From Onchidella celtica (taxonomy: Eukaryota > Mollusca > Gastropoda > Systellommatophora > Onchidiidae), in the NCBI GenBank assembly GCA_963931925.1, contig OZ007570.1:24746408-24810407 (forward strand): DNA of 64,000 nt, written 5' to 3'. Position numbers and translations under genes: made by a program. Every line of letters starts with the position of its first letter. The first letter of the stretch is position 1. Positions 1 to 64,000 of the stretch are shown here, in pieces. Under the pieces are notes generated by a model. It was not told the origin of the DNA and did no database searches. It saw only the letters and a program-made list of their open reading frames with translations.

Positions 1-608
1 TACAGTATATTATTTATATTGTTGCTATTTGAAAATGTACACGTTAGTAGAGTTATGTCCCTTGGATATCTGGTGCTAAATGGCCTGGGACAGAAAGAGT
101 TAATTAGCCATGTCTTCCTTGACTAGTGTCGACATGTCATTCTGACTGTTTTGTATCAAGACAAGTTTCTTTTAAACTAATGCCTATGACAGGTTAATCA
201 ACAGTTATACTTAACTTTTGTTGTGACATAGCTTTGAGTATGACCCGTGCCAAGACGTCACAGTGACAGACATTTTTTATGCTATTGACAGAATGTTATT
301 TAAAAAAACAGAAAATTTGTGGGATTGCAGTGAGGCTCGACGTGACGTCAAAATGTGGCAAAAGGAAAAGGTTGTATGTAGGAAAGCCTTGCCTATGAAT
401 AGTACTACAGTAATGATTGTACAATAAAAATTTACTGATTTAGCATTAATTAATAATCAGCATTATTAACTTGATACAGCTTCAAGAACTTTGCTTTTTT
501 TAAAATGTTCTAAAGGAAAGTGATTGCTGATCAAAACTGATGGAGGCATCAGTAAAACAGACTGTTCTTTACATTAACATATCATTTAACTCCCACTTGA
601 CTTTGCAG
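1..608. other. TTK intron, left edge of window
   Basis: AT-rich sequence ending in a pyrimidine/CAG acceptor (CTTTGCAG at 601-608). It should be the intron upstream of the first TTK exon in the window. I see no coding exon or repeat termini in it; the upstream TTK exons must lie to the left. Confidence 0.6.
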
Positions 609-676
609 GTAATTCCAGAAACCTGTAAGACACAAGCGCATGCACAGCTGCTGGTTGATTATGCTGAATTCAAAAG
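609..676 (+). CDS. TTK: TTK exon, TPR region (part 1)
   Basis: Acceptor CTTTGCAG, donor AAAAG/GTATTG, starts in phase 0 and ends in phase 2. It encodes [10 protein letters not shown], aligning with human TTK RIQVRFAELK in the N-terminal TPR helices that bind the kinetochore. Confidence 0.85.
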
Positions 677-3600
677 GTATTGTCAATTGTCACCCTTTCA
701 GATATGCACATAGATCAATAAAGTGGTTCAGTGTTTAAAAAATACAGTAAAATAAAATATTGACTGCCTCATTTTGATTTGATGTCCTTGTGAATCTTTG
801 AATACCTTCTTGCCAGTGCTTTTTAATGTAAGGAGTGACTCAAGTATCAAGAATTTTACAAGAAACCTGTAGGACAGGATGTGTTGATGGCATTCACTGC
901 ATGGCTTATATTGTGGGATTCCCGACCTTAATAAATATATGTCAAAGCATTAAAATGATTGACATGGTTCAATACGTTAAACTACCACAGTGTTTGTAAC
1001 ATATTAATTACTTTATGGTTTATTTTTGTTGATCTCCTGTACAGTTGAGTGTTATCATTGTTTTGAAATCATTTTCTTTTTGCAAAAATGCTCTGAAACT
1101 GCACTTAAATAAATTATGAAGCAGAATTGTTGAATGATAGATAATATTGGTGTTTTTGATTTCAGATATAAATTTCAGTATAAACTGCCCTTTCATAAGT
1201 AACACGAACCTGAATGGTTCAATCCATATGTCACAGATTTGGTTAATTTTCTGTCCTTGTCCTCAGTCATCATGATGAGAGTGAAGCAGAAAAGCTGCTT
1301 ACCTATGGTCGTCGGGCTTTACGTCGGTTTGCCATTATTCATGTAGCAAGTGCTGAGTTGGAACTGAAACGAGGTATCTTTTGCAGACTTTTATCCCACA
1401 CAGCAACTCACCATATGAATGGGGAAGAGAGTGGGGGCTGGCTGGCCAACATTATGGAACAGCTCGTTGCTGTGCTGACATCATAGGCTTAAGCCAAAAT
1501 AAATTGCACAGACCGTTTGTTTGTCTTGAGCTTAAAGCCAGTACCATCATATAAAAAAAAGTCCAGTCCCTTCCTGCAGTAATTCATTGCTGACACAGTG
1601 CTTTAATTCACTTGAATACACTTTGATAAACAGTTTTTTTTATACTTTTTTTAAAATTATAAAAAATTAGACAATCTTATTACTGCAATGATGAATTGCA
1701 ACCATTGGAGAACCCACAATTTAAAAAACTTTTGTTTTTTTTTTAAAGTTTTTAAAAATAAAAATGCGCATCCTTCATTTAAACATTTCATTGTTTTTAT
1801 GCCCCCAAAAATATTTTTTATCATATTTCTTATGCAGTAATAAGCCTTATATGAACCCACAGTAATATGTAAATACTGAAAATCATCATACAGAGAAACT
1901 AGTTGTTTCCACTGATTGTTAAACAATGAAGCAGAAAATATCAAGCAGCTCAAAACAAAAATGATTAATTTAATGAAAATCAATGTTTTCAGTTTTTACA
2001 AACCACTTATGACACCATGTTTCTGTCATGTTAGACTTTATTTCATGTTTTATCTTAAGTTGAATACATTTTGAATTTTAAGATGAAATTGATGCATATG
2101 TATTACCTGCAATGAAACTTACCATAAGTGGTAAAAATGCTTGCTTGAAGTTGTGTGACCTGATCAGTGTGAATTACATAAATGTTTAGTAGTCTTGTTT
2201 TTGTGTTTTGACCATTACACAGAAACCCCTGCAATGAAGAGAATTTTCTGAAGCCTGCTGGTTTCAGAACTTTTACAGTTAAGTCTTCTGAGAAAGAAAA
2301 AAAAGAAGAAAAATTGCTAATCCTGTGAATGAAACATTCTATGGTGACACTGTGTTAACTCTTTCCCTACCGCGAGCCGCATTTTGCGGCTCAAGCGAAA
2401 TCACGATTCCTACCGCGAGCCGCAAAATGCGGCGTTGTACATTCAAACCTTCATATTTTGAATCTACGTTCATTTTCACACAATTTCATATTTTTTGGTT
2501 GTCTATTGAGGGAACAAAATGGTGGCTCATGTATAGCTTGGTCCAACCATGGAATACTGCCCAGAATGTGTGGTAGGGAAAGAGTTAATCATGGTGCAGT
2601 TACCGGTATTTACTTAATAAGTGGATCCTAATGCCACACTGTTTACATATATTTACTCATCATGCTTCACATGGCTATATTTTGCTTGTGAGAGCTTTTG
2701 CTGATAATGCTGAGGTACACAGTGTTAATCTGACAATTATCATATTTTACTGTGTTAAATCATGAGACATAATATAACATGTCTGAACAGGGACAAATAA
2801 TACTATACATTTACATAGCTGCCAATCAGTACGTATTTACTACGTTTTTTTGGTTCCAGTACGTTAATACATTTTTGTGGTGAAAATTACGTTTTTGAAG
2901 AATTTCCCCATTTATACGGAGAAAACATAACTCTAGAGGAGAAGACAAAACGGTAACTTTTGTATCTAGGCTAGGCCTACCGCTAATATTAGCGCTGGAG
3001 CTAGCGATTCAACAGGCGCAACCGTAAACACAGCCCTACCGTACCGTATCCTGCCGTACTGCGTATGCCCGAACTTGCAATAACTTTTGTGTCCCCACCA
3101 CGGCCCCACTCAACCAAGCAACAGTAATGTTGCATAATAAGTTATTACGGCATACACCTTCGCACGTGTCCACGCGCTTCGGCCGTTCATCGAGCTCGAG
3201 TACGTAAGCACGTGGAGGTCACTCGTATCGTAAACGATGGCAGCCAGTGAGTAAGAACAGTGTACACATTATTTTTGTGAAGAGGTTTCGTTTTATTTCG
3301 CTGTTACGTCTTTTTGGGGTTGTTTTTTTTTCAGTTTTGCATAGCTTACAATTATCTTTGGCGGTGGTACCTCCCGGTAGATCTAGGTCGGCCGCCTTTT
3401 AGAATCTTGAACGTAATTGGCGATCACCGATAAACTAGGCCTAGGCTCAGGCGTACGGGTGTGTCAGTGACGTAAGAAATCGAAATCAGGAGCCCTTGAG
3501 CTGGTAAAACAATAGAAAAAGTTCTAGAACAATAATTATGGACATGGCTTGTGAAGTGGCTTCAGTTCTAGATCTATTAGTTACATCTGTCATCTTTTAT

Positions 3601-6600
3601 GCCCAACATGATTTGCGATAATGGATGGATTTATTTTATTTTTAATCGTAAGTCTTTTCTATCCAACTCATGAGTCATGAAGCCGTGAGTCGACATTTAA
3701 TGCAAAATATTGAAAGGAATTTCCTTTTGCATCAACATCAAACTTGTCCAATAAATGCATTGTGAGTCATAAGTCACGTTATCGTGACTTCCAATTTCAC
3801 CAGTTTCACAAGTCACATGGAGGCAAGTCTGACATTGTTCAATACTGCCAGAACAAGTTAGTATGAAAGAGTTATACAATTCTGAGGACAGTTCATATCA
3901 TAATAGTCATTTCTTTCTTTAGAAACAGAAACAGTGGTGATAACAACACATGTAAAAGCATTTGAAGCAAAATATTTGTTTTCTGCTTCTTAACCCTAGT
4001 CCTGCGGGAGTATATTGGCCTCCCCGCGCAACACGGGAGGCCATTATTTTGTCCGCCACGCTTAACCGCGGGTCCTGCGGGAGGCCACATTTTTGTATAG
4101 CAACGGTGCGCCTCGCGCTTTGTGTATTCGGTTGCCAAGGCTGTCGTTTTTTTGAGTTTTTTTTCACACAATTTTCGCGTGTTTATCTATCCTGTCACCC
4201 CTACTATTTCTAACAAAATGGTATCGTCCGATTACGTTTATTACGATGCAACTATTCGCAACTATTCGTCATACTCGTGTAATAGTACTGACGGTCTGAA
4301 GTTCGAACTGGGGAAATTCTTGGGGAAACTTTTACTTTGATGCTGGTTGTCGTCTACATGTGAAATGAGAAGAAAGGGGCCATGTGCGTATTTGAGACGC
4401 CGTTCTACGTCCGTAATGATGAATTCCGATGTAATATTAGGGCATGCTGCATAAGGGCGTCTGTCATTAGGTTTTTCATCAGGGGAAACTGGGAGAAAAT
4501 GACCGACTTTGTTGTTGGTCGTTGTCTTTATTTGATGTGGTAATTAGAGAGATATTGTGTTCCTTTGGTTAAACCGCTTTTCAGTACATGTATGTGCTCT
4601 ACGACCTGGAACTGGAAATCAAATCTCTCGCTAAAACTAACATCATAGTACGTGGAAGCTTTACATAGTAGAGGAGGGAGAAGGCAATGTCACGATACAT
4701 GTGGTTAGTAAATGAAGCGAATGGCTTAAAAAATAATTTGTTCACCTGAATGGCCTTATTTAGGACAGAAAAAGCGCAGAGGTCTTGGGAAAATGATAAA
4801 ACGTGTGTTAAACGGCATGTAAATGTAGAAAATTCTTGATTTGGGCCTTCCATTTCACAATAAAACCTACTGCATATCATCACAAGTACTTTATCCAAAT
4901 ATCATAGGGGTCCTTTACGATTTATCCACCGCTATTGTTGTTATTCCGTCCTGAATTATACGCGATACACGTGTTCACAACGACCCGATTGACCCGACCG
5001 CCGAGGTTATCGGCAACCCGCGAACGATCGGCTGACTGGCCGCTGGCTATCCCCGCACGGAGCGTTACGTGGACGAGTTCACTCAACGCAGGACGAGGGT
5101 TAAAATCTTACACTGTATTACATTGGGCCTATGTAAAGAGAATAATATTCCATAGTGTAACTAAGTGAGGAAATGATGATTTTTCAATGTTTGGGGGGGG
5201 GGGGGTGTGTCGGTGTCTGGTCCGATATCAGGAGTCTGTTTTTAGGTTTTTGAAAGTTGGCAGCTATGCATTTAGTAATTTACTAATAATGTATCACAGA
5301 ATTCGCACAGAGACATACTAAATAAAGGTGTTCAAGCTTCAAAGTGGTCTCCAAGCAGGAAATAAATTAATATTAATGAAGAAACAGACATGGATCTAAA
5401 CGCATTGCATTGATTTTCATGACCTACCTGTGGCTTTTAGCATCTAAGACAGACTATTTTGTCAATCCTGTCATTTCAGCAAACTTTATTTAGCCCAGTT
5501 TATTCAAATATATTTCAGGATTTGCCAATGCATTGCTTGTCACTAGGGATTGACAAAACTGCATGCTGTCAAAGCTTCAAATTTCTATATAGGTTACAAC
5601 TGATATTCTGATCGTAATGTGACTGTTGATAACTGCAGACACAGAAGCCTCGAATAACAGGAACAATGCGCTGAACACAATAACGGTCATGGGTGATTGT
5701 ATATTGAGAGAGAGGGGAGGGGGGATGGATGGAGAAATAGAGGTTAAAAGGAGGGCAGAAGCAGGTTTATTTTGTGCAGCGCCAGGAATTTTATCTAGTT
5801 TCTCAACTCAATGAAACTGAATGGTTATCATCCGCAGGGAACAAAGAGAAAGCTTTTCGAATTCTCCAGGGAGCTCCATCTATTGGGGCAGAACCAAAAG
5901 CTATTATCAGTTCAGCACTTCGTCGATTGAAAGAGGGAAAAACAAGGCTTTTCAGTGATAGTGTTGAGGAAAATAGCACAGGTATAAATATGTTTCTTTT
6001 TTCAGATGCTTGTCTCCAGAAAAAAAAAAGAGGGGCTGCCTGTTTATAAATATTTTGGAGCTCTTTGAAAATGTTTACACATTTATATTCAATATAAATA
6101 ATCTATGTTTTTGAAAATCCAGAATAGTGTCTTCTTTAGGAGGATGCACTGTTTCGTACATGAAGCAAAATTATTTTCATTATCTTTCTTTTCTATGTCA
6201 GCACGCACAGTATCTCACAGGAAACTGATGACACTTTGAAATATTTTCCTGTGTTAGGCATTGCAATATATTCTCTTGCCTCTGCTTTATATTTTCGGGA
6301 GGATGCTTGTAATGTAATGTTAACATTTTAGGAAGCAGGCTTTCACTTTTCCAGTTCTTTCATGTTTACAAGGGTCATTTTTCTCATCAGTGTATAAGGC
6401 TTCTATTCTTTTACAGCCATGATTATGTTGACTCACTAATTGCTACCACAAAAACACACAGAAACAAGAACAAGAAAAATATAAAGAAAATTGAGGTGTA
6501 AATGTCAAGAGCAGCGAACTTCCTAACATAAAGACCTAAACAATCGAGTTTACTCCTCATAAAACTCAGACTCTGATTTTCAATTTGGCTATCAAGAATA

Positions 6601-9600
6601 AAGACTGAATTTATGTGGTTCATTTTAAGAACTCTTGCTATTCCTTCTTACGAATATGATATTACTTTTTAATTTTCTATGGTTTCTTCAATGCTGAATA
6701 TATGTACAGTGAAACACACTTAAAGCAAAAACATGGCTAAACCAAGAGAAAAATTAATCTCCATTTTTTTTCTCTTTTACACTTTGTTAATGGACTAGCA
6801 ATAAACCAAAGACAACATTTGTGGGAATATGGTTGAATGGAAAACAATGTCTTTGATTTTAGTGGAAGCCAGCGACCTTTCCTATTTTTAATCAAGCAGG
6901 CTTAGTACTGACACGCCGTTCTCTCATCGTCAGGCTCAGCAGGTGTCTAAGACGGAGAGGGGTAGGGGACGGGGGAATTGTGTCAGTGAAGCAAGTACGC
7001 ATTGTCTGTGGAATCTAAATTATACATGTGTAGCAAAAGGCAAGTGGTGTGCTGACAAGGCAAGACGGGCAGGCAACACGTCATCGAAGCATCATTATGC
7101 GCGGTCTGATGCGGCATGATGTTAATTGTTACGGCACCATGTACTTTCAGATGACCCATGTGGTTAGTTACATTGCCACGCGCCTGGAAGTAACTCATTA
7201 TTTTATCAGTGAAAATGAAATTTGACCTTACAGAGTTTGTTCCCCTGTTCTGACAACTTCCACCATACCCAGTTTGGATAAACTAAAATATGTTTAAACC
7301 AAAGTGATATGTCCGGTCCCTGAAATTTTGGTTTAAGCGTGTTCCACTGTATCATGATTCGGATTGACCTTTTTTACTTATTTTTAATAGCCTATCTTGT
7401 CTTTACCTGCTTTACAGAATTTTTTTCTGCAGTGTAATATTGCTGTTCGATTTCTATTTTAACAATGGGAAAATGTTAAGTTTTTGTATTCCCCAGATTT
7501 CATTGCCACATGTCATGTCTGAGAAATTACACCATCTTATTCTACATCAGTAATGTACCTGTTTAGGTCACACATAGTTTTTGAATGATTTCAGACTATC
7601 ATCTAAGTCCATGCAGTGGAAGAGAGTCATCAGAAGAATGGAGTAGCTCTCAGCTTAGTTGGACATTTGGGTAAGAAGAGTTGTGTTGTGAGCACGTTTT
7701 CAAATAGTTACACCAATACTATGTGCATGTTACATTTGATACTCAGGTCATGACTCGAGCATTGATAATTACTGGTATTAAGACATATGTTGTTGTTTTT
7801 TTTTCCAAAAAAAAAAATTTTTTTGATTGACTTCGTCTTCGCATATTGTCTTTTTTTGGCTTTTAGAGTTTTTGCTGGACTTCTTTTAAGATGTGTGCTC
7901 ATCTTGAACAGAAAACAATGGGCAAATACTCAGTGAACATTACTCTACAATGAACACTTTGGACTAATTCATGACTTTAGTCGTTTGGAATTGGAAAATA
8001 TTGGCAGATTTGGCTTTGTTGATTTTCTCTGAGGGGGGGAGGGGGCATAGGGAGAGAAAGAGAGGGGAAAATAGAAATGAGAAGGGCGGAAGCAGGTTTA
8101 TCCAAGACAGTGGTAGGAGCCTCAGCCAGTACCAAATGTTTAGTATTTCTGGCTAGCATAAGATTTTTTTATATTCTGTTATAACATTTGTGGGGCATTG
8201 TCTGTTTTTTGCTTGAGAGCGACATTGATTAATTATTTTTTTTGTGTATGCAATTGGTTGAATTGCCAAAAACTTTGTCCACGAAATATGTTTAGGTCAT
8301 ATGGTGGTTGTTTACTCTAGTTATCTCACAATTATTTACCATGTTGTGATTATGGAATCTGGTTGTGGGTTTAACTTTCTCACATTGAATCATTCTTGAC
8401 TTCAACTGAAGTCTGACTTCAGTAGCAAATTGCAGTAACCTATGCAATCTGTACATCTGATGTGGAGCTGAGTTTTAGAAAAAGGTGTAAATAATTAATC
8501 ATATTACAGAAACTTCAAAATTTAATTTTATTCAAAATAAAATAAGAAAAGATTGTATTGTCAGTTTGATAAACATTAACAAAAAGTTTGTTGGTGAACC
8601 AGTATTGTGAATCTCTCACCAGTTTTGAAAATATCCGACACTTGTTTATTTTTGTTTTTCCTTTCTTGTTCTTTGTAGGGGCCACAGAGATTCTGTTAAT
8701 CAGGTATTGCCAATTTGTAAACCCAACACACAAGAAGTGCAGCAAGACTTGGATGTTTTGACACAAGTACACAGCCATTTACCAAGTAAAACAAGTGCAG
8801 TTGCCTCTCTAGCCTTTGATGATCACAGAAAGCAAAAATCCCAGCATCTGCATCCTGGAAGTAGTTTGAAGTCACCTGAGCCACCCGTGTTGCTGTCCAA
8901 AAAATTCTCAGATCAAGTTGAAAATGATTCTAAAAGCTCCTCTGATGTCAGTAGGCTCCAACTAAGTTCGTCTCATTCATTTGCAAGTATTCCAGAAACT
9001 CCGCAAAGTCAACATACTTCTGATGCAAATCAGAGGACAAGTACTTGCAAGAAAAGCTTACACCACTACCACAGCACACCTGACATGAGACAGACACAAG
9101 GAAGTGCCATGAAAAGCTCAATCAGGTAAGGAAATATAAATCAGGGTTATAAATCTTTTGTGTGAGGGAAATTCTTCTTCGTCTGTGTTTTTTTTCTTTT
9201 TCTTTTTAATGAACTCTATATTAATTATTTAGTATATTGGTTGGTTCCAAGTTTTAAAAATTTATTTTACCGCAATGTAATTTTCAATATATTTATTTAT
9301 GAATGTTCAAGTAAATCCTGCACACTGAGCTTAGTGCAAGCCAGAAAAAAAAATTTTAAACTCTGAAACCAATTCAATTCCAATGGTAAGAGATTCACTC
9401 AATACTGAATGGAAATGCATGTTTGAAACATTTACATCCCCACTTCAAAGTGACCCATGGTATCTTTTGCAAACTCCCTGCCTCAGCTACTAGAATCTGT
9501 GAACACATGATCTCCAGGAATTTGTGACATTGGTTCTTGACAGTTTTCAGCATTCGTGGATTTTGACTAGGATTTTGTTTCTCTGTACAGTGCATTCTTG

Positions 9601-12600
9601 ATATTGCAGATGGAGGAAAAGATCTAGATGAGACACACTTTTGATTGGGTATATCCACTCACACATCTGGCATTTGCACATTATTTCTATAAAGGCACAT
9701 TTCAGCTAACATACTCTGTAATCCATCTGAGAATAACCCTTGTGAGTTAAAGGGCTCAGCTGTTGATTGCATTTTCAAATATTTTTTTCGTTTCTCCCTC
9801 ATCAAAAGTTGTGTGTTGGACACATGCTCCAATATCATGAAAATTTCAGTTTGACAAAATAATCAGACTTGAAGTGAAGTGGAGACTAAATCAAAGCAGA
9901 CTATGGTTTAGATGTGTGTTTATATCATCACAATTCTCTAAGATTGTTGTAACAAAGAAATTCAAAAATTGATTTTTATGTATATAATATATATTCAAAG
10001 CTGCACCAAATGACTTGGTTATTGACTCCAGAGCCAAAAATTAACCGAATAGCAAACTGTCAAAACTTCATCATAACTAGTCCTGTTGTGCTAAATTAAA
10101 AGTTTTTGCATCTCCTTTAAGCTTCTCCTGAAAAGTAGCTAAGACCAATTACTACAGTTTTATGTGATGGTGATGATATCCTCAGTGGCCCTAACTGTTT
10201 ACACAGTCACCTGCATAAACTTGTTCGCGAACCTTGCTTTTGCTGTGATGTCTGTCATTTTCTCTGTAAACAAGAATGAGAATGTAAATAAGAGTGTTTC
10301 TGATCATGTTCGAAACTGGAGCATGATCTTAAGCTTCTAACCCAGATTTTTCCTTAGAAATGAGTTTCATTTACTCCAGTTTAAAAAATGAGGTAACTTT
10401 CTTTATTCAAGCAAATTCAGGCCATTGAATCTCCCTCCTCCCCGAAGAGTTAAAGTTGACCCAGTGTTAAAAAAACTACAAGATGAGGAGGATGAACATC
10501 ACACAGCAGATATTACAGTTTCAGCATTTGAACCCCTTCATCCACCTACCAAGCAAGAAAAAGATAGTAAAGGTGAGGAGTTTGATGAGACAACTAGTTC
10601 TGTATATATGTTTCTTCCTTTAAGTTTGGCAAACAATATAGTAGACAACAGTTAAACCGAAATTGTCAGGACCATGGGTTTGTTTTTGATTTAGAAAGAG
10701 TTTCAGTTTACCAATAGGAGGCTTGAAAAACGCACTCGCGGTCAAAGAGGACAAAATGTAAGTGCATAAGCAAAAGAGACTCAACATGTCCTCCGATGCT
10801 TTGTGTTTGTGACAGAGAATAAGAATGGACGAAAGCTCAGGCCTAGGGACACATGAAGCATGGATATGGGGGCGAATGTAGACTAACTCTTAGAGAAGAG
10901 AGACATGAGTGTGGACGGACAGTACAGACTCATCGCCCTGCTGATTTTTTTACGGACACAGTACACGATGCCCTGAACTACGTTCTCCGCGTTCACTAAT
11001 ACACCGTATTGTCTTTCTGATATCATACATTTAACACGAAAGGTCACCTGCAATACGACTAACGTCTTGTCTGCTGCTGTCTGATTTCGGACCAGCAAGG
11101 TTACATGCCTCCCTCTCCCCCTACCCCTGTAGTGCTGCTGCTCCCATGTAGGCCTATACAACCGGGCCGAACAAAGCATGCTCTGCACGGGTTTGTTTTT
11201 GTTTTGGGGGAAGGGGTATAGTTGCAAAACTTGGTGAGTGACAAATGACAGTTGACTGGGTACTGAATTCAGCAATTTTGTTTTCAGTTTAAAAATGGGG
11301 CTATTTCGGTTAAGCGCTAGTTTGTTAACAAAGATCACCTCACCTGTCATCTGTGGGCATCTCCGTTTTCGAAGTTTGCCTTCGCGCGTGAGGACACAAA
11401 GGTGTTCCATCAGCTGTGATCTTCACAAAGATAAAGAGGGAAAAAATCGGGGTTTCCTTTTTTTTTTTTTTTTTCAGTTTAGCCATTTCCCACTGTATGT
11501 CATATTGGGAAAAATTATTCAGAAATGAAAGAAATACTTTCATTAGCCTTTTGTGCATATGCTTCTGAAAAGTTTCAATACTAAATTTGGTGATTCATCT
11601 AGCAAACTGTCGGTCTGACTTGATGATTTAGGTGTCTCCCAAGTACACAGTATGAATTTTCTGATGAGTCATGACAGAGTTATGTGTAAAGAATGAAAGA
11701 TGGTGTCAGGAACAGTAATCACACTAACAAGAGTCAGATTCAGAGGCGAAATAAGTTACTGTCTTGATGTCTGTCTGCGACAGTGTTTTGTCGGGAGGCA
11801 TTTCTTAGATTGTTTTGAAATAAATTCTAGTATCAAAAGAAAGGAAGGGAATTTGTTATTATTATTTTTTTGGTAGTAACAAAATTTCTTCTTTCCCATT
11901 TGGCAGATTTGGATTTCATTTAAACATACAGCTGTCATTAAAGCCCCATCCCCATGGCAACATATCGATGGCTCCGTGCTGAAACCGGCTATCTGACATT
12001 TTTTTCGAAATACCTTTTTTTGGATTATTTTGTAGTCCTTACTGAGTTACATCTTCAGTTAAAACGGCACACTTAAAAGCGGCCCAGAAAGTGTTCAAAA
12101 AAGCAAATGAAAAATCCGGCCATATTGACCACACCCAAAATCTCCGTGCTGAATCCGGCCAATCCTTCACTCGCCAGGTGATACGACGCGTGTCCGGTTT
12201 GATCAATTGCCCGAGGGATAATCCTCAGTGGCGAATACGGCCGTTCGCAAAGATAATTGCTATCCACCACACTTGTGTCAGGTATTGTGTATTAATTTGA
12301 TGGCTGAGGCATTAATGCCCTTTGATGTACCGCCTTTTTCTTTGATTTTTGAACTAAACACGCACGCCTAACCCATCTGACGACATCCCCCGTCTTGGCG
12401 ACATCTTCAGCGTCCATCTTACTACTTCTGGCACCATTCTGCCTGACAGGATCCTCAAATCTGGCCATGAAGATGTCGACATACTTAACAATTACGCCCC
12501 AGTTGGATCAAAGTGTGGAAGATGGGACTACACCAGAATCTCTTGTGAAAATTATAACTGATAATCCGCCAGATTGCGAAGCTGAAGAGGTGTCCGACAT

Positions 12601-15600
12601 GATAAATGAACCTGACATTGTCTCCGCATGTGGTACTGATGATGAACTGAACCCCTCGACAGGGAAGAGAAGAAGAAAAGAGGCCAGCTGGGAGCGGAAC
12701 GTAAATAAACGTCTGCGAGTGATATGAAGCAAAAGCAATGAAGCCATCCTGTGCATGCAAGGGAAAGACGACAGGATGCGATACCTTCACGGAGGAAGAC
12801 AGACAAGAAATCTGTAGCCTCGTTTGGAGCTGTCTTGGGGAGAGAAAAGATCCTTCCTGAATGCCCTTCTGGAAACCAAGGAACCACAACGAAGCAGCTC
12901 GGAGGACTCTACAAAATCAAGACAATAGCATACTCGTTGGAAAGAAACGGTGAGAAAGTTTCTGTTTGCAAAACAATATTTCTCAACACTACAGGCTTGA
13001 CGAAATGGTTCATATCGCCGCTTCATTAGAACCTCAAAGCCAAGGACAAACTTTGGCTGAAAGAAGATCAGACAATCCAGTCTACAGTAGGAGCTCTGAA
13101 GACATCATTTTTACAGGCTGAGTTCCTGGACCAGCTGGTGAAAATGGCGTCGCATTACTGCCACAAAGACACTAACAAACTGTACCTTGAGTCAAGGATT
13201 CGCAGTTATGAGGAATTGTATCGCCTCTATTTTGCAGCTTGCTCTGATTAGGGGTAGAAGCCTTTGCCAAAGACTGTCCTCAGTGAGGAATTTCATACAC
13301 GAAACCTGTCATTGTACAAGCCTAGAAAGGACCAATGTGATACCTGCGTTGGATATGAGATAGATACAGTAGTTGCAAAGGACAAATGGACAATTCATAT
13401 GGACCGAAAAGACAAGACCCAAGCAGAAAAAGAAGAAGACAAGAAAATGCACAGACTCAACTGACATTTATGTCGTTACCATGGACATACAATACGTTCC
13501 CCTTGCACCAAGTCTGTACGTTTCAGTTCTCTATTACAAGACAAAACTTGCAACGCACAATTTTACAGTTTTTGATTTGGCAACCAAAGATATTCTAAGC
13601 TACCTCTGGCATGAATCTGAAGTGGGACTTAGTGGAAACGAGTTCAGCAGCTGCACTCTGGATTTCCTGCAAAGTAAGCTGAGCTACAAAGCCGTCATTC
13701 TTTACATCGATGGTTGCAGCTACCAAAATCCGAATGCAGTGTTGGCTGGCGCCCTGTGTGACTTTGCTGCACAATAATGGCAACACAATTGTGCAAACGT
13801 TTTTACGAAAGGGGCACACCCACATGGAGGTGGAATCCGTTCATGCTGTCATAGAACGAGCCCTTGGCCTTGTAAACATGCCATATACGTGCCTGCTGAC
13901 TATCTGAAAGTCATTGTGGGTGCTCGCTTCAAACCTCGCCCATATCAGGTCAAGTATATCGACCACCAATTTTTCCATGACTTTGCCAAAGTCAGCACAC
14001 TGAAGACCATCCGTCCTGGAAAGCAAGTCTGAGATCACACAATTACAGACATACGATGCTTGAAGTACACGCCAGACAGGAAAGTGGAATTTAAGCCGAA
14101 TTATGGGGAATGATGGCAGGAGTTTCCAATGCCGAGAGGAGACAAAGCCGTTCAAAGCCAAGGGCAAACACCTCCAAGACTGTATCACGCCAGCCTCAAG
14201 ATGGCAACCTCCAAAATTTAATACAATCATCTTGAAGAACTGAAGTCGGTTATCCCTAAGGACCATCATTCATTCTTTGATAACCTGCCTCACTAGATAT
14301 CATAACCATCCATTCGTTCATTTCCTCATTCCTATCGTCGTCCAACTTTCTGATCAGTATTGCCCTCATTGTCATCTGCATCATCATTATTACTTTCATT
14401 ACTATATTATGGGATTCGTAATCCAAAATTGTTCAATGCAGTATCAGTTTCAGCAACACTACTTTGCTCTGCTTTGTCACCATCCACTCTTCTGCTTTCG
14501 CCAGTTATCTGCATCATCAACGTCACGCCATTATATTCATTCCATTTATTTTATAAGTTGTCTAGTCTCCAGTGCTTATGCAGATTTCTAGAACATTATA
14601 TTTGTGACATGGAAATAGTATAACTGTGCCTAAAAGCATCATCGCCATCATCACCATCATTGTAAGTAGCGGTCATCATCACAGTAATCGTCATCACCAT
14701 CGCGATCTATCATTATCGAACCTGTGACACTATTTGCAATGTCATTTACCAGTATTGTTATGTTAGTTAATGAACAATGTCAGCCTTAACTCCTCATTAA
14801 TTTCTTTCCATGCAAGCTTATTAAATTCATACTTAAACATCATCATAATACTAATAACTAATGGTTTTCATCGAATTATTCATGACTATGAAGTTATCAA
14901 ATAATCTTTGAATTAAAAAAAATGTTTTCCTCAGTGTATGTTATCCACACCTGTATAATGTGTGTGTTAGGGCGGGGAGAGAAAGAAAGGGTATGGGATG
15001 GATAGGTGAGTGGACGATTAAACTAGTATGATGATATTGAACAAAACTGCAAGTGTTTAATTGTATCAGCCATCAAGCACTAACCATCAGAATACACTTA
15101 GCCGACTTCAGCACTGAAAACTTCAGCTGTGAAACCGGCCATTCACGTTTCAGGTTGGATGTCCGGTTTCGCAGCTGACCATTTCCAGTGACCAAACCGG
15201 ACATGTGCGTTCTCATTTAAAAGACTAAAATAAATGCAATAATCATTAGTAAGGCTGATAAAGGATTGAATTCAAAGGAACATTAGTGATATCTGAGCAG
15301 CAGATTCCGTTTCGTTTAACGCGAAAACAGTTTTTTGTCTCTCCTGTAAAATTTGATCTCATGCAGATAGCCGGTTTCAGCACGGAGCCATCGATATGTA
15401 AATAGTGCAAAAAATAAAAACAGTTACAGTTTTCCTGCAAATCATCATGTTGTGACTGCATGTGAATAGGTGCGACCAAAAAAATAAAACAAATGACTTC
15501 CTGGGGTAGAGAGAGAAGGAAAGGATGTTAACTCGATAATAGCAAAATGTCAATATCTCCGAGTGATGCTCTGCTAATAGATTATACCTCGCACCCATTA

Positions 15601-18600
15601 TGCAGCAGTATGGCAAAGTAACACTTGAAATTATTTGCTTATTAATGCAAAGCAAAGCTGAATAATGGTCATCTTCAGTCAGGGCAATATTTCATACAAA
15701 ACTGCATATTCAATAATCCATTGCCAAATGTGCTAGCATTTATTGTTTATTTTGAAATTCACACAATTTTTTTCCCTTCTTTTTTTCTTGTTAAATTTAA
15801 ATGTTCTAGTATACATCATAGGTGCCACTTTTTCCGCTATATAGCGGTTTTCCGCTGTTTGAAGTTTTTCCAACTTTCGCTGTGTTATTGACTATCAATC
15901 TTATATGTAATTGCCTATTTCAGTGAGTCAAGGAAAATTAATAAAATAGCACTTTAGGTACCACCAAATTGTGTTACTTATGCTTGATTTTTTTTTTTTT
16001 AATTCTAAATTGGGGGAGGGGGGCACCTGTGATACATAATAATTTGAATTTGAATGTGTTTGATTGTATCACAGGTGATTAAAAGCTCTTGACTTCTTCC
16101 AGTCTTTCTTTCCATTCCTTCTTCCATCACTTTTGATCATGTATTCCTATGAAATGTCTTTCATTCTGCCAGTCCTGTTTTATTTATATAATATATTTCT
16201 GTTGGGTTTTTTTTTACTTTAGAAAACCTCCTGGTGTCTACGTCAGAAGGAAAGCCTACCAATTCTGGTGAAGCAGCAGCCTCAAAGTTCAAAAGCGTAC
16301 TTCCTGCTCCTCCCTTTCATATATCACCACCATCACATGCCACCAACCCACGGGTCCAAATAGTGAAACAAACACAGGCTGCAGTTTCAACAGGACCGCT
16401 AGAACTAGCAGCTGATCAGGCTCATGAACGCTCTCGCCATTACTCAAATCCTATGGCCCCTGAGAACAAAGTCACTTATAATGAAGTTGAAGGAAATGAA
16501 CCATCTTCATGTAGGCAGCAAAGCAGGAACACATATGCTAAAAAGTTGCCATTGTCCGAATCCAATGCTTTAAACCTCAGTGTGCCCAAAACAAATAAGG
16601 ACCCAGTTTTGGCATCGGACACTGCTGCAAAAGCACAAGCTTCTTCTAAAAAACTTCCTGATCCAGCAGTCAAAGTTGATTCATCCAAGGAAATTGTAGT
16701 CAAGGAAGACCAGTTGATGCAGATAGTGCAGCATTTAGTGCAACAACAACAACAGCAGCAGACACCAGTCTCCTCTTGCAGTGCTACATAGTAAGTATAA
16801 TATGTGAGCACTTAAAAAGGCCCCTAGCTAGTGACAAATGCAAATTTCTCCAGCATTAAAGATTTTATTATTATTATATTGTTTTGGTTTGTTTTTTTCG
16901 TTAAAAAAAAAAAAATAACAACACACAAAGTTGTGCATCATGTCTATTGTCAGGTTGCCACAGGAATATTGAACCATGAAGCAAATTTATGGTTACCAAT
17001 GAAGGGAATCAGAATGCCTCTGCAGATACTACAGCTGCAGTTCACTGGACACTCTTAGTGTTAAATAAATAGACTCTGAAATCATGTTCACTTTGATTGT
17101 CCTCACACAGAGATACTTGTCGATGTTTTTTTTTTTTTTTTTTTGTTGTTGTTTTTTTTAAATTGTACTTGTTTTAGAGAAAAGGTGTTGCATCAAAAGT
17201 GGAGGGGGGAAAAATCAGGACAGTGAGTGTTAAGAAGTAATTTCCATTAAATAAAGTATGAAATCATTAACATCGTCATGTAGCATCATTATACTTGAGC
17301 TTGCAAATAAAAAATTTAAAGATGTGGACAATATGCCCTTTGACATTTCTCGACAACAACAAGAATGTCCCTGGACTTCTATTGATATTGGGGTCTTCAC
17401 AAATTGTACTATGTTTAAGTTCTAATGATTTTCTTATAGTCACTGAGGTTTGTTCTCTCTTACAGTTCAGTTCCTGGGCCTCAGCCAGCACAGAGCAACC
17501 ATGTGACACCAGCTAAACCAAATATGATGGTCAGTGTATCACAGCAACTTGTTTGCTGGCAAATACAGTACATTTTAGACTTCAATGCATTTGCTTTCTG
17601 TCATGGAAGAAAACAACAACAAAAAACAAAGCACCTCTTCCTTTCACTTAGTAATGTAGTATCATTTTTGGGAATTTTCATGTCTTAACTCTGGGGTTCA
17701 ATGGACTCTCCAGTTCCAGCCATTCCATTGTTATTCATTCTAGGGTGTTGTTTTTTTCAATGACTGGGACAAGCCATTAAGATGAAGACATATATATAGG
17801 TATGCCAGAAAAAGATTCTATATTTAATATTCTGACGAGTATGTCTATACAGTCGAGCATGGAAAACTCGAATTCTTTGGGGTGGCTTCATATAGTTCGA
17901 GTTTGCCGAATTTCGAGGAATACGTGAAGCATTAATCATGAGGTTTTATTGCCGTATATTCAACAGGGATGGGAATTTTCCGCTGATTTCCGCGGAAGTT
18001 GATTTTGAGCATCCTCGGAAATTTTTTTGCGCTCGCGGTACAGTCGGCTTAAAAAAAAATAAAAAAATATTATAGTAAGTTTGCGATTGACAAGAAATCT
18101 GGCATAGTCTGTGATTCGTAGGCTTTCGTGAATGATTTCCCTTGCGTCCACTTCCTGTTTACTAGTTTCTTCAAAATGGCTACCCGCAAAGATATTGTTA
18201 GTTCTCAGAGTGACTTCTTTAACGAAACTGGCGTGAAGAATTCCTTTAAATGGGAATGGATGGACAGAAATTATGAAAATGGCAGGCTGGGCGACGTCAT
18301 AAGAAAGCTTAGAGCTCCAGGCACTGCTTATTGCGTGCTATGTAGGAAGGAAATCAATTACGGGAAAAGAGGTTCTGTTGCACTCGAGGACCACGTGAAA
18401 ACGGCCGTTACAACCTGTAATTTAAACTTTTTGTCAGCAAATTGTATCCTTCTGTAACCATTTCAATTACCTAATTTCTATCCAGGAGAGGCAATTTTTG
18501 GTCCTCAGAAATGTTCAAAATCGTTTTCGGCTGGGGGGCGTTGCCCCCCTAGACCACCCACAAGGGGCTTTGCCCCTTGACCCCACCGGGGCCTAAGGCG

Positions 18601-21600
18601 GCCCCTGGACCCCAGCCGCATTAGGTTTCCTCTGAAATGGCTTTCACCAATTCCCATCCCTGATTCAAGGAAATTAATACAACAGACTACATGTACCATG
18701 AGCATAGCTGCCAAACGGTGCGTAAAATTCGTATTTACTACGTTTTTTGGGTTCCAGTACGTAAATGCGTTTTTGTGGTGAAAACTACGTATTTGAAGAA
18801 TTTCCCCATTTATACGACAAAAACATATAGAGGAGAAAACAAAACCGTAACTTTTCAATTTTGTATCTAGGCCTACCGCAAATAGGGCTGGACCTAGCGA
18901 TTCAAAAGGCGCAACCGTAAACGCAGCTCTACCCTATCGTGTTCTGCCGTACTGCGTATGTCCGAACTCGCGATAACTTTCGTTCCCCCGCCGCGGCCCC
19001 GCTCAACCAAGCATTTGTATAGTTGCATAAAAAGTTGTCACGGCATGCACCTTCGCCAGTGTCCCGGCTGTTCAGGCGACTCGATTACGTAACACGCGTA
19101 GTGTGTAGGCCACACACGAGGCGGTCAGTGAGTAAGAACATGTGAAGGGGTTTCACTTTATTTCGCTGTTGTTGTTTTTTTTTTATTTCAATTTTACGTA
19201 GCTTACAATCATCTTTGGCGATGGTAACTCACGGTAGATCTAGGTCGGCAGTCTTATAGAGTTTTTGAACGTAATTGGCGTGTTTCATGTCAGTGACATT
19301 AGAAATGGAAATCTAGAGCCCGTGAGCTGGTAAAACAATAAAAAAAAGTTCTGTTGGAACAATATGGACATGGCTTCGCTTGTGAACTGGCTTCAGTTCT
19401 AGATCTACTAGTACTACAAATGCCATCTTTTATGCCTAACATGATTTGCGATAATGGATTGATTTATTTTATTTTTAATCAGAAGTCTTTTCTATCCCAA
19501 CTCATGTAGTTGTGAGTCATTAAGCCGTGAGTAGACATTTAGTGCAAAATATTCTAAGGAATTTCCTTTTGCATTATCATCGAACTTGTCCAGTAAATGC
19601 ATTGTGAGTCATAAGTCACGTTTTGACCAGTTTCACAGCCACATGGAGGCAATTCTGACATTGTTCAGTACTGCCAGAGCAAGTTAGTATGAAAGAGTTA
19701 TGCAATTCTGAGGACAGCTCATATCATAATAGTCTTTAGAAACAGAAACAGTGGTGATAACAATTCATGTTTTGTTTTCTGCTTCTTAAAATCTTATGCT
19801 GTATTACATTAGACTTATATTACTATTAGTATTAGGCCTAAGTAAAGGAAATAATATTCCATAATGTGACAAAGTGAGGAAAGGATGATTTTTCGGGGGG
19901 AGGGGGGGGGGGGGTCCGTCTGATATAAGGAGTCTGTTTTTTGGGTTTTTGAAAGTTGGCAGCTATGCATGAATTACATGTTTCCCCCCATTCCCGTGGT
20001 CACTTGAAAGAGAAGCAAATTAAACTGGCGCGCGTGGCGACATCGGCACGCAACCTTGTGCCCGAACATTTTTTTTCTCTTCTGGAAGTGCGTTGGTAAG
20101 GACCAAGTCGAGCCCAACAGCGATAAAATAAAGGGTTAACACAACTCACCATTTTTCTCTGTTCGGCTTTACTCCCGTTCGTACGGCAACGCTTCCTTTT
20201 TTTTTCTTTCTATTGCAGTGTGACTATCAGCACGGGACCATAGATGTACTACATGACCATGTAGTACATCTACGCACGGGACACACCCATCCCCCATGTT
20301 ATTTCCTGTCCGAATCGGTCGTCTCAGGTGTTTTAATCACCGTTTTTATCAGGGGAAGGGGCGACTGTACGCACTGCCACCGCTAGGCTATAACTATGAC
20401 ACAGCTAACCGAGTGAAGTTTCTGGTGTTTGGTTTTTTTGTTGTTTTTTTTGTATTTTGTTTCTACTTCTAGGCTGCTGGGATGCTTGGATCACACTCGC
20501 AGCAGGAAAACTGGTCCAATCAGTCCGTGTCACAGTTCGAGGTTCGCGTGAAATAATTACTAAGAATATTGAGAAATAAATTCGGGACCTAGACCTTTGT
20601 TCGTGGGATCTGTGATTTCGACTTATGTGTGTTCAAGTTTCGCGTGCTTGGCTGTATATTGGTGTTTTGCTGGGTTCTAGCATACTAAGGCTGATAAGTG
20701 CAAAATTTAGTTGCTTATCATATCAGAATGCCTTGTCTCCTTTCATGTGAAAAAAAAAATTGTGTTTGCTTCCTTAGACTGGACAGAAAATTGTCTGCGT
20801 TAACAATAAACCCTATACGGTAATGAGACTGATAGGACGAGGAGGCTCAGCCAAGGTGTATCAGGTGTATGATCCAGAGTCCAACTTGATCCTGGCCCTC
20901 AAGTGTGTTGACCTTAGCTGTGCCAACCGGGTCATCTTGGATGGCTACAAGAATGAGATTGCACTGCTAAGAAAATTGCAGGACTGTGGTAGAGTCATCA
21001 AGCTGTATGATTCGTAAGTATCTTGATTTTAGTATATAAATATTGGCATTATTACAAGTCTTTTTTTTCCTCACACAGTCAACACCACACATCAAGTTGG
21101 AGTCAGTTAATTTTGACTTCATTTACATCCATGTTTTTACTTTATCCCTTCCCCAGTGCCTCATTTCTGTGAAGAGTAATTGTTTTTGTTGACATTGACA
21201 TGTTTATGTTAGGCTTTAATTCTTGTGTCATTTCATTTTGAAGATAGAGGAAGAAACATGGAACAAATCTTTTCCTGATGGACCTGATAGTGATTAAATG
21301 ACGCTGGAATATTGAGTCCAACTTTATATAGATCCTATGTCCAATGCCATTACAACATAATCAGTAAAACTGACAATTGATGCAGGTGAACTGTGACATG
21401 CAAGCCACATGCATTTGGCATCGATCAGTGATATTGGGCTACAGTATGGACAAACCTAACAAAAAAATATTGCCCACAATGGCAATGCAAAACATCAACT
21501 GCATTTGTTGCCTATTGTTACAATGAAAGGAATTAATGGGCTTCCTTGAAATATTTAGTCCCTATCAAGTTCATGATGTTTGCTCATGCTTAAATGAATT

Positions 21601-24600
21601 TCAACCAAAATATTAGTTCTATGAACTTTGGCATTCGCTGACCTTGTTTTGGCATGTACATTTTTGCCGCAACCTTGGAAATGTTATTTACATTTTCTTG
21701 TTCTGTACCATGTCTTTTGATATAATTTTTGTTTCCATTGCAGAGAATATGTTGCAGCCAGTAAAAAACTGTATGTAGTACTTGAGTATGGTGAAACAGA
21801 TCTTTGCAAGTTTTTCTCTCAAAATGAACAGAATCAGCGAGCTTTGGATCCGATCACCATTTGTTACTTTTGGTTCCAGATGGTTACTGCAGTTCATGCA
21901 ATGCATAAAGAAGGCAAGTCCTTAACACCATGCTCTGATTGTGAAACTAAATCAGAGCTAATTATTTAAGATCAGCTCTTTTGAGTTTCTCTTCATTCAG
22001 ACTGATGTAACAGGCATGGTAATTTTTTGTTTTGGAATAAATATATTCACAATTCAAATCACAGTATCAGTATTATCTAAATGTAAAAATTCAATATGGT
22101 TACAAGTTCAGTTCTTGTTGCCTGATGGAGATTAAGAAGCTTGATCCAACATTATATTATTATAATGTACAAACAGTAAAGTTTAACCCCTATAATAATT
22201 TTCTGTTTAGTGCTCATCAGTAGAGCTGAAGGGGTTTATACTTCAAGGCAGGAAGCAAACATTGCAACGTGTAATGTATCATTGGCTTTTGCTTAGTCTC
22301 TAGTTGCAATGCAGTGTGATAATAAATTCATACCACAAGATTGGTGCTGGGGTGTGACAAATGGGGTAACAGACAGGGAGACAAATGTGGATAACACATT
22401 TTGTCCATTCTTAGATTCTATGCCTGTATTTTGTCTTGCATCCCATCACTAAATATGGAAATATTTGCTATTTCTTTCTTTTTTTTCCTTTTTTTTTTTT
22501 TTTTTTTTTTTTACTGTCGGCTTATGAAGCAGCTGTGCTCCCAGCCCTTTGTCTTGTCATTTTAATTAAAATGTCATGAGCAAGTGTAAAAATGAGCTTT
22601 TTTTGTTTCATGTTCTTATACTGAAAGGTTGCATTTGAGAAATGTAAAACATGCTGCCGTGTTAGATTGTACGGTTTAAATTAATGATGTGTAAATAAAT
22701 CTTCTCGTTCTATCTAAATCGTATCATTTCAGGAGTGATCCATTCTGATCTGAAACCAGCCAACTTTATCTTGGTGTCTGGCCAAGTCAAATTGATTGAC
22801 TTTGGCATTGCCAATTCCCTGCAGGATGACAGTACTAGTGTCATGAAGGAGAACATGGTGGGCACACCAAGCTATATGAGCCCTGAGGCACTCATGGCCA
22901 TTGATGAACAGAATCCTAAATACAAGGTTGGTCTGATGTCATGCATTTGTGTATGCTTCTTATCTCCTCAAAAATATCATTGAGAAGTGGATACATTTTT
23001 CATCAGTGCAGTGCTAATTTGGGCAAAAATTGTCCATGGGATTTTTTTTTTTGCTTATGTTACAAGAGACGGAGCTTATTCTCTGTATCATGAATGCGAA
23101 TTCTGAGACCTTTTTAACTTGACATAAAGGTCATTCTCAGAGAATAATATCATTGGAGCATGAAATTGATTAATTCTATTCAGGCACAGATCAGACTGAT
23201 GTGTTATGAGCAGTAGCAGTAAAATGTGCGTCCAGCTGTTTATATCACTTAGGTAAGATGCAGTTATTAATACAGGTCAATGAGTCTTTCATCATTAGTC
23301 ACTGTTTGCCATGCCACAGTAGAATCACATCAACCAAATTAAATTTTGCTTATCTGTGGCAGTTTTATAGGTACAGTGGTCACCGCCTAACAGCATGGTA
23401 CCCGGGAGACAGTGTTTAGCGTGCTGTTAGGCGAATAGGGGAGGGAACCATGCATGTGCGCTGTGTAATTAACACGCTTACGTCCCCTGTTTGAGAAACG
23501 GAGGAACGTGACTTGCCCCTATTGCCTTATTGAATGTATATTTTTAGAATGTTTTTTTTTTCTTCTTTTTTTGTGATTTTTAAGTTATTTTTTTTAATTT
23601 TTTGTTTTTGTTTTTTTTTTTAATGTGTGCATAGTGGGAACCAGTTGGTTTCAGGCTACGCCCCCCACCAAAAGGTACTATCCCTCCTTTAGCACTTTAC
23701 TTCACGTTTTATTTCAACCCAAAAATTATAATTTATGTTACAACCTGTAATTTGCTTTGGGAAAAAAAGAAGTGATGGTTGTCTGTTTTTGTTTGTTCAG
23801 GGCATGATGTGCAACTTCTTTTTCAACGTCTTCAAATTGTTGAAGCATTGAACTCTTTCTTCCCTTCATCTGCAGGAATGTTCTTATGGCTCTTATGGCC
23901 GATGAAAGTTCTGTAACTGATGGTTCTTGAACTGGTTCATCAATTTCATCCTCTTCCTCTTCTTCCATCACTTTTTGTTTCTTGACACACTGAATCAGTT
24001 CTGTGTCCGTTAGAGAGCCACAAACTTCAAGATCATGGTCCTGGTCTATCAAGGCATCAAACTCCTCCTCCATTGGCTGTAGAACAGATGTGGTGTTGGG
24101 GGGCTGGAATTTGATCTCAATGTTGCTGTAGGACATGTCTGATGGATGGGCAGAACAATTGTCTAGAAGCAGCAAAATGTTGCGCTTTGCAATCTAAAGG
24201 CGCCGGTTCCAGTTGTCTAGGTGGTCTCGGAAAATAGTTCCTGTCATCCAAGCATTTGATGAGTTTCTGTAGGTGACAGGCAAGGTGTTTAGGTCTCGTG
24301 GAAAATGCCGTGGCTGTTTTGATTTCCCAGCGTGTCCAGCGAAGTCGGAAAGTCGGATTTTGGTCGGATTTTTAACTCACGGTCGGAAAAGTCGGATTTT
24401 GGTCGGAAAAATCGATATTTGGTTGGAAAAAAAAATATGAAGTGTTGCCGATAAGGGGAAAAAAATTATCGCGCACAAGGAAAAAAAAATACCCGTGAAA
24501 CCCAAACCCAAGCTGCGTCAAAATCGCCCTGCCAGTTGGAACGTGAATCTGCCGAGATCACAACTGACGAGACTTTGAGAAAAAGCTACGCTTGCAAAGG

Positions 24601-27600
24601 CGGCCATTTCGTTTTTCTATCTGGACGACAGCAGTTGATAAAGCATCTCTCTTTTGTGTTTCTTCATTGTGCCCATTGTGAAATTCTGTGCAGCTGGACT
24701 TTAATGAATTCTTCAAGATCCAGATAAATCGCGGGAGATCCTATTCTAGATCTAGACTCTAGTAGTGACTGATAAAACGAGCCAGGACGACGGACGGTCT
24801 GTTTCTCGGGTTTGGGCTCTTCCACTTCGATTGAGTTTCATTTGGACATTGTTTGAACGATTTTCTCATTCATCAGCAGCCATTCATTGCTACAGGAGGC
24901 CACTCCATGTTTTTTTATCATGAGGAGGGTAACGTGTGTTTTTAGATCTGGATCCAACGTAGAATAGGTGGAAACTGGTGATATCGCTTGCTTGATCAAA
25001 ATCAAGGTCCATTTTTATGGTCTGGTCAATGTCAATAGTATAGTGCTCCGATAACAAATTTCAGGAAGACTAAGAACAACCAAAAAATGGGAAAGTGCTA
25101 CTTTGATCCCGAGTGGTTAAAAGATCCACAATATAGTGACGGGCTACTTTGTGACAGTGGGGACAAGGATAATTTCCGCTGTAAATTGTGCAACAGAGCA
25201 TACAAAATTGGAAAGTCGGGAAAGAAGGCTTTATCGACACATTTGTTAACACAGAAGCACCAGGATGCTGCAGCAGCAACAGAGAAAAACGCTTCCATTC
25301 TAGGATTTACCAAGACAAAGCCTGGATCTGTTTCAACTACATCAGCACCAGTATCTTCTTTGGGTGGACCTAATTTGTAATTTTGAAACATTTTCCGCGC
25401 GCTAGACTGGTAGGATTTTTTAAAGGAGTGGTAGGATTTTTTGAAGTTGGAAAGTGCTGGACACCCTGTTTCCCTATCACCATTAGCTTTTCTTTCTCTG
25501 TTCCAAACATGTTTGCACACACCAGCACAGTGACTCGTTCTTTGGTCTTTTTTCCGCCTTGCAAGGTTTCATCTTTAAAGGTGTAACCTCGGTCTGGAAA
25601 CCTCGGAAATAGATCCCAGTTTCATCTACGTTGAAAATGTCATTCTCACTGTATTGTTGCAAGATAGCAGGAAGAATGAGGGATCGGAATTCTTCTGATG
25701 CCGCCGTGTCTGTCGCTTGCTGCTCTCCATGCTCTTTTTTTGAATTTTAGTCCATGGCGAGATTTAAACCTGTTCACCTATCCATCAGAAGGCTCAAAAT
25801 CATGCCTTAACTCCTTAGCTAATTCCGTTGCTTTGGTCTTCAAAATAGGCAAATTAAGTCTGGCATTTTGATCCAACTTCTGTTTCATCCACAAAAACAA
25901 AGCTTCATCCACATCTTCTTCTTTAAAAGGGCGTTTTCTTTTGAGTGTCAGCGATCCTGATGTTGCTTGTTGTTTTAGATGTTCTCGGTTTTTAGTGATT
26001 CTGGAGACTGTGCTGAGGTCCAGGTTAAACTTTTTTCCAATGGAAACGAAGTTCACCTTTCCAATCTTCTCTTCTTTCTCAATTTCTGCAAGACCATCTA
26101 ATTTTGTTTTCAGCTCGATAGATTTTCCGCAGGATGCCATGATCTTAACAAGTTTTGCTTTGCTTCAATGCTTAGAAAGTGAAAATGTGAAATGAAATGT
26201 TACTCAGTCGTAAGTGTCCATAAACTCATCAGTGTAGACTGAGGCCTTATGCCTTGCGGTAAATTAAGGCCTGATCATGTCAAAATTGGAAAGAATCCGA
26301 CCAATCGAATGCAAAAGCCGATCAGATGCAAAAACCAATCAAGTGCGACGAATGTTTTCTCTATTCTTTCCCATCCGCCCACTCAAACCTTTGCAACTGA
26401 TTAGGGCGGTCACTAACCTTCTGTTGTTCCCGCCCCCCACCCACACAGTCAGTTTGATCTACATACGCAACTGACCAAAGCAGCGCTGCCGCCATGTGTC
26501 CATTGTAAAGAGCACGTCTGTCTGGCGAGAGATTAGGGTGGTCCCATACCCTCTGTTGACTCCAACCCCACCCTCACATGCCAGCTTGATCTACCTATAC
26601 GAAATTGATCAAAGCAGCGCCATCTGTCCATTGCAAACAGCGCCTGTCTGTTTGGTGGTCAAGTACATGTAATACACATACACTTCGTTTGTAAAAATGT
26701 TTCATCTCTCTGACAATGAAAAAAGCGTGCTCTTAGGCGAATGGTACTTTAAACAAGCATGTTGTTAGAGGGGACCTTTTATATAGAAAAAATTATGTTT
26801 TTTTTTTTAAAAAGCGTGCTGTTAGACAGATTGTGCTGTTAGGCGGTGACCACTGTATTATAAGGTTTTCACTGCTGTCCTTTGCATGAATCATGGTATC
26901 TATTGTAAAGACTCTTTAGGACCATGTGTATGCATTCCAGTTGGCACAAGGTAATTTTACTAAAATATATTGACATTTATTTTAGTCTCTAGTATCTAAT
27001 CTGCTACCCATCTTTATTGCCTTTTTGTGTTAGGTCGGAGTTCGAAGTGACGTATGGTCTTTAGGCTGTATTCTGTATCAGATGATATATGGACACACAC
27101 CTTTCCAGTATGTCAGACAGAAACTACTGGCCATAAAGAATCCAGCTCATGCAATATCTTTTCCAGACAAGGGAGATCCTCTTTTAATGGATGTTCTTAA
27201 GGTATGGAAGATATCACCCTGTTGTGTTTGAAATTCATAAAAAATTCCCTATCCTGTGTGACAAATATAGAAATAGTGTCATAGTTAAAATAATGATGGT
27301 GTTTTGTCATGACATATTCCTTTCTTTAATTTACTTCTATCTTCATTTTTTTCCCGTCAAAGCAGTTACCTTGAACATTCTGAAGGTCACCTTTCTGCAG
27401 AATGGAAAATAAATTCCATCACAGTTGGACAATTAGTAACTTTGATCCTTATACTTTTAATATCTAACCTTTCACGTGTATTATTTATTTGATGATTATC
27501 ATAATCACATAGATTCATAAAATCTCACACCAGAAAGAAAGAAAAACCTGAGCTGCCACGGCAGTATTGGAAACCTTGTGGTTTGAATAGTCATGTAACG

Positions 27601-30600
27601 GAGCATTTTTTTTTCTCAGGTTTTCAGGGAAAGTTCACTTCTGAACTTTTTGTATACATGACAGAAAATTGATATTGGCGAAATAAAACAAGAAAATCTC
27701 AGTGACACATAGTTACTGAGTTTCATAATTGTACTATTTTCTGCAATGGAATTATGTTCAGTATGGTTCATGATTTATATGGTGTATGGAAACATGAGCC
27801 AAAGAATTCATGGTGTCACATGTGCACCTTCTGTTGATGATTGAATATATTTTCGTTACACATAACTTAGATACTCATACTGAGCTTAAAGTAAAAAGCA
27901 AATGTTTTTGCCATTTGAATTTTTTTTTTTAAAGATTTTTTCCGCCAATGTTACTTTCATATTTCAGAAATGTCTGATAAGAGATGTGCGACAAAGACCT
28001 ACAACTGATGAACTCTTGAAGCATCCATACCTTCGAAAGCAATCAGCAGGTTTGTGTGTTCACAAGCACAGTCTTGCTTGTTTGTTTCATTTGATTTGTG
28101 CCAAAAAGCCGTAAAGCCCGCTTGTTTCTGATTGGTTCTTAGATACAGACAACTCCAGATGGTGGTCAGCTTGTGAGAAAATGAGATAATATTGCAAATT
28201 TGTTGAGCAACAGTTCGCATGTCTATGTTACATCCTTTAATAGTGTGGGGAGAGCATTTGAAAGCTTAATCTTTGTGATTCCAACCAGTGGTTAACATGT
28301 CCATGTCACAATGCCTTTGATTTAGAAGAGATACAGTGAACAATAAGACGGTGGTTACTTCTCAAAAAGGTCAGTGACCCGACGCGTGAAAATATGGCTG
28401 GCGCGGTCAGCTTGACCTTGCCGACTTAACCCGCCCATGCGGAGTGAGCACTTGTGAGTCAATACTGACATTCGACGCCTTGTGCAGGGTGAGGGTTAAA
28501 GGATTGCTGAATATTCAGGCCACAGATATTGCCAAACTCTAAAGATCATATTTAGAGAATCTGGGTTAGGAACAAATCTAGGCCATTTAAGGGGGGACAC
28601 GGGTAGTGAATACATCGATTTCAGTTAAAAATATCGATATTGGGTTTTCAACAAATTTACGTTTCTTGAAGTCTTTACTATCTGTTTTCAGTCATTAATT
28701 TCATGAATTTCACCTAAAAAATGGTTTTTGAAGAGGTAAAAGTGATCACCCTACACTCTTTTTTTGTTGTTCGATCATCACAGAGGCAGAAAATGCCAAT
28801 CTTTCCACCTTCGTTACGGCCTGTTTTCGATAGCGACAGTAGGCATGTCCGGTATCGTGGCAAAGCACTACTCTTCCTCTTTTGAATGGAACCACAACGA
28901 TACCCATGAACGAAACTAAACAGAGGAGATTCTCAATGAAAACAAGCATGGTATTTTCGAACTTTGGAGGTGTGTCTCGAATCGGGAGATCTCATTGGCC
29001 CAATTCAATAGTAATATAATTGCGCATGCGCAGAGGCGTGCTTTGCGATTGTTTACATCGGTGAAAATGGCGTGCCTACAACCGCTTTCTCTCAATAACT
29101 GCACTGCTGAAACACCAAAGAAACTGCCTAAAACCTTTCACTTCGGCAAAAAGAAGGCAAAGGCTAGAGGTAGAAATGGAGGCAGAAAGCGCAAAATTAC
29201 GAATCCAGAGCCCCTCGAAGTGTCTGCAAGCGCTTTCATTTCTGCACCGAACAGATCTAATGAAGGGAATGGGGTCGAAGTGACTCACACGGATATCGAT
29301 GAAACTATTGAAAGGTAATGTATATTTTGCAATTGATGTTGTTGTATAATGTGAAATCATTGGCACCATTCATATTGTTCCACACTGGTAGCAGACAGAT
29401 CGATTTAAGAGCCAGCAGTTATGTTCATTGTCAAGTCAACCTTCATCGCACCCCTTCTGGCTTGTGAGACATGTTGACATTGGTGAAAATGTAATTTGTG
29501 TGCTGTTCTCCCTCCCCACCCACCCTGCACCACCTTGTTTTCAGCAGCTAAGAAAATTCTGTATCATCATTAGAAATTTACTCAGTGTTATCAGTCTGTT
29601 ATTTTAGTACAGATGTTATGATAAAAAATTTGTTACTTGTAGATCAGTATCTATTTTGGGGTCTTATTTTGTTATACAGTAAAACCTCACTATAGCGCCA
29701 CCCGTTATACCGCCATTCCCACATACCGCCAGTTTTTCGCCATGGTACGGATCTGACACCTATACAAAGTCACTAAAAATCTCGTTATATCGCCATCCGC
29801 CAACAGTTTGACTGCTACATTCATAACTTGAGTATAGTAAATATTGCTCGTTATAGCGCCAACGTAAATTTAACCCCCACTCCCCACATCTACCTAAATC
29901 CAGCTAACACTGTAACAGTCGGAACATCACTTGGCGCCACAGTGCTTGTTATTCAAACACCAATCCTACTACACAGTCTTCGCTTTTGAAGTCCTGATAG
30001 GCCTACTGATGGGGCATGCAGTGGGAAAGACGGGTCACAGTTCAATAGAGAGTTTGCGAACGAACTGAAGCGCGCGTGAGGTGATGCTTCAACTGGTTCA
30101 TACCGGTCGCAGGGTACAATGCAAACAACGCACGTTTGTTGCTGAATTGTAATGTAGCATTATTTGTCGTGTTGCAATACATAATACTTTTAAGGTGCGA
30201 TTTCCTGAATAAATAAACTCCAACACACATAAACACAAAAAACAACAACAACAAAACAAATGAAAGCAATGTAAACTTCAAAATGACAACGGGGGTTTAT
30301 GTCTAGTGGAGAGATAAGGGAGATAACTGCAATATTTTAGACATGTTAGCCAGTCCAATGTTGATAAATTACTTAATTACTTATTTCTCTTGTTCTACAT
30401 GGTATTTTCGTTGTACCACCATTCTCGTTATACCGCCAATTTTCTGTTTGCCCCTTACTTGGCGGTATAACGAGATTTTACCGTATGTAGTATTTGCGTT
30501 GCATGCCAACCACTGTAACTGGACTGTTGCAGTTTCCATGTAATTTCATTTCATTTGGATTATTTGTAGCAAAAACAGTGTTAAAATTTTTTTTTTTTCT

Positions 30601-33600
30601 TCTATTCTCCTAGGCAAGGTCCAGATCCTAGTACTGAGAGTAGGCCTACATCAGCAAAAAAGATGAAGGTCTACGAAGACTTATTTCAGCAAAACACAGC
30701 TTCTGCAGAACATCAAGGATATTACCTCATCTACCATGGTGTGCTCCAGTCACTTGCCAGCAGTATTATCTGCAGCATGTGCAGTTCAACTTCTGTCACC
30801 CTGCACATTGACAAGAAACTGGGCTCATCTCATCGCTTTCAGCTATCATGCTCAGTTTGTTCTGGAAACATATTTACCGGAGATACATCTCCAGATGCAG
30901 GGACGCGAAAGGACATCAACACCAGGCTGGTCCTAGCTGCCAAGGAGACTGGAATCGGCTTCCAGAAGTTAAAACAATTCTTTGGACATCTGGACATGAG
31001 TGTGCCCGTGCATCTGAAGTCATTCCAGAACGTTATCAGCTGAAATACACAGCGCAGCTGAGGAAGTTATGGACACTGCGGCTGCTGAAATTCGCCACAG
31101 AGAAGAAACGTCACCAGCCAATATCACTGTCAGTTTCGATGGGACATGGCAGAAACGTGGCCACTTATCAGCCTTGTGGCTGCTATTTCAAATTATTGTC
31201 ACGGATGTGAAATTGGACCAAAATCTTCTGATTCTTCGTATGATTCCTGGAAGGCTGAACCTCAAATTAAATGTCAGAAGAATTTTGATGGGTCAGCAAA
31301 TGGAGACACGAGCTGCTGAAGTTATTTTTGGCAGAAGCTTGGATAAAAGAAACCTTATTTATGGAACCATTTTGTGTGACAGTGATGCGAAAGCCCATCA
31401 CTCTGTAGCAGGTATGGGACTTTATGATGACTATGGCATTGAGATTCAAAAGGAGGATTGTGTGAATCATATAGCCAAAAGAATGTTTAATGGATTAGGG
31501 AAATTGAAACAGTCAAACAAAAAAGAACTCAACCGCCGCCTTACCAAAAAGGCAATGGAAAAAATTACGAATACGTATGCTTACAATCTGAAGGACAATG
31601 CACCAGATGTTGAGGCCATGAGACAGGGAGTGATGGGAGGCATTCAGGATATGATGTCCACAGATGAGGACCCCAACCACTCCCTATGCCCAGCTGGTGT
31701 CAGGACCTGGTGCTGGTACAATAGGGAAGCAGCCCAAGGTGTTCCTGCTAATTGTGGGCACCGGACAACTTTTTCAAAAGATGTTGGGCATTTCATTATG
31801 CCCATCATTGACCGCCTCACCGACCCTGAGCTCCCGAAAAGGTGCTCAAATATGAAAACGCAGAACAACGAGTGTTTTAATTCTTTAATTTGGAAAAGAA
31901 GTCCAAAGACAGAATTTGTGTCGCGACAGTCTGTCGAGATTTGCTGTGGCCTTGGCAACATTGGCATTCAACTGTGATCCCCAAGGAATACAGCTGTGTT
32001 ATTCTAAACTGGGCCTGTATACAGGCAGAAATACCAGTGTAGAAAACTGTGTAAGGAAAACATATATAAACTGAAAAAGGCTGTGAGCAAAGGCACTCGT
32101 GACAGTTGCTATGCAAGGAAAAATGGAAAACTTTTAAAACTACAAAAGGATGATGAAAGAGCCTTGAAAGAGGGAGATACATATGGAGCTGGACAATTTA
32201 ATGTTTAATTGATAGAGGAGTGTGTGCCTTTTGTCTAAAATATAGTTTTGGGGTGATTTTCTTTGATAATTTTTATCTATGACCACTACTAACTTTCAAG
32301 AGCAATTTTCTCAATATCAGTTTTTGTTCCCAATTCTTCGTCTTATAAAATCTATCATAATAAAATTAATAGATATATTAATCATGCTCTTTCTTCTTTT
32401 CATGGCTTTAGAAATGGTTTCTGCACCAAATGGTGTACAGAGATCATAATTTTAATTATGCATTTTATGGTTGATTTATGTCAAGATGGGACGATGGTTT
32501 TTCATGTTGGGCAGGGTGATGTGATGCAAAATAAAGACACTGTTTTTTTTTCTGTTTTTCAAGATGAATCCAATGATGTCACTTTCATTTATATGTGAGT
32601 GTGCATGGGAAAACCCGGCATAAGTCGGCAGAGCTGATTTTGAGAAAAACGGCTTTGAAGTGAAAATATGGGTCCATCACAAACTTCCAACTTGGCTGTT
32701 GTTTAGGGGACTGTGGCATGTTACAGGGTAAACTGTAGATGAGCATTGAACACTACTCACAGTGATCTCTTTAACGGCTTTGTAATTCGACTGCGGTCTC
32801 CTAACAAGATCGAAAAACTTCCGACTTGGCTGTTTCTGGGGGACCGTGGCATGTTACAGGGTAAACTGTAGATGAGTAGTGAAGACTACTCACTGTGATC
32901 TCTATAACGGCTCTGTAATTAGACCATGGTCTCCTAACAACAATCATTCCATATCCAATATTACTTGGTCAATTAGCTATTGACACTTTTAAGGTTAAAT
33001 GCCGTTTTCTCAAAATCTTGTTTTAGGGGGCTTACTGACTTCAATCAAATTTATCAGAAATGTCTTGTCTTTTATTATACGTACAGAACTCAAAATGTCA
33101 TGTTGCCGACTTATGCCGGGTTTTCCCATGCACACTCACATATTGGTTGGACCGTTTGTGTGTGATAGATTTTATAAAATTGTTTGTTTATATTCAATAT
33201 GGCTGCCATTACCATGGCAACCGGTCACGTAACTCACCAATTTCATGTTTAAATATAATGTCAATAACTCATCATCATTGTTTGTTCCATTAGGGATAGC
33301 TTACAATCAAACATAGAAAAACTAATTTTTCTGGTAGTGTCCCCCCTTAAAAGAAAAAACATCTTGAGAATTAGAGCTCTGACATGTTATTGAATACAGA
33401 ATTTTCAGATTCATGGACAGACATCTTACTGGTTATCCAATTTCTATTACAATTTTTGAATGGGAACTTGCTCATAGGATGCCGTTATTTTTTTCTATTA
33501 GGTGCACAGGCTACCCCAAGCTTTGCCTCACAGTTAGAAAATTTGATAGAATTGGCTCTTTCCAGTGCATCTCCGCGCACACAACAGGCTCTCAGCAAGG

Positions 33601-34969
33601 TAAGAACTCATACTAGTTCAGAGCTTGGTTTGTTCTCATCATAAGTACTCAAATTCCAGTACTATTTCATTGAAAATTTATATTTTGGTGAGCCAAATTT
33701 AAGTACTCTTTAGAGTTAGTCACAATTTTATTATAATTTCAAGAAGGTGCATTTATGTCGTTCTCTTTAAATTCAAACACAGAACCCAATTCTGTTTATA
33801 AACGAGAATGAACATTTGACTCTCAGCATCTTTATGTGATCATAGCTTATGTAAAAGTCAAAAACAAACATATGACAGAAAGAAATAACTATTGTCTACA
33901 ATATTCTGATTTAATGCTTGCTGTGATTATATTAATTTTTTCCCTTAACCCTTTGAGTGCTCCATAAAATTTTTTCACTCTTGAAGTTTGTGTCATAAAA
34001 TCTAAGGTTATAATCAAAAAACGTTTACTATTTTATAATCTCAATTTGTGGATCGAAAACTGCTTTTTATACCAGTAAAAGTATATATTCTTGAAGGTAA
34101 TTGGATGGGGATCACTTTGAAACAGGATAGAGCATTGTGAAGTGTATGTAAGATATTTTATATTTCACTTATCAATGATGTCCTTGCACACTGGCTCGAG
34201 AAAAAAACATTATCATATTCATTTCAGCTGCCTGTGCTCCAAAATATCCACTTCAAATAAAGAGTTTCACAATGAAAATATCAAACAATATCTTTGTCAA
34301 ACACAAGGAAAGTTTCATTGTAATAGAGGCACTACAAGGTATCCTAGATCTGATTTTTTTCCTGGTGGTAAGGTGTGAAGCAAAATGTGCATAGGCCAAC
34401 ATTACAATTCTGACACCTGTATCTTGATCTGACCCCTCCTTCATGTCTATACAAATTTTCTTGTGTATTATTTAGATTATATCTAGATCTAGGTCTTATT
34501 TCTTCATAACTGAGACTAAACATTACAGAAATAGAAGCAGGAATTCATTGAACATCATGATGAAGTATGGGCCATGCCCACACCTCACCCCCAGTTTGAT
34601 TATGCCCATAGTCCCATCCCAAATTACTGAATTAGCTCCGAGAAAGTTCCCCTACACAAAGACAGGTGAAAGTAGATCCCGATCTAGGATCACTTTGCCT
34701 GATGCCTCTTAATCACTATCAGACAGTGATTCCTCACTGGTGTTGCCAGATTTATTGGTGTTTCATGTCAAAGGCGTTGGAAGCTGTGCCAAGAAGGCCC
34801 GATTTTGGGCCTTCCACACTCTACCAGGGAGCCCGAAATCAGGTCCACTGCAGTCATACTGTTAAACGATTTTAAGAGATGGGAAGTAAATATATTGACT
34901 TTTTACATAATTTTTCAGACTCTGAAGGACAAGGCTTCAAGCATAGAAGGAAGACTGACTCATACATGA
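609..34969 (+). CDS. TTK: TTK/MPS1 dual-specificity protein kinase, 16 C-terminal coding exons (5' end outside window)
   Basis: Spindle-assembly-checkpoint kinase that acts at unattached kinetochores and phosphorylates MELT repeats of KNL1 and other checkpoint proteins (family knowledge). Coding exons: 609-676, 1267-1373, 5838-5981, 7595-7670, 8679-9125, 10421-10572, 16223-16790, 17466-17529, 20473-20541, 20778-21013, 21744-21913, 22733-22926, 27034-27201, 27968-28049, 33502-33599, 34919-34969. They sum to 2694 nt (897 codons plus stop) and every junction keeps phase. In order they give a TPR-like segment, a Ser/Pro/Gln-rich linker with a glutamine run, and a full kinase domain with GRGGSAKV glycine loop, ALK lysine, HSDLKPANF catalytic loop, DFG, YMSPE and [14 protein letters not shown] in place of HRD and the TPR start identify TTK among kinases. 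Human TTK is 857 residues, so roughly 100 N-terminal residues are missing on the left. The tail after the kinase is shorter than in human. No internal stop is seen. Confidence 0.96.
1267..1373 (+). CDS. TTK: TTK exon, TPR region (part 2)
   Basis: Encodes about 36 residues ending [15 protein letters not shown], matching the human TPR stretch FAFVHISFAQFELSQ. Acceptor GTCCTCAG; donor CGAG/GTATCT; ends in phase 1, which fits the next exon. Confidence 0.9.
2359..2584. mobile_element. 226-bp MITE with TTAA target duplication
   Basis: Both ends carry the inverted repeat CTCTTTCCCTACC and both are flanked by TTAA (2355-2358 and 2585-2588). Inside is a second palindrome made of GCGAGCCGCATTTTGCGG and GCGAGCCGCAAAATGCGG. 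TTAA duplication is typical of the piggyBac and Kolobok superfamilies. There is no transposase, so it is non-autonomous. A relative lies at 37000-37242. Confidence 0.8.
2814..5268. mobile_element. Non-autonomous inverted-repeat DNA element, copy 1, with 6-bp duplication
   Basis: The ends are CATAGCTGCCAA and its reverse complement, flanked by the direct repeat CATTTA at 2808-2813 and 5269-5274. Without the nested insert at 3994-5099 the core is about 1.35 kb and is clearly homologous to the copy at 18703-19967. No long ORF is seen. Elements with CA-starting ends and BED-type ORFs are common in the hAT superfamily, but the usual hAT duplication is 8 bp, so the assignment stays open. Confidence 0.8.
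3994..5099. mobile_element. piggyBac-like MITE nested in the 2814-5268 element
   Basis: The ends CCCTAGTCCTGCGGGAG and CGCAGGACGAGGG are imperfect inverted repeats, directly flanked by TTAA (3990-3993 and 5100-5103). Deleting this piece restores the reading of the homologous copy near 19790-19800 (CTTCTTAA to AAATCTTA), which confirms the insertion. It is GC-richer than its surroundings and has no recognisable transposase. Confidence 0.8.
5838..5981 (+). CDS. TTK: TTK exon, end of TPR region
   Basis: Encodes [19 protein letters not shown] and on to [11 protein letters not shown]. It aligns with human NVKKSKQLLQKAVERGAVP and LRNLNLQKKQL, the last TPR helices. Acceptor TCCGCAG; donor CACAG/GTATAA; phase 1 at both ends. 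Confidence 0.93.
5982..7594 (+). other. TTK intron
   Basis: Intron containing the MITE at 6707-7349. I see nothing else with recognisable ends or coding content. Confidence 0.7.
6707..7349. mobile_element. Tc1/mariner (pogo/Tigger-type) MITE
   Basis: The left end CAGTGAAACACACTTAAAGC and right end GCGTGTTCCACTG are imperfect inverted repeats starting with CAGT and flanked by TA on both sides (6705-6706 and 7350-7351). CAGT ends plus a TA duplication are typical of Tigger-derived MITEs. 643 bp, no transposase. Confidence 0.75.
7595..7670 (+). CDS. TTK: TTK exon, linker
   Basis: Ser-rich linker ending [10 protein letters not shown]. Acceptor GATTTCAG, donor TTTGG/GTAAGA. Phases 1 in and 2 out match both neighbours, which is the main support for this short exon. 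Confidence 0.75.
7671..8678 (+). other. TTK intron, no feature seen
   Basis: About 1 kb of AT-rich intron with a purine-rich stretch near 8030-8090. I see no repeat ends or exon. Confidence 0.6.
8679..9125 (+). CDS. TTK: TTK exon, disordered linker
   Basis: 447 nt, open throughout. It encodes a Ser/Gln/His-rich stretch with many SP/TP-like and SS motifs and no folded domain I recognise. It corresponds to the long phosphorylated linker between the TPR and kinase domains. Acceptor CTTTGTAG, donor ATCAG/GTAAGG; phases fit. Confidence 0.85.
9126..10420 (+). other. TTK intron, no feature seen
   Basis: 1.3-kb intron, AT-rich. I see no repeat termini, RNA gene or exon in it. Confidence 0.55.
10421..10572 (+). 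CDS. TTK: TTK exon, linker
   Basis: Encodes [20 protein letters not shown] and a following acidic stretch. Acceptor AAATTCAG. The donor at AGTAAAG/GTGAGG leaves phase 1, completed by the AA that opens the 16223 exon. Reading on past the donor soon meets a stop, supporting the splice. Confidence 0.85.
11960..15399 (+). mobile_element. 3.4-kb DNA transposon with perfect 36-bp terminal inverted repeats, decayed
   Basis: Positions 11960-11995 are the exact reverse complement of 15364-15399. Shorter copies of the core GTGCTGAA(A/T)CCGGC recur subterminally near 12146-12160 and in variant form near 15110-15180. The interior carries a broken + strand transposase-like frame at about 12467-14250. The superfamily is not settled and I could not define a clear target duplication. 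Confidence 0.8.
12467..14250 (+). pseudogene. Decayed transposase-like gene inside the 11960-15399 element
   Basis: Best-preserved parts are 13264-13464 ([20 protein letters not shown], with a CDTC motif) and 13440-13900 ([47 protein letters not shown], then [16 protein letters not shown]). This order of an Asp in VTMD, an Asp in LYIDGC and a GHT..E..HA.IER block resembles DDE transposases found in invertebrate genomes. The N-terminal piece (12467-12727) is acidic and then Lys/Arg-rich. Several frameshifts and stops separate the pieces, so it is not functional. Confidence 0.65.
15817..16031. mobile_element. 215-bp MITE with 6-bp duplication
   Basis: Short inverted ends CATAGGTGCC and GGCACCTGTG, flanked exactly by ATACAT at 15811-15816 and 16032-16037. 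Near the left end is a palindrome CCGCTATATAGCGG. The ends are short and one base differs between them, so confidence is moderate. Confidence 0.6.
16223..16790 (+). CDS. TTK: TTK exon, linker with glutamine run
   Basis: 568 nt, open throughout, Ser/Lys/Pro-rich, ending in [10 protein letters not shown] followed by a run of seven to eight glutamines (CAA/CAG repeat at about 16740-16760). Human TTK has a short QQQQ tract at the same place before the kinase. Acceptor CTTTAG, donor ACATA/GTAAGT with phase 2; the TA is completed by T at 17466, so the apparent TAG stop is removed by splicing. Confidence 0.92.
16791..17465 (+). other. TTK intron, no feature seen
   Basis: Intron with homopolymer A and T runs (around 16904-16915 and 17127-17144). 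Nothing else recognised. Confidence 0.6.
17466..17529 (+). CDS. TTK: TTK exon, linker
   Basis: Short exon encoding [19 protein letters not shown] after a shared Tyr codon. Acceptor CTCTTACAG; the next AG five bases on would shift the frame. Donor GATG/GTCAGT; phase 0 out. Confidence 0.75.
17964..18662 (+). mobile_element. hAT-like non-autonomous element with BED-type ORF, 6-bp duplication
   Basis: The ends CAGGGATGGGAATT and AATTCCCATCCCTG are exact inverted repeats, flanked by ATTCAA at 17958-17963 and 18663-18668. A + strand ORF (ATG at 18176) encodes a small zinc-finger-like module with CVLC and a later His, then meets a splice-like or deleted end near 18416. A GC-rich palindromic patch lies at 18530-18625. 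The transposase core is missing. CAGGG ends suggest hAT; the 6-bp duplication is atypical for it. Confidence 0.78.
18703..19967. mobile_element. Non-autonomous inverted-repeat DNA element, copy 2
   Basis: Same family and orientation as 2814-5268: ends CATAGCTGCCAA and TTGGCAGCTATG, with long stretches nearly identical (for example GAAGAATTTCCCCATTTATA). The flanks CATGAG and CATGAA match at five of six bases, consistent with a diverged 6-bp duplication. It lacks the piggyBac-like insert of copy 1. Confidence 0.8.
20243..20274. repeat. Perfect 15-bp hairpin
   Basis: TAGATGTACTACATG at 20243-20257 faces its exact reverse complement at 20260-20274 across a two-base loop. GCACGGGAC occurs as a direct repeat on both sides. 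It may be the core of a small fold-back element. It lies in a TTK intron and is not next to an exon. Confidence 0.6.
20473..20541 (+). CDS. TTK: TTK exon, just before the kinase domain
   Basis: 23 codons, [20 protein letters not shown] to the end FE. Acceptor CTTCTAG. The donor GAG/GTTCGC is weak, but the 69-nt length keeps phase 0 with both neighbours and the open frame ends soon after the donor. Moderate confidence. Confidence 0.68.
20778..21013 (+). CDS. TTK: TTK exon, kinase N-lobe
   Basis: Encodes [20 protein letters not shown], then LALK with the ATP-anchoring Lys, and [10 protein letters not shown] from the alphaC region (its Glu pairs with the Lys). Human TTK has IYSILKQIGSGGSSKVFQV and NEIAYLNKLQ. 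Acceptor TCCTTAG, donor GATTC/GTAAGT, phase 2 out. Confidence 0.97.
21014..21743 (+). other. TTK intron, no feature seen
   Basis: 730-nt intron. I see no repeat ends or other gene in it. Confidence 0.65.
21744..21913 (+). CDS. TTK: TTK exon, kinase hinge and alphaE, with GC donor
   Basis: Encodes [16 protein letters not shown] (hinge) to [16 protein letters not shown] (alphaE), aligning with human IYMVMECGNIDLNSW and EAVHTIHQHG. The exon ends AAAGAAG and the intron begins GCAAGT, an apparent GC-AG intron; phase 1 joins exactly to the 22733 exon. Confidence 0.95.
21914..22732 (+). other. GC-AG intron of TTK
   Basis: 819-nt intron starting GCAAGT and ending ATTTCAG. It contains a long T-rich run at about 22474-22512. 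No mobile-element ends seen. Confidence 0.8.
22733..22926 (+). CDS. TTK: TTK exon, catalytic and activation loops
   Basis: Contains the catalytic loop HSDLKPANF (Asp as catalytic base), KLIDFGIAN with the DFG metal-binding Asp, an activation loop with Thr/Ser residues ([19 protein letters not shown]), and the SPE equivalent of APE. It aligns closely with human TTK. Donor ACAAG/GTTGGT, phase 0. Confidence 0.98.
24328..25468 (+). mobile_element. hAT-like non-autonomous element inside the Tigger
   Basis: The ends CAGCGTGTCCAGC and GCTGGACACCCTG are inverted repeats with one mismatch, flanked by TTTCC on both sides (5 bp, 24323-24327 and 25469-25473). Near the left are tandem GTCGGA(AAA) motifs. 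The interior carries a + strand ORF with a zinc-finger module (25087-25380). The transposase core is missing. Confidence 0.75.
25087..25380 (+). CDS. BED/C2H2-like zinc-finger ORF of the hAT-like element
   Basis: 97 codons from ATG 25087. Residues about 35-60 read [20 protein letters not shown] followed by HLLTQKHQD, a Cys-x2-Cys...His-x4-His finger like those at the N-termini of hAT-type transposases. The remainder is Ser/Thr-rich and ends without any catalytic domain, so this is probably the first exon of a deleted transposase, not a host gene. Confidence 0.6.
   Translation: MGKCYFDPEWLKDPQYSDGLLCDSGDKDNFRCKLCNRAYKIGKSGKKALSTHLLTQKHQDAAAATEKNASILGFTKTKPGSVSTTSAPVSSLGGPNL
26399..26652. repeat. 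Two tandem ~130-bp copies near the Tigger end
   Basis: Copy 1 (26399-26530) and copy 2 (26531-26652) both start GATTAGGG(C/T)GGT and share CTTGATCTAC-like and CAAAGCAGCGC blocks with moderate divergence. They lie between the transposase start and the right terminus, where the element's promoter would be expected. Confidence 0.7.
27034..27201 (+). CDS. TTK: TTK exon, kinase C-lobe (alphaF to alphaG)
   Basis: Encodes [20 protein letters not shown], then [11 protein letters not shown] and [14 protein letters not shown]. Human has [21 protein letters not shown] and FPDIPEKDLQDVLK. 168 nt, phase 0 at both ends, acceptor TGTTAG, donor CTTAAG/GTATGG. The human-type insert before this point (SSSRENGKSKSK) is absent. 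Confidence 0.98.
27202..27967 (+). other. TTK intron, no feature seen
   Basis: 766-nt AT-rich intron. No repeat termini recognised. Confidence 0.65.
27968..28049 (+). CDS. TTK: TTK exon, end of kinase domain
   Basis: Encodes [20 protein letters not shown] then YLRKQSA, matching human [22 protein letters not shown]. The conserved Arg of RQRP closes the kinase fold. Acceptor ATTTCAG, donor GCAG/GTTTGT, phase 1 out. Confidence 0.97.
29067..32207 (+). pseudogene. Kolobok transposase (Mutator-like transposase domain), two exons, frameshifted
   Basis: Exon 1 at 29067-29314 starts [10 protein letters not shown] and encodes a Lys/Arg-rich N-terminus. Donor AAAG/GTAATG. Exon 2 opens at 30614 after CCTAG and continues in phase. 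Exon 2 has a Cys-rich part (ICSMCSS, CSVCSG), then [14 protein letters not shown] with a probable catalytic Asp, [13 protein letters not shown] with a second Asp, CVNHIAKRM, and HLxCP-type and [15 protein letters not shown] blocks. This is the pattern of the Mutator-like transposase domain family. The frame changes once near 31030-31070 and again after about 31975, so the copy is probably inactive. Confidence 0.8.
29677..30483. mobile_element. Tigger-type MITE inside the Kolobok intron
   Basis: The ends CAGTAAAACCTCACTATAGC and GCGGTATAACGAGATTTTACCG (quoted in part) are imperfect inverted repeats with TA on both sides (29675-29676 and 30484-30485). Motifs of the type CGTTATA(C/G)CGCCA recur several times inside. 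807 bp, no transposase. CAGTAAAACCTC is a common Tigger terminus. Confidence 0.82.
32591..33143. repeat. Perfect 40-bp inverted repeat enclosing tandem 134-bp units
   Basis: The arms 32591-32630 and 33104-33143 are exact reverse complements (arm begins ATATGTGAGTGTGCATGGG). Between them are two direct copies, 32681-32814 and 32815-about 32944, sharing CTTGGCTGTT, GGCATGTTACAGGGTAAACT and GTAGATGAG. The whole sits between the Kolobok transposase and its right end: either a nested fold-back/MITE or part of the Kolobok terminus. Confidence 0.8.
33502..33599 (+). CDS. TTK: TTK exon, C-terminal extension
   Basis: Encodes [20 protein letters not shown] and on to QALSK. It is helical and plausibly equals the C-terminal extension of human TTK (VLGQLVGLNSPNSILKAAK). 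Acceptor CTATTAG; donor GCAAG/GTAAGA; phases fit. Confidence 0.85.
33600..34918 (+). other. Last TTK intron, no feature seen
   Basis: 1.3-kb intron. At 33947-33960 the sequence TTAACCCTTTGAGTG looks like one end of a TTAA-type element, but I find no partner end. Confidence 0.55.
34919..34969 (+). CDS. TTK: Last TTK coding exon with stop
   Basis: Encodes [16 protein letters not shown] and a TGA stop at 34967-34969. Acceptor TTTTTCAG; phase 0 matches the previous exon. The protein ends about 50 residues after the kinase domain, shorter than the human tail. Confidence 0.8.
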   Translation, partial: TLKDKASSIEGRLTHT

Positions 34970-37900
34970 ATAACTATTGTGGTTACAACAGACCAGACAT
35001 CCATTAAAAACTCCATGAGTGTGTTTCCCGGATTTATGATGATGCACCAAGTGCTGCCCTTGTGGTCTTATTGACAGAAGTATTGTCAGTGTTTCTCAAT
35101 GACATTTCCAGTTGAAACACAGTAAATGTTCATCTGGTCTAGGTGAATTTGCATACTAAGCTGTGGTTATGTATGTTTCAACAAACAAGCAAAAGCATGT
35201 AATGGGTGAAAATGGTATTACAGCTAACCTGTCTGAATATATATGATGTGAACATTCATAGTCGAGTGTTTTAACGTCTTGCTGATTACAGTTGTAACTT
35301 TCTTCATGTTTTGGATTTGCGGCAGCCTGGTTTTTTTTTTTTTTTGTTTTTTTTTTTTTTGTCCCTTTACTGTGGACTGGACAAGAGATTAGAAGATTGT
35401 CCAAGTGTATGTCTTGTTGCCATAGTCTCACTTCTCATTTCTCTCGCTTATTCCCATATTTTTTATGTATTTATTTTATTTTAGTTAATATGTCAGCCCA
35501 TTAAATTCAGTTACCTCGGAGAATAGTGAGGTTGAATTGTATTACATTCTACTGTAGAAATACAGTATTTGTAGAGGATGAAACCCTTATTGGAAACACA
35601 CAATTTGGTCCTTGTCAAACAATGCTATCCACATGTTGCCAGGTTGGATGAATTTCGCAACACATGAAATTTTTCAAGTGTTCATGAAGTTTAAAAAAGA
35701 AAAGAAAAGAAAAGAAAATCTTACAGAAGACACATACATTGTATCTGTTGATCCAATGTGTTATATGGAGTATTTGTTAAGATAGCCACTTAAGAAGGGA
35801 CTATTCCGTGTTGTGAAAAGACCCCTCAAAAAGTGGAAAATTTTAGTATGCTGGTTACTATATTGTTACAGATACAGGAAGCTCAGTGAGACAAAAACTT
35901 GTCCCGCGTATAAAGTTTAGTTTTCCAGGAGACAGTAAATTGGTACAATTGAAGGGCTTCGTTCTGTAATATAGTGCCAGCTGTTAAGTCATAAAAAGCT
36001 AAAACTGAGATTTTTAGCAAAACGTCTTCTTCATGCAGGCTTTGACTCTTTCAATATGCCACTCTCTAATAACGGTCCCGAGTTAACCCTTTCGTGTTTT
36101 TATTCTGGCTACTTGTGAGGTGCTCTATTGACCAATTTCTTGGCTGCACAGCAGCCCTGATTTGTTTACATTTTTCAGCCCTATGGCACTTGGCAGCCAC
36201 TGCTGCGTGCCCTCACTAAAATTGAAATTGCAGCCTCCATGCCATGTCTATGATAATGAATTTTGACACACTTGTTGAGAAGTGAATGAACTAAAAGATG
36301 AGCCTATTTACATTGGTAATGCCAAAATCTGCCTGTTGGTTTTGTGAACTTGAAATGCCGAAGGGGGATGTGTGACATTACCACTGAGGCATACGGACAG
36401 TACGTCTATTACTATCGCATCCTGTTTGTTATTCGAGCATACTACACTGTCCACACACAAAGGCACCATGCTAATACATGTACTATGTACTGCAAGCGTG
36501 TGTTGACCATACGTGATGTAGGCTTAGAGTAAGTTAGATGGAGGAACAGGCCCGTTGGATGACCATGTGCAATACAATACTTGTAGACGTAACTCGGGCT
36601 TTATGGTTCAAACTGGTCAGTGGGCATCTGAAGATCACCTGGTGATGCCATTTACTATTTATAGCTATTCATGCACTGTTTTTCCTTTAACATTGTATAC
36701 AAAACTGGGGGACGCTGGCCGTCCAAATTGAACATATGGCGGGCGTCATAGACAAAGCTGGTTTGAACAAATCGCAAGCCATATTTCAAGGATAAGTATG
36801 TTCTGCACAGAAGACAGTGAACTCTCTGATCTTTATTCACAATTGTAGTTTCTTTTGGAGTCCAGGTGGGCTTTGGCTCTAGTTAATCATTTGCTGCCAT
36901 ATCTGTACTGATGGGGCCAGTGTGATATAGCACTGCTTTTGTCTCAGTATGTCCAGCATGTACATTACTTATTAGGATATGTTTATTTGTATAATTTAAC
37001 TCTTTCCATACTGCAATTCAGCCCAAATTAGTCCAAATGCGTCAGTCGGGGGGACCGATACATCGGCAAAAAGTACTCTCCTTGTTACCCCTGGGCATTT
37101 CAACGATACTGTGTCCATCTAGCTTCCCAGTGTTTTTGTTGTTTGTGGTACAACCGATGCCACTATTACTGCACTTCAGCAGAAATTAGTCCAAATGCGT
37201 CAGTCGGAGGAACCGATGTATCGGTGAAAAGTACGGAAAGAGTTAACATTGCTGGTTGTAAAGAATGTTCTTTTTAATTAAATGTAAACTACATGTATTG
37301 GATTTTGCTTTGTTTACATGTATGTCATTAAACTTGTAGGTCACTCTGAGAATGACAACCCACAGTTGTCAAATGTAAATAAATAAATAACTGTAAACAC
37401 TGAGGTTTTTTTTGTGTTTTGTTAATTAAAATGAATGTGTAAGGAGAGTATAATTATTTATTTTTTTTGTCTTGATATTTGGGCATTTTGACCGTGGCAT
37501 CTTTCAGGTTCTATATTAAGTTAAGATAATATTTAAATAAATTTGTGTATGATTTAAAATCCTCGTATTACCAGTGTATTGATGCATGTCATATGTGATC
37601 AGAGCAAGGACAAGCTAAGGAATTGAAAAAAAAGATGTCAGTTTTTGATGAAGTTGATCCTCCTTTCCATTCTAAACTTCCTTTCATCTACTGGTGAATG
37701 TGACAACATAATTTGTACAAGTTTATTATAAATAAAAATGAGACAACTTAAACATAAACTGCTTTTCGTAGCAATCTTCAAGACTGAAACAATGTCAACT
37801 ACATGTATTAAAAAAAAAATTTTTTAAATCATAATTTTAAAAAATTGGATCAGTAGATGCAAATGATAGACAAAAGTGAATGGTGATGAGTGATCAATTT

Positions 37901-38639
37901 GTGATCTGTGAAAGCCCACTCATGTAAAAATATACTTTGACAGAACAGTGCTGAGTTAAGTTATATTCTAAAAACACATTGAAACTGCAAAAGTTCTGAC
38001 ACAAGACAAAAACTCAGTATAAAATTATGAAAGGACATGGTTTAAATGGGAGTAGAAGCCAGATAAGGACATCAGTTGACTGTGAAATTCATTATATATT
38101 ATTAGGATGATACTTTTAGCCTTCCAAAAGGCTGTTTTAAAGACCACTCAACTCTCAATACTGCACATCCTTCATATAAAAGCAGTTTAAAATGAGAGAA
38201 AAGAGTAAATACCCACAATAAAATACAATCACAGCTGAATCCAGTATCACAGATCATTGATAAATATGGCATTGGCACATTTGTGAACCTTCAAGCAAAT
38301 AATACAAAGAAGGATCCATATTTGGTGTTCCTCAAACAGTATTCTCATAAAAGTTGTTAACATTCATAGATGAATTCATCTTCAATAATTTCACATGATG
38401 TTTCTTTACAATTACGTCTACACACACGTGATGTGCAAATTCTTATGAAAATATCTGATAATTAAGATGAAATGCCATCCCATCCCCCATATATATGCAC
38501 ATAAAAAAAAAAAACAGCAGTGGCAGAGTGAGTAATGGATAAGGACCTGGAATTCCAAATTGCCTTGTCATAGTATGTCATTCACAGTTTTTAACCCTCA
38601 GAAGAAGACATCTGTGATTAAAAATCATAGTACGTTGTA
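34970..38639. other. TTK 3' UTR and intergenic region
   Basis: About 3.7 kb without a coding region. TTK 3' UTR must start here; AATAAA-type signals occur near 37378-37390 and 37728-37735, so either a long 3' UTR or an unseen variant signal is used. A TTAA-flanked MITE lies at 37000-37242. A half-element-like start TTAACCCTTTCG is at about 36082-36093. Confidence 0.5.
37000..37242. mobile_element. 243-bp MITE with TTAA duplication
   Basis: The ends CTCTTTCCATACTG and GTACGGAAAGAG are inverted repeats flanked by TTAA (36996-36999 and 37243-37246). An internal motif pair AATTAGTCCAAATGCGTCAG occurs twice (around 37027 and 37185). It shares the CTCTTTCC(C/A)TAC terminus with 2359-2584, but the interior differs. 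Confidence 0.78.
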
Positions 38640-38662
38640 CGAACACTCTCTTTAAACACCCG

Positions 38663-40255
38663 ATGCGAAGAAGATACACATGGATAAACCCTGGAGGCAA
38701 TCTCCGAAACCAGATTGATTACATCCTGATTGACAAAAACTGGAAAACAACTGTGCTCAACTCAAAGACAAGGCCAGGGGCAGACTGTGACATTGACCAC
38801 ATTTTAGTGACAGCAAAGCTGAGATTGAAAGCCTGTAGGAAGAGCAAGCCAAAACCCACCACCAGATTTGACACGGACAAACTGAAAGACCCTGAAATCA
38901 GCAATGCTTTTCAGATCGAAACAGAAAACCGTTTCTCAGCATTACTCAAGGAGTGGTCAGCTGAAGAAAGACACCCAGATACACTGTGGAAAGACATGAA
39001 AAGAATTTGGAGTGAAACAGCTGAATCGAAACTCGGGAAAAGAACGAGGAAAACTCCCAAACCATACATCAGTGAAGAAGTGATAGAGCTTGCAAAAAGA
39101 AAGAGCAAAGCCAGAAAACTTAGTAAACAAGATGAATATCATGCACTGAAGAAGGAAATCCAAACAAAGATCAGAAGAGACAAGAATGCATGGTTAGAAA
39201 GAGAGTGTGCAAACATAACAGAATGTAATACACAAAGAAAGTCAAAAGAAATGTTTGAACAAATAAGAAAAGTAAAAAAGAGGGATTTCCAACCACAGAA
39301 CTTGAGTCTGAACAACAAAGAAGGCACAACACTGACAAACACAAAAGATGTGCTCTCAAGATGGCACGAATACGGCAAGATGCTGTTTGCGGACAACATC
39401 AGACCAGACCCGAGGGACCTCCAACAACCAGACCCACAACAGATAGATAAAGAACCAGAACCTCTCTTGGAGGAAGTACAGGCTGCAATAAAACAAATAA
39501 AGAATGGAAAATCCCCTGGATTAGACAACATACCAGGTGAACTCCTGAAACATACCAGCGAATCAGGAATAAAAGCACTCCACCAAATGATCTGCAAAAT
39601 TTGGCAAACAAATGAATGGCCAACAGACTGGAAGCTACAAGAATTCGTCATGCTATACAAAAGCGGCAATGTCAAAGACTGTGGAAATTATAGAACCATC
39701 GCCCTCATCAGTCACACCAGCAAAATCCTGCTCATCATCATACTCAACAGAATGAAATCTAAGGTAGAAGAGGAACTATTAGAATGTCAAGCTGGTTACA
39801 GGACCAACAGAGGAACCGCTGACATGCTCTTCATACTACAAATAATGATTGAACAGATAAGAAGCAATGGAAACGAAGCCTTCACCACGTTCATAGACTA
39901 CAGCAAAGCGTTCGACAGCGTTAGGCACCATCACCTGTTCGATATAATGATTAAGATGGGATTCCCGAAACACCTTGTGACCCTCATCGCTGCACTATAC
40001 CACGAACAAAAGGCAACGATTAGATGGAACAATGAGAACTGTCCATATTTCAACATCGAGAAAGGAGTCAGACAGGGTTGCATACTTTCACCTCATCTTT
40101 TCAATATTTATACTGAGCAGATCATGAGAAACGCAGACATAGAAGATATGGGAATAAAGATCGGAGGCCGAAACATCACAAACCTTCGCTACGCTGATGA
40201 CACAGCTCTTATGTCAGATAACATCACCAAAAAAAGGGGACCTCAGCAATTGTAG
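38663..40255 (+). CDS. LINE A ORF, endonuclease C-terminus and reverse transcriptase
   Basis: 530 codons, open. Residues about 1-60 form the end of the endonuclease with SDH-type DIDH. Residues about 270-520 are the RT with FTTFIDYSKAFDSV (first catalytic Asp), GVRQGCILSP, and YADD at about 510. The last dozen codons run into LINE B sequence. The ATG used is inside the endonuclease, so this is a truncated product. Confidence 0.85.
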   Translation: MRRRYTWINPGGNLRNQIDYILIDKNWKTTVLNSKTRPGADCDIDHILVTAKLRLKACRKSKPKPTTRFDTDKLKDPEISNAFQIETENRFSALLKEWSAEERHPDTLWKDMKRIWSETAESKLGKRTRKTPKPYISEEVIELAKRKSKARKLSKQDEYHALKKEIQTKIRRDKNAWLERECANITECNTQRKSKEMFEQIRKVKKRDFQPQNLSLNNKEGTTLTNTKDVLSRWHEYGKMLFADNIRPDPRDLQQPDPQQIDKEPEPLLEEVQAAIKQIKNGKSPGLDNIPGELLKHTSESGIKALHQMICKIWQTNEWPTDWKLQEFVMLYKSGNVKDCGNYRTIALISHTSKILLIIILNRMKSKVEEELLECQAGYRTNRGTADMLFILQIMIEQIRSNGNEAFTTFIDYSKAFDSVRHHHLFDIMIKMGFPKHLVTLIAALYHEQKATIRWNNENCPYFNIEKGVRQGCILSPHLFNIYTEQIMRNADIEDMGIKIGGRNITNLRYADDTALMSDNITKKRGPQQL

Positions 40256-41540
40256 TAACTACAGAGGAATCACACTTCTCTCCATCCCAGGAAAAGTTTT
40301 CAACCAGATTATTCTCAAGCGAATACAGAATGCAACAGACCCAAAACTTCGTGAGGAGCAAGCTGGTTTCAGGAGTAATCGATCAACCACCGACCAGATC
40401 GCCACGCTGAGAATCATAGTAGAGCAGTCGCTAGAGTGGAACTCCCAACTGATAGTGAACTTCCTTGACTACGAGAAGGCCTTTGATAGCATCGATAGAG
40501 AAACACTGTGGAGAATATTGAGACATTATGGAATCCCAGAGAAGATGGTGAACCTTATCAAGAGCATGTACGAGGGGACAAGTTGCAGAGTCGTACACGA
40601 TGGCGAGCTTACTGACAGCTTTGATATCAAGACTGGTGTTAGGCAGGGTTGTTTGCTGTCCCCATTTCTGTTTGTCCTGGTGATTGATTGGCTTATGAAA
40701 GAAACCACCAGTGGAGGAAGAAATGGCATACAATGGACCCCATGGACACAGCTGGACGATCTAGATTTTGCAGATGACTTGGCACTATTGTCGCACACAC
40801 ACGACCAGATGCAAGCAAAGACTACAGCTCTAAACAAAATTTCAGAATCTATTGGATTAAGGATACATCCTGCGAAGTCGAAGGTCCTAAAAATTGTTGC
40901 ACCCCCAAGCGCACAAGTCAGAGTAGGAGATCAACCACTGGAAGATGTAGAGTCCTTCTGCTATCTTGGTAGTATCATTGACAATAAGGGAGGAACAGAG
41001 GCAGAAGTCAAAGCACGAATTGGAAAGGCACAGGCAGCTTTCACGTCCTTAAGCAAGATTTGGAGAACCAAGGATATATCTCTAAAAACAAAGCTGAGGA
41101 TATTCAACTCGAACGTGAAGTCAGTCCTGTTGTATGGATGTGAGACTTGGAATGCATCCCAGGCCTGCATAAAGAGAATCCAAGTTTTCATCAACAGATG
41201 TTTGAGGAAGCTACTTAAGATCAGATGGACAGACAAGGTCAGCAATGAAATTGTATGGAAAAGAACAAGACAGAGCCCAGTCAGAGAGGAAATTGGTAGG
41301 AGGCGATGGAGATGGATCGGCCACACTCTCAGGAGGCCAGGAAACAGCATCACGAAGAAGGTATTGGATTGGAATCCCCAGGGCAAGAGATCAAGAGGAA
41401 GGCCGCGCGGAACGTGGAGAAGAGCCAGAGAAAATGATGTGCAACGAAGCGGAAAGACTTGGAATAATGTAAAGAGACTGGCCCATGATAGAGAGGGATG
41501 GAAAGTGTTTGTTGGTGGCCTATACCCTGATCCAGGGTGA
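40229..41540 (+). CDS. LINE B ORF, reverse transcriptase and C-terminal domain
   Basis: Open for about 437 codons from the insertion point to a TGA at 41538-41540. RT palm motifs are intact: YEKAFDS, FADD. The frame is continuous with about 10 residues of LINE A (from 40197), so a chance fusion ORF exists across the junction. No endonuclease remains. Confidence 0.85.
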
Positions 41541-41562
41541 GAAAGGCAATGATGATGATGAG
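40229..41562 (+). mobile_element. LINE B: different non-LTR retrotransposon inserted in LINE A
   Basis: Begins within the RT at KKGDLSNCSNYRG and ends in an ATGATGATGATG tail. It carries [43 protein letters not shown], and a C-terminal part with YLGSIIDNKGG, LLYGCETW and RRWRWIGHTLRR. Its protein is clearly different from LINE A. The 5' truncation and simple-repeat tail are typical of RTE-like LINEs. Exact target duplication is uncertain (A-rich at both junctions). Confidence 0.85.
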
Positions 41563-42184
41563 GAAAAGAGTGTTGCACAGAGTGGATGAAGCGGGCAAGA
41601 CAGCAGGCCTACACCTAAATGCTAAGAAAACGAAAGTCATGCATACTGGAACAGGGCACCATGAACACCAGGAGATACTAGTAAACAAAACAGCACTAGA
41701 AAAAGTGACTGATTTCAAATACCTAGGATCACATAAATCGCAAGATGGAAGCTGCTCAAAGGACATAAAAACAAGGATAGGAATGGCAAAACACAAAATG
41801 GTTCAACTAAACAACATTTGGAAGGATAGAGGCACACCAACGGACCTCAAAGTGAACATACTTAAGTGCTTGATCTGGCCAGTCCTACTATATGGTTGTG
41901 AAGCCTGGACACTCAAAAGGGCAGACATAACAAGATTGGAGGCAGCTGAAATGTGGCTTTACAGAAGGCTACTCAGAATAAGTTGGACAGAAAGGAGAAC
42001 AAATACAAGCATCTTAGAACAGCTTGGCACCACCAGAAGAATAACACCTGAAATAAATAAAAGAAGACTTGCATACATCGGCCACGCGGCCCGAAACAAA
42101 AGCACGGCCCTTATGATATCAATCCTTCAAAGAAAGACAAACAAAGAGAAAACAAGGAAGACCACCCATTACATATCACGATAA
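41562..42184 (+). CDS. LINE A ORF, C-terminal part after the interruption
   Basis: Continues the LINE A RT thumb and C-terminal region (NAKKTKVMHTGTG, VTDFKYLGSH, GIAKH-like segment, LEQLGTTRRI, RRLAYIGHAARN) and stops at 42182-42184. In the undisturbed element it would directly follow YADDTALMSDNI. Confidence 0.8.
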
Positions 42185-42303
42185 CATCAAGAAAGTCAGC
42201 CAGCTGGAAATAAGTGAACTAACTAGGAAAGCTAAGGACAGGATTGGGTGGAGGAGATTTTGTCGTGACATCCACTGTAGCAGCTAACATTGATGACGAT
42301 GAA

Positions 42304-43400
42304 GCCGACAGGTGACAGGTGACGTTGTAACTTTGAAGTTGTTTGGAATGCGGAGCCCTGTGACATGTAACAAGCTAACACAACAGCTAGACATACACAA
42401 TTACTTGTAGAGCTTTATATATTATATAATATATACTTTTCTTTTGGTCAAATTTAAATTTTCATTGCTCATATTACATGCTGTACTTCTTTTCCCTGCA
42501 AAAAAATAGAGAAGCTTACATGATATGTAGTATGACAGATAATGGTCCCATCCTTTATAAATTTATCATAGTTTCTCTTGAAACAGTCATGGCATGCAGA
42601 TTCTCAACAACTGTGCCAACAGGCATCTGAAAGATTCTCCATTATGTAGACTTCGTGGATCATTAGATCTACAATGTAATGTAGATCTAAACTTGATAAA
42701 TGAGCAAGTTCGATTACTTCAAAAAGGAAGCACTAAAACAAACTTGGCCCTAGCATTATGACTATGACACTTGATTGACAGTGATTAAAATTGACGAGTG
42801 TCTCATTGTCGAGGACTAGATCAAAGGATTTATGATGGTGGACAGTATTATTTATACCAGATTGGTCCATCAAGTATGAAGAAAATGAAATGGCTCATTG
42901 TTTACATTTTCCAACATTTCTAACTACATTTGTATTAATAGTATTATGAATAAAAAATATATATAAAAAAACACACACGGGACGCTGCAAAGAACCGATT
43001 CCCATTTGGTACTGCCTACTTCATAACAAATTTGTAAAAGAAATCTACCATTGTATGGTATATCCATATTTCATATTGTAAATGTGAAACGTTCACAAAA
43101 GTGCAAGGAAACAATTTCCAATTTATAAATTTTTATTTCGTCATAAAAACAGCATACTCTTTGCAAAGACTTGGTTTATAATAATTATTTTCTACATGTC
43201 TTCTTGATAATAAGAGTACGGTCATCAAACTGAAATGTAGCAGAATAGTCCCCCATTACCAGAAGTCATTTAAAACAAGAAAACAGAAACACTTTGCACC
43301 CACCCGATGGAAATGTGGCCATGCAGGTTGCCACCTTCTACTTTTTCTATGTTTTGGTTACTGTCTCCATCTCTGACTGAATTCTCACAAGATGGTATGC
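42304..43400. other. Intergenic region and CTPS 3' UTR
   Basis: No gene seen. On the - strand a GAAATAAAAATT segment (about 43127-43139) contains AATAAA and is a reasonable CTPS polyadenylation signal about 265 nt after the stop codon. Confidence 0.5.
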
Positions 43401-43555
43401 TCACTGGGGGACCACCGGATCACACCCTTGGCTGGCATCATGTACATGTAGTTTGTTACAGGATGCCAGAAGAAGACCCAGGTATGGAGGAGAGGGTTTC
43501 ATAGGGCGAGAGATGTACTCTGGATGGTACTGAACTCCAACATAGTAAGGATGGT
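43401..43555 (-). CDS. CTPS1: CTPS last exon
   Basis: Encodes [20 protein letters not shown] and [10 protein letters not shown], then a divergent tail ending DPVVPQ and TGA (43401-43403). HPE supplies the amidotransferase His and Glu. Acceptor TTGACAG. The Ser-rich tail of vertebrate CTPS1 is mostly absent. Confidence 0.97.
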
Positions 43556-46500
43556 CTGTCAAAAAATAGAAAAAGTCATGGAGTGAATAAATGTCAAATG
43601 TTGAGAACCAAAATGCTTAGAAACAGAAACTTTACTGGTTTATTGCATATAATTTAAAATTAGCAGTAGGGGCCTACTGTATAAACATTTATGGGCAACG
43701 TTTTCATTCATTTCCCACTTGTATATTTTATGGAGGTTTTATTAAGGAGACTGAAAATGATCAATTTACAACAAATTTAAAAAAAAAAAAAAACAAATGC
43801 CGCCCATTCCACTCATGCAATCAAAAGATAAGTGCCTCTGTGCTTCTAAATACTTAAAAAGGCTGAAAGTGCCAATCATCTAAATTCTAATGCAAAAACA
43901 CTGACCAAATAGTAGAGTGTGTGATATTTCGCTTAAGTGTGTGGATTCAGTTCATTGCTGTTTGATTACATCTTCTTCTTCTTCTAGGCGTTGTCTAACC
44001 ACTGCAGGATGTAGCCCTCCGACAATGCTTTCCATTCTCTTCTGTCTGTTGTTTTCTTCATCCACGTTGTTTTTCCTCTCTTTGTAATGTTATCCTTCCA
44101 TCTTCTTCCTGGTCGTCCTCTCGTCCTCTTTCCTGTCCTTGGCTGACATTAAGGGCAGCGTTTTGTGCACCTATTGTCATTCATCCTCCCCACGTGTCCG
44201 GCCCAATTCCACTTTTGTTGTAGCATGAATTCCACTAGATCTTTTAGTTTTGTTTCTTTGCGTATGTCAGCATGGGGGGGGGGGGGGGGGGTCTATCTTG
44301 CAGTCTGATGTTAAGCATTTTTCTTTTCATTGCCCTCTGAGTAGTTTTTAGTTTATTTGGTCATTGTTTGACAATCACATGTAATCGTTGGAAGAATGCA
44401 TTGATTGAATACTTGCTTCATTAGGGACATTGGCAGTTTGGAATCCAGGAATATCTTTCTCTTTTTTCCAAAGCAACTCCATGCTGCTCTTATTCTGGTG
44501 TTTAAATTCAGTTATTTTTGCTGTGTTTCATATTCACTACCTGGCCTAAGTATTTATAATCTATGACCTTTTCGATGGCTTTGTTTTCAATTATAACCTT
44601 TTCTCTTGTCTCGTAGATTGTCATTTTAGTTTTGTCCTTGTGCATCTTCAAGCCGACCTTCTTGCTCTCTTTGTTTAGTATGTTGAGATTGGTTTACATT
44701 TGGTGTACTTCATCTGTGCAGAGTACGATATCGTCTCTGCAAATCTCAAGTCTTGCAGCTCTTCACCATCAATATTTATGCCAGTTTCTAGATGTGACTG
44801 TTTAAATATTTCTTCAGTTGTTGCTGTAAATAATTTTGGCGATATGTGGTCTCCCTGTCCCACTCCTCTTTCTATGGCAAACTTTTCTGATACCGGCACA
44901 TGATTATCGATGTGTATTGTGGCAAAGGCTTCTTTATATATATATATTTTGTAGTCTTTATAGATTTTGTTAATATTGATCTTTCTGAGGGCTTCAAAGA
45001 TTGCACGGTGTTCAACGGAATCGAAGGCTTTTTCGTAGTCGATAGCCCACACACACTGGTAAATCATATTCTTTACTTTTTTCTATTATTTGGTTAAGAG
45101 CCTGTAGGTGGTCTGTTGTGGAGTAACTCTTTCTGAAGCCAGCTTGTTCTCTCGGTTGGTTTTCGTCTAGCACTTTCTCCATTCTATTTTGTAATACTTT
45201 TGTAAAGAGTTTATATGTGTGTGGTAGAAGGCTTATTGGTCTATGATTTCTTATATCCCTTCGGTCTCCTTTTTTATGTAGAATTATGATCTATGTTTCC
45301 TGCCAGCATTCAGGTATTCTCAGCGTGATTAGAATCTCATCAAGTGCTTGTTACCGAACATATTTTACTGTGTGGTGTCCTCCCGTCTGTAATATGTTGC
45401 TTGTCATATTACCATTTCGAGGTGCTTTCTTTTTGTTGATCTTTCTTGAGGTCATTTCTATCTCTTCTTCTGTGAAAGTGGTAGGCCTACTCCATCAGTG
45501 TCGGGGCTTGTTGTAATGGTTGTTTCGGGTGTATCCATTGTTTTCTGGTACAGTGTTTTCTAAAAATCTGTGCAGACATAGGCCTATAGGATTTCTTCTC
45601 TGTCTGTGGTTGTTTCACCAGTCTTTTTAAATATACTTGTGATTTTGTTTCGACCTTCTTGTTTGTTTCTGTTGATCCTTTCCTGCTTTCAATCATTCTT
45701 TTTACCATGTCTTTTCTTTTTCTTCTGTCTCTGTCTCTCCCATTTTCTTCACTGTCTTGTTCAGTTCTGTATATTCGATTTTTTCTTGTCTGTCTGTTCC
45801 TTTTTGTGTAGGGTTTTCCTTTTTTTTTTTGGCTAGCTCTTCTAACATAATCATCTTCTTTCAATTTTCCTTCCTCTGGTTTTTCTTTCAGACCTTGTAA
45901 TTTCATTACTTCTTCTGTCACAATTTTGTTCAGTGTCTCAACGGAGGGGACTTCTTCCTCCAGGGATTCAAATCTGGTTTTCAGCTCCAGCTGGAATGTG
46001 TTCTTATGTGTTTCCAGTTCTTCTATATTCATTTTGAGTGGTTTTCGTCTCTGTATTCTTTTTAATCTCATTAGCTTTCTGTTTATTCTGATTTTTGCTC
46101 TTACCATGCGATGATCTCTTCCAATGTAGTCTGTTGAGATCACCTCACAATTTCTGATGATGTTCTCGTGTGAAGTAATGATGTAATCAATTTGGTTCTT
46201 ATGTTCTCTCTTTGGACTTTCCCGGGTCCAATATCTGTTTTATTACATACATGTACAAAAAATGCTTGGATTTTCAAACAATCCAGTGTCTTGTACAACC
46301 CAAAGTGACGAAAACAAATAAACAAAAAACTACATTACCTTCAAGTTCCATAATTTCCATTCTTTGTCCATCTTCACTGTGGCCAACAAATTTCATACCT
46401 TTCGCTTCCAGATCTTCAACAAATTTTGAGTTCACCTTAAAGGTACACAATAAAAAAATGAGATGGAGGACACAATGCTTGAATACAATTATATTATGAT

Positions 46501-49500
46501 GACAACGAGGCTTACTTTTGTTGTAAATATTTCACACTGTGACTTGCACTGCACTTGACTCAGTAATTGTAGGCCTAATATATGTATTTTATTTTTTTTA
46601 AGCCAACACCTGCTTCGCTTATGAAATTAAGAAATGGAATTTAACAGCACATACACAAGAAAGGTATCCATCTGAGGCAATGAAATAAAATTACTTGATT
46701 CCATGTATTGGAATACTTTTTAGGTGATAAGCAGTCTTTTAAATAGCATGCGCAGTCAGTGTAAGTACTGATCCCCTGTAGCGATAAGAGAAGTATAAAG
46801 TTTTCCTTTCCACAATAAAAAAGCTATTACAGGTTTAGACTCCACATCTAAGGCTCCAAAATCCAGACTCTCACCTCATATCTGTGCCTGTGTCTTTCCT
46901 CAACAACATCACGATTACCATACAGTTGATCTGGAATAACAGGTAAATAAACAAAATATATGTATACTTGTACAGGTAAATAAAAAGGGGATGGGGGAAT
47001 TAGAATGCAGTGAAAATTATTTCAAGTGGAAACCAATGACTAATACATATGCAAATCAAAGTCACAGAGTAAACAAAATTAGCCCCGCAGCCCCCACATC
47101 CCCTCTCATTCAGACTGACTACATGTATGTGGGCCATGTGGACAAACTTGGTACACTGAATATGAAGGAAATAGGCTACTTGAGTACATGCACATGAGTT
47201 GGTGTTATGGTTACCGACAAGTTTATGGTTAATTTGCTGGCTACAATAATGTTTTTACTGGAGAAATGGCTACAGTACAAGTATCATTTTCTGAAAATTT
47301 GGCCACAAAGTGTTGAAAGAAAAAAAAATTGCCCGAAATAGCCCACTACCCTTTTTTTTTTTTTTAAAGATACTGGTAATAAGCATTTCACTGAATATTT
47401 GGCAAAACAAACAATTATTCGTTACTAAGTTTCATCCAACCGACTTACACAGGATACTTTTCTTTGTCTTGAAGATTGTTTTCCTCTTTCCGAGTCTCAT
47501 GGTACCACCTTTCTTTTCTGCGTTGTGTTCAGGCATGTCAATGACCTGGCGGATCATAAAATCCACATTGTTTAAATCACAAACTGCCGACGGACAAAAC
47601 TAGAAATATATATATGTATGATAACAGTTTCGGGTGGCATTTCGATCTCTCTTTCTCCATCTCTCTCTCTCTCTTTTTCTCAGTTTCTCTTTCTCTCGCT
47701 GGTTGGGCCTGAACTCTGGACACTTTATGTGCTGGACAGATGTTTGAAATCTTGGTCCGACCCAGAGGTCAAAATAATGTCATCTCTTATTATTCTGATG
47801 TGTGTCACCCCTTAACCCAACCCCCCACCCTTCAGAATTCCATCTATTGAAATACAGCAATGACAGCCATTGAGGTACAAATGAGATGTTCAGCATACCA
47901 CAGGATGCTCAGTTTCGGGGCCAAGCTCTGTAGAGTTGGCACCTTTCCATTCCAGGACATTCCTAGCAAATTCTACAACTGCGCATTGAAGTCCCAAACA
48001 TACACCTGGATGAGCAAAATTTGAATAAGAACAACTAAGATCATGAAAAAGATCTCACAAAGTGCAAATTCATAAGATTCTTATAATGTATATATATATC
48101 ATAAAGCACTGATAAAGGGGAAAAGGTTCAGAGTGAGGAAACTGCAGGGAGTTATATATTTTGTCATGTAGGTGATGACGGCTCATAGACACAGGGTTAA
48201 ACAGTGTTTTGTCAAAGAAAGCTTTGGTGCTCATTTAGTACACGGTAGTACACAAACAGGATGCCATAGTAATAGTACACGGCCCATTTCACAAATTTAA
48301 ATAATTAATCTTTCCTTTCATTTCACAATGAGTGGTGATTCGCTAACATTATATACAAGTACAACAAGCTTAAGAGTTAATAGGTCCTTCACACTATTAG
48401 TTTCACAGAAATATCAGTTTCACTTCAGCAGTGAACAAATTGAAACAAAAAAGACAGAAAAAGATAAAGAAACCTGTGTGATCACAGAAGAGCTGGGCAT
48501 TATGTCAAAATGTGATATCCCCCACCCCTCCCAAAATTTGTATTTCACAAAGCCCACTGCAAGAAACAAAGAAGAAGAAAACTACATCAAATTCTTAACA
48601 GATGAAAATCAAAGCCACCGCACAAGCTTTCGGTTGTCAAGGACCTTCATCAGGACAAATTACTGGGATATTTGCAACAATTTTTTTTTTTAATTGCCAA
48701 GAAGAATAACTGTCACTCCTTATCTGCATGAACTTAGGCAATTATGAGTGGCAATTCATACTTACTCAACCAGAAAGCAAAAAATGTCAAAGAAAAAAAA
48801 CTTGACACTAACGAGATCAAAATTAAGGAACACAATAACATCTGTTACCCAAGAAAGGAACTTTGTTTGTTCGCGCCCACTGGCAGGCCAAGATTTTTCC
48901 TTCAGTTCCCCTTTCATCAAACCCACCAGGAACAATAACACCACTGCATCAGACAAAGAAGAAAGAAAGAAAAAAAAAACAAATCGTCATATACATGCAT
49001 ATGATTATATTACGGCACAGTAAAGGAAGGAATCTTCCTTAACACATAAACCTTGTAAAAAAAGTCATGTTATACATGTATTTGCAACAAAAAGGGAAAA
49101 AAAAATTTATAAGCGAAATAAATGGAAAGAAGAAATATTTCTCTTAATAATATCCCGAAAAAAAAAAAACAACATAATACACACATAAAATGACCCACAA
49201 TCCCAACTGGTGGAAAAAACCCGACAAAATTTTACAAGAACAAGTCCTGGTGTGAGGTGGGATGAGGTAATTGGGTTGACATGATATTTGCTTTGGAGAT
49301 TTTGCAAAATAATCCTGTAGAATTGGCTTGTCTGGATCACAATGAGAAAGTCGAAATCTCAGTATTACATTCATTTCATCTGTGCGCTCACTTTTTGATC
49401 AGGCTAGCTGCAATCTTAACATTAGTTCGTGAGATGAAGAGATAAAACCAAGTGAAAGAGCTATATTATAAAGGTAAAAAGAACAAACTTTGCTGCTCTC

Positions 49501-52500
49501 AGGTCCTCCCAAGCTTTATTGTAAGATTCTTCGTTGCTTTCTGCCATTGCTGGTTCGAGATCTCCTGCCGCCACCAACTATTAAAATGTGAGAGGATGAA
49601 CGACTTTTTATTTTTAATGTGCTTTCATGGTAGCTCTAGTGCGTGAGTGAGGGACGGCCACTCATAGTAGTTTATGGACACTTGGCCGAGTACCATTAAT
49701 TGGATTATTTCCCTTGTAATACTAGCGCGGGACCCGTTATTCACATCACGGTGAAAAGCGCGCATTTTGATTGGTCAGTTGGAAATGTACCGGGCTTCCA
49801 ACTCTTATATCATGGCTTTAAGTTTCTTACAACTCGCTCCTTCGTTGTTATCCACCGACAGAAAGACGGGAACCCGAATTCATTTTTGAGAGGAGACAAT
49901 ACCCGATCGGTACAAAATAGGTACTCATGATAACGTTTGTTATCAATGGAGATACGTCGTATTAATGGACGAAAGTATCCCGCACAAAATTGTCGAATGT
50001 TGTTAGTCCTGACACTTTGAAAATTTATATTAAAACTATTACCGGGTTTCTGGTATAAGTAGTCAGTTAGAATTTTAGCAGCAAGTTTCTACTTTATAAT
50101 GGTACTAATTTCGTTGTACTTTGATGCACGTGTCCTATTGAAATGATTAATGAGAGGATCTCGGATTTAAAGTAAACCACGAGTTAGACGCATGTTATCC
50201 CCGATAAATCCAACCTGGGTCAAATTTATTCAATTATTGCTGGAGGGGTCGTTAGAGTAATTTCTGCAGTTTACTGGGATACCTAATTGACTTTTGTGTG
50301 CACCCTTTTAACCGTACTGTAAATTCGATTGTGTTAGGACCCTAACCGGTTATGTTGTCGGGCTGGACTCCATGTCCGAGCCTTTCACTTGTGCAACACG
50401 GGCTACGTAATAGCTCTCTCGGACGTCCGCGCGGGCTAATAAATAAGATGCGGTTCGAGTGGTCAAGACACTCCATCATAGACGCAGAGACAGAGCCGAC
50501 GCTTGCCATCGCCACCCCGCCCCATAAGGCATGTAGCGGTAGCACAGGACCCGGAGAAACTTTGGGTAAGTTGGAGACTATTATATTAGAAGTGACTTTA
50601 ATTTGCGCACCCCCCCCCCCCTTTCTTGGATGCCGCGTAGAGAATGCTGATCTACAGAGACCATTATGAGTCCGGCTCAACGGTAATTGCCATTGTCATT
50701 ATTCGTGTAAGATGCGCTTTGCAGTACAGTGTCTTGATATTGTGACTTTATTGTCAAAGTTAACGTTTGCGGTGCTAGATGATAATGATGGCTCGCTAAC
50801 CAAGCTATCACGATTTGCTTGTGTGCCTATATATAGTGTATGTGTAGCATTGCCTTGTTGTGGTAGGCAGTGAGGATTTCCTGACATGTTGATGTGGATG
50901 GCTTATGTTACAGCGAGCGGCACTATACGCTTGATTGTATTACGGGTATTTGTGTACCTTGCCAGTACCACTATGCTATAGAGAGCAGTGTGATTGTGAT
51001 TGCGTGTTTAGTGTTTAAGATGTGTAATTAATTACAGGTATTGGGGATGTATAATATTAGTTGGGCCTCACATGGGTGAGCCCCAGGATTGTTCTATGTG
51101 CGGCGGTGGATGAACAATGTTTCAGTGAGTCTACACATGTTGCAATGAGTCTCGCCGACATATATATATATATCATGTGCATGCATTATAGTTATCCAGA
51201 TGTATTATGCTTCTATGAGTTTCGTAAGTGTGTGAAGGACAGTTTCATTTTAAGGAATGTACACATTACTTTATGTATCTAGTGGTGTGTCATACACATG
51301 TTAGCCTGGCGGCATAGCTCCGCGGCTAAGGTCAAAGGGCATGACCCTTCAGTATCGATTGGGAAGGGAAGTAACCAATACAATAGCCCTGGGGCGGGTT
51401 AGTACTAATAATGGGAGTGGGCCTATGAGGATGGCCTGCATTGGGATGCAGCGTCTGTGTTATGGACGGTCAGTGGGCCATGTTGGCCACTGCGTTATTA
51501 AATGGAATGGCCACTCTGGATGTGTTGTACACCGGCTCAGTGGAGCGAAACTATTGTGTTCTTGCCCCTTCATTTGTTATGTCCTTCATACTTTGATTAG
51601 TACATTAATTAGTTTATGTTGCCAGTGTACTAGGAAACTCCTTGTGTATATGATATAGCCACTTGTAGTTGTTATTCATTAACCTTAGCGCTATTTTATT
51701 CCATGCATCCATATCCAGTTGGTTATTGCTTAAATTCTATATTACATGTATGTTGTTGTTGTTTGATTTAATACTTAATACTATTACTATGTATGTCCAC
51801 CATTGATTGCCTGATTAATGTTGTCATTATATCCTAATCATATTTTTGTCTTTTTCTCTTGTTCCAGCTTATGGCTGGTTGGGCTTCTTTTTATGGGCTT
51901 CTTCTTTTTTTTGGGCTTCTTTTCTGGGTTTCTCTTCTTTTGTTGGCTTTGTTTGGGCCGCGATACCTTTGTTAGGCTTTTTTTGAATAAATAAGATTGC
52001 CAGCAGAACCCTGTGTTTGTTAGTCCTGTGTATCCTTAAGGGAGTTACTATTGAACCCACGCAGTAACCACATTACCCACTCGTAGTTCATCCAACATTT
52101 TCTGGTGTCAGAAGTGGGATACACAGAAGGGTTAGTTTGTAGTGTAGAGAACCCAGCCATGGAAATTTTTAGTTTGAAGCCCAGCCGGCCAGCCAACCCC
52201 TGCCCCACCCCATAGGAACCATGGAGCCACGAAGACCAACGCCCTCCAACGTCAACTCAAGATTCAGGACCTGTATCCCAGTCCTGTGTACACCACCCAT
52301 CCCACTGCAGTCAACAGGGACCCAACAGGGACCCGTTGCGGGTATTTCATCCCGCAATCTACACGTATCCGCAACATCCGCCCCCACAGCCTGCGTCGAC
52401 CAGTGTCTGGTACTCCCAGCCCACCACCCTTGCCAGCCACCTCCAGCCCAACCAGACCCTCAACATGGGTTGAGAACTTTACAGCCCCTACCTCCTGTGC

Positions 52501-55500
52501 AGCGGTCCAGCTGCCCCCCACGTCCAGCTGCCCCCACCGACAACCCCAGAGATTAGACCTATGACTCTTATTAGTGATTGACATTAGACATTGACTGTGA
52601 GTGCAGAAAGAGCAGGGGAGCGCACCCATCAAGATCCCCCTAGTTTCCATTAGGCCAGAAGACAGACCGACGATCAAGTGAGCCCCGCCTCCAGATTTTA
52701 AGTTAGAGAGTATGCCCATGTTGGCTTTCTCCACAGCTTAGTTACGATGACTTTTAATGCCTATGTTGACCTTACCTTTTTCATTGCACTAGTGCCCTTA
52801 TAGCATATTGTCTTTTTTTGTACTGTTCGATCCTACGTTAACCCTGATAGTGGTCTGGGACCACCGTTGCAGGTCTGGGACCTGTTGTTTTGTCCATATG
52901 ATGTAATTTACTACAGCCAGAGCTGAGACTGTTGTGTACATCTTCAGGATGCCAGTAGTAACTTAGCCGGTTCACGCCACCTGTTAGTAGTTATAAAGAG
53001 GATGGACCATTGTTGTACTTCGGTTCACTGTGTGTAATTTGCAATTGTTCTACTCTAAGTGATGGTATCATAGCCCCTTAGAGTTTGATTGTACCTTCAG
53101 TGGTCTTTTGTAAACCTTTGAATTGATGTATGTGTCACGTAAGGGACTACGTGACTTAGCAGGGGAGAATGTGAGAGGATGAACGACTTTTTATTTTTAA
53201 TGTGCTTTCATGGTAGCTCTAGTGCGTGAGTGAGGGACGGCCACTCATAGTAGTTTATGGACACTTGGCCGAGTACCATTAATTGGATTATTTCCCTTGT
53301 AATACTAGCGCGGGACCCGTTATTCACATCACGGTGAAAAGCGCGCATTTTGATTGGTCAGTTGGAAATGTACCGGGCTTCCAACTCTTATATCATGGCT
53401 TTAAGTTTCTTACAACTCGCTCCTTCGTTGTTATCCACCGACAGAAAGACGGGAACCCGAATTCATTTTTGAGAGGAGACAATACCCGATCGGTACAAAA
53501 TAGGTACTCATGATAACGTTTGTTATCAATGGAGATACGTCGTATTAATGGACGAAAGTATCCCGCACAAAATTGTCGAATGTTGTTAGTCCTGACACTT
53601 TGAAAATTTATATTAAAACTATTACCGGGTTTCTGGTATAAGTAGTCAGTTAGAATTTTAGCAGCAAGTTTCTACTTTATAATGGTACTAATTTCGTTGT
53701 ACTTTGATGCACGTGTCCTATTGAAATGATTAATGAGAGGATCTCGGATTTAAAGTAAACCACGAGTTAGACGCATGTTATCCCCGATAAATCCAACCTG
53801 GGTCAAATTTATTCAATTATTGCTGGAGGGGTCGTTAGAGTAATTTCTGCAGTTTACTGGGATACCTAATTGACTTTTGTGTGCACCCTTTTAACCGTAC
53901 TGTAAATTCGATTGTGTTAGGACCCTAACCGGTTATGTTGTCGGGCTGGACTCCATGTCCGAGCCTTTCACTTGTGCAACACGGGCTACGTAATAGCTCT
54001 CTCGGACGTCCGCGCGGGCTAATAAATAAGATGCGGTTCGAGTGGTCAAGACACTCCATCATAGACGCAGAGACAGAGCCGACGCTTGCCATCGCCACCC
54101 CGCCCCATAAGGCATGTAGCGGTAGCACAGGACCCGGAGAAACTTTGGGTAAGTTGGAGACTATTATATTAGAAGTGACTTTAATTTGCGCACCCCCCCC
54201 CCCCCCTTTCTTGGATGCCGCGTAGAGAATGCTGATCTACAGAGACCATTATGAGTCCGGCTCAACGGTAATTGCCATTGTCATTATTCGTGTAAGATGC
54301 GCTTTGCAGTACAGTGTCTTGATATTGTGACTTTATTGTCAAAGTTAACGTTTGCGGTGCTAGATGATAATGATGGCTCGCTAACCAAGCTATCACGATT
54401 TGCTTGTGTGCCTATATATAGTGTATGTGTAGCATTGCCTTGTTGTGGTAGGCAGTGAGGATTTCCTGACATGTTGATGTGGATGGCTTATGTTACAGCG
54501 AGCGGCACTATACGCTTGATTGTATTACGGGTATTTGTGTACCTTGCCAGTACCACTATGCTATAGAGAGCAGTGTGATTGTGATTGCGTGTTTAGTGTT
54601 TAAGATGTGTAATTAATTACAGGTATTGGGGATGTATAATATTAGTTGGGCCTCACATGGGTGAGCCCCAGGATTGTTCTATGTGCGGCGGTGGATGAAC
54701 AATGTTTCAGTGAGTCTACACATGTTGCAATGAGTCTCGCCGACATATATATATATATCATGTGCATGCATTATAGTTATCCAGATGTATTATGCTTCTA
54801 TGAGTTTCGTAAGTGTGTGAAGGACAGTTTCATTTTAAGGAATGTACACATTACTTTATGTATCTAGTGGTGTGTCATACACATGTTAGCCTGGCGGCAT
54901 AGCTCCGCGGCTAAGGTCAAAGGGCATGACCCTTCAGTATCGATTGGGAAGGGAAGTAACCAATACAATAGCCCTGGGGCGGGTTAGTACTAATAATGGG
55001 AGTGGGCCTATGAGGATGGCCTGCATTGGGATGCAGCGTCTGTGTTATGGACGGTCAGTGGGCCATGTTGGCCACTGCGTTATTAAATGGAATGGCCACT
55101 CTGGATGTGTTGTACACCGGCTCAGTGGAGCGAAACTATTGTGTTCTTGCCCCTTCATTTGTTATGTCCTTCATACTTTGATTAGTACATTAATTAGTTT
55201 ATGTTGCCAGTGTACTAGGAAACTCCTTGTGTATATGATATAGCCACTTGTAGTTGTTATTCATTAACCTTAGCGCTATTTTATTCCATGCATCCATATC
55301 CAGTTGGTTATTGCTTAAATTCTATATTACATGTATGTTGTTGTTGTTTGATTTAATACTTAATACTATTACTATGTATGTCCACCATTGATTGCCTGAT
55401 TAATGTTGTCATTATATCCTAATCATATTTTTGTCTTTTTCTCTTGTTCCAGCTTATGGCTGGTTGGGCTTCTTTTTATGGGCTTCTTCTTTTTTTTGGG

Positions 55501-58500
55501 CTTCTTTTCTGGGTTTCTCTTCTTTTGTTGGCTTTGTTTGGGCCGCGATACCTTTGTTAGGCTTTTTTTGAATAAATAAGATTGCCAGCAGAACCCTGTG
55601 TTTGTTAGTCCTGTGTATCCTTAAGGGAGTTACTATTGAACCCACGCAGTAACCACATTACCCACTCGTAGTTCATCCAACAAAAAGAAATACATGTAAT
55701 TTACAGTAATTAGTAACAAGTTATATTGTAGGCCCTAATTAATATTTGAACCAACATATAAACAGAATAAACATAACGGAAATGAAAAAAAAAAAAAAAA
55801 AGAAATACATTAAAAATTCCAAAGATTTGACATAAACAAAGGACTGTTAAAAAAAAAAAGGATTTTAACAATGATAATAATAGGATAATTACATACGGTA
55901 AAAGAGTGTGAAAAAACATTGAAGAGAGTGGAAACTGTGACAAAGGTATAGGAGGAATAGGCCTACTGGTCAAAGGCCAAGGAAATGTGAGAGGATGAAC
56001 GATTTTAATTTTATTTTAAAGAAAGTGCTTTCATTGTAACGCTAGTGCGTGAGTAAGGTACAGCTACTCATAGAGGTTTATATATAGGCACTTGTCTGGT
56101 TGCCATTACTTGAATTACTTTCCTTGTGTACTGTAGCACGGTTACCCGTTATTCACATCACTGTGAGGAAGAGTGCGTTTTGATTGGTCAATTGGAAATG
56201 GTGACCAGTGGGTATCCAGCTTTTGTATCATGTCTGACACATGCGTCTTCTTTCTTGTGAACCCTCAGAAAGACAGAAACTCGGGTTCATTTTTCAGAGT
56301 AGGCAGTACCCTTCCCGTACACTATAGGTGCTCATGATAACGCTTGTTACTAACGGAGATACGTCGTATTGATGGGCTAAAGTATTCTGCACGAGTTTGT
56401 CAAATTTTGCTGATCTCGTCACCTTTGTAAAATTATATTAAAACTACTACAGAGTTTCTGGAAAAAGTAATCGAATTTTATTTGTATTGATACCAATTTT
56501 ATAATACTTCGATGCACGTGTCCTAGTGAGATCGTCAATAATAGAGTCAAGTAAACAATGAGCTAGATGCGTGTTATCACCGATAAATCCAACCTGGGTC
56601 AAACTTATTAAATTGTAGCTCTATAGGACGATAGAGTAACTTCTGCAGTTTACCGGGATTTCTGTTTGATTTCTGTGCGTACAGTATTAGCCGCGCTAGG
56701 AATTTTTTTGTGTCGGTACACCGACCAATTATTTAGGTCTAGGCCCTACGCCAGTGCATTCAACTTGTCGACCACTGGGCCTGCTCTCTCCCACGTCCGA
56801 GCTGGCACAATAAATACGATGCCAGATTGGGTAGTTATGACACTCCCATCAAAGACACCGAGACAAGAGATGACCGCCGCCAGTGAACCCAGACCAGTAG
56901 TACGGTAGCTCAGAGGCTTGCCGCGGCTTGCCGCCACGCTCCGCCCAAGGCATGACACGGTAACACAAGAACAGAGAAACTTTGGGTCATGGCTGGTTGG
57001 GCTTTTTTTTTTTCCTTCTATGGTTCCTTTTTTGAATAAATAAGAGCATCCACGCAGAACCTGTGTTTCTTGTGTATCCCTAAGAAAGACTGAACCCCCT
57101 ACTCACGATAGTCACCCATTCGTCATACAGAAAGAAAGAAAGAAGGAAAGAAAGACAGACTCTGAAATAAGGTCTTACCTTAAGGTCAAGTTTGCGGCCA
57201 ACTGCAGGTGCAACTGAAGCATGTTGCAAAGCTTTCAGGACAGATGCATAAGAATCAGGATTTTTGGTGTATTTGCCCACCAGTGCAATCGTGATTTCTT
57301 CTTTTAAATTGTCATGTCTGTGTAAATATCCAGACAAAATAAACAAATGAGAATAATTTATTTCAAAGTGCTTTTTCTTTTTTCCCTTGGTTTTTCAATT
57401 AATCTTATGAGTACTGTAATGTTCAAACAAAAGTAAAGCAATGCAAAGAATTAGAAAAATTCTCTTGTGAATGTGTGTGCACGTGTTATTAAACAAAAAA
57501 ACAACAACCCAAAAACTAGTCATAATTTGAATGGACAGGCAAATGCATTGATATTTTCCTTTTTTATACAGCAAGGACTATTTACATTTTTGCATCACTG
57601 TCTTGCCTTCACCTCTTACGGTTTGTTTTGAGTCGGCCTGTGAAAATAAGAGGTAAAAAATAGGTACCTAATTTATTTATTTATTTATTTAGATATTTAA
57701 TTATTTATTTGGTTTAATCTATAAGCATGTAGATAAACAGTCCAATGAAAGGGTTGCCTGAAATGAAAAACAGGACCCAAATTAATATCAAAACTCCAAC
57801 AGTCTTCTACCTATCTGCCAAGTCATTCCATTTAGAGATGAGTCGTTCAGCTTCATCACGACTGTCAGTCTTCAACTGGAGACGCTGAATAAGATAACTG
57901 TCTACACCTTGAGAATGCAGCAAGTAAGGGATTCTGTAGACACAGGTGACGTCTTGAACACTGTATACCTATGGGATCAAAAGGAAAAAAGGAGAATTAT
58001 ATGCACTAATTGAGATGCCTGGTATTGCTCAGGATGAATCTGTAGGCATTATTTTCAATTCTGGTCAATTATATTGCATTGACTTGAACTTCCGTATTCC
58101 TTTAAGTTTGTTTATTTGTGTGTTGTATGTTTACTTTTTGTCGATTTTTCAGGTACAATCTTATTGCATGCATCTCTCTTTCACATCAATGTGTCACATA
58201 ACCAGCCAGCAAATGAGGTGGCTATTTTCTTGAAATGGCAACAAGCTGCACAGTGAGCAGTTTGATTTTTGGACAAACAGTATTCAGCGTCATGAGGGAA
58301 TAATCTAATAATAAATGTGGTTTGGAAAAAGTAGGGCTCAGCTTTGAAAAAATATCCTTGCTGAACATAATACAAAATAGTATATTGTATATACCAATAA
58401 TTATTTTCTGTGTCCATTGCAAACTGCATTGTTTTGAAGGAATTCACGTAAAAACCACTTGTATCTAACTATTGCGGTTATCTCAAATTTCTTGGTGAGG

Positions 58501-61500
58501 TTTTGCAATTCACATTAAATTTATACTATACAGTATATTATTATGTCATATAATAGTTGTACTTATGAAGAAGCCAGAGGGAATAACTGAATGTAAATGG
58601 TGTTTGTTCTCTCAGAAATCTTCATAAATCATGGCACCCCGCCACCATTTGAAAAAGGTGACGTGCACATATCAATCTTATGGTGTATTTAATCTATGTG
58701 ATTATGACATGTTTCACGGTTGTAAACAGTAGGAGATAATCGTTGTCGTCTTAGTAAAAGGTTGTGCATGTATTTTCTTTGTTACTTCCCCTGAATGTTT
58801 GCAACATAGGAGAGAGAAGGAGAGTCATTTATTCAAAGCCATGGTGGGGAGGGGAGGGGGTGTTCACCAAGACAATTTGTGTGCATGTATGTTCGCTCTC
58901 AGTCTGCCATCTCTCTCTCAGGTACGCTTATATTATATATGTTTCTTACGGTGCCTTTGTGTGTGTGTGAGAGAGAGAAAGACAAGGTGTGGGGGAGACA
59001 GAGTGAGAAAAAGAGAGAGTGCGTGAAAGAGAAAGAGACAGATCATGGGAGAGAGACTGAGAGAGAAAATAAGAGAGTGGGGAAGATATGCTCAGAGAGG
59101 GCAGACAAAGAGAGAGAGAGAGAGAGAGATGGGGGGACTGGCACCATATGGCATTTCTTAAATACAGGACACTGGCTACAAGAAGGTTAAAGCTGAAAAA
59201 CAAGAAAAATTGGTTCCTGGCAGATGTCTTACCTGTTCTGGTTCTACTTGACCAAAAAGTGAAATTTTGTCCCGCGCTGCTCGCACTAGTGGTCTGACAC
59301 TCCGACACACAATCTAAATATGGAATGATAGAATTATGTAACTCAACGTGTAGATCCAGCTACTCCAGTTTTCATCACTTTAAATAGTTTAAAGGTGGAA
59401 AATATAATACAATGTAGTTGTCAAGGCAAAAATCTGTCACCAAGCCTGCTTTTATTTTTAATCTTTGTTGGAGAACAGAGCACCGGGGTAATACGTCCGG
59501 GCAGAATGGAAGGAAAACAACCTAATTATAAATTTGAACTGAGGGTACCGCAGCTTTGCCAGTCCTTGGGATTTTCCCAAAGATCTTGGGATTTTAGGAG
59601 TTACCTTAATTGGGATCTTCTCATTTTTTACAAGATCTTGGGATTATTCAGGCTATTGTATACTTTGCTATTATTTCTATGTAAAAAAAAAAAAAAAACC
59701 AACCCACAAAATTGCCCATCCACGTTCTCACACTACTGATAATGATGGTGTTCGTCCATCGCAGGTGATGAGGACCACTGACATCCTTCTTTGATGGGGT
59801 TGGGACTGGGTGTGTCCGGAGATGGCTGGTGAGTCCGATCCGGGCACGGAAGTGTTTCCCACACACTGGGCAGGCGTATGGGGGAGGGGGGGGGGAGGCT
59901 GCGGTTGATGTGCTTGCCGCTCGCTCTTTGCGCTGGTGTCGCTTTCTTTCAGCCTCTGCTGTCCGTTTCTCCTCGGCTGTCTTGGTGCCCTTGCTGATCA
60001 GTCCGCGCCAGGTGGAGCGATCCAGCGTTGCTCACTCCCAGGTCGTGTGGTCTATATAGAAATCTACAGTCTTCAGGGAGACTTTCAGGTTGTCTTTAAA
60101 GCGCTTTCGTTGACCAATATGACAGCGCTTGCCTGTGGACAGCTCCTCAAAGAGCAGCTGCTTCGGCATGTGATTGTGTGGCATCCTGAAGACGTGGCCA
60201 GTCCATCTTACTTGGTGTTTAATCAGAATTGTGTGGATGTTGGGCATGTTGGCCGTGGCCAAGACTTCAGTGTCGGGGATCTTGTCTTGCCACTTGATTC
60301 TCAGGATTTTGCGCAGTGAGGACAGGTGGAAGTGGTTCAGGCTTTGTGCGTGCCGTCTGTACACTGTCCAGGTTTCACTTGCATACTCGAGTGTTGGCAG
60401 CACAACAGCGCGATAGACCTTCACAATACGATTTGCGACTTTAAAGGTGATGTGAATAAAGCCAAATGGGCATAAGGAACAGTTTGAGATTCCCCTCGTG
60501 AGAGGCTCTTTCGCGTGGTCTGCGAGATAATCACTGCATTTTTTACACGGGATTCTTGGAATTTTGGAAAATCTTCACCGGCAACGCTGGGGTACAGACA
60601 GAACAACATCAGTTTTTTCCAATTAAGGGTCTGACTAAAAGGCAGTTCAAAATACAGTCAAGTAAAGGAGGAATAATAATTATGTGAGATTTTATCTACA
60701 GAGCTCAGTTTATTTATTAAGTATAAATATTAACGGGCTCAACTAACTGTGTCATAGTTACCATGTCTGGAGAAATTCCATGACTTCTAAGCTCGCTGAC
60801 ACTGGACTGTGTCGGTTTCGTTTTCTGTTCACCATTTGCCTGTAGCTGAAGGATAATACACGTTCATAATTTATTCAAAGCTGATAGAAAAAGGAACGGA
60901 CTATTCGGGCTGCATACCCAAAATACTCACGATCGGCATGTTTTGTGATAAAACTTTTTGTGTGAAGAAATTTATATCCGTCTAATATGAAAGTCAACAT
61001 CCCCTATTTTCGCCAAATTTCTCGCTCATCCAGAAGCAATAAATAACTAAATTAGAATAATACGCATCAAAGCAAACCGACAGAAATATAGTGGATCGCA
61101 TACCGTCAACATTTCGCCCCAACACGGCATTATAGCTGGACGTGTGACATAAATTTTACTAAGATTCCATGCTATATTATGTTACTTCACATGTTATGCC
61201 TGCTATTGAATTAGGATATATTCATGCAATGATGCGTAAAATGTGTATGACATGTATGCACCTTGGAATGCTCTGTAAAAATGAATTTCTCCTCATGGGG
61301 TGATAAAATATAAAATAATAATAATCTAAAAAAAAAAAAAAATGTCTTAACTTGAAATCCACATCTGAAAAAGGGCATTTCGCCAACAAAATGATTATTG
61401 TGCCCCCGGTGAGACACACACATCTACACTGATCTGTACACTCACCCAAGAAAAAAATGAAAAAATCACTGCCCAGGTAGAACTCAGTTTGGGCACATGG

Positions 61501-63587
61501 CCCAAGGAGTCAATGAAAAAAAACGTCTTTTTTTTTTCTTCCCAAAATATACATGTACCATATTATATAATACAATTACAAAAGGTTCTCAAACTCCCCC
61601 CGCCCCAAAAGCAAAGACAGTGCATGCATATTGTCACGAGTGGAGTGAGCGATAGTTAATAATTACGGGGGGAAAGGAGGAGAGTAAAATTAACGCACGT
61701 AGACAAGTAAGTTAAGCGTGCATGTTGTGAGTGGTGGGGGGTCTGAATGAGGCGAAAGCGCTGTATTACTATCACTGCAAGTTAGAAGGTCCTACTGAAC
61801 GGACGCTAGTAAGAGCCCAGCGGGCGAACATAAGGGGAGCAGTCGGAAGACGGATGGGAGTGGTTTTTCCAGTGATGACTGGTAGGTAGAACGTTGATTG
61901 ATAATTATGATTGATGTATTATATTATATTCGTCTATTACCATGATGTAAATAAGTATATGTGAGGAATGTGGAAGTCCTTGATATTGGATATAGCAATG
62001 TGCGCCATGAGCGATAGATGAAAGTGAGTTCATGGATTTGTAGCACGAGTGAGTATTGTGTACTCCGATGGAGGTGTGTTACCGTAAGATGTGTGGTGAG
62101 TGAAGGTGAACTATTGTGTGTACGCTTCATGGGTTGTAAGGAGAGGTGGAGTGAATAGAAATGGTAGGGTATTATACCAATGTAATGTTATTCTTGTAGG
62201 TGTCGAGGACGGGCCGAAGAGCCACCTCGGTGAGCACGGGGGATAGGCCAGCATAGGGCCGGAGGCCACACATAGGCCAGAAGTGAGGCTGTCGGTGCAG
62301 GACAGTAGAGGCACATAAAGTCGTGGCAGTCAGGCCACGGACAGGGACGTAGATATGAGCGTGAATGTGATAATGTACTATTGCCATGTTGATGGGCTAG
62401 TGAACTGATAATGTACTATTGCCATGTTGATGGGCTATTGAAATGATAATGTGTTATTGCCCTGCGGAGGTGCTAGTGGAATGCTAAGGTGTATGACAAT
62501 AGGAAGGTGATATTGAGAGACTGCGGTGCCAGTGAATTATTAATGTGCTATTAAGACCCTGAGGGGAGAGGCTGAGGCCGAAGTGCCTTTAGGAAGTAAC
62601 TACCGGGTTGTGGATCTGAGGGAAGAGTGCATGTGAGAATAAGGCCGTTGTACGGCAGTTAATAATATAATGTATGTAATTGCGCTATTATCTGTATGAT
62701 TATGTTTAAATAAATGTGTGAGTCTGATGGGTTGTTCTGTTAAGTGTTAAACTTGTTTGTTCGTGATTGTTGTCCTGTCATAAATTATTACATCTCCCAG
62801 TCTGGGATTTGTGACACATATCAGGAACGAAACTGAAAGATAGTTGAACACAAAACTTTCCGAGAACTCGTTGAAACAAAAATTAACCCTTGTGTTGAAC
62901 ATGTTTCGTTCACCTAACAGGCTGCTCTAAGGTTTTGTGTGACATAGTAACGATTAACTCCTGTTATGTAAATAAAAGTTTTTGGCTGGTTTAAAATGCA
63001 AATCAGCTGTTTACAAAATTTTCCAACGAAACAAAATAAACCTAGGCCTATACACATGTTAGAACCGAACTTACTCCAAACCAGTTTCTCAAAAGGGAGG
63101 GGAAACAATGCTGAAACCAGGTGAAGAGTTGCATAGTCAGTTTCTCTTTGTAAACAAAACCACACTGTACTGTTACTTGAAATTGTTTCAGCCTTGTATG
63201 TTGTCGTCGACAGATTTGTCTCTCAGTTTTATGACCTGTACTTGTTTTTGACCTAATCTCTTCCATTAACGCTCTTCGTACCAACTTTTTTGCAATATGG
63301 TTAAATAGGCCTGCATATTCCTTCGATCTGTTTGAAAAATCATTTTTTTGTTTTCGGAATACGGAATTTTCAAAGAAGTCATAATTTATCCATGTGAGCA
63401 CTGTTGCAACTTTTACCAGCGTGTAGAAGCTTATTACCTGTACTTTTAATTAACTAAAGTGGCACATTACCTCCGGTATAAGACTGACGTGGACATAACA
63501 AATGTTCTCTGGTTTGACCTTGAACTGGAACTGTCGTAAAGCTTCAACGAAATGCGGTCCTTCTATGTCCCCAATGGTTCCGCCAAG
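43401..63587 (-). CDS. CTPS1: CTP synthase, 12 C-terminal coding exons (5' end outside window)
   Basis: Makes CTP from UTP, ATP and glutamine, the last step of de novo pyrimidine synthesis; cytosolic, filament-forming in animals (family knowledge). Exons in transcript order: 63587-63471, 60845-60762, 59313-59233, 57968-57811, 57317-57179, 49577-49489, 48943-48849, 48005-47899, 47545-47449, 46930-46875, 46435-46339, 43555-43401. They total 1275 nt (424 codons plus stop) and all phases agree. Human CTPS1 is 591 residues, so about 145 N-terminal residues are beyond the right edge. Present are the end of the synthetase domain ([24 protein letters not shown]), the linker, ALVGKYTK, the PGGF oxyanion strand, the GVCLG nucleophile Cys and the QYHPE His. 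CTPS1 versus CTPS2 cannot be told apart; invertebrates usually have one gene. Confidence 0.96.
43556..46338 (-). other. CTPS intron with an RTE-type LINE
   Basis: 2.8-kb intron, mostly LINE C (43974-46235), inserted in the same orientation as CTPS. A poly-A run lies at about 43779-43793 and a 19-20 base G run at 44274-44293. Confidence 0.75.
43974..46235 (-). mobile_element. LINE C: RTE-type non-LTR retrotransposon, 5'-truncated and broken
   Basis: Read on -: the end of the endonuclease ([18 protein letters not shown], then [18 protein letters not shown] around 46140), a Lys/Arg-rich linker (45487-46143), and an RT with [36 protein letters not shown] and LRFAE in place of the usual LRFADD (44675-45067). 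The C-terminal part with a GRPGRRW-like block lies near 44110 and the element ends in a GAA repeat tail (43974-43986). The RT closely resembles RTE elements described from Lepidoptera. Frameshifts, stops and the altered FADD show it is dead. Confidence 0.88.
46339..46435 (-). CDS. CTPS1: CTPS exon, GATase domain
   Basis: Encodes [20 protein letters not shown] then [12 protein letters not shown]; human has [20 protein letters not shown] and EGERMEIVELED. Donor GAAG/GTAATG, phase 1 out. Confidence 0.96.
46436..46874 (-). other. CTPS intron, no feature seen
   Basis: 439-nt intron, AT-rich, nothing recognised. Confidence 0.65.
46875..46930 (-). CDS. CTPS1: CTPS exon, GATase domain
   Basis: 56-nt exon encoding [17 protein letters not shown]; human has LYGDADYLEERHRHRFE. 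The RHRHR block lies in the inter-domain region of the family. Acceptor TTCCAG, donor GAG/GTGAGA. Confidence 0.96.
46931..47448 (-). other. CTPS intron, no feature seen
   Basis: 518-nt intron with an A run and T run near 47322-47366. Nothing else recognised. Confidence 0.6.
47449..47545 (-). CDS. CTPS1: CTPS exon, GATase domain
   Basis: Encodes [20 protein letters not shown] followed by [12 protein letters not shown]; human has [20 protein letters not shown]. Phase 0 in, phase 1 out. Confidence 0.96.
47546..47898 (-). other. CTPS intron with CT-rich microsatellite
   Basis: 353-nt intron. A TCTC-type microsatellite lies at about 47645-47700. No other feature. Confidence 0.65.
47899..48005 (-). 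CDS. CTPS1: CTPS exon with catalytic cysteine
   Basis: Encodes [20 protein letters not shown] and [15 protein letters not shown]. The Cys of GVCLGLQ is the glutaminase nucleophile. Human: [20 protein letters not shown]. Acceptor CATCCAG, donor CTGTG/GTATGC. Confidence 0.97.
48006..48848 (-). other. CTPS intron, no feature seen
   Basis: 843-nt intron. No repeat ends seen. A sequence at about 48612-48654 (CAAAGCCACCGCACAAGCTT...) is not obviously coding on either strand. Confidence 0.55.
48849..48943 (-). CDS. CTPS1: CTPS exon with PGGF oxyanion strand
   Basis: Encodes [20 protein letters not shown] then [11 protein letters not shown]. Human: [20 protein letters not shown] and AWARNQKKPFLG. 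95 nt, phases fit both neighbours; excellent pyrimidine tract before the TGCAG acceptor, donor TTGG/GTAACA. The family's GFG is GFD here. Confidence 0.95.
48944..49488 (-). other. CTPS intron, no feature seen
   Basis: 545-nt intron with A-rich runs on the + strand (T-rich in the transcript). No element ends. Confidence 0.65.
49489..49577 (-). CDS. CTPS1: CTPS exon with LTR element at its 3' splice site
   Basis: Encodes [20 protein letters not shown] then KAWEDLRAA, aligning with human DSADLEP....YHEAWQKLCSA. Phase 0 in; ends AA in phase 2, joined to T at 48943 to give Asn-Gly-Val. The acceptor is TTTTAATAG; only nine transcript bases (TTTTAATAG) separate the exon from the LTR element at 49587. 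The divergent sequence alone would be weak evidence, but the phase and length agreement is exact. Confidence 0.88.
49587..52097 (+). repeat. 5' long terminal repeat
   Basis: 2511 bp. TG...CA ends with inverted tips (GGATGAAC / GTTCATCC). An AATAAA-type signal lies near its right end (GAATAAATAAG, about 51985). Short ORFs inside repeat identically in the 3' LTR and should not be taken as host genes. Confidence 0.93.
52098..53169 (+). other. Internal region of the LTR element
   Basis: 1072 bp without recognisable gag, protease, RT or integrase. There is a Pro/Gln-rich possible reading near 52160-52560. It ends in a purine tract AGGGGAGAA (53161-53169) that would prime plus-strand synthesis. 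Confidence 0.8.
52103..52120 (+). promoter_or_regulatory. tRNA primer binding site
   Basis: TGGTGTCAGAAGTGGGAT lies five bases after the 5' LTR. It is complementary to the 3' end (including CCA) of animal tRNA-Leu of the CAA type, as I recall that sequence. Leu primers are used by some invertebrate Gypsy-type elements. Confidence 0.85.
53170..55682 (+). repeat. 3' long terminal repeat
   Basis: 2513 bp, essentially identical to the 5' LTR apart from two extra C in one homopolymer. Confidence 0.93.
55986..57129 (+). mobile_element. Older solo LTR related to the 49587 element
   Basis: 1144 bp, starts TGTGAGAGGATGAACGA and ends CATACA, flanked by GAAA on both sides (55982-55985 and 57130-57133). 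It aligns with the young LTR at both halves but is clearly diverged and lacks a large central part. It represents an older or different subfamily, reduced to one LTR. Confidence 0.85.
57179..57317 (-). CDS. CTPS1: CTPS exon, start of GATase domain
   Basis: Encodes [20 protein letters not shown] and [20 protein letters not shown] then RKLDLK. Human has [25 protein letters not shown] (quoted in part). Phase 2 in, phase 0 out; acceptor TTACACAG, donor TTAAG/GTAAGA. Confidence 0.97.
57318..57810 (-). other. CTPS intron, no feature seen
   Basis: 493-nt intron with a TTTA repeat around 57670-57712. Nothing else. Confidence 0.6.
57811..57968 (-). CDS. CTPS1: CTPS exon, end of synthetase domain and linker
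   Basis: Encodes [32 protein letters not shown] and [11 protein letters not shown]. Human has [20 protein letters not shown] and KWKEMADR. Acceptor CCATAG, donor GATAG/GTAGAA, phase 2 out. Confidence 0.95.
57969..59232 (-). other. CTPS intron with GA-rich microsatellite
   Basis: 1.26-kb intron. A long purine tract (GAGA-type with spacers) runs from about 58965 to 59132. No mobile-element ends seen. Confidence 0.65.
59233..59313 (-). CDS. CTPS1: CTPS exon, synthetase domain
   Basis: 27 codons: [20 protein letters not shown] then GQVEPEQ; human [20 protein letters not shown] and CHVEPEQ. Phase 0 at both ends. Confidence 0.94.
59314..60761 (-). other. CTPS intron with a LINE fragment
   Basis: 1.45-kb intron. 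LINE D (59700-60425) fills the centre. A run of A (about 59682-59698) marks its 3' side on the + strand. Confidence 0.7.
59700..60425 (-). mobile_element. LINE D: 3' end of a non-LTR retrotransposon with C2H2 finger
   Basis: On - it reads [52 protein letters not shown] and, after a break near 60032, a C-terminal [20 protein letters not shown] plus RTH zinc finger. This is the post-RT region of an endonuclease/RT-type LINE. A C-terminal C2H2 finger is known in some of these families. It is 5'-truncated; RT and endonuclease are absent. Confidence 0.82.
60762..60845 (-). CDS. CTPS1: CTPS exon, synthetase domain
   Basis: 28 codons: [20 protein letters not shown] then SHGISPDM; human [20 protein letters not shown] and GLGLSPDL. 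The KTKPTQ segment binds UTP/CTP in the family. Acceptor at TTCAG before CTACAG keeps the four-residue spacing of human. Confidence 0.96.
61632..62816 (+). mobile_element. Solo LTR, unrelated to the 49587 family
   Basis: 1185 bp, starts TGTCACGAGTGG and ends GGGATTTGTGACA (tips TGTCAC/GTGACA inverted), with CATAT on both sides (61627-61631, 62817-62821). It has an AATAAA signal near 62708-62713. A 5-bp duplication and TG..CA ends fit a Gypsy-like LTR. No internal region is present. Confidence 0.82.
62365..62460 (+). repeat. Tandem ~40-bp units inside the solo LTR
   Basis: Direct repeats of GATAATGTACTATTGCCATG with GTTGATGGGCTA follow each other twice, then a third diverged unit. Likely an LTR promoter-type repeat. 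Confidence 0.7.
63471..63587 (-). CDS. CTPS1: CTPS exon, synthetase domain (first in window)
   Basis: 39 codons: [39 protein letters not shown]; human [20 protein letters not shown] and FCNIHVSLVPQ. The GGT.GDIE motif is part of the UTP/metal site. Acceptor TTGACCAG, donor CGGAG/GTAATG. Upstream exons lie beyond the window. Confidence 0.97.
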
Positions 63588-64000
63588 CTGGTCAAAAAAC
63601 AAAAAATGATGTACTATACAAGTATTACATCTGCCCGCCGAATTACACCATGCAGCTGACCCGAACGATTGATTATATAGCACTGACAGTACATTGTAGA
63701 TTGATGTTGTGCTTCTTATCTACGAACCACTTCTCAGAGGCATTTGTTCAGTTATCTCCCCATATTCTAAGTTATTACCCTTTTGCAAGATTATTGCCTT
63801 TATTCTTCAACTCGAACACCAACACTTTGTTGAGCTATATCCGGCTTTACAATATCATGTTGCATAGTTTGTTTTTTTTTTTTTAGTTTTTTTTTTTGTA
63901 AGGAGTAAAAACCATAGACAAAATGTATTATTACCTGTACATGCATGTTCATGTAAGAGAAACGCACTCTTATCCTTTTTTTTTCCGGGGGGGGGGGGGG
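63588..64000 (-). other. CTPS intron, right edge of window
   Basis: Intron sequence with homopolymer T runs and a terminal run of about 13 G at the very end. Nothing else recognised. Confidence 0.55.

Follow-up and report, generated by a model that had tools for sequence, protein, structure and literature searches.

The question raised by this locus is how a coding exon of a CTP synthase (CTPS) gene can still be recognized when an LTR retrotransposon has come to lie immediately before it. The window, by which we mean the whole 64-kb stretch of Onchidella celtica DNA that was analyzed, holds the 3' part of the gene on the reverse strand (43401..63587), the 5' part lying beyond it. Twelve exons, A to L, join in frame from 63587 to 43401 up to the stop codon (424 codons plus stop); their edges were set by hand for GT-AG introns and a kept reading frame. 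The product, whose N-terminal part falls outside the window, matched in a single frame the CTP synthase domain PF06418 (2.1e-41) and the class-I glutamine amidotransferase domain PF00117 (1.6e-36), and was aligned with human CTPS1 (7mip_C) at an E-value of 2.3e-165. The exon in question, the 89-nt coding exon F (49489..49577, reverse strand), is entered in phase 0 and ends on two bases of a codon. It follows exon E (57179..57317, reverse strand), which has a strong donor, AAG/gtaaga. In the alignment with human CTPS1 the 57179/49577 join is ungapped; the nearest gap, of two residues, falls within exon E, some nine residues before the join. Since both the frame and the ungapped protein alignment demand the joining of exons E and F, this join is required in a functional mRNA; skipping of exon F would shift the frame and lead to a stop after 8 foreign residues.

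The intron between these exons was shown to contain a full-length LTR retrotransposon of 6,096 bp (49587..55682, forward strand), apparently non-coding and antisense to CTPS. Its 5' LTR (2,511 bp; 49587..52097, forward strand) and 3' LTR (2,513 bp; 53170..55682, forward strand) are direct repeats with TGT...ACA ends, and hence with the TG...CA termini of LTRs. As the earlier note had recognized, the two are near-identical, differing by 0 mismatches and one 2-nt gap that reflects the length of a C run at about 50622. Copies of AAAA stand at 49583..49586, adjoining exon F, and at 55683..55686, a size within the 4-6 bp of target-site duplications of LTR retrotransposons; an LTR pair of this kind would not arise by chance, whereas an A-only 4-bp duplicate by itself could. 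A primer-binding-site-like stretch, TGGTGTCAGAAGTGGGAT (52103..52120, forward strand), starts 5 nt past the 5' LTR and presumably resembles the 3' end of tRNA-Leu, as a candidate match. ARAGORN found no tRNA genes in the window, hence no local tRNA for comparison, and a text search with 17 letters of the stretch matched no published text. Directly before the 3' LTR lies a polypurine-tract-like stretch, AGCAGGGGAGAA (53158..53169, forward strand), with one C in 12. The interior measures 1,072 bp, and the longest stop-to-stop frame touching it is 157 aa. No gag or pol frames were found: six of the longer open frames were scanned against Pfam (three touching the interior and three in the LTR), and none rose above the cut-off, the best E-values of 0.15 and 0.36 both falling below it. 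Judging from these sequence features, the element is a non-autonomous LTR retrotransposon, a young insertion standing antisense in the CTPS intron. The 17-nt LTR tip also matched two viral contigs, but the sequence that these have in common with the window amounts to no more than 18 bases, and they were thus rejected as relatives of the element. An Rfam scan of the window gave no match at the gathering threshold.

Between the element start at 49587 and the exon start at 49577, nine intron bases remain (49586-49578), reading TTTTAATAG in transcript sense, in exact agreement with the positions and spacing given by the earlier note. With one AAAA retained, the reconstructed empty site reads ATTTCTTTTAATAG; the letters proposed before, ATTTCTTTTTAATAG, were off by one base, and the correct version has one T fewer. 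A branch-like CTAAT at -33 of the empty site, probably the native branch point, now lies 6.1 kb off together with the native pyrimidine tract; the displaced stretch with this tract and the branch-like TTACTAAT is at 55687..55725 (reverse strand). In the present 3' splice-site region (49578..49606, reverse strand), the host TTTTAATAG follows the LTR tip GTTCATCCTCTCACA. The reversed tip provides TTCATCCTCTCACA; the region carries a branch-like TTCAT with its A at -20, and the stretch from TTCAT to the acceptor is free of AG. The native branch and pyrimidine signals are thus separated from the AG by the element, as in other 3' splice sites disrupted by transposable elements, and, because the element sits nine bases before exon F, part of the start signal of this exon is now element-derived. 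The idea that a young LTR element parts the acceptor AG from its old pyrimidine tract, with the reversed LTR tip as a pyrimidine-containing replacement, was therefore borne out. LTRs of 2.5 kb with almost the same sequence pose a difficulty for assembly, which speaks for an assembly error at 49587, with the element belonging elsewhere. However, the AAAA duplicates match at both outer ends, and the empty site is a coherent one with a branch-like motif and a pyrimidine run; we hold such an error to be extremely improbable.

The explanation that we favor, and consider only just probable as a whole, starts from what the sequence shows: the non-autonomous element inserted recently in antisense orientation, at an AAAA cut that leaves nine bases to exon F, whereby the branch-like site and pyrimidine tract of the host were pushed 6.1 kb upstream and the reversed 5' tip of the element took their place. 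The old AG at 49579-49578 would most likely still be the acceptor, with the branch point and tract furnished by the LTR tip. Since this hybrid acceptor would work less well, a fraction of the transcripts may skip exon F, with a frameshift, or retain the intron.

The splice-site scores bear on this directly. The generic matrices, which underlie all scores except the gene-trained ones, consist of approximate consensus frequencies; the gene-trained acceptor matrix was built on 11 sites of the CTPS gene. On the generic matrix, the exon F acceptor scores 7.40 bits in the empty and 5.81 bits in the filled state, as compared with 4.69-13.80 bits for the 11 other CTPS acceptors, two of which lie under 5.81 (B, 4.69; E, 5.61). 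On the gene-trained matrix it scores 0.99 empty and -0.47 filled, the latter being last of 12 (next, 0.46), and 31% of 1,163 decoy AGs score at least as well as the filled acceptor. Both changes are consistent with the earlier suggestion that splicing may survive or weaken. The favored explanation is supported by the filled generic score, which lies inside the range of the gene's acceptors, and by TTCAT at -20; the last place on the gene-trained matrix stands against it, as does the exon F donor AAA/gtttgt, the weakest of the 11 CTPS donors (2.09 bits). If the LTR tip were a full substitute, splicing would be unaffected and the insertion neutral. The filled acceptor does score above the native acceptors B and E, but the drop on both matrices and the weak exon F donor render this reading improbable.

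The weak donor of exon F and the last place of its acceptor on the gene-trained matrix, together with the youth of the LTRs, which would fit a rare allele, would also suit a loss of function. In that case most transcripts would lack exon F, their shifted frame would lead to mRNA decay, and the assembly would represent a rare or heterozygous haplotype. Reported cases point in this direction. Three of 14 Alu insertions in NF1 fell in pyrimidine tracts and caused skipping of the downstream exons (PMC3219598), which also counts against the favored explanation; polymorphic Alus altering splicing promoted skipping at most of five loci (PMC6326789), and an insertion less than 20 bp from an acceptor was judged very likely harmful (PMC3088655). 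Meanwhile, a further Alu located in that upstream zone left exon usage unchanged (PMC6326789), and the replacement acceptor of exon F lies within the generic range of the gene's real acceptors. We thus regard a loss-of-function allele as possible, though unlikely.

As a replacement acceptor context, the LTR tip is only modestly special. Among the 9,575 window 60-mers ending in CA, 15.6% score as well as the tip, and 4.9% match its score and also carry a branch-like motif. The branch-like TTCAT is weak proof, because 6 of the 11 other CTPS acceptors have no such motif at -15 to -60 and 18.7% of the CA-ending 60-mers would yield one; on the former ground, a yUnAy motif alone was rejected as proof of a branch point.

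Transcripts might instead be diverted, namely into an LTR pseudo-exon, to a decoy acceptor at 55843, or to early polyadenylation at the junction. The sites of the best LTR-derived pseudo-exon candidate (52594-52492) and the acceptor at 55843 do outscore the acceptor and donor of exon F itself. In addition, an AATAAA (49612-49607) arrives with the LTR, 20 nt before its end, and is followed by CA and G/T-rich host sequence in a poly(A)-site-like layout (49587..49612, reverse strand); neither AATAAA nor ATTAAA occurs on the transcript strand of the intron remnant 55981-55687. However, the same test was passed by 11 of 119 hexamers on the CTPS strand (2 of the 11 being the junction's own, one inside exon F) and by 19 of 104 on the other strand. 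Furthermore, the element's transcript strand offers just 2 pseudo-exon pairs, where the tiles average 11.0, and young antisense human ERVs were not seen to participate in splicing (PMC1794541). Diversion is, in our estimation, very improbable.

The scarcity of rival acceptors on the element's transcript strand, mostly driven by composition, lends support to the favored explanation of a retained but weakened AG. There are 4 in 6,096 bp, whereas 30 overlapping tiles average 27.5 and each exceeds 4. Dinucleotide shuffles of this strand gave 7.3 acceptors (sd 2.5), 15 of 100 being at or below 4; the purine-rich composition thus accounts for most of the deficit, and the notion of a specially acceptor-free strand was rejected. 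The sense strand of the element has 10 acceptors, whereas its 100 shuffles average 27.1 and none of them has 10 or fewer.

A second, older member of the element's family, a solo LTR (1,144 bp; 55986..57129, forward strand), is found in the same intron, whose unique sequence amounts to about 353 nt. This solo LTR is flanked by the target-site duplication GAAA (55982-55985 and 57130-57133) and lies 49 bases from the intron's donor. Besides this copy and the two LTRs, blastn with E up to 1e-4 found no further family copies in the 64-kb window. The solo LTR is about 74% identical to the young LTR over the first 0.7 kb, a divergence from which it was probably inserted before the young element. Its presence suggests that LTR-to-solo conversion occurs in this family. 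Between both elements lies a remnant of the original intron (55687..55981, reverse strand), including the strong acceptor-like site at 55843. Both insertions are antisense, an orientation that introns of human and mouse tolerate better than the sense one (PMC3088655, PMC1794541), and this is in line with the favored explanation. The two elements agree in all 17 nt of the LTR tip, and that of the solo LTR scores 5.81 on the generic matrix. This identity, despite the divergence noted above, supports a broader reading in which the backward-read LTR end, constant for integration, would carry a branch point and pyrimidine tract (TTCATCCTCTCACA) along with the element, and antisense copies could rebuild a working acceptor directly beside an AG; we consider this reading quite doubtful.

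The CTPS insertion exemplifies a type of event that is already known, a transposable element at a 3' splice site, and does so cleanly enough to serve as a test case. A limited text search for CTP synthase, intron and retrotransposon insertion matched no paper, from which absence from print is not claimed. The case concerns a core metabolic gene and an element young enough to segregate, and would thus allow an allele-specific measure of a foreign against a native branch point and tract. LTR-LTR recombination would not restore the acceptor, since a solo LTR would retain the same tip there.

Among known systems, elements of the LARD kind are non-autonomous LTR elements with long LTRs, PBS-like and PPT-like stretches and no coding interior. 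The CTPS element, in whose interior no coding was found, is like them in all these respects but differs in that this interior, at 1,072 bp, is shorter than one LTR. With the transposable elements in "hazardous zones" (PMC3088655), it shares the arrangement of a full-length antisense LTR element less than 20 bp from an acceptor whose signals are displaced. That work dealt with element populations in human and mouse, where the zone around exons, up to a distance of 5 kb (human) or 2 kb (mouse), is depleted of full-length LTR elements, whereas the CTPS insertion is a single case. The Alu insertions of PMC3219598 and PMC6326789 likewise hit the 3' splice-site region, and they usually lower the inclusion of the exon. 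They are short SINEs with measured splicing, in contrast to the 6.1-kb LTR element described here. Finally, introners, as described in PMC9860276, carry a splice site at their ends, and the two systems have in common that an element terminus takes part in splice-site formation while the host supplies the remainder. Introners make new introns, whereas the CTPS intron existed before the insertion; its AG and donor are still those of the host, and the replacement is confined to what lies upstream of the AG.

Domain matches and protein alignment placed the CTP synthase gene (CTPS) on the minus strand, where 12 exons from 63587 to 43401 were joined in frame with a stop at the end. All of the introns (11/11) were of the GT-AG type, the exon edges having been picked by us so that GT-AG, frame and protein alignment were kept. 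The 424-residue product encoded in the window, which comprises the CTP synthase and glutamine amidotransferase domains, aligned with residues 147-559 of human CTPS1 (E 2.3e-165), and the window contained no CTPS part for the first 146 residues (human protein numbering). The join between exons E and F (57179/49577) was gapless against human CTPS1 KLEIK|YIDSTDLEP (14 window residues aligned), and thus the start of exon F is backed at the codon level, beyond the AG alone; a two-residue alignment gap lies inside exon E, approximately nine residues upstream of the join. On a matrix of approximate consensus frequencies, the donor of the 89-nt exon F, AAA|gtttgt at 49489, was the weakest of the 11 CTPS donors in the window (2.09 vs 3.38-11.10), and it is backed by phase, AA|T forming an Asn codon with exon G.

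The intron between exons E and F spans 7,601 nt, most of which derives from a single LTR family that inserted twice, each time antisense to CTPS; subtraction of both insertions left approximately 353 nt. The young element (49587-55682) is flanked at both ends by AAAA, and its LTRs of 2,511 and 2,513 bp showed 0 substitutions, the sole difference being two extra C in a C-run. Assuming rates of 1e-8 to 1.5e-9 per site and year, 0 substitutions in 2,511 sites gave a 95% upper bound on its age of approximately 60,000 to 400,000 years. The 5' LTR is followed, at a distance of 5 nt, by a PBS-like stretch, and the 3' LTR is immediately preceded by a polypurine-like one. Since none of six open frames (three touching the 1,072-bp interior and three in the LTR) gave a Pfam match above the cut-off, and the frames that touch the interior reach at most 157 aa, the element appears to be non-autonomous. 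Its sense strand held 10 acceptor-like sites, as compared with 27.1 in dinucleotide shuffles (0/100 shuffles as low). The older insertion (55986-57129) is a solo LTR bracketed by GAAA target-site duplicates, and 49 nt separate its end from exon E. Its first 0.7 kb was 74% identical to the young LTR, and approximately 40 bases near the other end matched as well; between these two stretches, sequence comparison detected no similarity.

The young element left nine bases of host sequence, TTTTAATAG, before exon F. Joining of the flanks with one AAAA kept gave the empty site GTTACTAATTACTGTAAATTACATGTATTTCTTTTAATAG|TTG, which contains a run of 8 pyrimidines as well as, at -33, a branch-like CTAAT; the empty-site sequence proposed in the earlier note contained one T too many. 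The filled site, GTCGTTCATCCTCTCACATTTTAATAG|TTG, has a branch-like TTCAT at -20, with no AG from there to the acceptor. On a generic consensus matrix of approximate frequencies, the exon F acceptor fell from 7.40 bits (empty) to 5.81 (filled). The 11 other CTPS acceptors scored 4.69 to 13.80, two of them (B and E) below 5.81, and of the 1,163 remaining AGs in the gene region (transcript strand), 4.7% reached 5.81 and 2.2% reached 7.40. When a matrix was instead trained on the remaining 11 CTPS acceptors, the score fell from 0.99 to -0.47, the lowest of the 12, and 31% and 21% of decoys were at or above the filled and empty sites, respectively. Both matrices agree on a drop, but are at odds over whether the filled acceptor is still ordinary. 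With its weak donor and lowered acceptor, exon F is a good candidate for partial skipping.

To gauge the LTR tip, the element's 5' end read backwards, the nine host bases were kept and the remainder was swapped for other 60-mers. Among 9,575 window 60-mers ending in CA, 15.6% scored at least 5.81, 18.7% had a branch-like motif and 4.9% had both; the corresponding values for 20,000 random 60-mers were 24.3%, 17.0% and 7.0%. The opposite LTR end, in the opposite orientation, scored 4.12 without a branch-like motif. The tip beats most alternatives, but is not exceptional. The old and young copies share its first 17 nt, as would be expected of an integration end.

As to alternative transcripts, skipping of exon F was computed to shift the frame such that 8 foreign residues precede a stop in exon G, retention of the E-F intron would add 32 residues before a stop, and use of a decoy acceptor at 55843 would add 34 residues. 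This decoy, predicted in the original intron remnant, resembles a very strong acceptor, with a generic-matrix score of 13.73. Across the whole intron, four pseudo-exon pairs passed the thresholds. Two of them (52594-52492 and 52980-52776) belong to the young element, a low count against a tile mean of 11.0 per 6,096 bp; the other two lie in the older solo LTR. With the insertion also comes an AATAAA that lies 20 nt before the end of the element; the host sequence after it is G/T-rich, which makes a poly(A)-like layout. A scan of the original intron remnant found no such hexamer. This layout is a weak pointer to a possible poly(A) site, because 11/119 hexamers on this strand (including the junction's two) and 19/104 on the other passed the same test.

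Further domain matches were also observed in the window. Two overlapping plus-strand open frames at 38618-41540 both matched reverse transcriptase (PF00078) and may represent one retroelement inserted in another. A minus-strand frame at 59648-60031, inside a CTPS intron, had a C2H2 zinc-finger match slightly under the cut-off and is perhaps a retroelement remnant. At 31018-31977 there was a match to a Mutator-like transposase (PF20700), and at 25778-26164 one to the DNA-binding domain of a Tc5-type transposase (PF03221).

In human and mouse, transposable elements (TEs) are reported to be scarcer than expected near exons; elements closer than 20 bp to an exon tend to be on its donor side, and those this close to an acceptor are considered very likely harmful (PMC3088655). 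Antisense elements are described as better tolerated, and young antisense human ERVs are reported not to have been observed participating in splicing (PMC1794541). In NF1, 3/14 Alu insertions struck pyrimidine tracts, with skipping of the downstream exons (PMC3219598). For polymorphic Alus at most 100 bp from exons subject to alternative use, five loci (21.7% of the loci assayed) showed altered splicing, in most cases as increased skipping, and another Alu in the same upstream zone was reported to be without effect (PMC6326789). Introners illustrate that element ends can bear a splice site (PMC9860276). Based on these published TE, Alu and introner cases, the CTPS insertion belongs to a kind already known, of which it is a clean and young example in a core metabolic gene.
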